Of a DNA stretch of 64,000 bases, positions 1 to 64,000 are shown in pieces. The number at the start of each line of letters is the position of its first letter. Within the stretch, counting starts at the first letter, position 1. Source of the DNA: Nymphaea colorata (Eukaryota; Streptophyta; Magnoliopsida; Nymphaeales; Nymphaeaceae); the NCBI RefSeq assembly GCF_008831285.2, contig NC_045146.1, forward strand, positions 6,398,972 through 6,462,971, in the 5' to 3' direction. Both the position numbers and the translations under genes were made by a program. Under the pieces are notes generated by a model. It did not search any database. It saw only the letters and a program-made list of their open reading frames with translations, and was not told the origin of the DNA.

Positions 1-924
1 GCTATAGAAAACAACTTGTAGATAGGTCTTGAAATCTGCTTAAGTATCAACACAACCAAACAGCCTCAAATCTCATGTTGCATGAACAAGCTGAAAAATA
101 GATTCACACATTAAAAATGAGAAAGTGACAAAGTTGTTACAATGTTGCTTTTTGTAGTGAACCGTGTAAGCATCTAATTTTTTGGATCTATTTGAAAGGG
201 GTAGAAGACTTGATTTTGGCTCAAAATTAAGGCATAGACTCATGACATAATAAAGAAACAACATAACTTGAAACTATAGGCACATATAGAAAACTTTTAG
301 ATTTGACAGAACTTGATTTGGAGTTATAGATTGAGGTAACCAAGTTAATTAATTTAGAGAAATTTCAATACTTATTTATGTAAAAAATTTATGACAAAAA
401 AAAAACAGTTTTGAGAATCGGTCCGAAAGAGGGGACAAATCACAACAAAAATTTGTAAAAATTCCAAGACACAAAGTAGACATGTATACAAAACTATATT
501 TTTTTACAATCAAGAAAATGATCTCTGCTATAAGAGATATAGCTATATCAATTTGGGTGAAAATCTATGTTCAAATAGCAAGTATGATTTTCACTTACTT
601 AAATTTTTGACATCTCTTAAACTAGGTTTTAGCAAAAATACCCAAATATAACAAAATTAATCGTGTGAATCAATCAATTAAGCACATTGGAATTCAAAAT
701 GAAGCAAATAAACTATGTGCATGTGCATTCATGTGACATACATAAAAACTATGTGCAAATATACCAATCAAATTAAGCAAAACAAATGAAATTGAACATT
801 TTTATATAAGAAACAATAAACTATGTGCATGTGCATTCATGTGACATACATAAAAAAAAGGAAGTTAACTAATGAAGAAGAAAAAAAATGTGAAAGAAGA
901 GAGGGGACATATGTGAAATCCATT

Positions 925-940
925 GGGGGGGGGGGGGGGG
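925..940. repeat. poly-G tract followed by GA repeat
   Basis: A run of 16 G followed by AGAGAGAGA inside the transcribed part of the LTR. Read on the minus strand it is a C-rich, pyrimidine-rich leader just downstream of the TATA box. Length is likely unstable, both biologically and in assembly. Confidence 0.9.
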
Positions 941-1154
941 AGAGAGAGATGTACTTTTTTCTTTTTTCTTTTTCCTTCTCTTTTCTTCTTTGGTGCTCCA
1001 CATCCAAGCTTCTTGGACTAACTTTGCAAAACATGCAAAAAAAGGGAATCGTTAGCATAAGCAAAATAATCAAAGTACATAAGAGAGAAAGGAGAGAGCT
1101 TACATTGAAAAACAAGCAAAGAAAGGGGAAAAGAGGGCTGGCCGCCCCCTACCC

Positions 1155-1163
1155 CTATTTATA
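1155..1163 (-). promoter_or_regulatory. TATA box of minus-strand LTR
   Basis: TATAAATAG on the minus strand, followed downstream by GGGGTAGGGGG and then a pyrimidine/purine-biased leader. The same arrangement recurs at 32,558-32,566 in the partner LTR, which supports a real LTR promoter rather than chance. Confidence 0.6.
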
Positions 1164-3051
1164 ATGTTTTGGCTAATTTTTAGCCAGAACCTATGGAATC
1201 ATATATTTAAAAATAGAAAAGCATGGATTGCTGAGGTGGCAGCAAATCAATGGTTGTGATTTTGTTGAAAATCTGATTAAGGGCCAAGATTTATCTGATG
1301 ATGCTATTTTTAAAATTAATTTTCAAAAACTAAGAGTAGCTCAAAGGAGTGGGGCGACACTCTTAGAGTACTCTCTTTTACAAAAGTTAAAATTTTAGCC
1401 AGCCTTACACTAGGATCTATTATGCTCAAGATGGATTAAATTAGAGCATTGAATTATTGATCTGCTACTTTATTTGGATTTTTATTTGAATTTTGGGTAT
1501 GGATTTGAATTTTGGATTTAAGAGAAAGGTTTAGACCATGCTATGGATTAAGAAAAGTTGTTCTGGATATCAGATATGAAATCTAGATCCAAAATAATGT
1601 AGATTGCAAATCCAAATTGTACATTTGGAATTCAAAATCAGTATATGAGATCTAGGTGCATGACCTAAGCTTAGCCTTGGCTTAGTGAGTTCAAACTTAG
1701 TGCTAGGAGTGTTGACTGGGTTTGTTCTATGTCATGTAGCTACGTTGGACACAGGTTCAAACTACGCTCAAGTCAAATTAAGTTCAATTTTAGGTTGAAT
1801 TGAGCTGATTTAGTTTAGGTTTTAACCTCAATTAGATTCAATGTGGGTTCAGACCCTGTGTGAGCCATGTTAGGCTCAAGTCAGGCACATGAAACACGTA
1901 AGGTTGATATGGTTCCTAACTAAGGAAAATATGAAAATAATGCACACTTGCCAAATGATAGTTTTGCCCTTGGCACAGAAATCATGTTTTGCATGTCAGT
2001 ATGAGCAGTTAGACTATGCAGAATCCTAGACAGGCCCAAAATATATGTTCATATGAAATTTCATGGAAAGATAACTTTATTTACCCTTAAAAAAATCACA
2101 TTTTTTAAAATTTGATCGAGCTGGAAAATGAAAATGTGGAGGCTAAATGAGAAATAAGGATTTTGAACTTGTTTGTGAAAAAATGATGCACTAACACTCC
2201 CTTCAAGTCATGTTGAATACATTGATGCACTTAGATTTGAAACTAGAATCCTAAATTGATTGGTTTTAGGTCTAAAGCCACAAGTGATAGTGTCCAGATT
2301 TAGAAGATAGCGTGGTTTAGGATAGTGATAAATTGTCTCATCTGGACGTGACTTCTCTAAAGTAAAGATGATAACGCTTCGTTGAAGTGTGTTTGATCAT
2401 GTTAATGCAAAGAAATTACAAATTTGACATTTATATTTTGAGAATTTTAGATAATAAATTTGAGCTAACACTAAGCACTTCAGGCATGTATGAGAAACGA
2501 GTGGAAATGCAAAATGAGCTGAATTCTAGGTGAAATCAAATTGAGCTGAAGATAGTCAATTCTAACTCTGAAGAACATATTGCTAACTCATCACAAGATA
2601 ACAAGCTATGGATTAAAAGAATTCAGCTGACATAGGCAAAATGGAGGACCATGATGTTAGGAAAACTCTCTAGCTCAAATTAGGATAAACAAGTAGAAAG
2701 TAACTTTGAAAATACTCTCTTAGCACTCAAAAGACTTTAGCATGAACTTTGTGCAGTTGAGAAGGTGTATTGCTGAGAATTATCCAAATCACTAAGCAAG
2801 TGAGCTCTTTTCAGCTGAATCAAGGGAAATGAAGAGTTTATGATCGTACACAGGGGCACGATGGTCATTTTTGGATTGGCAGTAGGCAGGGTGATCTGCG
2901 TCCTACTGCTTATCGTTTGGATTATCAAATCCATGTTTGTATGATCTTTGGCCTTTATATTTGTAAAATATTTCAAATTATCAGCACACAATCTCCATAA
3001 AATGAGCAAAATGGTCATTTTGGCAATGAAAATTTTGGGCTATTAACCGAT

Positions 3052-3064
3052 GCCCCTCTTTGCC
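3052..3064 (-). other. Polypurine tract next to 3' LTR
   Basis: The minus strand reads GGCAAAGAGGGGCA immediately before the U3 edge of the 1-3,050 LTR. A purine tract at this place primes plus-strand DNA synthesis in LTR retroelements. The exact LTR boundary is not clean because no canonical TG start is visible. Confidence 0.45.
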
Positions 3065-3119
3065 ATTAAGTAGATGTCCAGTTGTGGTTAGTGGCAAAGA
3101 TAAGAAGCTCTAAATTTTG

Positions 3120-3430
3120 AAAATAAATGCCCTAGTGTTGGGAAAAGTTCTTTGTTTTTAAAAACCATTTTGCAAATGTTTTGAGGAAGGTCATGAGAAA
3201 AATAAAGATGCCCTAGTATGAATACTGGGTAGGTACTACGAAATTTAATTGTTCCAAACATTGTGAGAATAAAAATTTCCTAGTTTGAGATTGGGAAAAT
3301 TTGTTGCTCCAAACATTATAATAAAAGATGCTCAAGTTTGAGAACCGAGCTGACGTTGTGAAAAATCATGGTTTTGATCATTGCAAAAGAAAGATGCCCT
3401 AGTTTGTGAACTGTGTAAACATTGTGACAT
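3120..3430 (-). repeat. Degenerate tandem repeat with a GGGCATCTTT core
   Basis: Four to five diverged units of roughly 65-75 bp, each carrying AAAGATGCCCTAGT on the plus strand followed by a GAACTGGG-like piece and an ATTGTGA/CATTGCA piece. The reverse complement of this core recurs at 16,080-16,540 as CAGTGTTCACACTGGGGCATC. The array sits just inside the polypurine tract, as in the other element. Confidence 0.65.
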
Positions 3431-4569
3431 TATGTGCCCATGATGGAGAAGTTTCAATCTGGGTCACCCTAAGGTGAGCTCAAGCAAGATCCAAAATTTT
3501 TAGTGAAACATTTCATTGTTAAATTGATAATCCTTTTGAGGACTTGTCCTGATTTTTTCACATTTTGAAAGGGTTGAAAAACTCACTCTAATTGTATAGC
3601 CTTTTAGATTCTTAGAATAAACTTCTCTTTATTGTCACTTTATGAACTTTTGGAAACTATACTAAACCCATGATCATTGGTTTGATGACATTTTAGCCAC
3701 AATGAATTTCACATTGTTCAGAAGAGAGTTTTAGATTTTGAACAGTTTCTACCTTTCAAGCAAGCACTCATTTTTTTTTTCTTTCCTTTTTGCTTTTGTA
3801 TTTTTTTCCTGAATTTGGGGCCTTGGCTCTTAAATTTGCTTTCTTTTACTTAGGCCAATGGGGCCACTTGGCTCTTAAATTTGCTTTCTTTTACTTAGGT
3901 CAACCTTCACCGCGCAAGGGAAATACCTCACCACCACATAGGTTACTATAGAGCTCTATCACTTTGATGGTGATCTATAGCTCTGCTACATGCAATGTCA
4001 TGTTTATAAGACTTTCTATTGAACTCATGCAGCGAGACTTCAGCAGCTCCCAAAATAATTGGCCTTAGGGTACTTGATGTGAAACATAATTCAGACTTAC
4101 TTGCTCGAGTTCAAAAGACTTTAGAAGACACAACTCAACAGAAGTTCATGTTTCACATAACTTTGTAGAATAGACACAAATCAAGCTTTATGCCTACCTA
4201 GAGCTCTTGAATACTGATATGGAGGAACAACTATACTTGCCCCGAGCCCATCTCTCAAGACTCATTTTGCAGCACCCTTGCTTGATTGTATCAAACTAAC
4301 TCGAATCTTTGTTCTCACATGAATTTCAGTAGGTTCATGTAGTACCTTTTGATCATTTGAACCAATAATATTTATTGAATTTTGACTCTTTCAAAATCAT
4401 GAAGTTTACTTCCTTGGTTCATGTCACGGCATTGTTGAGACTCTCATCCCTCGAAGCGCCTTCAAACAATGATTGGAAACTGTTTTTCTCTCAAATAGTG
4501 GCAAACTCTGATAAACAAGTTCTTTTGGGATGTCCAACTTCAAAATTCACTTCTTACTTTCGAATGCAG
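3431..4569 (-). other. Non-coding internal retroelement region
   Basis: No gene is recognised. The stretch from about 4,030 to 4,190 is an inverted match to about 15,000-15,200: both hold the TTCATAGAATAGAC-like, TTTAGAAG..TTTTGA and CTCGAGTTC/GAGCTCGAG landmarks, and the part around 3,900-4,020 matches about 15,170-15,290. It therefore belongs to the same family of internal non-coding sequence as the plus-strand element, in opposite orientation. Confidence 0.5.
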
Positions 4570-5540
4570 GTGCGCTCACATGTTGCTCAATGCATGAGAG
4601 TGCCAGATCAAAAATTTGTGTTTGTTCGGTTACTGCCCCAACAACATGAGTTCTTTTATAACTGTATGTTGCTCAATGCATACAGTCATGAAGGAAGTAT
4701 GTGTTTAAGTGTTGCTCTGATATACTCAAATAAGAAAAAAAGGTGTGTTCACATATTGCTGCCGTACACGTAAGTACGGGAGAATTAGAGGCATCTGTTG
4801 GTTGGGTTCCTACCAACATTATGTCTCTTTCGTGACTGCATGTTGCTCAATGCATGCAGGAAGGGTGTGCTCAAGTGTTGCTCCGGTACACTTAAATACG
4901 AAAATAAAAGTGTGCTTGCGTATTGCTCTGATACACATGAGTACGAGAGAATTAGAGGCATATGTTGGTTGGGTTCCTTTCAACAACATAGTCTCTCTCG
5001 TGGCTGCATGTTGCTCAATGCATGCAATCACAAAACGAAGGGTGCATGTAGTGTGGCTCTGGTACACTTAAACACAAAAAAAATGTGTGCTCACATTGTA
5101 TACGTGAGTACGAGATAATTATATACATGTGTTGGTTGGGTTCCTGCCAACAGACTAATCTCTCGTGGCTGCACGTTTTTCAATGCAGGCAGTCATAGAA
5201 TGAAGGTTGTGCTTAAGTGTTGCTCTGGTAACTTAACATGAAAAAAGTTGTGCTCACATATTGCTCTACTACACGTGAGTACAAGAGAATTAGAGGCATG
5301 TGTTGGTTGAGTTCCTACAAACGACATAGTCACACTCTTGACTACATGTTGTTCAATGTAAGCAGTCACGGAATGTAGGGTGTGCTTAAGTGTTTTATTT
5401 AGTATACTTGAACACAAAAAATACGGTGTCCTTACGTGTTGCACTGGTAGATGTGAGTACGAGAGGATTGAAGGCATGTGTTCTTTGGGTTCCTGCAAAC
5501 AACATAGTGTCTCTTGTGGCAGCGTATTGCTAAATGGCGG
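4570..5540. repeat. Satellite-like tandem array, unit about 167-178 bp
   Basis: About five head-to-tail units. The landmark GAGAATTAGAGGCAT recurs near 4,781, 4,948, 5,115, 5,287 and 5,463, giving spacings of about 167, 167, 171 and 178. Each unit also holds TTGGTTGGGTTCCT..CAAC, GCATGTTGCTCAATGCATGCA and a GTGTGCTCA-AGTGTTGCTC motif. Short ORFs across it are repeat products in several frames and are not genes. The array lies in the internal 3' region of the minus-strand gypsy element. Confidence 0.85.
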
Positions 5541-6671
5541 GGCCACATTGTGGCTGGTGTGGGCAACATGGAATTTGTTTTATTTTCATATATAAATTTC
5601 ATTAATTTTCATTTTTTCACATATAACTGCCTCTTAAATTTTGAAATTTAATGTATCACTGTCTCTTTTGGTTTCGCCACTGGTATAAAGAAAAACAAGG
5701 AATTATGTTTTTACAAAGAAAAAACTCGGTTTATGATGCATGTGGTTGGACCCTCGCTATTATGTCCAAAACTCGCCTTGATCTCTTGCCAAGCATGGAT
5801 TTATCTACCAGTTATTTCGCCTGGTTCTTTCTGCTACTTCTCATTTTTTCCTTTTGAGAAAGAAAGTCAAGGAAAGAAACACGAAGAAACAAAGGAAGGA
5901 AGAGAGCAGAAGGGAGTTCAGAGGGAAGGAGGAGGGACACAACAGCCAATCCCTTCATTCCCCACCTTCTCCTTGCCGCTCAACTCCCTTCTTCTTTCTT
6001 CCATTACTTCTCTTCTCAGTCTTTCTCTCCTTAAATTTCTTTCTCAAATGGATAAAAGGAAAATAAAAAGAAAGAACCTGACCAGATCTTTGATAGATAT
6101 ATCCATGCTTGGTAAGAGAACAAGGCCAGTTCTCCTCAAGAAGTCATCAAGGTTTATATGGACATAATTGTTGTGATCGAACCACATGGATCATAAAGCG
6201 AGTTTTTTCTTTGTAAAAAAGGAATTCCTTCCTCTTCTTTGTATCAATTTATGAAATCATCCAATTTTCTTTTCCCCTGTATACATTTCGAAAGAGAGGA
6301 AGGTGTGACCTTTGTCTGCTTTAGAAAACCATAATTGCGGTGGCGGCCACCCCATCCCATCTGCATCCATTGTCACTAATTCAGTTGATGCAAGGCAGTA
6401 ATTAGATCACTTCTTCTAGAAACAGAAATCCTGGACGCCATCCATGCATAGGCAGAGAGGGTGTGGGTATCGATTAGGTTGGGAATCTGCCCTCCGTGCC
6501 TATGCACAGAGGTCTGGCTCTCTTCAATTTTTTTTTAAATTACATGTAAATTTTAGAAAATTTTACTTGTCTAATATAAAAATTTTGAAAAGTGATGTTG
6601 TGGCTCATGTCAACATTTAGAAACTTTAATGTGCCTCCTCTCATGAAAAATTTATAGCTCCGTAGATGGTA
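5537..6671. mobile_element. About 1.1-kb insertion interrupting the tandem array
   Basis: The array stops inside a unit at about 5,537, after TATTGCTAAATG, and resumes at about 6,672 with GATGAATGCATG, the matching part of the next unit. The intervening sequence has no similarity to the units. A shared TATTG lies beside both junctions and could be a 5-bp target duplication. No clear terminal repeats or protein were found. It holds a purine-rich stretch (5,855-5,940) and a pyrimidine-rich stretch (5,950-6,040) that give low-complexity ORFs. Confidence 0.45.
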
Positions 6672-6860
6672 TTGATGAATGCATGAAGTAACATAAGGGT
6701 GTGCTCAAGTGTTGCTCTAGTACATTCAAACACGAAAAGAAGGTATACTCACACATGTCTTCTGATACACATGATTACGAGAGAATTAGGGGCATGTGTT
6801 CTGTCAACACAGTCCCTCTCATGGCGGCATGTAAAAAGGTGGGGATCCATGCACATAGAT
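6672..6860. repeat. Detached unit of the ~170-bp array
   Basis: Contains the unit landmarks GTGTGCTCAAGTGTTGCTC (6,700) and GAGAATTAGGGGCATGTG (6,781), continuing the array beyond the insertion. After about 6,860 the similarity ends. 6,860-7,089 holds nothing recognisable apart from a small GAGCTCCGAGCT inverted motif near 7,000. Confidence 0.7.
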
Positions 6861-7089
6861 ATGAATTTGATGTTCTCGTGCGCTGCACGCTGCAAAAGTT
6901 TTGATTTGCAGAAAAAGTTTGCTCCAACACGTAAAAAAAATCATGCAACATGTGCACTGCACTCATTAGGTACATCAGCAGTGGAGGTGTGAACTCTAGC
7001 TCGGAGCTCTACTGGTTTGTCCATCTCTCTAGCATTCTAGTTGCCCGCACTATACGTGTCTCTGCATCTTCCCTTCTTCCAACAATCTA

Positions 7090-7720
7090 AGTTCGGAATG
7101 CACGATATCATCAATGCAAATTACGCAGTGGATCAGGCTGATCTATGGATGCTTTTGGAGTGAGATCTAACAACAAGGTTATTGGAGAATTGGAGGCTTT
7201 CGCGAGCCGCACAAACATGGTTCATGTTGACATCGATCCATCCGAGATCAGGGCCTCATGCGTCGCTCTGTGATGATATTTGGTTGGCATTGGAGAGGCT
7301 CAACATGATGCTAGTGGAAAAAGGAAAGGTTAGTAGAAGCTTGGATTTCACAACATGGAGGAATGAACTAGATGCTGATGAGCAGAAGAAGAACTGGCCA
7401 TTGAGCTTCCTGAACTTCAGGTGAAGCGATTCCTTTGCAATATGCCATCAAGGTGCTCGACGAATTGACTAATGGAGAGGTGATGGGCATAGGTCTACAC
7501 ACCACAATCGGTGTTGCTGTCAGCAACCCAGTTTCAGCACCGGTTGACATCACTGGGGATGTGGGAAGACAAACTTTACAAGGTTAACAGAGCACACACA
7601 TATATTCGAAACCTAGCAAAGGAGAAGGAAATATTCCCGAACATGCTGAAATTTATAGAAACTTCGTGTCTGAGCATAGCGGAAGGACTCGCAAGGCGTT
7701 CCGGGGGTAAATCACGGTGC
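7090..7720 (+). pseudogene. Acetolactate (acetohydroxyacid) synthase gene fragment
   Basis: Broken fragment of the large catalytic subunit of acetolactate synthase, the thiamine-diphosphate enzyme that starts branched-chain amino-acid synthesis in plastids. Reading across frames shows [10 protein letters not shown] (about 7,114), a degenerate GVRxxxxVxGxLEAFASR stretch, [11 protein letters not shown], then a long in-frame block LALERLNMMLVEKGK..WRNELDA..WPLSF, followed by QYAIKVLDELTNGE, IGVAVSNP and finally WEDKLYKVNRAHTY and KEIFPNMLKF. At least three frameshifts or stops (for example TGA near 7,161) break it. Two segments of the normal protein are missing: the part between DELTNGE and the IGVAVSNP region, and the part between that region and WEDKLYK. 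No N-terminus or C-terminus is present. It cannot encode enzyme. It lies directly left of an LTR-like repeat, suggesting capture or a target-site relic. Confidence 0.9.
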
Positions 7721-7861
7721 TCTCAGTCGAACCTCTGCTTCTTTCTTTCTGTCCAGTTCATCTTCTTCTTTCTCCAGGTTCTATTTGATGTTGGTTTCCA
7801 TTTTGTGTGGCAGGGCAAGTGGAGCTGGCATTTCCAACTCTGAGATGACCATCGTCCCAGT

Positions 7862-10324
7862 TAAATACTTCTCAATTCAACTTGCATTTCTGGTAAATCA
7901 TTTCTTATTTCTATTTCACAACTTATTGTTCATTCTCTTGATCTCTTCCTGTAGTAGGTCTCAAATAGGCATTTCCTCATTTTCTTTTTATTATTTCCTT
8001 TCTTGTTCATAATAAATTTGTTGTGTATATTATATTGAGCGGCATTACTCACATGCATAATTCGTGTTGGGACATATCAATTTTTGAATGGTTTGTGCAT
8101 GGCCCCAATGGTCCTTCCCTTAACTTGTAGGCTAATATAATAGGAGGGTAGAATAATAAAAGGCCAACACAATTTCTCAAAATTTGGATTCAAATCGGGT
8201 TTATGATTTGACTCGGGATGGTTACATGCATGCTTGACTGAGACTTACCGGAAATTTGAGAATTTTGTATTCGGCATTTTGCGTTGAGGTTCTGGCTGGG
8301 TAGCATGATTGTGTAAGACTTTAATAATTACTCATTTGCTCGCCTACTTCTATTTGAATGTATGTCTGGCTGGGTAGCATGATTTGTAAGACTAATAATT
8401 ACTCATTTGCTCGCCTATTTCTATTTGAATGTATGGTTGCGAAATACGCAAATGTCATTTAATTGAATGTCAATCTATGCCCCTTTAGATGGAGAAAATT
8501 CTTGGGTTGGCGTGTGAAGTGAGCAGATGGTCAAATTCTCCTCTCCAAGTACCTCATTAATCCAAAGCTTACTCTTTTAATAGATTCGACCCGGACCTGG
8601 GGCCACATTAACAATGTTTTCAATTGTTTTTTGAATCCATAATCTCAATTTTAAAATTCAATCTGGTTTTCAAGATCATATATAATCTGTTTCATTAAAC
8701 AAGTCCAACATTCCAAACCCCCATTTTGAGATTCAAATAAGCCAGTTTATAAAATCCAAATATGGGAAGATTCAATTCAAGCCCATTTCGTCAAACCAGA
8801 TTTTTTCAAATTAATATCCAAATCAATTCTCCAAATTTGTAACCCATTTCTTCAGTCCATGTTCAAATGGGCCAATGTTCAATAAATTTTCGAATATTTA
8901 TTTCAACATACACCTGGATCACCCTGCACCCACGTACACCCCCTGTTTCAGAATAGGCCACGCTAGTCTTGTAACATCCCATGTGGCATTAGTCTAGATA
9001 TGTGAAGCTAGCCTGGTCCTCACATAGGAATCTTTTCAAAATCATAGTTTTCTCTAAAATGTTTCAAATTCAAATTCTTTAAATGATCTAAAAAACCATA
9101 GTTCATAAAGGCATGGAGTCCAAACCCAGTCCAGTCCTCTAAGCCCTAACCTAGACTGACCACCTTAAAGCCACTGCTTGTGAACCTAGTCCCATGGCCT
9201 AGATCTAGTCAATTTCCACAATATCCATCTACACAAGTCGAATTGAAATTATATTATGGATCATATGGTTTGACTAGGATCAAACATATTCACCACTACT
9301 AGAACCATCCCGAGGTATGTCTAAACCCAGCTTAGGCAGGACCAAAGTAAGTCTTTTGGCTAACCTAGTCATCAAAATCTTGAATTTTAGTCAGATTTGA
9401 TCTTAAACATGATATTATCATGAATTCAGATTTAGACATCAAGAATCACATTGATAGATTATGAATTTTAGATTGTGGATCTCATATTATGTATTTCAGA
9501 TTATGGATATTGAATTTCGGACCTCAAACCTTAGATTTTGGAGTCTCAATCTCAAATCTTGGGTTTTGGATAAGACCACACAATGAACGTTACAAACCAT
9601 AGACCAATCCCCACATAATCATGACCAAATACAAGATTTTAGACCACGACAATCATTAGATTTGGATTTGTTCTCTTAGGATTCAAATATTAAAAGATCT
9701 AATCATGAATAAAGATCAAATTTACTGAATTTTTGACCCAGGACTCTGGAACACAAATCTTCATGACATGATATGATAGTGAAGACTTTTATGACATCTA
9801 CTATTGCAATTTAGAACAAGAATTACATAAATTTCTCATATCATGACTATACTTCTTGGATTTCGATCCAGTTTTCTGCTAATAGGTCCATCTCCTACAA
9901 CTAAATGCTTGTAGAGACCTGATTCTGTGTCTATATGACCTAGCCTTGGATGCATCGTATTAGGTTAAGGATATCGATTGAGATTGATCTGTGATGATCT
10001 AGACATGAACATGCATCATCATTTAATTTTTCTTGTTCCTAAGTCTTTCTAAGATCTATTTAGATTTTGAAACATACATGATTTTAAAGGACGCATTTGC
10101 TTTTCATAGGTTTTGGATGACATTTAGACTTATGAAATGGAACATTTCAGTCTAGTCCTTTGTATGATTGGTCTAGGTAAAGGCATCATGAACAGTTAGG
10201 CCTCATATGGATAGGTGGGGTCTCATCTGTCATAATCCTGCACGAGGAAAAAATGTGAGTAAAGTTAAGCAAGTCCAATTTATTAAGGTCTGTATGTAAG
10301 TTTGAAAAGATTTACATGTAAACA
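7862..10324 (+). mobile_element. Left long direct repeat (5' LTR-like) of nested plus-strand element
   Basis: Aligns in the same orientation with 17,424-20,297, in the same order over the whole length: the AAATACTT..CTCAATTCA start, TTTCCTTTCTTGTTCA, the GGTTTGACTAGGATCAAACATATTCACCAC block, a long series of GATTTTGGATCTCAA-type phrases, and a closing AAGTCCAATTTATTAAG. It ends in ACA at 10,324, four bases before a primer-binding-like site. It carries a private 74-bp tandem duplication (units at 8,291 and 8,365) that the right copy lacks. No coding potential is seen. Confidence 0.65.
8291..8438. repeat. 74-bp tandem duplication inside the left LTR-like repeat
   Basis: TCTGGCTGGGTAGCATGATT followed by ATAATTACTCATTTGCTCGCC occurs twice, 74 bp apart, with few differences. 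The right copy at 17,790-17,880 has the sequence once, so the duplication arose after the two repeats separated. Confidence 0.8.
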
Positions 10325-10328
10325 AAAG

Positions 10329-10347
10329 TGGCAACCGTGGTGAGACC
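10329..10347 (+). other. Primer-binding-site-like sequence
   Basis: TGGCAACCGTGGTGAGACC follows the left LTR end by four bases. It resembles the TGGCGACTC..GGGGA type of tRNA-complementary site used by Tat/Ogre elements. A diverged equivalent on the minus strand at 26,809-26,791 reads AGTAGCAACCATGATGGAC. The tRNA assignment is inferred from memory of the family and was not tested. Confidence 0.4.
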
Positions 10348-11664
10348 TATCAGAACTTGACGAAGTACTTCAATTTTTCTATTTTCCAAATGTCATCCTA
10401 CCTTTATAGCCTCTTAGGTGTCCTCATAATTTGATGTATATGTATATATTTCTGATGTGTAGTAGGACTTAGAACTGAAAAAGATTTTCCATGTTCGCTT
10501 AGATATAAGATCACATTGTTACTCCACTCAATTTAAGAGATGTTTGAAAAACCTTTAGTTTTTTTTTTTTTTTCATTTTAACCCCCATCTTGGGTCCCAT
10601 TATATTAGAGCCAATTGTTTGTGCATGTACTTGCATATTTCAAAATTTTACCTCACCTATATGTGTTGGTCATCATGTCGAGGAATACTCCTTGTATGCA
10701 TAAGCTCGAGGTGGTTCAATGGCGGCTGGACCAATCTACTGGAGGCAGGTATTGGTCATGCCTTCATCGATATTGAGGCATTAGCCAAGTATTGGTGGGT
10801 GATAAAGGAGAATGAAGACCCTTAACCTTTAGAACTATGTCTAGAGGGGTCTATGTCATGCACTCTAGAATTTTTGTCCAAGTATGTAGGCATATCTAAT
10901 ATATGGAACAACTACCCAGATATCCAGTTATAAATCACCAAGCTTATTTCAATCAGTTTCATGACAGAGTAATGTTATTAAGGAGTGTTGTTTGAAGCAT
11001 TCTTTATGTTTCTTGTTGGATTACATATTTATCTACTTCACATGCAGCACATTATGCATAAGATCTTTCATAAAAAGTTAGATTGATTTTCCAAAAGAAC
11101 CCTTGTTTTCCTATGTCAAAACGTCCGAAATTTTAATTTCATGTGTTGTCTTGTAGGATCCCTTCAGCTCGTTAAAGTCAAAATTGTCATTTAGTTGAAA
11201 CATATTATTGTGTCGAGCCTGATAGGCACAGACTCATCACCTAGTCTGACCATCCTCTGTTTGTATGCCCATTTGAATGTCTGTCTTGATTCCCCACCAT
11301 GGCGTTTTTGTCAGTCACTATGATTAGTGACTCGGCCACATTATACATTCTATTCTTAGTGGTGACCCAAATACCAAAATCTATTCCCCAACCATAAGTA
11401 GAATGTTGAAATTTCAAATCAAGCTTAATATTATTTTATTTTTTGTCATGTCCCATGTAATGTATGGATGATGGGATCCCCTCCTCACACATCTTTCTTC
11501 AATAGAAGTTGATTTTCCTTCTCTCATGATCAAGTCTTTTTATATTCTTTCATGTGAAATATCAACTGATGGCGGCTAGTCTCTTGTCTTTATTTACGGA
11601 TTCACTTCACTACCCTTCATATTGGGGCATTTTTTATAGGAACATTACAAGTTGCATTCCAAGA
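10348..11664. other. Internal region of the nested element, no recognised gene
   Basis: AT-rich sequence with a 12-base T run at 10,560. A 68-codon plus-strand reading frame (10,619-10,825) is rich in tryptophan (WTNLLEAGIGHAF, LAKYWWVIKE) and could be a gag relic, but I recognise no domain. Nothing else stands out. Confidence 0.4.
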
Positions 11665-11672
11665 CAAAAAAA

Positions 11673-12633
11673 CTAAGCCACCATGGTGCGGCAGAAATGG
11701 ACCCACACCCGCGTCGACGTGATGTGGGTGCGACCCAGATTCGCACCCAAACCACACCTGCTCAAAGGGGTCGCACCCAAACCGCACTGGTAAGGATACA
11801 GGGCAGTAGGGAGAGGAGAGGGAGTGCGGGAGAGAGGGCATGAGAGCTTGCCTGCCGGAGTGAGAGAGTGCAGATAGAAAGGGAAAGAGACAGAGAGCTC
11901 GGGACAGAGGAAGAGGGACGACTCGAAAGCTTGGGACAGAGGGAGAGGGACAACATGCTTTGGGGGAACAGGGAGAGCAAGGGTGAGGGGGACTGAAGGC
12001 GACACGAAGAGAGGGTGAGTGACGAGCATGGGAGGAAGAGAGTGCAGACAAAGAATGCTCGGGCGAGACAAGGTGAGAAGGAAGGGGGAAACAGATGGGA
12101 GAGAAAAAAAAACCCTAGTTACCCTAATCGCTGCTGCACCGCACTGCCACTGCTTCTTCCTCCACCTTCTTCTCTGCATCGGATGCTCACCTGCAGAATG
12201 AGAGGGCAACGAAAAGGGAGACAAAGAGGAAGAGGAATGAGAGGGCAACGAAAAGGGAAAATGGAGACAAAGAGGAAGAGGAGAAGGGGAACCCACGTCG
12301 GGTCCTAACCCCTATCGGATATTACTTGCCATTGCCCGATCCAGATCAGATATTGAGTCACATATAAACTCCGTGGGATCAGATGTTACTTATTACAGCA
12401 GATATCTAAGTTTGGATATTTGTTTGAATCTCATATAATATTAATATATATTATATATAATGTTTACAATTTTTTGTCATATATATTTATATATATTAAT
12501 ATATTATAATAATAAAATAATAATAATAATAATAAATACCGTCGTCGCACCACCACACCTAAATTTTTTGAGATGTGCTGTACCGGCAACCGCACCAGTA
12601 CCTGCACCCGCACCTCGCACCTAGGTGACATAG
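11673..12633. mobile_element. Non-autonomous hAT-like DNA transposon, 961 bp
   Basis: The ends are imperfect inverted repeats: the left end reads CTAAGCCACCATGGTGCGG and the right end, on the other strand, CTATGTCACCTAGGTGCGAG. The flanks carry an identical 8-bp duplication CAAAAAAA at 11,665-11,672 and 12,634-12,641. Eight-base target duplications with short imperfect inverted ends are the hallmark of the hAT superfamily. The interior is far more GC-rich than its surroundings, with GTGCGACCC/CGCACCC strings near both ends, a GAGAGG-rich purine block (11,800-12,290) and a TA-rich block (12,430-12,535). No transposase is encoded; the 207-codon minus-strand frame inside is low-complexity Ser/Pro/Leu. 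Confidence 0.75.
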
Positions 12634-12779
12634 CAAAAAAATAGCCACAAAAGATTTTTCAACAAGAAAATTTTCTCATCTTTTAAAATTTGAGGGCAAT
12701 TAGTCCACATGTCTATACAATCCAAGTACATACTATTTTTCTAAGTTTTGTGATCATTTCAAGACATAGTTTCTCTAAA

Positions 12780-14640
12780 TCCCATGCTTTGGTGCACATA
12801 GATTTCACAATTCACAAGATTTTTTAATTTTGCACTTCAATGCCTACAACTTTCCAATTTTGCACTTAGGTACACACAAGCTTTCAAATTTCGCACCTTG
12901 GTGTATACATGTTTCTAAATTTTGTACCTCGATGCACACATGGTTTTTCCAATTTCGCACTTTGATTTATACATGTTTTTGAATTTTACACTTTGGTACA
13001 CATAAGTTTTCCAAATTTGGTACAGACAAGCTTGTCATCTTTTGCACATTAGTGCCTACAATTGTTCAAAATTCGCATCTCGGTGCACACAGGTGTTGTT
13101 TGCACTTTAGTGCATTCAAGTTTTCCAACTTCACATTTCAATGCCCACAGGTTTCCCAACACATACAAGTTTTCCAAACTTTGCACTAGGTGTGTACAAG
13201 TTTCCCTTTTTGCAGTTTAGTGTACCTAAGTTCTTTGATTTTTTCACTTCAGTGCATGCATGTTTTCCAAGTTCAAATTTCACACCTCAGTGCATATAGG
13301 TTTTCAAATCTTTCACCTTGGTGCCTACAAGTTTTCTAATTTCGCAACACTGCACTCAAGTCTCCCAATTTCATACAAATTTCATGCTTTTGCATATCAT
13401 TTGCACTTCTGTGCAACCAAATTTCACAAGTGATTTTGTTTTTCAGCAAACCATTTCTATGCTTCGGCTTACCTTTTCTATGCAACTACACACCATTTCT
13501 ATGGTTTGGCGCATAGAAGTTTTCCAAATTTTGTACTTCGGTGCATACGTTTCTCAAATTTCACACATCAGTAAATATAAGTTTTCAAATACAAAGAAGT
13601 TTTCAGGCTTGCACATTAGTTCACATGAGTTTTCCATTCACACACAAGTGCATACAAGTTTTCAATTTTGCGCTTTCATACACTTAATTTTTCACAAGTT
13701 TTCAAACTTTTGTGCTTTTGCACATGATGCCATGCTTCATTGTACCCAAATTTCATAAATTTTCTAAATGATTTTGTGCTTTGGCACAATATTTCTGTGC
13801 TCTAGCATACCATTCCCATGCTTTGGTGTATACACATTTTGCATGAACATGCACTGGGATAAGGTTTTGTGCTTTGGTGCCCCCAAGTGGACATGCCTTG
13901 ATATAAGATTTCTGCCCTTCGGTGCACACAAATAAACGTACTAGCTTACACAAGATCTCAAAACTCCAATGTTCTGGTGTAAGATTTTGTGTTCAACACG
14001 TCCATGTAAATCTGCCTTGGCAAAAGATTTTTGCACTTCAACACACACAAGTAAACGCACCACTGCATGAATTTTCACAGTTCAGCCATACAAATCCCCA
14101 TGTTTTTGTGTAAGATTTTGTGTTTCGGTGCACACTAGCAAACACATTTTGGTATAAAGTTTTGTGCTTCTATGCCCCAAAGTGGACGTGCATTGGCATA
14201 AAGACTTTCATGCTTTGGTGGACACAAGTGACCATACTAGTGTACATACATTTTCAAACTCTTGTATTTTAGCATAAGATTTTCATGCTTTGACGTACAC
14301 AAGTGATTACATCATTGTGTAAGATTTTATGCTTTGGCACACAAGTGCACACACTTCAGCACATGATCTCTCTCTCCAGTGCACATTTTTGCACTTTGGT
14401 GCACATTTTCTTGCTTCAATGTGTACAAATTTTAAATCATCTTTACAAGCATCCACGGGCACATGAGCATACAAGAAGTCATATATGTACGAGACCCACA
14501 AACACCTGTACTCATTTGAGACCCACAAGCATACAAGCACTTGTATTTCAGTGTGAGATTTCTCACTTCGGTGCATATTTTCACAGTTCGGTGCACATTT
14601 TCATGCCTTGGTGCAAACAATCATTTCAAGACTTATAAAT
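12780..14640 (+). repeat. Degenerate minisatellite, units about 30 then about 60 bp
   Basis: Dozens of diverged units built on TTTCGCACTTCGGTGCACACAAG and AAGTTTTCCAA. From about 12,780 to 13,700 the spacing is about 30-35 bp. From about 13,850 to 14,340 a longer form with TGTAAGATTTTGTGCTTCGGTG repeats at about 60 bp. Predicted short proteins across it (for example 13,318-13,758) are repeat translations rich in His, Phe and Ser. The array lies inside the non-coding core of the nested plus-strand element. Confidence 0.85.
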
Positions 14641-16069
14641 GTTTCTTACAAGTTATCATATTGCATCCTACAAACACTTACTGATTTCTGTTTCTTTACA
14701 AGGACAAGAAAATTTCAGCCGATAATTTGATGATTGTCGAAAGGCAAAAGATTTGACAAGAGTATATTATAAGCCATGAACAAAGTTCAAGGAAGCAAAG
14801 GGAATTGAAAGTCTAAGAAATGTCACTCGCTTTGAATTCTTGTAAAAATAGAAGCTCATCAAAATTCAACCAAAAAGCAAAAGGCTAGGTTGACATAGAG
14901 AAAAGTAAGCAAAATATGACAAAATGAGCACTGAGAGATGATCTCGGGGTAAACGTAGTAGTTCTATTGGATCAGTACGTGAGAGTACCAAGTAGGTGCA
15001 AAGTTGATTTATGTCTATTCTATGAAGTTATGTGGTCTATGAACATTTATCTAGTCACATCTTCTAAAGCCTTTTGAGCTCGAGCAAGTAACTCCAATGG
15101 GTGTTCTACACCTAGTACCTTAAGGCCAACTAGTCTGAGAGTTGCGAACCCAAAACCTATTACAAGGCTTCAATAGAAAGCATAATAATCATGACATTGA
15201 ATATGACAAAGCTGCATGGCCATCAAAGAGAAGGAGGTTCAAAGTGGCCTATGGGGTGGCAAGGTAATTCCCCTACAAGTGAAGGTCGGCCTAAAAAAGC
15301 AAGAAAGTAAGAACAATAATGAAAAGAGCCAAAAAAATGGCCAAATTTGAGGAAAATTCAAAACAAGCAAAATGCCTGCCTTTAAAAAAAAAATCATGGT
15401 TGCTCAAGTCAAGAATTATCTGGTGATAAAAACATAGGCTTCTTTTGATTATGAAAGGATTGAGGGTAGTGACAAATCATCACTAAGAAACCTTATGACA
15501 TGGAGAGCAACTTTTTTGGCTTACCATTTGGAAATGAAAGCACAATTGTTTTAGATGGACTTCATAATACTAGCTGCAAATTTTGTCCTTATGGTGAAGG
15601 AAGTCATACAAGTCCTTATAAGGTACAAGAGATACAAGCAAAGGCGATTTCTCAAATTTAACAGGCATTTCACAAACATTTCACAAGCACTCACAATTTG
15701 ATGTGAGATTTCCATGCTGTGGTGCACATAAGAATTTTACAAGCACTCATAGTTTGATGTGAGATTTCTACACTTTGGTACACACAAACATTCCACAAAC
15801 ATGTATGTTAGATTTTCGTGCTCACAAGCATACATGTACATGCATTCCATTGAATGAATTTCACAAACATTTCACAAGCACTCACATTTATGTAAGATTT
15901 CTGCCTCGAACATGCACAAGCATACAAACTCAAGCATTCCAATGCATAAATTTCACAAGTCAACAAATATTTTACAAGAACTCACATTTATGTAGGATTT
16001 TCATACTTCGATGCACTTAATCATAGAAGTACATGCACTCCAATGCATAAATTTCATAAGCATTTTTAC
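14641..16069 (+). other. Non-coding core of nested element with dispersed repeat phrases
   Basis: No gene is recognised. 15,000-15,300 is an inverted match to 3,900-4,190. 15,660-16,060 returns to a repeat built on TTTCACAAGCACTCACA..TTTGATGTGAGATTTC and a GTACATGCATTCCAATGCATAAATTTCAC phrase recurring near 15,837, 15,930 and 16,031. Confidence 0.5.
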
Positions 16070-16540
16070 ATGCACTGCACCAGTGTTCACACTGGGGCAT
16101 CTTTTTATTTGCTTGAGCGCTAGAGACCTTGAACTTGTGCTTCATGATTTGAACAACTTGGAAATCGTTTTAAAAGCTATCAACTTTTTCCTTATAACTG
16201 AGGCATCTCTATCTATGAGCCATATTTTGATCAATATTTTTGGAACAAAGATCTTTCACAATGTTAAACCAGTCTATAGACTGGGGCATTTCCATTTGAA
16301 GACATGCTTTTCAACAAGCCTTTTAAAACAATCACCTTTCATGATGTCATCTCAATGCACACATTGGGACATCTTTTGAACAAGTCTTCGCTCAAGCACA
16401 ATTCTGACCATGCATCATGAACTAGTAGCATTCACAAGCATCTCAAAATAAGCATCTTTCAAACTATGTTTGATCCAAACACGTATCTCTCACCAAGTCA
16501 CACCAGTGTTCACACTAGGGCATCTGTTACTATGAAGAAG
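16070..16540 (+). repeat. Degenerate tandem repeat with a GGGGCATCTTT core
   Basis: CAGTGTTCACACTGGGGCATC at 16,080, with relatives near 16,270 (CAGTCTATAGACTGGGGCAT), 16,353 (CAATGCACACATTGGGACATC) and 16,501 (CAGTGTTCACACTAGGGCATC). Each unit contains a small inverted repeat such as CAGTGT..ACACTG around its centre. It is the opposite-strand relative of the array at 3,120-3,430 and again lies close to the 3' LTR side of its element. Confidence 0.65.
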
Positions 16541-16599
16541 GCTTTGAACAAGTATTTTGAAACAAACACCTTTCAAGTGGAAACTTAATCCTCTGGATT

Positions 16600-19500
16600 C
16601 GTTTCAAATGCTTCAATCCAAATCCAGATCAAAATCTAATGATTCATATTTAAATTAACTGAATTTCAAACAGTTTAAGTTAAACTCTAAGATTTGGTAG
16701 TGATTTTCAAAATCAATCGGATTTTTTCAAATAAATCTAAATCAATTCTACAAAAATTGTGAATTTCATTCACTTGCAAGGAATGTCAAGCAAATTTGGT
16801 GCTGAATTAAAAATATTCCAAAATTTTCATAATTTTCAAGAGATGCTTAATTGATTCTAAAATCAATTTTAATACATTTTTAAAACAATTTTCAAGGATT
16901 TTGAAATAAATTGGATAAACTTTCAAATAATTTCAGGTCAAATTTTAAAAATGTCTAAAAACGTTTTGAAGTGAATCTCAAAAGTTTAAAATAAAATTCA
17001 ATGAATTTTAAGTCAATTTCATTTCATTTTGATTTTAAAGAAAAATTTGAACTGATCAATTGTAATTTTGTAAATTTTTAAAGTTTTAAATTTCCTATTT
17101 TACCCCTTCCATTTTTCTTTTTTGTCCTTTTTTCCCATTTTCTTTCTCTCTACGATTCCTCTCTCTCTCCTTCATCGCACTCTCCTACTCTCTTCCATTC
17201 TCTCTCGCTCCCCTTTTCCATCTTGGCCATCTCCTTCCCTTCTTTCCTTCTTTCCTTCCATTAGCTATTCAGCTCTCTGTTATTTCTCTTCGTCTCCTCC
17301 ACCACTATCGCAATTCACTGTTGATGCCATGGCCTTCCTCTTCTGCAGAAGTATCAGCCACCCACCGGCATCCCATGTTGCGTCGGTCGTGGACCAGACA
17401 ACCTCCCATCATCCCAAGTAAATACTTTTTCTCAATTCATTTTGCAATGTGTTGTTCATTGTCTTGATCTCTTCCTATAGCACCCTCTCGCATGGGCATT
17501 TCATCATTTTCTTTTCATTATTTCCTTTCTTGTTCACAATAAATCTGTTGTGCATATTTTACTGAGTTGTGTTACTCACATAAATTATTTGTATTGGGAC
17601 ACATCAATTTTGATTGTTTGTGTGTGGTCCAAATAGCCCTTCCCCTAAAGAATAATAAATGGCCGACACAAATTCTCAATATTTGGATTCAATCGCGTGT
17701 ATGATTTGATTCAGAATAGGTACACGCGTTCTTGAGTGAGATTTGGCGGCAATTTGGAAAATTTATATTTGAGCTTTTGCTTTGGGTTCTTGTCTGGCTG
17801 AGTAGCGTGGTTTGTAAGTCCTTAATGATTGTGAAATACCCTAATTAATTCTCAATGTCTGGCTATTTCTGTTTGAATGTATGGTTGTGAAATACCCTAA
17901 TATCGATCTGTGTGCCACTAGATGGAGAGAAATCTTGGGTTGGCGTCTCCGGGATGAAGTGAGGAAGTGACCAAGTTCTCCTCTCCAAACACCTCTTTAG
18001 TTCAAAGCTCTCTCTTTCAATAGATTCAAGCCAGACCTGAAGCGACATTAACAATGTTTTCAATTGTTTTCAAATCCATCTCAATTTTAAAACTCAATCT
18101 GATTTTCAAGATCATATATAATCTTATTTCATTAAATAACTCCAATTTTCCAAACCCCCATTTTAAGGTCCAAAAAGTCAGTTTCTAAAATCCAAATCTG
18201 AGAAGATCCAATTCATGACCATTTCATTAAACCAAAATTTTCAAATTAATATCTAAATTAATTCCCGAAATTCATAATACATTTTTTCAGTCCATGTTTA
18301 AAAGGACCAATTTTTAATACATTTCCAAATCTCATAAAGTGGTTCTCAAATTAAAATGGATTCCATACTCAATCAAGTTATATACGGATTCAAATAAATT
18401 AGATTTCAAATTTTAACCCAAGTTCAATCCAAATTCCTATATTAAACTCAGAGACCAAAACTCACTTGCAAACAAGCAGCCTTTCAAATCCATACCCAAA
18501 TGATTTCAATCCAGATATAAACCCAATAAAAACATATTCCCATGTGCAGAACTTATCTTCAACAAATTAGATTTCCAATTGGCATCCAAACTGATCACAT
18601 CCAAAATAATAGGGTTTTCAAATTAATTTCTAAAAACCAACGACAGTTATGTGTGTGGATTGTGCTTACGGCCCTAAAATGTCATCGAGCTGCCTCAAGT
18701 AACCAACATCGTTTTTTCATTTCTGATGCGTTTCTTTCATTTTTCAAATTAGAATCCATCCAATTCTCGAGAGAATTTAATGCATCCATTTCTCCTTTTC
18801 TATTTCAATTTTATAATTAGTTACCTTCTGCTTTTGCATTTTGCATAATAGATTGTATTACACATTTATTTCAACATACACCTGGATCACCCTGCACCAA
18901 CGTGCACCCACTATTTGAAACCAGACTAGGCTAGTCTACTAACATTACTTGTGGCATTAGTCCAGGTATGTGAAAACCTGAATCTAATATGGTCCTTACG
19001 TGAGAATCATTTCAAAATCTAGTTTTCTCTAAATTCTTTTCAAAGTCAACTTCTTTAAATGATCTAAAAAACCATAGGTCATATAGGCATAGAATCCAAA
19101 CCTAGTTCAGTTCTATAATACCTAACCCAGACCGGCCTTGGAGCCCACTACTTGTGAACCTAGTCCCATGGCCTAGATCTAGTCAATTTCCTCAATATCC
19201 ATCTACACAAGTCGAATTAAGATTATATTTTGTTTCATATGGTTTGACAGGAATCAAACATATTCACCACAATCCAAACTATCTATAGGTAGGTTCAAAC
19301 CCAGCTTTGGCAGACCGAACTCAATCCTTGGGCTGACCTAGCCCTAGTCATCAAAATCCTGGATTTCAGTCAGATTTGATCTTAAAGATATATTATCATG
19401 AATATGGATTTAAACCTCAAGAATCACAATGATAGGTTATAAATTTCAGCTAATGGATCTTAGAGTATGAATTTCAGATTATAGATTTCAGAGTTTGAAT

Positions 19501-20297
19501 CTTGGATTTTGGATCTCAAACCATAAATTTTGGATCTCAGATCTCAAGTCTTGGATTTTGGATCAAACTTCACACAATGAACTTTGGTTTATAATCCTTA
19601 GATCAATTTCCATAGAATCATGCCCAGGATTTGAGACCACGGCAATCATCAAATTTGGATCTATTCTCTTATAATTTGAATATTGAAATATCAATCATGA
19701 ATGCAAGATCAAATTTATTGGACTTTTGACCATGGACTCTAGATCATTAAACCTCCTGATATGATATATTTTAGATTCTACGACATCTCCTATTTCAATT
19801 TAGAACAGAAACTACATAAATTTATTAGATCAAGATTATAATTCTTGGACTTAGATTCAGTTTTCTCCTAATATCTCCATGTCCTACACCCAAATACTAG
19901 TAGAGACTGCATTCCAGATCTATATGAACTAGCTTTGCATGCATCTTATTAGGTTTAGGATACTGATTTGCCTTGATCTGTGAGGATCCAGACATGAACA
20001 GACATCAAGGTTTAATTTTTGTTAATTAGTCTATTTTTGAGATCTATTTAGATTTTCAAACGAAGGGACATTTGCATTACATAGGTTTGGGATAACATTT
20101 AGACTTACAAAATGAAATATTTTAGTCTAGTGCATGGTCTGATTACTGCTGGTAAAGGCACTAAGAATGGTCAAACTTCATACCAACATGTTGTGTCTTG
20201 TCTCTCGAAATCCAGCACAAAGAATGGAGGCAAATATAAGTAAACAAGTCCAATTTATTAAGATTTGCATATAATATTGAAAAATTTTATTTGTACA
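16600..20297 (+). mobile_element. Right long direct repeat (3' LTR-like) of nested plus-strand element
   Basis: From 17,424 to 20,297 it aligns with 7,862-10,324. The part 16,600-17,423 has no counterpart on the left; it is AT-rich, then becomes strongly pyrimidine-rich (17,100-17,300), like a plant transcript leader. The repeat ends in TGTACA at 20,297, and from the next bases the minus strand reads as gypsy integrase, so the element seems to have landed in, or truncated, that pol gene. A 99-codon plus-strand frame (17,122-17,421) comes from the pyrimidine-rich leader and is not recognised. Confidence 0.55.
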
Positions 20298-21330
20298 TGG
20301 GTTCCCACTTTCCTCAGGGGTGATGTCTCCATGCAATGGTTGATTTGAGCACAAGGCATTCACTTTGATTTTTCTCTCGATGATTGTCTTAGCATAATGT
20401 TTGGCTACTGTCTAGCAATATGCTTTAGCGTGTTTTGCAGCTTCCAATCTTTTCCCTTTGAAAATATCTAATTGCAATATTATCTGCTGCTGATACTGAT
20501 CCACAGGCAATTCTGTGACTGCGGCAAATTTGGATGTTGCCTTTTGCACATGAAGTGCGTACACCACATTTGTCCCATACACTAACTCCATAGGAGTTGC
20601 ATTCATAGAAGTTCTAACAGTTGCCCTATAGGCCCATAATGCATCATGAATCTTCTCATGCTATTCTCGGCCTAACTCAGCCATCCATTTTTAATTCTAA
20701 TCAATATCTTGTTTGTGGCTTTTGTCTAGAGTTTACCTTGTGATAGTATGGTGCTAAAAAGTGATGCTTGATCTTAAGTTTGGCATAGAAATATCGCGTA
20801 CATCTATTTTTAAAGTGTGCCCCACTATTTGAGATGATATCATGAGGTATTGTGAAACTAATATTATTGTGAAGTGAAAGCCACCACGTTGCCTACCTTC
20901 CATTGTTTTGAGAGTGATGGTTTCTACCCACTTGATGAAGTATTTAGTGGCTGCAAGAAAGTATTGATGGTTGGATGCAAAAAAATTGATGAGAGCTACA
21001 ATATCAAATGCCTATTTTTAAAAAGGCTATAGTGAGACTACCGAGTGTAAATATGTAGCTGGTGCATGAATGAAGTCTGCATGCATGTAGCATTTGAAGA
21101 ACTTCTTGACATATTTGTGACAATCTTGCTGCATAGTTAGCCAATAATAGCCTGCCCAAATCAATTACTTAGTTAGAGTTTGGTAGCTTGCATTGCCACC
21201 ACAGATTCATTTCTGTGCTTCTTTGATTACTTCTAGTGCTCTCTAAGCATCTGCAATATTAGGCACTGAAGTCATTCATGTATAAAATTTTACCGAATAT
21301 GAAACATCGACTAAAGATTCTTTGGGCGGC
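20298..21330 (-). pseudogene. Ty3/gypsy integrase remnant
   Basis: On the minus strand, in broken frames, the integrase order is visible: CHKYVKKFFKC and HADFIHAPA (zinc-binding side and start of the core), then YFLAATKYFIKWVET, the usual Y-F-T-K-W-V-E signature of the catalytic core, then a decayed SQIVGHTLK stretch where the family has a DNG motif, and at the C-terminus TPMELVYGTNVVYALHVQ, EKRLEA-like GKRLEAAKHAKAY and GDITPEESG. The second catalytic Asp is lost in the frame read. Several stops and frameshifts are present. Integrase inserts retroelement cDNA into the genome; this copy cannot. The family fits Tat-type gypsy elements because a second RNase H lies just upstream. Confidence 0.88.
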
Positions 21331-21489
21331 TGACCACTCTTTTTTAGGCATATTAGGAGGAAAGTCCCCTATTTCCAAGTAGTTCTTTATCTATCTTTTG
21401 ATGCCATGGTGATTTATGTGCATAAAACTGCTATATCTATTTTGACATTTCATAGGCTAATTTGGTCAGCCTTCCGATCTCAAAGGCTC

Positions 21490-21720
21490 TGCATGGTTCA
21501 GATTTCTTGAAGGTGATAATGGAGCCTAGGCAGATCGTTCACTTTCCATTCTTCATTGACTTGATTCATAATAAGAAAAATACCACCACAAACATGAAGT
21601 CTTTTCACATTGAATTCTACCAATATTTTAAGGCCTTGAATAAAAGCTTCGTATTCTGGCATGTTGTGTGTGCAGACAAATTCTAGCCTTAAGGTGATAG
21701 TAGAAGGACTCATATTTCTA
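21490..21720 (-). pseudogene. Second (archaeal-type) RNase H remnant of Tat-lineage gypsy element
   Basis: The 71-codon frame reads RLEFVCTHNMPEYEAFIQGL then KRLHVCGGIFLIMNQVNEEW, matching the additional RNase H that Tat elements carry between RT-RNase H and integrase (usual form L-F-x-C-T-N-N-x-A-E-Y-E-A then L-x-V-x-G-D-S-x-L-I-x-x-Q). The GDS Asp expected of the active site reads GGI, so this copy is catalytically dead even before its truncation. It lies in correct order between the RNase H at 22,044 and the integrase. Confidence 0.85.
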
Positions 21721-22043
21721 TTCTCGTCATATTCTTAGATCCGTTGAAAAACAAGGTCCACATTGCATAGACTTTACATGTAAGATGTGTGCATTAGGGA
21801 AACTGCCTCTGCTTTGAGTTTTTCTGTCAAGGAAAAATCGACTAGTTGATCTGCTCTTCCATGTCCTTTTATGGACTTTTGAGGCATCTATTCCATATTA
21901 TACTGCATGAGCACTTGCATTTGAAGTTTTGGCCATTGAGAAATGGTTGTTTCATAATGTATTTCAGGGAATGCAATCAAGAGATCACCTTAACTTCACA
22001 TGATAGAAGGTAGTGCTCGACTTTCTGACATGTACAAGTTTTT

Positions 22044-22960
22044 TCATTGTGAATATGACTTTTCATGCTGCATAAAGGTCATGCTTACGTAGGATATTAT
22101 GTGCTTAATTTTGCCCCATTGTTCATATTGAGCTGAAAAATCTGCACAAGCTGAGTCATTCATAGAGACATATAATAAAAGTGGTTTTTGAAATATTGGC
22201 CAAAGAGTAAGCAAATTCAACATGTACTGTTTGACACATTCCAAAGACTACTGATATTGTGGGCCCTACTCAAATTTGACCTTTTTTTTGAGAAGATGGT
22301 TGAATAACTCACATTTGACTGCCAAGTTTGAGATGAATCTTTTGATTGTTTGAATTCTTCCATGCAAGCTTTTGAGTTCCTTAAGGGTCCTTAGGGCAGA
22401 CATGTTTATTATATTCTTAGTTTTTTTTCAATCTACTTTAATTCCTTAATTACTAACCAAATAACCAAGAAATTTTTTTGTTTCAATATTGAATACACAT
22501 TTTTGCAGATTACATTTCTATTGGTACTAAATCAATATGCCAAACACCTGCTTGTGGACATCAAAGAGACTGTTCGAGTTTTGTACTAATGTCTATCAAT
22601 ATATCAATATTTTGTAATGGATAATCATCTTTAGCATGAATCTATTGAGAAATCTTTTAACCATTCTTTGACCTTGTCCTTAACTCTAGGGTCTAACTTC
22701 CTTAATTTTTGCTTCACTGGCTTGCTCCTCGGTTTCAAAATTAGTTTGTGTTATCCCAGCTTTGGATATAACCTTGTCATGTCCTTATAGGTCCAAGCAA
22801 ATAAGGTTTTGTATTTTTCAAGTTATTTGATGAATTTTTCTTCTTCCTCAACATCAAGGTTCTTATCAATCTGAATCATTTTGGGAGCTTTCTCTATCCC
22901 GATGTTAATTCCTTTGGTGGGATCATTGAGGATCTTTTTTTTTTCAGTTATGCCAATTCT
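22044..22960 (-). pseudogene. Ty3/gypsy reverse transcriptase and RNase H remnant
   Basis: Read right to left on the minus strand: INIGIEKAPKMIQI (pre-RT linker), LEKYKTLFAWTYKDM, then KPVKQKLRKLDPRVKDKVKE (RT N-terminus), KDDYPLQNIDILID, then KCVFNIETKKFLGYLVS, LRTLKELKSLHGRIQTIKRF (RT thumb) and KPLLLYVSMNDSACADFSAQ..YVSMTFMQHEKSYS (RNase H). The palm with its YVDD active site is missing: the text jumps from NIDILID to the pre-KCVF helix within about 100 bp. Stops break the frame throughout. Normal function is copying element RNA to DNA; this is a dead relic. Confidence 0.92.
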
Positions 22961-25900
22961 GTTAGCTCTAATCCTGGTTTTGCATCCTCTTTTGATTGTG
23001 CCTCTATTCTTGAATCTCATGTGCTTTTACCATCTTTTGTTGTTGTTGCAGTATTATTGTAAACTTGTGAGCAACCTTGCATGCTATATTGGCCCTACAA
23101 AAGTACTCATGGTGAGGAAGTGCAGTAGTAATGCAACAATTTGTGCAAATACTTGAGCAAGAGAGAGGAAGAACATAACTTTCAGGGTGAAACAAATCAT
23201 TTTTTTAATTCATCACTGAAAAACAAAAGAGGGGACCCTAGTGTCCCAATAATGCTATAGAGAGAACAATTTTTTGCTTTTGCCAAAGTTAGACATTTGA
23301 CACAAGAACTCTGCTAGATGAAGCTTTTCCATTGTTGCTCGTTGTCTTCGTTAGATTAGAGCATAAACTCATGGCATGCATCATAGTATCTGACATGTGA
23401 AAACTTCATCATAGCCTCTTCAGCTATGGTTTCATGAAAGCTTACACTACCAAGGGTGACAAACAACTTCATCAAGAGTAGGAATTGTTTTAATTGGACC
23501 AGATTTTCTATGATGGTTGGAGAAGAACTTATATAAAACGAAAAAAAATCCCAAGGTCAAGTCTTTAGTAGTGTTAAACTGGTTCAATAACCTTTTGAAA
23601 AGCATTGTTCTATCCATAAGGTTTCTGATCATGACGGTCACCATCTTGAGGTAGTGCTAAAGGCCTTCCATGTCGAAGCCTACTGCTTTCCCTTGAAATT
23701 TGCACACTTGTAAATTTGGGATCTGGAGTTAGTACTTTTTATATGTTGCAACAGGTTGTTTAGGACCCTAGTAGATACTTCTTCAACATCATCTATAATT
23801 GTTTTGTTTAGTTTGACAAAATTTTTGAAGTTGATGATCCGATGCTTGAGTGCTCTGCCTTGCAACATGAGAGTGTGGAGAAGATATATGGTTGTGGTTG
23901 AAGAAGGTCATTTGTAGATTGTATAAGCATGGGGGCACATCCCATCTGTAGACTCTGAGATCCAACTCCAACTCCAAATCTTTCACATTTCTTTTCAAGT
24001 AGAAGCATAACCATATGTTGAGATACAAATCAAAATTTTTGACAGTGATGACCTAGAGCTGAAACTTCTACAGGTCACCTTCATAAAAGACAATATACTT
24101 CTCAATTAGTTCAATTATACTTTGTGTTCTGAGATGAGTAAGCATTTATTTCCACTCAAGAAACAAGCTAGTGTCATACATATATTCTGAATAAGGTTTT
24201 TACTTATTCAACCATGCCCAAGTAAGAGCCTGCTCCAGGTTCATAGTCAATGATAGGGTCCACAAATCTCCAACTTTCTCAATAAGAATGGATGACATGA
24301 TCTTCACAACATCTCTAGGTAGCTTGTCCAGTGGGCTTGATGGGCTTGGAATATTGCGTGTGTTGTCTGCATCATCTCCTCTATGTTAAACCTTATGCAT
24401 TTAAATGTGACAGTTGTTTTGCAAACAGGATATGGGGCCATAGTGATTCCTGTATGATCAGAGAAGATGAAAAAGGCAGACATTTGAAAAAGGAGATGCA
24501 CAAAAAAAATGTACTTAGAAGCACATAACATATAATGAAGAAGAGAATAGAAATTGGAAATTTCATTTATTTAAAATGTTTGGACGACATGGCCGACAAT
24601 GACCAAGATTGTCCCTCTAAATAGCTGACCAATTGCTTGCTGTTAAGGTGCTGACATTCTTCCAAACTTTGGACCCTAGATGCCGATCAATGATAATGGA
24701 AACTCCTTTCGGGACATCGTAAGAAAACAATTATTTCCTAGAAAACTAGGTCAAGCATCTCTCTGAGTGATAAGGTATGACAAAGAATGGTCCTGTTAGC
24801 AAACGTCAATGTATCGCCCATGGTAAGTGTACCTAGTTGGATGCTCCTCCCGATCATAAAAGTTCCACACTATTTGTTCCTCAGTCATACCATCCAGTAG
24901 TTGACGTTGTGCATGCAAAGAAAGAGTGTAGTCACTACGTGGCTTGATGTCTCGTCCCTCCTGAACTGTGTCGATAGAACCATTTTTACAAAAGCCAAGT
25001 GCATCTTTCTACTATTGAGCACTGCAGCATGGTGTAACTAGTGAGTCCTCTATACAAAAAGGCAAATCCAGCCATAGCCACTAATAAGCTCCTATGTGAT
25101 AGGTCTCACATGTTCTGAACAGGTGAAGTACATGAAGGCCTATTGTACCCTGCTTGTTGGTGAAGATGAACAGTTTAATGGTGCACAAAAGCATGGCCTT
25201 ATTGGTCCCCTCATGCATGGGCTTCGGTCGGGTCAACATCTCCCTTGTAGTGCCTCCTAGGTGGGCATGGATGTCCACAAGTTCAATATGTTGGCTCATA
25301 TTCTCTCGCTTTAAGTTCCATCTTCTAAATCCAGTCAACCTAAGAAGTAGCTCCTTGTAGTAGACTAACTCTTTTTTGACCAAGAACTACTAATCCCCCG
25401 GTTTTTTAATCTTGTCTACCAGGTTGGAGAGGTCGATGATGTCTGGAAACTCATCCATGAGTGGTGTCATCTCTCGTAATGGGACTAAAATGTGCACGTG
25501 TAGGGGTTTCATTTTTCAGCTAGCACTGGAATCAATGGTCCATTCACCTCCTTCTTATGAATAAGGGTGGGCGACTCTCTTTGCTCCATAATCATTAAGG
25601 TATCTGGGTTAGTCTATCAGCTAGCACCTAAATCTACAGTCCGTTCAACTCCTTCTTATGAACAAAGGTGACTATCTTTGATCCACAATCACTAAGGTAT
25701 CTGGGGTAGGCTATTAGGAAATACCCTAGCCACTCAAAGTACCATGATGGGGTAGGAACATCCATGGAAAGGATCAGAGTATCGGGGTTTCCTTGTAAGA
25801 TATAATCCATAATGTGTTGGTGGAGATGTGTCTAGCACATGATTGCTGGAAAACAAAGGATAATGGGGGTCAGTATTGACAAAGTAATCGAGATTTTGAG

Positions 25901-26790
25901 TTGGCCAGACTGGATTGAATGCTATTTTGTCTACTAAGCCAACCTAATAGAGAGTTTAAAATAAATGACAAACATGTTTGGCTCAGAATGAACTAGGATA
26001 AATCATAAGTAGTAGGATAACTGAAAATTTTGAAACTTTGGATGGTTTTGATGTGGTAAAATACAAGTCATTTTGAAAGCCACGTCTAGTTTTTGAGAAA
26101 TTGTATTAAGTACGTATCCATCAAACAAATACCAAACAAGATTACACACATATGTGAATACAACGAAGCCTAGAGACATGGTTCTAGTATGATTGCTTTG
26201 AAAATATGCTTGACATCTGCATTACATTCCCTAAGGCTTTTCTTGATTATCAGTAATTTCTTAACAAGGTATACCGATGTACTTGGATAAAATCCAATGT
26301 ACGTGGCATAGGCTCTTCCATGGGTTCTACAAGCTGTTGTTTCCCATTCTCCTTTGGTCTTTACCTATACACAAAGTTGTTTCTTGCAAGTATGTGGTAT
26401 GGGAAGAACTTATACCTGCCTCTAGCAAGTTGCTCTAGCCATTGAACCCTCTGAAGCTGTTGCTTAACAAATGGCATGTAGACCGAGATTTTGTATAGGT
26501 CAGATGTTGTTTAAAATATAAACACATGCTAAAAACAAAAGGGTTTAATGCAATGGGGCCTAAGATGGATATTGAAATCAACAAGAGAGCAAACAGTGTT
26601 TTCAACTAACCCTAAATTGAGAAGGATTGTATTTGATTTGAACCTATATGAACATGACAAATCATTCTCACTTCTAAGTCCTAAACAAGCAAAAATGCAG
26701 AAAGAGCATTAGAACTTCTAAGTGGCTCTAGGAGTAAGAAAACAATCATATTTGGACATTTAATACTTGATTGAGTCAAGGTAAGGATGA
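22961..26790 (-). other. Gag/protease side of the minus-strand gypsy element, not recognisable in detail
   Basis: By position this should hold gag and protease. Minus-strand reading frames are present but broken. Around 24,890-25,020 one frame reads SDYTLSLHAQRQLLDGMTEE then VWNFYDREEHPTRYTYHGRY, and 25,081-25,383 gives a 100-codon frame. I cannot tie these to a named domain; Tat elements often have gag proteins with a plant-mobile-domain-like region, which is only a guess here. 25,500-25,720 contains a repeated TCAGCTAGCACC..TCC..CCTTCTTATGAA phrase about 115 bp apart. 25,720-26,790 shows nothing recognisable. Confidence 0.4.
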
Positions 26791-26809
26791 GTCCATCATG
26801 GTTGCTACT
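26791..26809 (-). other. Primer-binding-like site of the minus-strand element
   Basis: The minus strand reads AGTAGCAACCATGATGGAC, similar to TGGCAACCGTGGTGAGACC at 10,329 on the plus strand. It lies between the long right LTR-like block and the gag-pol side, where a primer-binding site is expected. The evidence is similarity and position only. Confidence 0.35.
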
Positions 26810-29800
26810 TCTATTGACCATGCAAAATTTCAAATTCTTGCATACTCCCACTATACATATGAGATGAACAAATCAAATATTAACTCACCTCTATATTCTC
26901 ATTGTTGGAATCCATGAGAGATAGGAATTGACTTGTTAGTATGGCATCTGAATGTTCATGTCGCCTTTAACAAGAGTAATCAGATGAAGGATTAGATTAA
27001 GTATTTAAGGTCCCAATATATGATTGTCGTTAAACCTAAAAGCAAAGGGTGTCCTAAATTTAGAAGACGAAAGGGTTTTAAAAAGATAAGTGGATCATCA
27101 GAAACTGGAGGACATGAACTGAAAATACTTAAATTAGATGATATAGTTCATGATCCGTATCATCATAAATCCACACAATGGCTAATTCCTAAATCTAATC
27201 TAAACGCATGCAAAACTAGATTTGATAGATAATTGAGATCTGACATCTAAGTTCGTGACATGGACCTAGGGAAAACTTGATTCAAAGTTCAAATCCAAAT
27301 TCATTGACGAAGGATGATCCAAACATTTAATAATTGATCTAGACACACGGTTTGGACTTAAGGTTATCCTGAAAGGGTTTCAGTTCAAATTCTAACTGTG
27401 GATTGATTGAAAGATATAACTCCAATTCATAAATGACTTTGAACTCAAAGTTCATAACCTGAATCCAAAATGTATTCAACCATTCAAATCATATGGTTTC
27501 CAGATTTAAGATCATGGACTCTAAGGTTCAGAATAAAGAATTTGAAATCTTAGCTCGAATTAAATTAGATCCAAATCCATAGATGTTAATGTACAGTCCT
27601 AACGTAGAATCCAATTCTCACAAGATCTAATTATTTAATTCCTTTGATCTTTGAAATCCTAATCACATAAAATATATGAAATTCAAACTCAAATCCAAAG
27701 TTGCATTTGATTTCAAGTTGAATATTTAAATCAAATCGACTCATATCTAGATCCAATTTCCCCAAGTTCCATACTTCAACTTAATTACAGTTTAGGTTAT
27801 TGTTTAGGTTTAAATGGACCAGGGTTTCTGCCTAACTTCAAGTGGGTTTCGTTGTGGGCTAGGATGTTGCTGCATGTATATAGTTGATAATATTAACTTG
27901 ATTAACATGAAACCTAATTCTTTGTGCATTTTTTGAAATAGATGAATGCATTATGAAAGCAAAGTATATGAATGCAGACAAATAAGCACATTACTGAAAA
28001 TAAAATAAAGCAAAACAAATATACTTGTATGAATTACATTTTTTTTCAAATGACAAGGACTTCATATTGAAAGTAGTGTTTCTAACTTGATAAATCAAAC
28101 TTAATGAGAAGGGTCTTTTGCTACAAGCTCAATCAAAACCCTAAATTCATTTACTGAAGTCCAAATGCAATGTTTTGAAATATGATACATGAATAATACA
28201 CATTTAACGATGCATGAATGCAATTATTCAAACAAACATGTTCTAAGAGCTTAAAGTGATGATTCATGAGATTAACCATGGTAATGTTGTATTTTACCAC
28301 AAAGCATATACAAATATTTGATTTAAAATTGGAATGAAACATCCCCAACTAGGTGGAAAAATGAATAATGGCCAAATCCTAGAAAAACTACAACTTATTT
28401 TCAACAATTGATTAGTTCAAAAAGGTAGGCAAAGTATTTCCCATCTTCATGAACAATTGGGTTGAGAATCTCCACATATCAAATAATTAACTTCAAGTGA
28501 TAAAACCAAAAAATCTATGCTTTGTAAAAGGATTCCGAACAAGAAATTGGTGCACAAAATAGAACAAAAACTAGTTTTCCTACTATGACCTAAAACATAT
28601 CTGCACTACTTGATTGACCTAAATTTGGACAGTAGATTCTCTCTATGACAAATAGTCAACTGAACTTTATAGATCCAATAAATAATAAGAAATGATAAAG
28701 TTATTTGTCTACAAATTTTGGTATAGAAACAAACTTACAGACATATTCTAAAATATGTCTAAATATTAGAAAACAACAAAACAATCTCAAAACTCATGTT
28801 GCATGAATGCAAAAGTTGATATGACAGTCTTCAATTGTTGAGAAACTTTGTATACTTACTCTCTATATTTCAAGGTTTCAATCACAAGTGAAATTTTCAC
28901 AAAATCATTTGTGGACAAAACATATTAACTCACAAACCTAGATTGCTGATAATTTTCTATAGAAAAATAGAAAGCAAAAAAGAGTTCCAATCACCAATTT
29001 TGTCAATATGAAAAATAATATTAAATCTGCATAGATCAATGCCTAATTTGGTCTGTAAAATCTCTACATATCATAGAATCTATAGAGACTTGAAGCACAA
29101 AAAAAGATCCATAAAAAAAAGAGTTGTACATCAAACAAGTTGTTCTAGTAAATCGTAAAGATAAAATTCTGCAGAATGGGTCATCATTGTAATAGTTTCT
29201 GTATGAATTTTAAAATACATCAAAAGTATGGTTAGAATATTCATATTGATATATAATTTGGTCTATAGGTTCTCTACTTATTAGAGAACCTAAAAAAACT
29301 TACAGATTTGAAAAAGCACTTCCAAACATTAAAACATGAACATGATAAATTGCTAAAAATTAGCTTTTCATAGTTGTGCAAGCATCCAATTTTTTGGATG
29401 TATTTGAAAAGGGTAGAAAACTCGGTTTTGATTGAAAATTTGGGCATAGACTCATGACATAAAGCAAAAATATAGAACTTGAAACCACTATTTTTTTTTC
29501 TGTAGACTTCTATATAAACTTGCTGAAAATAGGCCCAAGTGAAACATTAAATTAATGGGTCAAATAAGCATGGAATTACAATAGTTGACACATATAGAAA
29601 ATTTTTGGCTTTTATAAAACTTGATTTGGAGTTATAGATTGAGAGAACCAAGTTAATGAATTTAGATAAATTTTAAGACTTAGTTCTTTGGAAAATCAAA
29701 AATAAAAAAACCAGTTTTAGGAATTGGACAGATAGAAGGGTCCAATTACTACAAAAAATTGTAAAAATTCTTACACACAAACTAAGCATTATATAAAACT

Positions 29801-32328
29801 ATATTTTTTTATGGATCATGAAAAAGATATTTGGTATAAGAAATAAAGCTATTTAAAGTTCGGTGAAAATCTGTCTTGTGACAGCAAGTCTGATTTTCAC
29901 TCAACTTAAATTTTAACATGTTTTTAAACTAGGTTTTAGCAAAAATATATCAATATAGCGAAATTAATCATGTGAATCTATCAATTAAGTACATTAAAAG
30001 TCAAAATAAAGTAAGTAAATAGAAATTAATGCTTCATTACATGAATCAAATTAAGCAAAATAAATGAAATTGAACACATATATATGAAAAGCAATAAACT
30101 ACATAATATCAGGTGTAAAACTAACATTTGTTTTTTACCATATTCTTCTGCATAAATATAGGATATATCATACATGTACCTAAGTTTGCTGTTTTTTTTT
30201 TATTTATGGAGTTTCAAGTTGAACCAAATCCATCATTTGATCCTGTTTCAATCCAAGATTACACCTAGGGATAAAACAATCATTTTCTTGTTTATATTTT
30301 CCACCTAAACCTAAGTTATATGTCATATATACCTAAGTTCATCAAGCTTATCGTTTCAAATCTCTAGTGCCCCAGTTTGAAATTTCTTTTTCAGTTTAAA
30401 TACATAAATGAATTTAGATCTACAACCAAGAGCAAACTAGTCATTTTGCTTTGAGGCTTTTACTCATGCCCAAGGCTTTAACAATGTCATTCTGCACTTA
30501 GGTTGTATGTTCCATATGCCTATTAATCTGTAAAATTTTTTGAAAGGAAACCATACACAACCTTGATGAAAAATATAGACTCACCTCCATTTTGGTTGAA
30601 ACTCATCCTCTCGGTACGAGGATTGATCGTTCTTAGCACCTTTTCTAAGGGTAATCAATGGTTTGTCTAATACTTAATATTCTAAATGTGATGCTTCAAC
30701 CCTAATGAACAACATAAAACACACATGCATATGAACATAAGTTTAAAATGGAATTGGTTTTTTGAAAGCTAAAGGGGCCCTCAGGGCTTCGGCCATAACA
30801 TGCCTCAAGGTTCTCATATCATCATTGGGTTATGACATGCAATCTACATCTACATAATACATGCAATTAATAGAACTAATTCCAAATATGGAATTTGATT
30901 TGGAAATTGGAGATAAAATCATGATTGCAACTTCATTTTGGAGGAAATTGGACATTGGATTTGATTTGAAATTTGGTAGGTAGACTCTCTGCACAACAGA
31001 TAATCAGACACACTTGACAGATTCAAACAATCAGGGTAAAAAGTTATGGCAAGACGAACTGGAGCACAAATATGATTATTAGAGAAATGGCAGAAAACTA
31101 TGTTTAACTAGCCTATTTGAAGATAAAAATTGATTATGCAAATGGACTACTTTTCGCTTGAAATATTGAGCATAAAATTTTGGCATTACAAAAAAAAAAA
31201 ATGGAATTTAAATAATGAGAAAACTACGTTTCAATAGAAAGTTATGGCATGATAGACTTCACAAAAAACTGTTTTGTCAGGAAATTGTAGAAATTAATAA
31301 CAGAAACCTCTTCCGAATTTTTTTTTTAACATCCTATCAAAGCAATTTAAATTGAGATAAAAATTGGTTCAGACATACTAGACACGCATAGAAAAGATAT
31401 AGGTTTTACAGAATGAAAATCAGAGTCACGGAACTTGAGTTATAGATTTCCAAAATTGGTAGATTTTCTTGACCTATTTTCTGCAATTTGAAAACTGCAG
31501 AAAACAAGTTCTAAAAGCTTAGATACATGGTGGAACAAAACAAATTAGATTTTGTTGAAATTTAAAGAAAATTAACTAGATGCATGGGAGAAATATAGGT
31601 CTCTAGCCTAGGTCAAGTCCGAACTGACGACTCGACGCTAAGGACTCGATCTTACGCTAAAAACTGTTTAGGGAAAATCTAGATTTTTCAGAAAACAGAT
31701 TTTTGCTTCAACTAAAGAATCCATGTCTCTAAAATGTCGATCACATTGAAAATCATAGAACACAATGACAAATACTAGCAAATAATGATTTTTAACACAC
31801 ATAATAATATCATTCCTGAAAAATAATAAAAATAACTAATTGAGGCATGCTAAAGAATCAAAACTAAATAATTATAAGATAATTAGTTACGAACATGATG
31901 CATGAAGATATTTTGCATGAATCAACCTATTCATCAATTGTCATAGCTTGTAGATTCATGAGAATGAATGTAAATATGTTACTCACGGAGAAACGAAATG
32001 AATTTATGTTGCCAAGAGTGAAAACCATGTCTATAAGAATGGATCGTCCTCTTGATGGCTTAACTCAAGAATATGCATTACATTTATAAATATAGATTCT
32101 AATATATGATGCCATGAATCGAATACTTCAAGGAGCTTACATCAATATAGGTGATCCAACCATGAAAATCGTATAGGCTTCTTGGAGAATACTTCATCTA
32201 CAAAGAAGAGTTATTCATCCTAAGCCATCAAGATTATAACAAGAACACAATAATAAACAAAGTAAATAAGAGAGTATCCATAGAAAACTCCACACATACA
32301 AAGGCTAGAACATAAAGAGAAGGATGGC

Positions 32329-32330
<2 letters not shown>

Positions 32331-32365
<35 letters not shown>
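32331..32365. repeat. (GA)n microsatellite
   Basis: About 17 uninterrupted GA units in the transcribed leader of the right LTR, aligned with the poly-G/GA tract of the left LTR at 925-949. Confidence 0.95.
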
Positions 32366-32370
<5 letters not shown>

Positions 32371-32557
32371 GTGGATGGCCTACCTCTTTTCTTCTTCTTT
32401 GTTGGACATCCAAGGTGGTCTTCTAAGGACGTGGCATGCTTAGGGAAAAAGTGAGAGAGAGAGAGGTTCAAAAAAAATTCTAAGGAAGAAATAAGGGAGA
32501 GAGGAGAGGACATACCATAAAGAAAAAAAGAGAGAAAGGGGATGTGCCCCCTCCTCT

Positions 32558-32566
32558 CTATTTATA
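32558..32566 (-). promoter_or_regulatory. TATA box of the right minus-strand LTR
   Basis: TATAAATAG on the minus strand, followed by AGAGGAGGGGGC; same context as the TATA at 1,155-1,163. Confidence 0.6.
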
Positions 32567-33981
32567 ATGGGTGGATGAGAGAGATGAGGGAAAAGGGAGC
32601 CCTTCCCTCCTTGGTAAGATGAAAAAAAAAAATCAAATTTTTGAAAAAGATAAAATTTTAGTTTTTAGAAAATGACCAAAATTGATTCAAGGGTTGAGAT
32701 TAATCATGTGCCATGTGGCATGATCTGATGATTTTGGATCCTAATACATTGATCCAAACATGGACCTGGTATGAGACCTAGATGATGATTTGAAATGGAG
32801 ATTTGCATCTCAAATGGATCCAAGATTGACATTTTGGTATTGAATGATGGATCTAAAATGTGAATCTAAATTTGAGATTTGATTTGGAATAGGAGGGGTG
32901 TTTCTTACTGGGCTTAGTTAACTAACTGGGTTTAGCCTAGGTGCACTTGATTGAGCTAGAGTGAGCTGTCTAGTTTGGATTATTGGGTTTAGTTTAACCA
33001 AACCTGGTGATACTGAAATTAGTTTTAGTCGAATGGAGTACATGTGACTAAGGTTAGGTAAACTGGGACTAGTTTTAAATATTGGGTTCAACGGGCTGTA
33101 GCATCATGAGTTAGAAAGTAGACCAGGTTCGAGTAGGGTGGGACCTAGGCTTGCTCTAGGTTGACAAATTTTAGGCAGGTCAAAATGACTTGGGTTTGAA
33201 TTTGACTGGGTCAGGGTTGCATACTAAGTTTAGTAAGCTGAGCTAGACTTGGTTTTCACTAAATTGGGTCACCTACTTGCAACATTCTAAATCAGGCATG
33301 TAGTGGAAAATTGAGTTGAGTGGGCCGTGCAAGTATAAACTTGGCAAGTTGAGTGGGCCTTGCATGTATAAACTTGGGAAGTATAAACCATAAGGTTCTT
33401 CTAAGTAGTTTTTCAGAACATAGGGATTATAAACCCTCACGATGCTAAGTTAGCTAGGTTTAAAAGAATTGGAGTTCATGGGCCCCTCTGAAATTGTATT
33501 TGGCAAGTTTCACACATTTGAGGTTTCCAAGGCCGATTAAGACTATTTCAGGCAGGTTTTCGAAAACAAAGTTTTGTGGGTCCTACTGGGCGTAAATTAG
33601 GTAGGTTGTGGTAAACATGACAAGTAGGTTTATTGGAGCCATATTTGGTAGTTTTAGTGAAGTTAGGATCTACAAGCTTTGCTGAAGCTATTATTGGTAA
33701 TTTTGAGGAACTAGGGTTTTAAGTGTCCTATCAAAGCTATTTTAGGCAGGATTTTGAAAGTAGGGATTTATGGGTCCTTTTGAGTTTATTTTTGTCACAC
33801 TCTAGTTTATCCAATGAGCTATATTAGGCAGAAACTGTCTAAAATAACATCTAGCCGAATAAGACTTCTAAATCTGGAAAAGACAAGCATCACATCATAA
33901 ATTTCATTATACTTTAAATGCGTTAAAAAATAAGACCCCTCAAACAACCTCATTTTTAGAGTTTTTTTTAGGGTTTAGGGA

Positions 33982-34394
33982 AAATTGGTAAAAGTGATCT
34001 AGGATTAGCCTGGGGTTTTAGGGTTTTCCTATGATAGGGTAGAGGTCAACTTACTTGGACAACCTACAGTAAGTTGACAGCACCCTGGGGTTTCAAACCA
34101 TTCCAATTGGAACAATAGGGCAAATTGGTAAAAGTGATCTAGGATTAGCCTGGGGTTTTAGGGTTTTCCTATGTTAGGGTAGAGGTCAACTTACTTGGAC
34201 AACCTACAGTAAGTTGACAGCACCCTGGGGTTTCAAACCATTCCAATTGGAACAATAGGGCAAATTGGTAAAAGTGATCTAGGATTAGCCTGGGGTTTTA
34301 GGGTTTTCCTATGTTAGGGTAGAGGTCAACTTACTTGGACAACTTACAGTAAGTTGACAGCACCCTGGGGTTTCAAACCATTCCAATTGGAACA
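33982..34394. repeat. Three near-identical 140-bp tandem repeats, each with a perfect 10-bp palindrome
   Basis: Units start at 33,982, 34,122 and 34,262; the third stops at about 34,394. Only a few bases differ (ATGATAGGG/ATGTTAGGG, AACCTACAG/AACTTACAG). Each unit contains GTCAACTTAC, a 14-base spacer, then GTAAGTTGAC, a perfect inverted repeat (34,045-34,078, 34,185-34,218, 34,325-34,358). The array sits in the distal U3 of the minus-strand LTR, where retroelements often carry enhancer repeats. Much higher identity than the surroundings shows recent expansion or homogenisation. Confidence 0.92.
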
Positions 34395-34460
34395 TGGTTC
34401 AGAACAATAATATTACTGGTGGAATGGGGGTAAAATGGTCATTTGGCTACAATAGAAATT

Positions 34461-35603
34461 CAGGATGTTTACAATACTTAAGTTTATAATATTTGGAGAA
34501 TCAATTATAAATTCTTTATCATTTTTAGATCTATGAACTAGTGTCATCTACATACTTATATGGAATTTTGATTCAAATCTTTTATCACATCCAAGATTCA
34601 TTTTTTAGAACTTTCTTTGGATTTAGACTTTGATTTGAATCTCAAAACCATATCTAGGATCTATTTTCTAGGATTTTCTCTGGATTCAAACCTTGATCTC
34701 AGAACCATGTCCCGATCTAATGTACATATACATAAAATGTGCAAATATGCAATAAAAGTCTTGCTCAATTCATGCAATATGGTAGATGTCAATCCAAACA
34801 TATGCACATAATTTGTGTAGAATTCTGAGCTAGACACTCTAAGTTAGCCCTATACCTAATGTTGGAGAGAACCACCCTGGGGCGATTATAAATACCCCTT
34901 GGAGGAGGGAGTTTCTAACACACAAAAAAAAGAAAAAATTCCAAGCAAGCTACCATAAAAGTTGGGAAATTTCGTTAAGTGCTTTTAAAAAGCTATACCA
35001 TGGTGAAAGGATTTTGGCTAAAAAATCGAAGATTCTTTTAGGTTTGAGTCTAGGTCTTGGTTTAGTTATTGATAGAGTCTAACCAAGTCTACCAAGATTC
35101 AGCCATATAGAGCTAGTTGGTGCTCTGTGCAGGGCTTCGGTCAAGAGGTCATCTCTTCATGCTTTAAAGTTCCGAGGAAGATAAGTTTTAAGGTGATCAA
35201 ACCAATTGCAATAAGCTTGTTTCAGAGTGTAAAAAGCTGTATTCAACTTACAAATGTGGTGTGGCCTTGCCTAGCCCTCAAACCTAGGGGTTGGATCATG
35301 TACACAGCTATCATCAATTCCATGTAAAAGTGAATTGTTGAATCCAATTGACGGACAGGCCAGCCATGACTTAGGGCAATAGTCAACATAACTTTATTAT
35401 AGGTTTGTCCAGTAACTTGTGAGATATAATCTCTTAGCTGCCCTCTTAATTATACACAATTCATTTACATACGATAACATTGGAGAAATTGTGAAGGAGC
35501 AAGAGACCATGTTATATTTTAAAGAGGGCATTCATCTCTTTTTGCATTGTCTGACACCATGTATTTAACACTTTGGCTTGATCAAAATTTTATGATCGAT
35601 GGG
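34461..35603 (+). mobile_element. Possible fragment of another LTR with TATA box
   Basis: No gene. TATAAATA at 34,887-34,894 on the plus strand is followed by CCCCTTGGAGGAGGGAG and then about 600 bp of R/U5-like sequence including CAAACCTAGGGGTTGGATCATG (35,280). This looks like the transcribed half of an LTR of a different family. Neither partner LTR nor boundaries were found. Confidence 0.35.
34887..34894 (+). promoter_or_regulatory. TATA box, probable LTR promoter
   Basis: TATAAATA, directly followed by a C-run and purine-rich start region, about 490 bp right of the 140-bp repeats. No gene lies downstream, so it most likely belonged to a retroelement. Confidence 0.4.
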
Positions 35604-36072
35604 TGTAATCACCCAAATTTTTCAAAATTCTATACTTACCATTTTTCAAACAACTTTGCGATAGCCTTCAAGGATTTTCGGCTTCAAACACTCCAATTTC
35701 TCCTAATTATGGTCAATTTCTTCTTTTATTTCACTATCAACGATATCTGGGACTTATTTGGATCTAATTTCAGACTTTGGACACAAAGCCAATCTCAATT
35801 TAGACTTACTCTATAATTCAAACAAGGATCCGCTTCAAAAACTCATATAGAAGCCTAAACAAATCCTAGATCTAAATCTATATTCAAAAGCTAGCTCCAC
35901 ATCCAAAACAGTGCCCTAGATCCAAATCCTAATCCAAATACTAGCCCTATATCTAAAAAAGATCTCTAGATCCAAACTATATCCAAAACGGATCCATATC
36001 TAAATCCAAATTCTAGAAAACTGGATCCACAACAGAACTTTAGATTTAGACTTTGATCCAAATCAGAAAATC
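35604..36072 (+). mobile_element. Truncated LTR fragment, first copy
   Basis: Starts TGTAATCACCC and aligns with 37,669-38,092 through the blocks GCTTCAAACACT, CACTATCAACGATAT, GACTTATTTGGATCTAATTTC, CTATAATTCAAAC, CATATAGAAGCCTA and TTAGATTTAGAC. After about 36,072 the similarity stops. Weak similarity also extends about 45 bp left of the TG start in both copies, so the true element edge may lie slightly further left. Confidence 0.65.
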
Positions 36073-36889
36073 AACATTTTATCCTGCAATGTCAATATCT
36101 TATTTATCCATTTGTCTAACCTCCTATTCTTGAACATGATACCCATCTATTGGTTCATTTACCAACTTTGTTTAACTCAGTTCATATATTTTTTTTATCC
36201 TCCTTTATATTTAGCCTGATGATTTTCTAACTTCAACACCCATAGTGTGCCTTTCTTTCTATTTTGCTACTTCCATGATTTTATTGGGTCATCATTTATT
36301 CCAACTTGATTATCAACCTTTGTTTTACACCAGTATATTTTGTTTTCAATCATTGGACACGTGATTTTAACTAATTCATTCACCCCTATTGAGTCTATAT
36401 CTTCTTAAATCAAACATCATGCATTTACTATGTGGCTTCTAATCTGCCTGAGCTTTAATCCTCTCCAAAGTCAATATTCTTCACAAGTGAAAGATTGCTC
36501 ATACTTTTCTCTGTTTTCTATATTATCTTTAAAATATTATCAATTCCCACTATGAAAATCACTATCTGTTGATCATATTCTTATAACAAGTTTCTTTTTT
36601 ACAAGCCTTTGCCCCAATTGCTTGTCACTAAAGACAAATCGGAAATCATTTTGTACCCTCATTTTCCTGTTAGTGAAAAAAATCATTTTTTCTTTATATA
36701 ATTTGTTCACATCTTCCTTTATCGTGGTATTTTCCATTATTTTCTTCACCCTAGTTCCAACCCAAGACATCAACCATCTATCTTTTACATAGTACATTGA
36801 TGCATTTTGTTTTGAATTAGATCCTATCTCTTACCAGTGGTCATCTTTTCAATTACGAATATTTTGAAGCATTTTTTAAATTGTTTTTC

Positions 36890-36933
<44 letters not shown>

Positions 36934-37668
36934 CTAACAAATCATATAAATCATCTTTGTCCATCAAGAAAAGGGTTCTATCTCAATCAAATAAACTCAG
37001 CAAATAAGCTGGAGAATTGATGAAGCACAACTCGGCCTCTAGGTTTGGAGTATTCTAAAGATAGCTCAACCATGTAACTAGACAAGAGAATATTATGGAG
37101 CCAAGTGCCGTTTGGCCATTGGCTTTTCAAAACAAGATCAACCCAAGTATTAGGTTGAGGAATTTTACTAAGCAAGTTCAACATCCAGCCCTTGGTGAAG
37201 ACAAAAAACTTTACCATAAGGCACTCGATGTAATAAGAAGTCTTCCTATCACAACCAATGTAGGAGCAATAGGGTTTCATTCACATCTTCAACAAAGCTA
37301 TTTGAGGTGATGAGGGTTCTTTTGTTGATTGCCACTAGTTTTTGAGCAATCTACTTAAGAAAGGGGTAAAACTTGAAATTATGGACAAAAGAGCAACCCA
37401 CGTAGATAAGGGGTTAAACCAGCAATGTAAGCCAAAACAACTCATTCGGGAGTGTTAAACTTGAATTCAATTTTGGCAAACCCATGTAGGCAAGTGGTTA
37501 AACCTACAACATATAAACTCAAACAACCCATTCACGTAAGGGATTAAACCTGAAATGCGATTTTGGCATTTTGATTTTTTTAGCCAAAATTATCGTTGAT
37601 AATAAATTGGACGCTTATCTTCGCCACTAAGCATGGATTACACTGGCTTAATAACCAAAAGAGACATA
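36073..37668. other. Intervening AT-rich sequence with (AT)n and degenerate repeats
   Basis: No gene is recognised. It holds an (AT)n microsatellite at 36,892-36,930. At 37,340-37,560 there are about three degenerate units of about 65 bp built on CAACCCAC-GTAG..AAGGGGTTAAACC. Minus-strand frames at 36,573-36,797 and 36,987-37,280 match nothing I know. Confidence 0.5.
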
Positions 37669-38579
37669 TGTAATCACCCCAAAATTTTCAAAATTCTATA
37701 CCTGGCATTTTTCGAACATTTTCGTGATAACTTTACGACAACTTCCACGGATTTTCAGCTTCAAACACTTCAATTTCTCTTAATTAGGGTCATTTTTTTC
37801 CTTTGTTTTACTATCAACGATATTTGAGACTTATTTGGATCTAATTTCAAACTTATGAGACAAAGCTCAATCTCAATTTAGACTTATTCTATAATTCAAA
37901 CTAGGATCCCATTCAAAAAAAGTCATATAGAAGCCTAGCTTCATATCTAAAATAGGGTCCTAATATCTAAATACTAGCCCCAGATCCAAAAAAGGTATGT
38001 AGAACCAAACTAGAACCAAAATGGATCCATATACAAATCCAAATTCTAAAACTGGATCCACAACAGAACTTAGATTTAGACCTTGATCCAAATCTCAGTT
38101 TCGGACTCATTTCATCCCAATTTGGGCCTTCATATCAATTCAGACCTTATCTAAACCCAAGATCCAAAGTCTAGATCCATATCCTTGTTCAGTCCCAAAT
38201 TCTTAATTTAGATCCAATTCCCTGTTTTTACTTCAATCCATATCTAAATATGAGATTCAGAACTAGATCCAAATCTAAATATATTACTTTTGATCCATTC
38301 TATGCTTTTGATCTAGATCCAGCACCAAATCTGAGAGCTAGATCCATTTTTAGATCCGAATACAAGTCAGATGATTTCGAGTCCAAGCATTGAGACATTA
38401 TGGTCATTTTTCAAATACCAACTGTTTCTAATTCAAGATTACCAAAATACCCTTGATGTTTTTTAAAAAAATATCATTGAATTTCTCAAAATGCCCTTGG
38501 TCTTCTCAAAATATCCTTTTTTTACAAAAATAAACTTATTTTTTTCCAAAAATACCAAAATATCCTTTGTGGGGCACAC

Positions 38580-38990
38580 AACCAACGTGGTAAGCAGATC
38601 AAGCTTGGTCTGGCTGTACCTGGCACAGCCAGGCACGGCCTTGGCCTGGCCAATCTTGGCACGGCCTTGGCCTGGCCAATCTTGGCCCGGCCCTGGCGCA
38701 ACCCTTGCCGGCCTCGTGTGGCCCTAAACGGCATGGCGATGCCCTAGCTGTTCAGGCATGGCCTTGAACGGCCCTAGCCTGCCTAGCGTGGCCAGGTACG
38801 ACCGTGGCCCTCCATTCCTCAGTTGGCGTGACCAGGCACAGCCCTAGCCCATCAAGGCTGAGCCAGCTGCCGGCCAGGTTAGGCATGCAGCTGGCCGTCA
38901 CAGGCCAGAATGGGCCTGTGGTAGGCCAGCTCAGCTAGTTTAGGCCTGCGAGTGGGCTAAGCCCACGTTGGGCGAGCCTTAGGTGGCACC
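38580..38990. repeat. GC-rich island with 26-bp tandem repeat
   Basis: About 400 bp of high GC in otherwise AT-rich DNA, made of variants of GGCACGGCCTTGGCCTGGCC. Two near-exact 26-bp units occupy 38,633-38,658 and 38,659-38,684, with decayed ones around. GGCC and CTGGCC cores make it partly self-complementary. It lies in U3 about 150-560 bp upstream of a TATA box. Confidence 0.85.
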
Positions 38991-39140
38991 CTACCCTCTG
39001 GTATGGTTAACCCTCCAGTCAACCTATTTTTGGATGGATTTGACACTCTTAGTGTTTTTAAGCTATTTTAAGTCAATAATGACTAATTAATGGCAATTTT
39101 TATTTAAAAAAAACCACAACGCCCTTGAGCCTGCTTCCAC

Positions 39141-39150
39141 TATAAATATA
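39141..39150 (+). promoter_or_regulatory. TATA box of plus-strand LTR
   Basis: TATAAATATA preceded by CTTCCAC and followed 30 bp later by CATTTACCATGAAAAATC and a C/T-rich leader. Confidence 0.55.
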
Positions 39151-41050
39151 TCCTCATTTCTCTCATTTACCATGAAAAATCTATCATCCTTTCAAACCTT
39201 TGAGCCCTCTCTCTCCTCTTCTAGATTTCTTCTTCTCTTCTTCTTTCTCTTCTTCTTCTTGTTTAATTTTTTTTGTTTGGCGCTTCTAATCATCAACTCC
39301 AAACCTTCATTTCCAACAAGAAGAGACCTTGTTGGAGCTTGTGATGGACTCTTGAGGAGTATTTCTAACCTGTTCAAGCTACCATCAAGAAGTTCTTTTT
39401 GCTAGGAATAGCTAAGGAGCCGCCTTGACACCAAATCTTTTTTTTTAAAGGTATTTATAACTTTCTTTTTCTATCATTTTCTTTTCTTTTTTCCTCATAA
39501 CAAGCTGATGGAGGTCCAGAGTCTCTCCAGAGCTAAGGATCCTTCTTCAAGCTCTGAGAGCATGAACAATGCAAATGCTTTCCACAAGATTTTTGTTTCT
39601 CTCTTTTTAACTCATTTTTTAGCATTTTAACTAGTTTCTTCATTTCTTTTAACTCGTTTATCTCTTTTTATCTTGTATTTCTCTACTTTTAATTTTTCAT
39701 CTTTATTTTTCTTTTTTTTATTCATCTTTTTCAAATATTTTTTTTCTCCCTCTTTCATCTTTATTTTTCTCTATATATTTTTGTTTTTCTCTTTCTATTT
39801 TTTAATTTTTCTTTACCTATTCTTGCTCTCTGATCATATATGTATCTTTTCATTTCTCTATCTAATTCTTTATTTTGATGCCTTGATTATATGTGGATGT
39901 GTATAAAAAAGTCAAGATTTGGGGTGTGTTATTTTTCTACTTTTATCATTTTGAGGTTGGGACATGTCCAACCCGGAAAAAACCTAAACGCGGTTGATGT
40001 ACATGATAATTTGCATTGAGCATCTCATTTTTTATTTTTCAAATTACAAATTCATCTTTCATATTTTTTTAATGATTCTTCTAACCTTCTATTGGCCTAT
40101 CTATACTTTCAATACACCCTTGATTGACTCACTATATGAAATCTTACCTCTATCAATTTTCATCAAGTTTTTTTTTTTCATTTCTCCATAAATGTATGTG
40201 ATGTTTGGAATTGTTTATCTTTTTGTTATGCATATAAAATTTATGTAATCATACATACACTACCATTTATGGGACTCACGAATGCTCACAAGCACATCTC
40301 TAAACAGTTTAAGTAAGACAAGATCAAACCCTAATGAGGTGATAATCAAATTACAGCAAAATCTTGAAAGTTACTTAAATTCAAGCGAACCACCCCTACA
40401 AATTAAAATATTTTCTTCTTTTAAATATCAAATTTTCACTCTTTTCAACATATTATTTTGACATTTGTAATATTTGAAAAGTGTCTCTCTTTGGCCCTAT
40501 GATGAACAAGAACTTTGATCATCGTCCATCTATTTTGATATCTTATTTTTCAAGTTAAACTTGTAAAACTTGCTTTTGCAAAGCATAACAAGTTAAAATC
40601 ATGTTTTGTAAAATAAGTAATTTACAAGTATTTTCCTAATCATATTTCCTCAAAAAAGTTGAAAACTTCGATTTTCAAAGCTATCTTCAAATATAAGTTA
40701 TCTTTTATTTGAGTTCTAGTGACAAAATTTGAAGAACTCAAATGATCTTACAAGTGTCTTTTGAACAATTTGTTTTCTATACTATTTTGCTATTAGAACA
40801 ATTCAATCTCAAGTTTCTAGAGTTATTAATTATTAAGTGTTCGTTAGCCCTTGAGACCATAGTTCTAGACCTGAGGGCACTATTTTTTTAAAACCAAACC
40901 ATATGTTAATCATTTCAAAATTGGTCTCAATATTAAAAAAAACATTATTTAGACTTGAGCACACATGCGTATAGATTTAGGATTACATTTCAAATAGCGG
41001 AATGTGCAATGCAAGAGGCTAGTTCTTGGTTAGGTTACCCCCAATAAATG

Positions 41051-41689
41051 TGTTGGGAACGACTGGAACTCGTACCGACGGATGAGACACTTTCTCTCTT
41101 ATTTCAAAACAAAACTTTATTTTTCTGAAGCACTACAAAGTCCAAAATAAAATTTGAGGATGCAAATAACAGGGATCTTGGTTGATGATAGCTTGATCTT
41201 GAGAGGGTTGACAGTACTTGAAAAATGCAAGATCAAAGAGTACCATCCATAGATCTTGTAACCATATGGAGGGCCTGAGTAGGACTTGGATCCGGTAATG
41301 GGGAAGTTGGAACAAGAGATTGAGATTCACTACATGGTATATGTAAGTTTGTGATCGAGATGATGACATTACTAAAGAAGAATTTGATGAACTAGTTGGC
41401 TAGATTGGAAGCAGCTAGTCCTTGAGCATGGTATTCGATAGGAAAAGAGAGAGGCATAGTGACTGGTCGTGAGGGTTCACTAGAATTTTGTGGCTGAAGG
41501 ATAGTAGTATTTGCTTGTCACAAAATGCGAGCACAAACTTCTTGCATGTTAATAAGGCATTTTCTTTGTAAATTCATATGAAATCATGTTTCAAAACTAT
41601 AATCTTATTAGCCACAATACTAGAACAAATATGTCTTTATATTTGTGCATCATACTTGTATCAGACATGGGAAGATGCATACAACACCT
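41051..41689. other. Unassigned sequence between LTR tail and copia remnant
   Basis: A 78-codon minus-strand frame (41,133-41,369) is not recognised. Given the copia gag remnant just to the right on the same strand, it may be decayed pol-side sequence of that element, but no copia motif is visible. Confidence 0.3.
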
Positions 41690-42240
41690 GTATCCTCAGT
41701 GTAATTTCATTCTATCACCATATGTAGAACTAGTGGGATGCCAATGACTTTGCATCAATTTCATGGTCATTATAACAAATGCCTAATTGTAAATCATAAC
41801 AGTTTTAGGCAACATAATTTTCCCTACAACAAATTTGACATGTTCTTTGATTTTTATTTTTATATTAACATCCTTGAGTTCCTCTTCCACCACATTAGTA
41901 ATTTTACCAAATCAACCTCCACTACAATTGTGGCCTTGACCTCTTCCTCTGTCATGCCTTCTTTGTAAGAATAATGCAATGGCTATAGATTCAGATGAAG
42001 CTTTATGTTTGTTGTTAATAATCTCTAGCTATTTTCCCTTGTTAATGAGATCATACCGTTCCAAAAAAAGGACTGCAACACCTTGAGAGTTATCACAATA
42101 GCAACAAAACTCTCATACTCGCTTGCAAGTCCATAAAAAATAAACATAACTACATCAACCTCTTTTATAGTCACTCCTGCATCACTTAATGAATCCACCA
42201 GGAATTTCACATGATTTGAATAATTAGTGATACTTTTTTT
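41690..42240 (-). pseudogene. Ty1/copia gag remnant
   Basis: On the minus strand, 42,210-42,025 reads LVDSLSDAGVTIKEVDVV then FYGLASEYESFVAIV, matching the UBN2-type gag of plant copia elements (L-x-x-L-x-x-x-G-x-x-I-x-x-x-D-x-V then L-x-G-L-P-x-E-Y-x-x-F-V). Further left, around 41,800-41,835, a decayed zinc knuckle CQIC..NCYD is visible, with Tyr where His is expected and a stop within it. No RT or integrase of this element was found nearby. A CCHC gag packages element RNA; this fragment is not functional. Confidence 0.8.
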
Positions 42241-42420
42241 TTAAACATTTTGGGGACCTTCACTGAGTAGAAGGATGCGTAGACTAGACTATGAGGCAAA
42301 TGTCTTCTTGAAGAATTGTGTGGGGCTTATAGATCACTCTTGTGATGAATAAATAATCTGGCACAAAACTGACTCATGGTAGGTTTGATCCAACTCCAAA
42401 GTAGCTGGCCTACATGCTTC

Positions 42421-42450
<30 letters not shown>

Positions 42451-42455
<5 letters not shown>

Positions 42456-42716
42456 GGAAATAGTGACTCTAGCTGTTCAAAGTCACCCAACCGTCTAACC
42501 AAGACTGTCTATTTGATGCACATGGATGGTTGAAAGAAAAATATGAAAAAAAAGTTGGGAACTGATACTAAATGATGAAATGCTCATTAGCTTTTCCTCC
42601 TTGTTTTTCTCTTAACCATCCATCATGATGGCTTGGACAGCCCTAGTTAGATGGCTGGGTGACTCTAAGAAGCTAGAGGCACCATTCAATTTTCCTCTCT
42701 CTCTCTCCCTCTCCCT
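42451..42716. mobile_element. MITE with long terminal inverted repeats in a TA-rich site
   Basis: The block GTGACTCTAGCTGTTC..AGTCACCCAACCGTCTAACC (about 42,463-42,509) recurs inverted at about 42,637-42,684 (other strand GTGCCTCTAGCTTCTT..AGTCACCCAGCCATCTAACT), about 47 bp with roughly four of five positions matching. Outside the repeats, both ends run into TATATAG-type sequence: (AT)n at 42,425-42,450 on the left, ATATATATA at 42,716-42,726 on the right. The interior is about 130 bp without coding potential. The superfamily is uncertain; TA-rich flanks would fit TA-targeting or Mutator-type elements. Confidence 0.75.
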
Positions 42717-42726
42717 ATATATATAT

Positions 42727-44640
42727 TCAAGATTTGGTTTTTCTACATCACCTTCTTTGATCATTTGAGGAGGACACTGACAAGATCTGTCAACATGATT
42801 TAAGAGACCTTGACACAATGTTACTAATTCTATTTAAGACTTCCATAGCAAAGAATTATTCCAGTCCAGCTTTATAGAAATCTGGGTCAAGAATGCAAAC
42901 CACTGAGAAATTGTTGTTGTGGGGGCATACTTGAATATGGTGTGGCAGCTATGATAGTTTTGATACCGTGAAAAGTCAAAGGAGCACTGAAGGGAAAACA
43001 TACAAACAATCAACATTCACATGACAAATACATGGTTATGTTAAAAACAAGTCCTAAATCCATGATGCCAGTTCTTCCACTCTCTTTCAAATGTAATTAG
43101 AGAGTAGAGGATTAGGAAATGCACATTAAATAACAGCAGTACATGTGTTTTCTCATCAAGATCACCATTTTTCTTTTGGTTTAGTTGTATGACAAGGTTT
43201 GTCTTTCTGCTTTGTCATAGGGATTCTAATGTCATCACAGAGTAAAGTGTCAGCTTCTCTTTCCTTATCCTTTCCTTGACCACTAACAACGGATCTTTCA
43301 GCCATATCTTTGTGCTCTAGACCACCAAAGCTTATCAAATCTACCATAACATAGTGCTGGATATCCTCACCACATCAGAGGACAGGTAAACAACAAGACT
43401 TTGTGGGCCTGCTTTTGATGTTCATGAATCTCCTATCTCAGATCATGTACATACATCCTTAGCATGTCATTGTGCTTGGATTTCCCCCTTATCCCCGGCA
43501 AGTCTCCTAACAATTGTGGGCTGATTGGTAGTAAAAGCATTGGGGCCATCCTTATCAACGGCCTGATCTGACTTCTTTTTAAAGTGACATCATTTTGAGT
43601 TTGCTTTCTTCGAGTCTGCATTTTAACTTGAGTGAATACATTGAAAGCAGAAGAGTGGGCTTTACCACTCATAACAGTCGAATCCTCCTCAGCGGTTACA
43701 AGAAAAGTGCCTAGTTGATCAATAAGAAAAGTTTGTGTAACTAAGTTTTTAAATATTGATGGCCAAGTTCGTTAAAAGAAATGCCTATTTACGTGAAATT
43801 TTACCGATTCTTGGGCAGCCAAATATTAATATTCAAAAGATCCCCATCAACTTTCAATCGACTTTTTTTGTTTTGGATTTTAGCGGACTCTTAGGCTAGC
43901 TTCCCTAGTCTGTAGTACCGTGATGTTGTGAATAATCTACCTACAGATTCCATCAAGTGGCAATCGTAGTTTAATAGAAGGCTGTACTTTCTCTCAAGTT
44001 CTCTTGTCTGGCTAACGAATTTTATAACGGGAAAATGCCTAGAGTGTTTAAAGAAATAGCTTTAAGTAGACCAGGAGCGGTGGGTACTTGTCATCAAAAG
44101 ATGGTTCAAGAACTGTGGCCTCTGTTCCAACGGAAACTGTAGACTAAATAAAATATGGCAAACCAAACCCCACTGGCATTAATTAACTATATTCTAGTTC
44201 ACAAGATTTCATTGAAAGTTGAGCTGCGAAATTTTATCTTCATAGTTGAATAAAAATATGTGACTTAAGCTTGCGCCCGAAGCAGGAGTACCGCCCCTTT
44301 GGGCGGTGGAAGCAGACGGCAAGGCCAAATTACTGCGCCGGTTGTCGAATTCAAGAAAAAAAAAACTGAAAAAGCTACTATGATGTGAATCAATGCATCA
44401 ATCATAAGATGACATCAACATCGAGACCGAGTTGATGACAGGAACATGCTCTACTCATCCTCGAATGAGGGGATGAACATTCTCTCAACGACGCTAGCTG
44501 CTCCAGAATGAAATTAAAAGCAAATTATCTTAAAGGAAGAGTTTCTCAGATCGTGTACAAATGAAATCCGGATTACTGCCAGAGATTTTGCATTCACTTT
44601 CAGTGTAAGCTCCTATGAGCACGATGATACAAGAAATGGG
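42727..44640. other. Unassigned intergenic sequence left of the WOX region
   Basis: Less repetitive and less AT-rich than the flanking retroelements. Minus-strand frames at 43,162-43,347 and 43,433-43,672 are not recognised. A GC-rich perfect hairpin ACCGCCC-CTTT-GGGCGGT lies at 44,290-44,307. No gene is supported. Confidence 0.4.
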
Positions 44641-44644
44641 CTCA

Positions 44645-45024
44645 AGCTTTCTCACGTTTCCTCAACCCATTTGTCTTCAATGATTTCAACCAGCCTCACC
44701 TTCTTCAAGTTGTCCTCTGAATCTGCATTATTGAAATCCAAGCACAGATATTCATCAGTTAAAATATGCAAGTGGGTGCCTGTTATCATCAGAAGCAGTT
44801 AATCTCTCCTTTGGTTGATAGACTGCTCCATCTGCAGAGCAGTCTATGTACATATGATAACGAATCCCTAATAATGGGTTAAACGACCATAAATTTTCTA
44901 ACCCTTCCCTTACAGTAAAGAAGCTTAGTTTTTTCTTGACTGCCATCAAAGTAAAATAATTCAAGCTTGGTTTCTCAAAAGCACTTAACCTTCTGTTGCA
45001 GACATTTGCTTCGTGATTCGACAT
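44645..45024 (-). other. Possible unidentified exons or small gene
   Basis: The minus-strand frame 45,024-44,755 (89 codons, starts MSNHEANVCNRRLSAF and ends ERLTASDDNRHPLAYFN) has ordinary protein composition, unlike nearby repeat ORFs. Just downstream, a good acceptor-like sequence, TTTCAATAATGCAG, precedes a short open stretch reading DNLKKVRLVEIIEDKWVEET and then a stop near 44,655. Together they could be the last exons of a small gene or a decayed one. I do not recognise the family and could not find a consistent donor. It lies about 550 bp beyond the WOX stop codon on the same strand. Confidence 0.3.
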
Positions 45025-45578
45025 TTGTTCTTAAAATAAATGGTATTTTTCATCGTAGGACGTCCGGCACGTCCATGTCGTGTCGTATGAATTTTTGACT
45101 GATCAGTCATGTGGTTGCATCCCCATATCCATGTGATGCTTTCAGCCCACGTGTACTATCTGCACAATGATAGGACTATAGAGAGAGAGATTAATTTATG
45201 CATGTCCCATAGAAAAATATTAATCGGTGTGTTTTAAGTTGACGCGGTAACTGATCAGTAGACGTAGCCACAAGAATTCCTTCGTTGGTCTTCGATTCTC
45301 TGCAACCCATTAACAATTTGGTCATTCAGTACTCAAAGCATCACACACAGTTTCTGGTTGGCCTTTGCTTTTCCTTTCCAAATTTCTTCAAGCATTGCTT
45401 GTATATGAGTGTGTGGATGGGTAGGCTTTTATGTGCAAGTTGAAATACTTGGAGATCTTCCGTTTGATTCCGACACTGCTTTGGATCTTAAGAACAGGAG
45501 GAACGAGTGGGGGTTTCGGCATTCGCTTGGACCATAGGATTAATCCACCTACCCACAGGATGGGATCAGTAGCTAGGA

Positions 45579-47376
45579 TCAAGCAAGGTGAACTGCTATA
45601 GTTCTCAGTACCTACTACCACCAAAACCAAAATGACCACTTAGCTAAAATAAGATACTCTCCACTAAGGCTAAAGAAAAAGCGTGATATTCTAAACAGTG
45701 AGAGGTTCAAAAAGCAAAAAACAAAATGTTCGTAAACTTTACGGTTTCCCGAAAAGGAAAAGGAAAGGGAACGTTTACCAGAAAGTAGCTTTCGCCAGGT
45801 TGCAGCCCTTGCAATGATACTCCCGAAACATCAACATGAATAGGATCTCCCGATGAATGGACCAAGATGACGTCTTCGCCGAACAATGCCCGCATGTGGA
45901 ACGGTCCCCTTGGAACTTGGAAAATGATTCCATTGATAGACACTGTTATCAGCTCTGCAATCAACGCCAGTATTTTGTAAGTCGCATGTCAGCTACAGGT
46001 AACTTAAAAACGCAGTTCTAGAGCGGCAGTTTTGCAAATGACAAGGCTACAATTTTTTTCTTACGGTTTTCATAAAGAGAGACACTTGTGCATTAACTTC
46101 CCTTCTGTACATGTATATCAACTTTGCTGGCAATTTCTTTCAGACAATACTAACTAATAAAGATCCAAAGGAAAGAAATTTCAAATTAGCCTCTTCTTTT
46201 CAGATTTCCTCTGATGCTAAGGTACGTACTGCAAGTCTGCAACAATGACCACTTCTTGTTTTGGCTAAGGTTTAGAGGGACATATCCCCATTGCAAAAAA
46301 CATACACTGTCAGTTTCATCTGTTAAACCCTTTGACAGGCCTCTGCTGGTAGAAAGCTATACAGCGCTAAGGCATGGAGGCAATTCGAGATTCACTGCAA
46401 AGCCCTCATGTTCAAGCTCTCTAGAAAGTCTATTTTACTGGTAAAATAACGTAGTTTATGGCTCCTCATCTTACGTAGTAGGTCATTCTACAGGTGAAAT
46501 TTGGAGTAATCACAGATTCACAGGGCCTCCCCATGTTTGTGGATGGTTGTCTTGGCATGCAACAAACTTCGCATAAAAGTCTGACTATGCAATCCATGGG
46601 TTGGGCAAGAAGTGGGCATGCAGTTTTTGCGGCAGAGTAGTTCAAAGAAGGGCTTCCACAATAAAACGTCATGCATTATCTTAAACCCCAAGGTAAAAGA
46701 ACTAACCAGATTGATAATGAAAACCTGCAGAAGACGATTGCGTGAGGATGGAAGAGACAAGGTAAGGTTGGTCAATATGATGTGACCCCAACTCTTTGGA
46801 TACCGGATAAACGTTCACGGCCTCGTCAACAGGTAGATGGGATGCAGAATACGTGTCGTTAACAGAGAGACCGCCATGACCAGAGGTCGGACCAAGAGCA
46901 GCGGCGTTACCCTGAGGGAGATGAGGCGAGACCGAATCATGAAGGAGAGGAGGAGAAAAGGGTGAAAAGGAAGAGGACGATGATGATGATGATGACGAGG
47001 AGCAGAAAGGTGCCGGGTCGACGTGGAAACTGCTCTTTTCATCCCTGATCAAGGCTTGGATTCCGGACTGCATCTGTCTAAGGCGGCGGCGTGAACGGGA
47101 GCGGCGGTTCTGAAACCAGTAAAACACGTTTGCATCACCAACTGACCCAAACCTCTCGAGAAGCTTCCTGATCCTGACTGTCTCATCCTTTGGTGGATTC
47201 ACCATCCCACTGTTGAAGATGGATTCCAGGATGAGAATCTGCTCCGGCTTTGGGCTCCATCTGGACCTAATAGGCCCCGTTGTTCGTTCTGCAACTTGGT
47301 TGACTCCACAACCATCTCTTCTTACTGCTCCTCCTACTGACCCACCATTATCCGCAAGTTGGTGACCGTCGTTCAT
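45579..47376 (-). CDS. WOX11/12-like: WUSCHEL-related homeobox transcription factor, WOX11/WOX12 type
   Basis: Nuclear DNA-binding regulator; WOX11/12 genes act in founder-cell formation for adventitious and crown roots. Proposed exons are 47,376-46,707, 45,954-45,779 and 45,611-45,579, about 292 residues. The start ATG has a GCCGCC context. The homeodomain lies at about residues 37-100 ([34 protein letters not shown], then [16 protein letters not shown]), with the WOX-specific extra residues and the [17 protein letters not shown] form typical of the WOX11/12 clade. An 11-Ser run sits near residue 126. Exon 2 encodes the conserved C-terminal block ([30 protein letters not shown]). Exon 1 has two possible donors (CTG|GTTAGT at 46,707 and CAG|GTTTTC slightly earlier), both phase 1, joining AG|AGCTGAT. 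Exon 3 ([10 protein letters not shown] then stop) is my inference; reading through instead adds about 22 residues. No frame damage is seen, so the gene looks functional. Confidence 0.9.
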
Positions 47377-49461
47377 GGCGGCTGAAGCAGCTCAAGCAAG
47401 AAAAATAATTCACACTGAAACAAGAGCTCCCCACAAAGACAATATGTAAGTACCGAGAGGGCCGAAGAACTATATTATTTCCAGTCCATACACTCCGTAG
47501 CAGCAAAAAAAGAATCATTCAATATAAAAAGGTAATCACGGCCTGGGTCTTCCGCCTTTGCCCCCTTTTCCCTTTCGCTGTTTCACAGGACGCCACCAAA
47601 TTGCCTCTTCATTGGAAATAATACAACATTATCGCCGCAACAACATGTTCATGATGAATTAATATTGCAACACTTGAACATATTAAAAACGACATTTCAG
47701 TAAAACTTTCAACAGAACATTGCTCTTGAATAGTTTAGGAACCATGCTTTATGATATGTAGCGCGTGATGTACTTAATTTCTTCATGGACATCGTCATGC
47801 AAGAGAGAGAGATATTGGTATTGAGCTTAGTGCAGTTCTGACGGCTTTGTCCCTCAATGGGCCATCATGTTAGCGCCTAGCAATATTTTATTTCAAACCC
47901 ATAGGTTGCATAAGTTCGATGTTCAGCATCCCACTTATCGACAAAGGCATGGTTCAAAGGCGAAAGGATCGTTGTTCCAACCACTATGTCCAAAGTTAAC
48001 TGCTCCACGGCACATGATGCTGAATAACTCAATTTGCATATACGTATCCAACCATCGTCATGCCTGCCGTAGAAGTCATGATCTTGTTGATACTATTTAA
48101 AGCATAAGCATTAAACACTTACAAAGCAACCAAAACGACAGCTAGTTCTCAGCTTTCCTTTAATTGAGCTATCTCTTCCTCTTAATGTTGTTTAATTTCC
48201 CCTTTGGTCGACTAAGGCGCGGCATATACATGATGAGTTAGGTCGTTCTCTTCAAAGGAATAGTTCTAGTGAAACGAAGATTTTGAAACCAGGCGGTAAA
48301 GAAACTAAAGATAGACGAAAAGAACGAGGCAAATTATTAATTAAGTGCTTTAACTGGCTTGAACCAAAGATAGGTTAGCAACCAGAAAACATGGGCCAAA
48401 GTACTTTCCTGATCGTAGGTAGATAGAATAGGTTTGTGGCACGGGTTTGGTTAGTTTTACGTGAACTTAAACCGAGTCATGCATGATCCTCCGTTTCTGC
48501 TTTTGGGTCGATCAACTCTGTCCATGGATGTTTCTGGATAATGTGTAAATGGTCCGTGGGCTCGAACGGCGTACAACAGCCGGTGCTCAGCGGATACTCT
48601 GAATGAGTCGGCATGGGAAATGATAACAACTCTCGCTGTCTGGATGTGATTCGCGGGTTGGGTGGTGCATGTTGGTGTCTTGCTGCTTTCATTACTCCTT
48701 TTATTATATCTGATGGAATCAAAAGTAGATGCCACCCGTAGGTAGGCAATGTAGGAATATAATTTTATTATGTGTGTGTGTGTTTTTTTTTTTTTTTGAG
48801 GGTAGAAAACCTCCACAATCTGCAGCTAGCTTTCTGCCTTCGGTTGTCAGAGTTTGGGGTCCATAGAGAGGCCTCCACTTTGCAGTACGAGATCGAGTAG
48901 AAGGTCGGTCCCCTCTTTAATTTCCTGTCATCCATATACATTTTATGTTCAAACTAGTCAAAAATTATACGTAGAGATCAACCCATCCTGAATCTTATTA
49001 TTATACGTTTGCTAGAGTTTTATCCCATGCAGTTCACAAGATTTTGGTCTAGATGCAAGGGAAGGACCTCAAAATTCGGGGTACTTTTTTCTGTGAGCAC
49101 TTCCCCCGGTCGGAAAACTGGCCCAAACTCTTGGGCGTGATGACATGTACAACCAATACATTCGAACGGTTTCGTCAAAAGAGATTCACAATTTACAGTT
49201 GAATCAAACGAAAACATGAGTATCGTTGAGGTAACAAAGCAAGTGTCACACGATCCACAAAACAATATTAGCGTACAAAAGTTTTCATTGGGTATTGCTT
49301 AGTAAAATCTCGTGCTGTATGATTTTGTCCTCACTTCCTTGAAGCATGCAAAAGGAATAACGGATGAAATTAAAAATAATGTACGTTTTCCATTTCTAAA
49401 TGGTTTTTAAGTGAAGACAATTCATTAACTATTGACAAACTGTTCACTCCTAGCTCATATA
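47377..49461. other. WOX upstream (promoter) region
   Basis: About 2.1 kb between the WOX start codon and the copia 5' LTR. No classical TATA box is convincing on the minus strand; TTTTTATATT at about 47,521-47,532 is the best candidate. A (GT)n/poly-T tract lies at 48,772-48,797. Minus-strand frames at 48,457-48,816 and 49,020-49,265 have no recognisable similarity. The region is not visibly repetitive and may hold the promoter. Confidence 0.4.
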
Positions 49462-49807
49462 TGATAAGGCACAAGCTCAAATTCAAAACTCCACAAAATC
49501 AGGAGTAAATGAATTCTGTGATATTAAAGGGAAGCAAATTAGGCAAGAGGAAATCACGCATCTAGATAGCATCGGTTCAAGTTATTCAAAAGCAAGGGAG
49601 AGATTTAAGGAAACAAATCTCAAATTTGTAAACCAATGGAATCTGATAAAGAGGTACCTAATTTGAATTTCAATTTTGCTAACAAATGTATAAAATCTAT
49701 TGATGTAGGAAACTAGTCGATAGAGAGTTGATGACAGAGATCGTGGATTAGGAACAATTCTGAACCACATTAAAATCTGTTTATTCTCGGTTCTTCTTCC
49801 TTTTACA
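49462..49807 (+). repeat. 5' LTR of the copia element (346 bp)
   Basis: Starts TGATAAGG and ends TTTTACA, bounded on the right by the primer-binding site. The first 241 bp align with 54,040-54,281. The left flank is CATATA. Confidence 0.9.
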
Positions 49808-49822
49808 TGGTATTAGAGCTTG
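49808..49822 (+). other. Primer-binding site for initiator Met-tRNA
   Basis: TGGTATTAGAGCTTG directly follows the LTR end. Plant copia elements normally have TGGTATCAGAGC here, complementary to part of the initiator methionine tRNA; one base differs. Confidence 0.88.
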
Positions 49823-49875
49823 AAAGCTCTAATCAGCAGATTTGTTGACCCTGGTAGCTGCACCTTTTTCTTATC

Positions 49876-50904
49876 ATGGCGACATCATCAACATCCTCAA
49901 CAGCTAAGTATCCATATCCTTCCACTGTGAACGTGGCCAACTTTGTTTCTATTAAACTTGAAAACACAAATTCTTGGACTCATGGAGAGTCAAGATATGC
50001 TTGGTTTCATTGATGGGTCGATTATCACACCAGCTTCTACCATAGAATTTACAGAAATTGGTGAAGCCATGGGACGACCAAATCCTGATTTTTCTGGTTG
50101 TAAGAAATCAAACTGTCTCCTAAGAGGTTGGATAACTGGGTCTCCCATAGAGGAAGTCTTAAGACTAGTCATGGGACATGAGAACTCTGCACAGGTATGG
50201 AAAACTTTAACATGAGCCTTTGCTCCAAAATCAAAAGATATGGAGATTATGTTGGCAAGAAAGTTGCAACTTTACTGCAAACAAGACAAACTTGTCACTG
50301 AGTACGTCACAGGCTTCAAAGCCATATGCGATGAACTCGCTGCTGTAGGAAAGCCTCTTACAGATGACTGCAAGGTATTTTGGCTGGTCAATGGACTTGG
50401 ACTAAGCTATGAGTCATTTATGATTTCTATTCTTAAGCCGCCGATACCATCATATCTTGATGTTGTGTCATTGCTTCATGGACATGATATGATCAAAGAC
50501 TTACATGCATGAGAAATTAGATTGAACAATCAAATGGCCTTTCTCACGCAATAGTCCAACAAACAAAACAATAGAAAACACTACAATAACAATTGATGCA
50601 ATACCAAGAACAACAATATTCGGTTCAATTCCAAAGGGTGTGGCTTCAATCTTGCAACTTAGACATAAAATCAACAAGGACTGATTAATGGAGATTCCAA
50701 TAAATCCAAGGTTGTGCCAGATTTGTGATTAAATAATCATAGTGCCTTCAAATGTTATCACATGTTTGATCATGCCTATCAGCCTCGTCAACAAGGACCG
50801 ATTAATGGAGATTCCAATAAACGCAAGGTTGTGCCAGATTTGTGATTAAATAATCATAGTGCCTTCAAATGTTATCACAGGTTTGATCATGCCTATCAGC
50901 CTCG
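49876..50904 (+). pseudogene. Copia gag with duplicated, frameshifted zinc knuckle
   Basis: ATG at 49,876 begins a Ser/Thr-rich start (ATSSTSSTAKYPYP, VNVANFVSIKLENTN). A frame change leads to GFIDGSIITPAS, NCLLRGWITGSPIEEVLRLV and, after a stop where KTLT ends at 50,215, the UBN2 part YVTGFKAICDELAAVGKPL then FWLVNGLGLSYESFMISIL. The zinc knuckle follows in two tandem copies, each readable as CQIC..NNHSAFKCY only if the frame changes between CQICD and NNHS; both copies share this lesion. Gag would form the particle that packages element RNA. This copy is disrupted. Confidence 0.9.
50671..50904 (+). repeat. 117-bp tandem duplication covering the gag zinc knuckle
   Basis: Units 50,671-50,787 and 50,788-50,904 (period 117, a multiple of three), differing at only a few positions (ACTG/ACCG, AATCCAAG/AACGCAAG, CACATG/CACAGG). 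Both carry the same one-base frame lesion, so the duplication is younger than or simultaneous with that lesion. Confidence 0.95.
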
Positions 50905-50908
50905 TGAT

Positions 50909-51226
50909 ATGGCACGTGTCTTTGCTACTATGAAAGTCATAGATCCTACTGATCAAGACTGGTTTCCAGACACGGGAGCAAGTTCTCATGTGACTGATGA
51001 TCTAGGTAAACTCAAGAGCTTCATCCTATATAGTGGAACAAAAAAAGTTATGGTAAGAAATGGTCAACATCTTGATATTATGCATGTTGGAGTTGCTGAT
51101 ATTCATGTGGGCAATCATACAAAAAAAGTTATGGTAAGAAATTGTCAACATCTTGATATTATGCATGTTGGAGTTGCTGATATTCATGTGGGCAATCATA
51201 CAATTCCTCTAGACAATGTTCTGTAG
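50909..51226 (+). pseudogene. Copia aspartic protease with 27-residue internal duplication
   Basis: The frame reads WFPDTGASSHVTDD, the D-T/S-G active-site signature of the retroelement protease that cuts the Gag-Pol polyprotein, followed by KKVMVRNGQHLDIMHVGVAD twice. The duplication is 81 bp (51,040-51,120 and 51,121-51,201), in frame, with a single visible difference (ATGG/ATTG, Gly to Cys). The frame then breaks and continues in another as PDIKKDLISINQLTS and FEFSSNFFAIKFKE. A duplicated strand-loop unit should ruin the fold. Confidence 0.9.
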
Positions 51227-51461
51227 TGCCTGACATTAAGAAGGATCTTATTTCTATCAACCAACTTACTTCCTCTATGCCTTATGTGTTTGAATTTTCT
51301 TCCAACTTCTTTGCTATTAAGTTCAAGGAGACAAAGGAAGTGATTGCAACGGGGTCTAGAGAAGGTGACTTATATACTCTCAAGCTGAAACCAAAGATTG
51401 TGTTCTTTCAACAAGGTTCTGATCAGCTCCTTTTGAAGTCTCGCATGAGTGACTCGGTCAG

Positions 51462-52362
51462 ATGGGGAAGACGTGCAGACTTTCATTTATTTCTATTGAT
51501 GATGATTGTGATTCTTTATTTGCTAAAGTGCATTGCGATTTATGGGGACCAGATCCTATTGCTTATTGTCAAAATATTAAATATTATGTCTTATTTGTGG
51601 ATCAATTTTCTAGATATTCTTTGATATATCCCCTAAAAACCAAAATCTGATTTTTTTGTTAAATTCATTGAATTCCACAAAATGATCCAAACTAAGTTTG
51701 ATGCGAACCTAAAAGTTTTTCAAAGTGATGAGGGAGACAAGTTTAATAGTTCGGCCTTCAAGGACTATTTAAAGGAGAATGACATCAAACACAAAAAATC
51801 TTGCCCCAAGACGCCTGAGCAAAATGGACTGGTGGAGCACAAGCATAGATCTGTCACAGAATTCGGTCTTACTATGTTCTTTTATAGTAACCTCCTAGCC
51901 CAATATTGGGTCGAGGCCTTCTCCATTGCTGTATGGCTCATCAACTGACTTTCATCACAAGTTTTACATGAGATTCTATTTAAAAAACACCCTGATGATT
52001 CTTGTCTTCACGCCTTTGGATCTAGATTCTATCCTTATATTTGGGGTTATACAAATAAAAATTTCAACTCAAGTCTCTACCGTGTGTGTTTGTTGGATAA
52101 CAACCATTATAAGGCATATAGATGCCTTTACCCTTCAGCTAGTCATATATACATCTCTCGGCATGTCGTATTTGATGAAACCATTTTTCTCTACCAAATC
52201 ACCACACCCACCTCTGCGGCAATACCCTTTAATGCTGATTTTGTATCATTTTCAAATGACCACCATCTAGAGTCTCAACATTTAGCACAAATGCATAATA
52301 CCGAAGACCCACTAATGAGCTCCCTAGAGAAATACCAAACACCCCATTCCCTTTACAACTAG
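51462..52362 (+). pseudogene. Copia integrase, catalytic triad spacing intact but frames broken
   Basis: HCDLWGPDPIAY carries the first catalytic Asp. YYVLFVDQFSRYSLIYPLKTK follows, then a one-base shift at about 51,650. VFQSDEGDKFNSSAF carries the second Asp and CPKTPEQNGLVEHKHRSV the Glu; exactly 35 residues separate Asp and Glu, the D-D-35-E arrangement. Then QYWVEAFSIAVWLIN, another shift, and the C-terminal GKGY-like segment HYKAYRCLYPSASHIYISRH then VVFDE. The GAG-pre-integrase zinc part upstream is not readable. The enzyme joins element cDNA to host DNA; here it is not expressible as one frame. Confidence 0.92.
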
Positions 52363-52519
52363 CCCAACCCATTCAACTACTAGCCCCAATGACATCCTCT
52401 CCCTTATCTACTCATCCAGTGACTACACAGTCCAAATCAGGCATTGTCAAACCTAATCCCAAGTATGCCCTCAACAGCTCATCTATTCCAATGGAACCCC
52501 CCATTATTCCTTTGCACTT

Positions 52520-53330
52520 AAACACTTGGGTTGGCATCAAGCTGTGAAAGATGAGAACGCTGATTTACAAACTAATCACACTTGGATCTTGTGCCTCAAA
52601 CTTCAGACATGCATGTGATCAGTAGCCGTTGGGTGTTCAAAACTAAACTAAAAGGAGATGGACAACTTGAAAGGCTCAAGGCTCGCTTTGTAGCCTAAGG
52701 ATATAGTCAAATTCAAGGGCCGGATTTCTTGGAGACCTTATCACCAGTGGTAAAATTTGCTACTATAAGGTTAATGCTAAGTCTAGCACTTGCTTTTGAT
52801 TGGCCACTCAAGCAATTAGATGTAAAAAATGCATTTCTTAATGGCCATCCTCGTGAGCTTGTTTATATTGAGAAACCTCATGGCTTGAAAGATCCATCCA
52901 ATCCTCATCATGTTTGTAGATTAAATCGAGCTCTTTATGGATTAAAACAAGCCCTTTGGGCCTGGTATGATAGATTTGCTCGATTCTTATTTTCTATACA
53001 ATTTATTGCTAGCATGTTAGTTCCATCACTATTTGTTCGACGACAAGGAAAAATAGTCACTATTTTGTTATTGTACGTTGATGGTATTATTATTACAGGA
53101 AGCTCTCATTCATTCATAGCATCATTTCTAGAAAACACAAGGCAACAGTTTTCTATGACCGATCTTGGAGACCTTAACTATTTTTTTGCGGAATTCAAGT
53201 GCATTAAAATTCAGCTGGATTATTTATGCATCAATCCAAATATGCACAAGGCATCATTTCTCGAGCACACATGCAGACATGCAATGCTACGAGCACACTT
53301 ATTTCTTCCAATATTAAATCTCATGAGGAG
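52520..53330 (+). pseudogene. Copia reverse transcriptase with YVDG active site
   Basis: WHQAVKDENADLQTNHTWIL, a frame change, SSRWVFKTKLKGDGQLERLK, an in-frame TAA after RFVA, then a 215-codon open stretch: LETLSPVVKFATIRLML, WPLKQLDVKNAFLNG (conserved Asp present), ALYGLKQALWAWYDRF and LLLYVDGIIITG. The family consensus at the last motif is YVDD, so the second catalytic Asp has become Gly (GAT to GGT). SMTDLGDLNYFF follows. Even if the frames were open, polymerisation would be expected to fail. Confidence 0.94.
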
Positions 53331-53547
53331 ATTGATCAACCATATTCAGACCCTACAACGTACTGCAGCCTTGTAGGGGCACTTCAATATCTTACTCTCA
53401 CACGACCGATCTCTCCTATGCAGTCAATTTTGCATGTCAATTCATGCATGCGTCAACAGTGAAACGTTTTCAACTTCTAAAATGGATTATAAGGTATGTT
53501 TGAGGCACATCTCAATATGGCTTTCAATTTTATAAATCCAAAGATTT

Positions 53548-54036
53548 GACTTTATGGGCCTTCTCTGATGCTGACTAGGTTGGGTGCCTGAAAGTGCGCT
53601 GCTCAACATTTGGCTATTGCACCTTCGTTGGCGCTAATTGTATATCCTGGAGTTCTAAGAAGCAACCAACTGTCACTAGATCATCATGTGAGGCTGAGTA
53701 CCGAGCGCTCACCGAGGCTGCTGCATAAATTAAATGGATTACGTTTATTTTGCAAGAAATTGGGGTTTATCTATCCAAAGCTCCTATTTTACTTTGTGAT
53801 AATATCTCTACACTTTATACAACTATCAAGCCTGTGCTTCATTCACGCATGAAACACTTGGAACTTGATTACCATTTTGTTCGAGAACAAGTGGCACTGG
53901 GCAATATGGAGACTCAATTCATGGCAACCGAAGGCCAGCTCGCTGATCTTTTTACTAAACTGTTGCCTCAACACCGTCTCAACTTTCTCATTCAGCACCT
54001 TGGATTACACCAGCGACCTTTCCTTCGGTTGAGGGG
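53548..54036 (+). pseudogene. Copia RNase H
   Basis: Read across two frames: LWAFSDAD then a stop where Trp is expected (TAG for TGG) and VGC, CISWSSKKQPTVTRSSCEAE, EYRALTEAAA with a TAA, IKWI, and ILLCDNISTLY then HSRMKHLELDYHFVREQV and GQLADLFTKLL. The Asp, Glu and Asp of the RNase H site (DAD, EAEY, CDN) are still readable. The last 183-codon frame runs through the polypurine tract into the 3' LTR. Confidence 0.93.
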
Positions 54037-54039
54037 GAA
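54026..54039 (+). other. Polypurine tract of the copia element
   Basis: TCGGTTGAGGGGGAA directly precedes the TGATAA start of the 3' LTR; TTGAGGGGGA is the usual plant copia form. Confidence 0.9.
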
Positions 54040-54281
54040 TGATAACACACAAGCTCAAATTCAAAACACCATAAAATCAGAAGCAAATGGATTTGGCGAT
54101 ATTAAAGGGAAGCAAACCAGACAAGAGAAAATCATGCATCCAAATAGCGTCGGTTCAAGTTATTCAAAATCAAGGGAGAGATTTAAGGAAACCAATCTCA
54201 AGTTTTGTAAACCAATGGAACCTGATAAAGAGCTGCCTCACTTGAATTTGAAATTTCCTAACAAATGTATAAAATCTATTG
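54040..54281 (+). repeat. Truncated 3' LTR of the copia element
   Basis: Starts TGATAACAC and aligns with the first 241 bp of the 5' LTR up to AAAATCTATTG, then is replaced by TATATATATG and unrelated sequence. The last 105 bp of LTR (the U5 side) are missing. Confidence 0.92.
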
Positions 54282-54806
54282 TATATATATGTGGAGAGTG
54301 ATTTGGATCACATCTTCAGGGAATGTGGATACCAACTTGGGGAGTTTGATATTTTGCCAGATATAAGCATCAAAACTGAAGTAAGGTTACTAAAATCAAA
54401 CAATGAAGAAGAAAATATACAAGCCACTAAAATGTTTAGAATGGTGAGACAACACTCAATCCCAATCAAGCAGTACTTTTTGCTGCCCTTTCACATGCAT
54501 TAGCGTGCTCTTATATATTTGTAATGTTTCAAGCCCCAGGTTCTTTATTCCTGGATTAGCTTCAAAGGCACTCCAAATCCAGCCACATATTCAACTATTC
54601 ACATGCACAAAATAAAACATGAGAACCTTTACCATATTTAAGAGTTACCTATACTATTTATATAGTTAATTTTTATATTTTTATATGCAGTATATTATAC
54701 ATTAATTAGACCACGTAACACTCATGAAGAGCAAAATTTAATGATAGCATATTACTAATAGTTAAGAATCTTTTTGTGCTAAAAGGAATATTTAGTTATA
54801 TTAAAT
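54282..54806. other. Short unassigned spacer
   Basis: AT-rich sequence between the truncated copia LTR and the CACTA-like element. No gene or repeat is recognised. Confidence 0.4.
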
Positions 54807-55141
54807 CACTACAACATGCATCACATTCAGTGGCACAGGATTTGAGCCACTATAAGTTTTTAGTGACAAAACTCTTTTACCACTGTATTCCTCACTATAG
54901 GTCCCATCACTGAAAAAAAGTGGCAAATAATGGCTATGTTTCATTGATGAATGATTTGTGATGAAAAGTTGTGCCACTGATAAGATACTGTAGCCCAATT
55001 ATTTGAACTACTAAAAATTTTCAATTACTGCTATTCCTGCTATTCCTGCTACTAAAGATCACTCTTTGCATCACTGAAATTGTAAAGAGGATGAAGCATA
55101 AGTTAAACTGTGATGAAACCTTGCGCCACTGATTTGTAGTT
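54807..55141. mobile_element. Small CACTA-like non-autonomous element
   Basis: Left end CACTACAACATGCATCAC is followed at once by TTCAGTGGCACAGGATTTG. The right end on the other strand reads AACTACAAATCAGTGGCGCA then AGGTTT, so both ends share ACTACAA and, within 30 bp, TCAGTGGCRCA-type sequence. Short GCCACT/AGTGGC motifs recur inside (54,856, 54,919, 54,973, 55,125), like the subterminal repeats bound by CACTA transposase. The final base is T instead of G, and no 3-bp target duplication is evident, so it is decayed. No coding sequence. Confidence 0.6.
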
Positions 55142-55307
55142 TTTGTTTTTTAATGATCAGTTGTTTTATGCATATGTAGAATGTAATAAAAAAAGTAACT
55201 CTTGGTGCTTAATGCCTAAGATAAACATATTCACACATAAATTTGTGGACTCTAATTCTTAGGTTCTGAACATGAAGATTACATGCACGAGCATATAGAG
55301 GAAAAAT

Positions 55308-56263
55308 CTAGATATATTTAAAGAGCAATCCTCCATGTGCAGCAAAGAATGGCGCGAAACCAATGGTTCAACTGCTATGAGCCTGACCAATATGTGCAGA
55401 GAATGATTAGAAGTATCCTTCATGTCACCAACCACTGTTGCTTGAGAACCCTTTGGGCACAATGTTTTACATGATCAGTTGAACCTGCAGCCTAGATACA
55501 AAGAATTACATGCGAGTATCTCAAAGCACTCTTCAGATAGAAATAGAAGAATATGGAAAAAATAGTTTGTAAAAGATAGGATGAAACAAACAAATTCCAT
55601 TTATAACTAGAATTAAGGAGGCTAGAGAAATTAACCCTGAATTATTAATAAATGTAGCTAGTATGTCATTTTCTTGCATAGCCAAAATGTGCCAGATGAG
55701 TCATTTCTATATATCCCCAAAGGGGAATTGGAAGACTCCATCGGGCAGTTCTTTATTATCAGAACTAAGTGATGCTGACATCTCAGCTGTTCCCTGGATG
55801 TGCCTATACGTACCTAAATAGGCAAGCAAACAAAGTTCAGTGGCTTTTACTTGTAAGCATTGCTTGTAAAGCACTCTGTTATATACCCAATAACTAGACC
55901 CATCCATATTCCAATGGAAACAATGAAGAACAGAATCCTGAAAACCCCAGGAACAAAACAAGGTTCAAGAGATCACTAGAAGCACATTATCCTATTAGCC
56001 TTAAGAGATGGAAGGAGTGCACAATGAAGCATTTAAAATGGTAAATTGTGCACCATATCTGAATCCATCCCCGGAATATCTCCAATGTTGTCAGCAATGT
56101 TGTCTGCAGTAACCTGCATATCACAAGCAAAGAAAGGCAGTTAGATTAAGGTTCACAGCCCAAAGCAACATAAATTACATAAATCACAACAGAACTTAAC
56201 ACTAGGTTACGTCGATTATCTTCAGGAATGTTTTTTCCACCTTCCCAACAAGGCCAACACAGC
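55308..56263 (-). pseudogene. Decayed vacuolar H+-pyrophosphatase (type I) gene
   Basis: The normal protein is a multi-pass proton pump of the vacuole membrane driven by pyrophosphate. Minus-strand exon pieces: 56,263-56,203 (LVGKVEK, then after a one-base slip IPEDNRRN); 56,113-56,054 after a TATGCAG acceptor (TADNIADNIGDIPGMDSDM, family ADNVGDNVGDIAGMGSDL); 55,937-55,851 after TTTTCAG (FIVSIGIWMGLVIGYITE, then CFTSNAY); and 55,440-55,308 (KDTSNHSLHILVRLIAVE, then in another frame FAPFFAAHGGLLFKYI and stop, the normal C-terminus). Introns remain, so it is a genomic copy, not a processed one. The N-terminal two thirds and several internal exons are gone: only about 116 bp separates the second and third pieces where about 100 residues are expected. 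Confidence 0.85.
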
Positions 56264-59060
56264 AGTTAAGAGGTAAGCTTATTTCATCACCATACTGTGG
56301 TACCATGAGAGAAAACTACCAATAATTCATCCTCAATCTGGCTGTGAGGAGTGAATTCCTGGTCAATTATTCTCATTTATTCTCCACTTCAGAGTCCAGA
56401 TAAGATGGAACACAGTTGTTTTCATGATCAACTTTTGATTTTCATTCCCAAATTTAGTTTTGTACAATTTCTCAACTAGACATGTTTGTTTTGATGTGCA
56501 TAAGTATTTGTAAGCTATGAATTTTACAGTTTAGAACATTTAGCATTTGAAAGTTTTCTTTTTCCTGCTTTTGGAGAGATCAATTGAAAGAGACCCGATT
56601 TGAACTCTCTAAGGAGCAGTTGTTAAATCTCTTAGGTACACCATCTTTCCTTGAACCAAGAGATACCATTTCCTTTGGTTTTACCATGTGAGGTAGTCTC
56701 AAACCATGCACAGATTCAAACTCCCAATTTGGTCAAATTGAAGAAGCCCTTTTCCTCTGTATTATATACCATGGTTCAGTTTATAAATCTGGAAGTCGAA
56801 AGTTCAACATGAAGTGTAAAGACATAGATTGCAATTTTTGAAAAAAATACTTCACAAATTTGCCCATGTTTTACATTATGTAAACAAATTTCTGGAACAC
56901 TACTTGGTTCAAGCAGCTAATTAAGTTCACGTACATGTTTTTTAGTACCAAATTTAGATATTCCATTTGTTATGTGTATGCCTGCGTACATTTTTTATCT
57001 TTTCAAACACTTGACCTTCTATTCTCTAGATTATGACATGAAACAAATTTAAGACAGAAATGAACTTGGAAGACACATATATAAAATCTTAAAAGGGGAG
57101 CTGTCCACTCAAGCCTACAACTTCACCGGTGAAATTAAAGAAACCATCAATGAGACTGAATTAAGATGCCTCTTTTATTATTGGCCAACCCAAAATCCTT
57201 TTTCCTGTTTTATTCATCCAACAACACAAGAAAACAATTTTCGCTCAACAAAACTAAAAGCTCAATGCTCCAAAATAATGAATTCATGGATGCAGATTTG
57301 GATTCCCAAAATGAAGGCATATTTTTTCGTTAAAAACAAATTAGAAATTGATGAGTAGTCAGGTAAGCACAACTGATCAATAAAATGTAAGGCAACAAAT
57401 CTAGAAATCAAGCTAAAGTATTTCTACATCCAAAAAGGAGGTAGAAGGACATGATTTATTAGGTGTCCACGGGATAATCAACTTTGATATTACCTAGAAT
57501 AAGTCTTGGAATCCAAATGATTTAGCACTAGCAGCATGTAGATGCAATTAGCTTGCACTTGTAGGCCATTCCTACACTACGCCAAGGCCAAATACAAATC
57601 ATCAAGATGAAGTAATTGCTTAATAAAAGTGCATTAAGCGAAGAGGAAATGGTGCTTGGGTGACTGAGATGATTGGTCTAGAAACTGGTCTTACTACAAA
57701 GAACTCATATTTCAATGAAGCAAAAAAGGCAAACACACTTGATAGTGAACTCCCATTTCTTAGTTCCATTTACCATTATTTTCTAAACATTAGTACCAAT
57801 AGATAGTTAATTCTGATTATTTTCTAAACATTAGTACCAATAGATAGTTAATTCTGACTCCAGAGATCCAGTGGCCAATTTTCGCCTTGCAGTCCAAATA
57901 AGAAGCCACAAGCAACTCAAAGAACAAAAATAGGCAATCCTACACCTAAAACGCCTAGAAGAACAAACAAAAAGGAACATCAAAACATGGGAAACAAACA
58001 CTAGAGAAGGATCACTAAAATAGTTCTAGCAAAAAGCCCAACCTATCAAGAAACTAGCATAAGCCATCCATGACCATCATAATATCAAGCTTACCATTTC
58101 GATCCATAGAGAAGAGGGGACAGATAATTTCCTGGCAATCTGGGAGTGGGGAAGCCTAAGCGAAGATTTTTTTAGTCCTCCATGGTCATTCCCAAATTTA
58201 GGAGAAAAAAGGTAAGAGGATAAGTGGAAGAATGTGTAGACCTAAAATAACAAAACAATAGGGTTGATTGCTGGAAAAGGAGCAAAATAAGGTCAAGGTC
58301 AATGTTACAATAGTAAAATTTCCCAGAAATGCTAAAATAGTGAAGCATCGTGTGAAAAGGAAAAGAACTCGGAAGAATATAATTGGAGAGACTTTTCAAA
58401 ATGGTCTTCGCTACAAAAGGATGTAAGGCTTGTTATGCATGAGCCGATTCATAAATATAGGTTCGTTTTTCTCTTATGAAAGGACCCTGCACCATTTAAT
58501 GGTTTTTTATTTTAATGTTCACAAAGTTATTTTGTGGTAGCAAACCACTTCTGTCATTTAAAATGTCACTTTCAATCATACATATTCTTTCGCCATTGTC
58601 ATGTACTCCAAGCCTTTAAGATGCTTTGCAACATGTGTCATTGAAGAACATATGGAATGTCCAAACTATGATGTTGGCGTCACCTACATCACAAAACATG
58701 GCATTTCCTATAGTGAATCACTAATGTCGATATTGAATGACAAGTTCTATTTCCTATGGAACTTGGCATTAGCTTGGCACTAGAAATGTGGGTAATTTAT
58801 TTCCCCTCCAAGGTGATTGCATTTGGCAAGTTTTTTTGTGACCTTCCTCAGTTTTGTCACTGTTTTCCCTTAAATGTGGTGGCTGCATTATATTAACCAT
58901 AACCTACAGTTTCATCTCACCACATCGAGTATACAAGGAAATTGTTGATCTCAGGTGGCCACCATCAACCATCTTGGGTTGCAGAACTAGGATTTTTGGC
59001 TAAGGGGCACATTGAATCAACCAAATCTGGTGTGGGCATGCTATGTGACTATAGCCAGGT
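56264..59060. other. Unassigned intergenic sequence
   Basis: No gene is recognised on either strand; the longest frames (58,172-58,399 minus, 58,601-58,783 plus) show no known motif. No further pyrophosphatase exons were found upstream of 56,263. An exact 41-bp tandem duplication is listed separately. Confidence 0.4.
57775..57856. repeat. Exact 41-bp tandem duplication
   Basis: ATTATTTTCTAAACATTAGT through GTTAATTCTG occurs twice back to back (57,775-57,815 and 57,816-57,856) with no difference. A recent slippage or assembly duplication are both possible. Confidence 0.93.
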
Positions 59061-60254
59061 CTAGCTTCACTACAATAGGATTTTTGAAGATCTAGTGTGG
59101 GCTAACCGACACCAGCCACATTATAGCTCTGCTATTGCCATCATGCACATGTCCGAACATGGCTCTTACCCACAACAACACCTTTCTTTGCATGGGGCTT
59201 GCAATTCCCTTTGGTGGGTCCGAGAATGGGATCCACCATTTCTCCCTCATTTGTTCGAAAACTTTGTCTGTCACTTACTTTGGATGAGTTTGCCCAACCC
59301 TTCCATTTGATGCTTCTTCTACCCTTGTCCCTTCATCCATCAATTTTCTTTGGACAAGTCTTCTCCTAGCCCTTTGGATGCAACATTCACCTTTATTTTT
59401 ATAGTGTAAGCTTCAACCCTCTTTGAACTTCATCTACCATCAACAATTGTTGCAATTGGGGATTCAATCACGAATAGTTGTAGGTGGCTGTTGCTCCATC
59501 AAGAATTGATGCTGGTAAGTTTTTTCTCAAATTCTGATGGAGGGATCTATTGTTAATATTTATGGTCATAATGGTACCAACAATAAGAATTAAGTAGATA
59601 GCAAAGTTCCACAGGTCACCTTAACAGAAAAGATGAAACAAGAATGGCCACGAAAGCTTGACGTGGACAAAGTGGAGGTTGTATAGCGAAGGCCTTATCT
59701 AAACATAGCTCTATAGTAGAAGTCTAATGCAAATGAAGAAAAATGTTTTTTTTATGGTGGTTGTTCAGTGGGAGCCTAATGTCAATGAAACCTTGTCATT
59801 GAAGAAAATTGTCATTAGAGTAGATGCACATATCATCGGTACCTCCCAGCATGTCACCATTCATCGAGGAGTAGAAGAGTTTATTGCATTAGCAACAACT
59901 AGCAAACCATTAATAAAGTTGATGGTGGTTTTACAATGATAGTATGATGTGATTGAAGGCTTGGCATCCGGGCAAATTATTGTCTAGAAGTAAATAGATG
60001 AGGCAACGTTGCAGCCAGAGAAGCAGAGGTGTATGTCATCAACAATAGCCAACACGTTGTGAGAAAGAAGACATGAAGACTAGTGTCAGAACTTGTGGAG
60101 CAAAGGATAATAGATGAGAGAAGAAGTTCAATAAAGCAGTCAAGCAGGAAACTAAAGAAGATAATAAAGACAATGAAGGACAAAAGGGGAGAAAGAAAGG
60201 AAGCTTGGGGGAAGAAGAGTACCAAGAGCCACACCAAATTTGTCTATTAATGAT

Positions 60255-60334
60255 ACATGTGGCAGACACATGTAACAACATGTGGCAGACACATGTAACA
60301 ACATGTGGCCGACACATGTTACAAACATGTGTCG
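60255..60334. repeat. 23-bp tandem repeat, each unit a palindrome
   Basis: ACATGTGGCAGACACATGTA plus ACA starts at 60,255, 60,278 and 60,301, with a partial fourth unit. Within each unit ACATGTG and CACATGT pair perfectly around GCAGA. Confidence 0.9.
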
Positions 60335-60735
60335 GCATTGAGAACCCTCCTAAGAATGGGTTTGCCTTTGCAATGCATTCCAAATAAAAATAAAATAGAA
60401 AAAAGAAAAAAATGTCTTTCTTTGCCACATTATAAATGTGATAAGAGTACGAGCCCCACGAAGTGGAGGGCTATCTTTGGCACTTCACTATCTCTGTTCC
60501 TCCTTTTGTCTCTTCCCCTCCAACTGTCTACCCATCTATCACAAAACCAGCACTCTTCACTCATGGATATCTATTTATGCTTCACCAGTCAATAGGAAGT
60601 TTTAGCTCCACCATTGCGTTGAAGGAATTCATGAGACTTTTCATGGGTTTTCCCTATTCTCCTCTCACTTCCGAGCTCTTCTATCACCGTCCCTCGTCTC
60701 AAAGATGCTTTTGGATTTCATTTCCAATGTAGTGT

Positions 60736-60777
60736 AAAGAAGAAGAAGAAGAAGAAGAAGAAGAAGAAGAAGAAGAG
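60736..60777. repeat. (GAA)n microsatellite
   Basis: About 13 uninterrupted AAG units, on the minus strand a CTT leader-like tract. It sits after a pyrimidine-rich stretch, but no gene start follows convincingly. Confidence 0.95.
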
Positions 60778-62454
60778 GCCACTGCTTCACCGTTGTCTTC
60801 ACTGAAACCCATGCTCTCTCTCTCTCTCTTTCTTGTTGTTCTATCATTGCTGGATTTAGATTTCTTTTAGATGGAGGAAGAACTAGGTTATTCTTTTTCT
60901 CATGTTGTCAGATTTTTTGTTTTGCACCGCTCCACCTCTAATGCCAATGGTCGATTCGTTTGTCTACCCTTCAATGGAGATCATCTTTTGGTTTTATGAG
61001 CATGATGATGTTTGATCATGGTTATTATGCTTTCCCCCCTTTTTTTGAAAAAAAAAATAATGATTTTTTTGTAAGCAGGCCCTAAGTAAAAGGAGAGGGC
61101 CCCATTAACCTGGGTGGGGATGAGGAGTGGGAAGAATGTGATTTTTCTTTTACTCTTGCTTTCAATTTCTTCGCATTGATAGGGTTTGCACAAATTTCAT
61201 TTATAATCTCTTCAATCCACTTTAGCAATGGTGGAAACATGTTATCTTTATTGAATTTCTGTCGCAATTTTTCTCATATTGGGATATGCTTTTTTTCAGT
61301 CCTGCAGTTTATGATAGGATGATGTGGAATGTGCATCTATGTAGCTGTGTATTTCTATTTTTTAAATCTTTTTGCTTTATGAAAGTTGAAGAAGAGACAT
61401 GGAAAGGTTACTGGATTGAGCACTATGTCGATCCGATGATTAAGCTAATGATGCTTGACTCCAAGACTATGGACATGGATAAAGAAGAGCATCTTGAGAC
61501 ATTTCTGAGTAAATGCACCCTTTTGCTGATACATGTTTGCTTCTAGCTGTTGTATTATTGTTTAGTTCACTTGATGTCTGAGTGCCATCCAGTTCTGATT
61601 TTGAAGGATGTATTCTATTATTCTTAAAAAATGTGTTGCAACTTTTCCATCTAAAAGGTCTTGAATGCTAAGTTGTTTAAAACTTGAGTTAGTTTGTAGC
61701 ATGCTTAGCTGCCAATTTGAGAACTCTTCATTGAACATTTTTTTTTCTTTCGGTGGTAGATTTTGTTTGGTGAAATTTAGAGATGTGCTTACAACATGGG
61801 TGATTTGGAAAGAAGGAATACCTTACTTACATCATTATTTACATGGGCATAGCCAGCGATGCTTGAGAGTTCATTTATGTCAATTTAATACCAGCTTACC
61901 ATGAAATTTTTCATTAACATACAAGTTCCATATATTGTTAAGATCAAAGCTACTGCATGCAGAAGGACTATGGATATGAAGGTTGATGTTAGAACCATTA
62001 TTGGTGTCAAACATACATATGAGGAACAAGTGTGAGAGAAAATATATGAACTTGTAATTTTATACATCAAAGCCAATAAATAAATAATTATTATGCATTT
62101 ATAAAGGAAATCAAAACTATTTAATGCATTTAAAGATGATATAGTGTATCTGTTCAGCTCCCATCAGCAATAGTTAATGTAGCTTGCACTTGGCTTGCTA
62201 TATGTCCAATCATGTTTCTTGTGTTCTATTTTCATTTTTTGATATGGATAATAAAGACTTCTTGCATTCTTTGTTCTTAGAAACTTGGATAGCACTAACC
62301 TTACAATATTTTTTTGTCAATCTAATGCAATTGACAATGTTGTAAGTTTGTCCGGCCCTAATTTTTTTGTCTTGCAGTAACTTTTTGTGACCTAATCATT
62401 TGAGCATGGTTATTTTTATTAAATTCTCATTCTCATCATCTATGTTATCATCAG

Positions 62455-62551
62455 GTACCAAGAGATTTTTCAGACAGCAATCTTAATGGTTCAATGCCTG
62501 ATACCCTTCTTAAGCAAGAAGGAAGTCTTATTTTGAGACATTTTTTTCTTC
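62455..62551 (+). pseudogene. Exon fragment like an LRR receptor-like kinase (malectin/LRR class)
   Basis: A 97-bp open stretch bounded by ATCATCAG at the acceptor side and TTC|GTAAGTG at the donor side. It reads DFSDSNLNGSMPDTLLKQ, then EGSLILR. Plant malectin-domain LRR kinases have L-N-L-x-x-N-x-L-x-G-S-I-P-x-x-L-L-x-K..G-S-L-x-L-R at the exon junction after their LRRs. The match is good but short; neighbouring exons (malectin, transmembrane, kinase) are not visible within the window, so it is likely a relic or the edge of a broken gene. Confidence 0.4.
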
Positions 62552-63552
62552 GTAAGTGTTCTGAGTGGTTGCTATGACAGTTATTTTCCATATTCTTTTG
62601 TGCAGTCTGATTATCATGCAAGAAGTTATTATTTAATTTTTTTCCTTTATAGAGTAGACAAATATAGAAGAATATACATGATTAAGACATTAGCATGTTT
62701 TTATCCTTTTGTTTCAATTTTTTAGTCTCAGCCAAATTCAATGGTGAAATAGGTGATGGTTCCATGTCAATTGGACCCATTGCTTGGACGTTGACATAGA
62801 AAATGTGTTGCATGTGGAGCTAGTCATGGCATTAGGGGCATTAGTTGTTTTTTCCTTCTCATTCTGTTTTCATTCCTTCAACAACTTTCATTGAGCTGTT
62901 CTAATGTCAAATATCAATTACCAACATACATTGGCCTGCATTTCAAACATATTAGTCTCCAATTCAATCATTCAGAATTTAAACAATGGTGTTAGGATTA
63001 AAACATGGCAAGAAGGGATGGGGATATTGTGGTCCAGTCATCAAATTTATGCATAAAAAAATAGTTCTTATCAAAACCTGAATATTGATTATTGTTATAT
63101 GTAATTTAATTTCAATGTATAAATTTTACCAAGCTAATAAAGAACTTTGAATTTAAAATAACCTTTTCTCTCTAATTTAGACTTGAAATTATATATACGT
63201 ATATATATTTATGTATATGTGTAGTCCAATATGTATACATATGTTTATGATCTGGAGCGACTTTGGCTGGCATCTATGAAGAATCGGCCAAAGCCCTTGT
63301 TTACCCTGCCTTTTCCATGTGCCAGTGATTATTTTCCCAACATAGGCAAGCCTGTTGTTGGGTAAAAGCCAGAAATAACATCTTCCAACATTTCTTGAAT
63401 GTCGAGCGAAACTATTTTTGGTGTTGTCATGGATGAGAAGGAACTGAAGCATACAAGTATGAGGAGCCTGATGGAAGCGAAATAAACAAGATAAGAAAAC
63501 AATGGTGATAGAGACAACTTAGAAGGATTTTAGGTAGATGGATTTTGGGGAC
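62552..63552. other. Unassigned AT-rich sequence
   Basis: No recognised gene. The end (63,505-63,552) becomes purine-rich with GGATTTTGGGGAC directly before the TGTGAACACCC start of the next feature, which would fit a polypurine tract. Confidence 0.35.
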
Positions 63553-64000
63553 TGTGAACACCCAAAATTTTTGTATGTCCAAATGACCATTTACCCTTTA
63601 CCGAAGACTAAATTTCATGAACAAATATTCATTTCTGAGCCGAACATGCACCTTTTACACCAGCATTGAGCACTAAACTTGCCCAAGCTAAAGATTACCA
63701 TTTTCCCTACATCATAGCATTTCTGATTTGGAAAGTAGCACTTTTTCAATGAATTTTCAAGAATTTTCTAATGTTTGAGCGATTAGGTCATTTCTGAACT
63801 TTACGTGACTCCAGGAGTTACTGTAGTCAGCCCACTAGGATTATCAAAGTCTACAATCAACTTTCATGTAACTCAAATCAACTCACCGGATCTTAAAACT
63901 ATGATCTTTATCTCAACCAAGTCAAAACAAGTTTACCTTGATAGAGAGAAAGTTTATTTCACTTACTTTGAGCTATCCAATCTATGTTTCAGTCTTATAC
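63553..64000 (+). mobile_element. Possible left edge of another gypsy-type LTR
   Basis: Starts TGTGAACACCCAAAATTTTT, resembling the TGTAATCACCC(C)AAA-TTTTCAAAA starts at 35,604 and 37,669, and is preceded by a purine tract. The rest is AT-rich and non-coding and runs off the window. Confidence 0.35.

Follow-up and report, generated by a model that had tools for sequence, protein, structure and literature searches.

Gene fragments are common in the repeat nests of plants, where they are often dead, and captured genes in LTR elements sit between the LTRs of their carrier. A gene piece that adjoins an LTR needs caution: it counts as cargo only if it lies between the repeats. Host gene fragments accompany LTR elements among those of PMC3726574 and in maize Bs1 (PMC7264820). 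The closest kind of case, as far as the accessible text of these papers goes, is that of wheat, where non-collinear gene fragments and pseudogenes in repeat DNA are ascribed to filler DNA or to transposon capture (PMC3445842).

Elements of the Tat lineage are the other point of comparison. In the accessible parts of the papers describing them, Ogre and Retand have the domain order RNase H, second RNase H, integrase (PMC6317226), and Retand elements have a long region from pol to the 3′ LTR, which carries antisense ORFs and, in roughly half of these elements, tandem repeats; the LTRs of recently active elements measure 315–1,194 bp (PMC11963269). Most antisense ORFs of Tat elements are described there as being of unknown origin (PMC7264820).

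The locus described here lies in a 64-kb stretch of DNA, the whole of which was analysed and is called the window. A dead piece of acetolactate synthase (ALS) stands in it beside two related LTR retrotransposons, an inner one on the plus strand and an outer one on the minus strand (Table 1). Like the wheat fragments (PMC3445842), it is a truncated, frame-broken host gene piece amid transposable elements with no sign of selection; unlike the wheat case, its mechanism is inferred. Like Tat elements (Ogre/Retand; PMC6317226, PMC11963269), the outer element appears to have RNase H, a second RNase H and an integrase-like domain, with tandem repeats after pol, and like their antisense ORFs (PMC11963269) a foreign coding piece appears antisense in its pol-to-3′ LTR region. 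In contrast to Retand (PMC11963269), the host element is decayed, the repeats measure ~2.5 kb (inner) and probably ~3.3 kb (outer) versus 315–1,194 bp, and in reads of limited sensitivity TRP28 had no antisense match in either the outer left part or the inner interior. The relic is akin to the LTR-element cases above in being a host gene fragment found with LTR elements, and differs from them in its place, which is not between the nearest two LTRs, and in its antisense orientation relative to the outer element. Most likely, the ALS piece is ordinary genomic debris, a dead fragment that sits where two related retrotransposons form an old nest.

Table 1 Positions of the features at the ALS locus
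Feature	Position	Strand	Basis or remark
Outer element, part of 3′ LTR, continuing past left window edge	105..823	-	K2P 0.245–0.249 to right copy
Outer element, block common with inner, upstream of 3′ LTR	3881..4269	-	match to 14920–15306
Outer element, tandem repeats, period ~167; degenerate extra copy 6636–6832	4617..5536		
ALS pseudogene fragment, residues 303–604	6965..7654	+	tblastn, frameshift-aware alignment, shuffles
First large deletion junction, ~33 residues (479–511)	7479..7480	+	gap within tblastn match 457–538 / 7414–7560
Second large deletion junction, ~35 residues (539–573)	7560..7562	+	residue 538 ends at 7560, W574 begins at 7562
Stretch between ALS and left long-repeat copy	7655..7848		no homology clearly beyond shuffles
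Inner element, left long-repeat copy (LTR); 5′ end loosely placed	7849..10324	+	3′ end by comparison with outer element
Inner element, PBS-like motif opening the leader	10329..10347	+	aligned with outer leader
Block common to inner and outer elements	14920..15306	+	70%, 393 columns, to 4269–3881 minus
Inner element, right long-repeat copy, ~533 extra bases at 18331–18863	17406..20297	+	sequence comparison with left copy
Five bases past right copy, candidate target-site duplicate	20298..20302		exact partner absent in 6469–8000
Outer element, RNase H-to-integrase remains, cut by inner element	20290..22247	-	
Outer element, integrase-like remains	20290–20642	-	tblastn, Tat-type probe, E 9.4e-14
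Outer element, second RNase H remains	21501–21734	-	Pfam RVT_3, 5.2e-4
Outer element, RNase H remains	22047–22247	-	Pfam RT_RNaseH, 2.4e-4
Outer element, 5′ LTR region, from 30101 or farther out (5′) to about 26821 (3′)	26821..30101	-	leader alignment

A decayed acetolactate synthase relic

Both tblastn and a frameshift-aware alignment match the relic to residues 303–604 of Arabidopsis ALS; of 223 aligned residues, 124 are identical, and the alignment contains six frameshifts. Its frameshift-aware score reaches 427, while shuffling the same DNA gave at most 50 (n = 40). When the readable pieces were joined as a single query, phmmer against the PDB found Arabidopsis ALS at 1.4e-38. The aligner was purpose-written, and its query was the Arabidopsis ALS protein, verified for residues 86–670 against PDB chain 6u9h_A. 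The colinear homology is far beyond chance, and the plus-strand relic is a pseudogene piece of plant ALS (acetohydroxyacid synthase large subunit).

The preliminary description had recognized an ALS fragment with two internal deletions and several frame lesions, all of which are borne out here, the deletions removing ~33 and ~35 residues. Its extent of 7090–7720 holds for the core of the fragment and needs correction at both ends, as the true start was missed by ~125 bp on the left and homology on the right is supported only to 7654. Both gene ends are missing from the homology. Upstream of 6965 the signal for an N-terminal extension is not above that of shuffles, and a nine-residue match that would extend the C-terminal side beyond 7654 was rejected, as 431 of 1000 shuffles equal its score. 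Elsewhere within the 64-kb window, ALS has no match at E <0.9. Among the papers listed by a literature search on ALS, pseudogenes, and retrotransposons, none names ALS in its title.

Decay was gauged by conservation, which was scored for 220 of the 223 sites in the alignment on the best 80 of at least 594 ALS-encoding prokaryote loci (chiefly bacterial, with one titled Methanosarcina). The sites at which 95% or more of the 80 loci have the Arabidopsis residue were regarded as near-invariant (n = 38); the relic keeps 26 and has lost 12 of them. From the most to the least conserved class, its identity is 17/24, 9/14, 9/15, 27/46, 29/52, and 32/69, staying within 46–71% throughout. Because identity climbs only mildly with conservation, the constraint on ALS is gone, and the six frameshifts, the two large deletions, and the lost near-invariant sites all mark loss of coding constraint.

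By simulated neutral change, 26/38 corresponds to a neutral distance of ~0.17, with a rough range of 0.1–0.3 that is our own reading of the binomial spread in the simulation table. Without the deletion-edge sites K403, G486, and K559, 25 of 35 are kept and the distance becomes ~0.15. The K2P distances are 0.233 and 0.255 for two parts of the inner repeat pair, and 0.249 and 0.245 for two parts of the outer LTR pair (163 and 511 sites), so that both pairs stand at ~0.12 per lineage. As the ALS distance of ~0.17 is near this value, the time since the relic lost its constraint is about the age of the nest; the range of the ALS distance spans both and does not give the order of events. The chief value of the relic is that of a dated marker where two related elements form this old nest.

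Two related elements near the relic

The long repeat noted earlier at 7.8–10.3 kb is real, its left copy pairing with the right copy at ~17406–20297 (K2P 0.23–0.26). In blastn, 7901–8895 and 8896–10320 match 17428–18330 and 18864–20295 directly, at 73% and 77%, and the earliest detectable homology, at 7849/17406, is weak (E 0.002). The ~533 bases at 18331–18863 of the right copy are without counterpart in the left one.

The motif TGGCAACCGTGGTGAG follows the left copy from 10329, and the inner leader (10301–11252) aligns with 26834–25902 of the minus strand at 60% (E 9.6e-35). Because the motif and ~900 bp align in this way, the left copy is taken as a 5′ LTR followed by a primer site and a leader, and 26.8 kb as the equivalent place in a second, opposite element. 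A 26-base pattern for the block common to both elements gave 0 matches in viral_contigs.

Six-frame Pfam searches of the inner interior (10300–17500) gave no match, nor did the longest ORF of the inner element give a credible one. The inner element thus looks non-coding and may be LARD-like, with a long LTR pair and no detected domains between; these long reads are of limited sensitivity, having missed outer RNase H pieces that shorter reads found. TRP28 had no match on the antisense strand of the inner interior in reads of the same limited sensitivity. A 207-aa open frame runs antisense to the inner element at 11673–12296 (minus) in a G+C-rich island, with no credible Pfam match; G+C is 50% in 11501–12000.

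At its ends, no purine tract lies beside 17406 among the tracts found, and no exact TGGGT that could serve as the inner target-site duplicate occurs in 6469–8000, which is hardly informative at such divergence. An extension of the right long repeat upstream of 17406 was considered, as 15761–17037 resembles the outer LTR, and was withdrawn: 2 of 100 shuffles reach its score, yet the antisense strand gave 100 and an unrelated control stretch 105.

The outer element runs on the minus strand in the order leader (26834–25902), RNase H, second RNase H, and integrase-like stretch, consistent with the Tat-lineage order. The Pfam scores of RT_RNaseH and RVT_3 fall just under the curated cut-offs, and the integrase-like stretch, 37% identical over 93 residues to the Tat-type probe, is traceable to ~20303, where the inner element begins; Pfam did not recognize integrase in the pieces 20415–20660 and 20757–21011. 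The element has LTR copies and a leader homologous to the inner one, with no polypurine tract evident at the left LTR. Of 26821–30101, only 28722–28807 and 29323–30101 match the second copy, 105–823 being the copy of 29323–30101, and an LTR length of ~3.3 kb is suggested by this partly matched span. Such a length would be outside the range of 315–1,194 bp given for Retand. Where the left outer LTR starts is tentative, because to the right of 823 it is the plus strand that is rich in purines, the opposite of a polypurine tract for a minus-strand 3′ LTR.

TRP28 (PF04195) had no match at E 0.01 on either strand of 1–7100, again in reads of limited sensitivity. As TRP28 was not found and the repeats are beyond the Retand range, the outer element is placed in Tat without assignment to a clade within it. 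A weak homology of 978–1166 to 32384–32569 (64%) suggests that the right outer LTR continues past 30101 with ~2.2 kb inserted. In the outer tandem-repeat region, the 566 bp at 5681–6246 are almost wholly palindromic (69% when matched with their reverse complement), resembling a foldback or MITE insertion.

To the left of ALS lie the tandem repeats and the common block, and to the right of the inner element lie the integrase-like stretch, RNase H, leader, and LTR. The left part is probably the 3′ half, and the right part the 5′ half, of a single minus-strand element that the inner one interrupts, and ALS appears to lie antisense to this outer element, between its pol and its 3′ LTR. The relic is outside the inner repeat pair. 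It had been described as sitting directly left of the long repeat; the repeat is confirmed, but its detectable homology begins ~195 bp past the end of ALS.

The intervening 7655–7848 resembles nothing clearly: of 100 shuffles, 29 reach its score to the outer LTR, 36 that to the inner interior, and 3 and 6 those to the outer left part, which include a pyrimidine-rich match near 7718–7774. The score of 7714–7860 against the pyrimidine-rich sequence to the left of the right copy was reached by 47 of 100 shuffles. No continuation of the integrase was found left of the inner element on either strand of 1–7900 or 7000–8600 with three probes, possibly insensitive, and 12 shuffles each.

Possible origins of the ALS piece

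On its anatomy we are confident: the dead ALS piece should lie inside the outer Tat-type element, antisense to it, beside the inner insertion and outside the inner element. As for its arrival, we tentatively favor, with somewhat less than even confidence, an insertion at the DNA level such as a repair patch. The related inner element, without detected coding domains, would have inserted into the outer integrase gene. DNA at the junction, comprising the outer integrase end and the left long-repeat start, would have been lost, a loss proposed because neither was found. The ALS piece may have been copied in as a patch at the DNA break, after which it would have decayed neutrally. DNA loss with an ALS patch would be the simplest single event to account for the junction, and the accessible text of the wheat paper describes, for plants, break repair with gene-bearing filler DNA at transposon insertions (PMC3445842). 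We infer the patch indirectly, from its surroundings. In its favor, ALS homology reaches neither end of the gene, no A-rich tail was seen after the piece, and no clear terminal inverted repeat flanks it.

Flanking repeats bear on this as well. A 10-base exact direct repeat at 6865–6874 and 7783–7792 brackets ALS and would fit a discrete insertion of ~0.9 kb. A repeat of this kind arises in 36 of 2000 shuffles, and this one was found post hoc, while such repeats were being sought. Two further 10-base direct repeats occur in 6400–8200, one of them spanning ALS (6648 and 7649).

Ten bases are also within the range of MULE target duplications, as would be expected if ALS were cargo of a decayed DNA transposon, a Pack-MULE or a Helitron, that landed in the outer element. 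Elements of these types commonly contain gene fragments (according to the accessible part of PMC13317346). On the other hand, 6400–8200 has no clear terminal inverted repeats flanking ALS, the longest arms being 21 bases at 81%, and we regard this origin as improbable. Five CTRRT sites with a hairpin occur in the same interval, a count that carries no chance control.

The main rival to a patch, which we consider rather unlikely, is that ALS was ancestral antisense cargo of the outer element between pol and 3′ LTR, and that its cut end was brought up against the left repeat of the inner element by a subsequent deletion. A single deletion would then explain the lost ALS end, the lost integrase end, and the lost repeat start. 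The position, antisense between pol and 3′ LTR and by tandem repeats, is that of the Retand antisense-ORF region (PMC11963269, accessible part), and the decay of ALS matches the outer LTR pair in age. At 0.15–0.17 it may be slightly older than the inner insertion at ~0.12, which fits an earlier presence in the outer element, with overlapping ranges. Against this, transduced genes usually stand in gag-pol sense, and antisense ORFs are not considered to be such genes, as far as the accessible text of PMC7264820 tells. The larger claim, that the outer Tat-type family bore a host ALS fragment in this antisense slot before spreading, seems unlikely to us. If true, the slot of the antisense ORFs would have a rare traceable host origin; copies of the outer family sharing the ALS piece would give sequence in the Tat antisense slot a traceable origin.

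A host ALS pseudogene that predates both elements, which then inserted on either side, is also improbable. It would account for ALS without both ends, for element sequence on each side, and for old decay, and the start of the left outer LTR is tentative, with no polypurine tract evident there. However, the two sides look like opposite ends of a minus-strand element, the 3′ end to the left of ALS and the 5′ end to the right of the inner element; with the LTR copies at a K2P of ~0.25, ALS lies most simply inside one element. The preliminary description had offered an old insertion-site relic as one of its two readings. Old, dead, and beside an insertion it is; its surroundings have the look of the interior of a second, related retroelement and not of native single-copy DNA.

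The other reading offered there, transduced cargo of the large non-autonomous element at 7.85–20.3 kb, fares worst. ALS is close to the left repeat and points the same way as the inner element. However, its place is outside the repeat pair, and beside the right copy there is no ALS, leaving cargo of the inner element unsupported, and 6840–7720 shows no homology to the inner interior above chance (on the two strands, 6 and 10 of 100 shuffles attain the scores). Since captured genes lie between LTRs, usually in sense, and 5′ transduction is unreported in plants, the inner and the outer element both fall short of a textbook carrier. Cargo of the inner element would need precisely such 5′ transduction, for which no plant example is reported according to the accessible part of PMC13317346, and we hold it to be very improbable.

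Other sequences in the window

Window G+C is 36%, and the contents are plant-like and nuclear: the plant-type ALS relic, a homeodomain ORF, and Copia- and Gypsy-type remains. The homeodomain ORF (224 aa, 46702–47376 minus, Pfam E 1.9e-10) resembles what we take to be a WUSCHEL-related (WOX) gene. The Copia-type element at 49461–54281 has LTR-like ends 88% identical (K2P 0.132), an ORF with RVT_2 reverse transcriptase, and two almost perfect internal tandem duplications of 117 bp and 81 bp.

At 33976–34395 a 140-bp unit occurs three times head-to-tail with 97–99% identity, probably a recent duplication. A direct repeat pair, 35604–36064 and 37669–38094 (76%, ~2 kb apart), is perhaps a small LTR element, and the 228 bp at 42459–42686 form a foldback-like palindrome, 67% identical to its own reverse complement.
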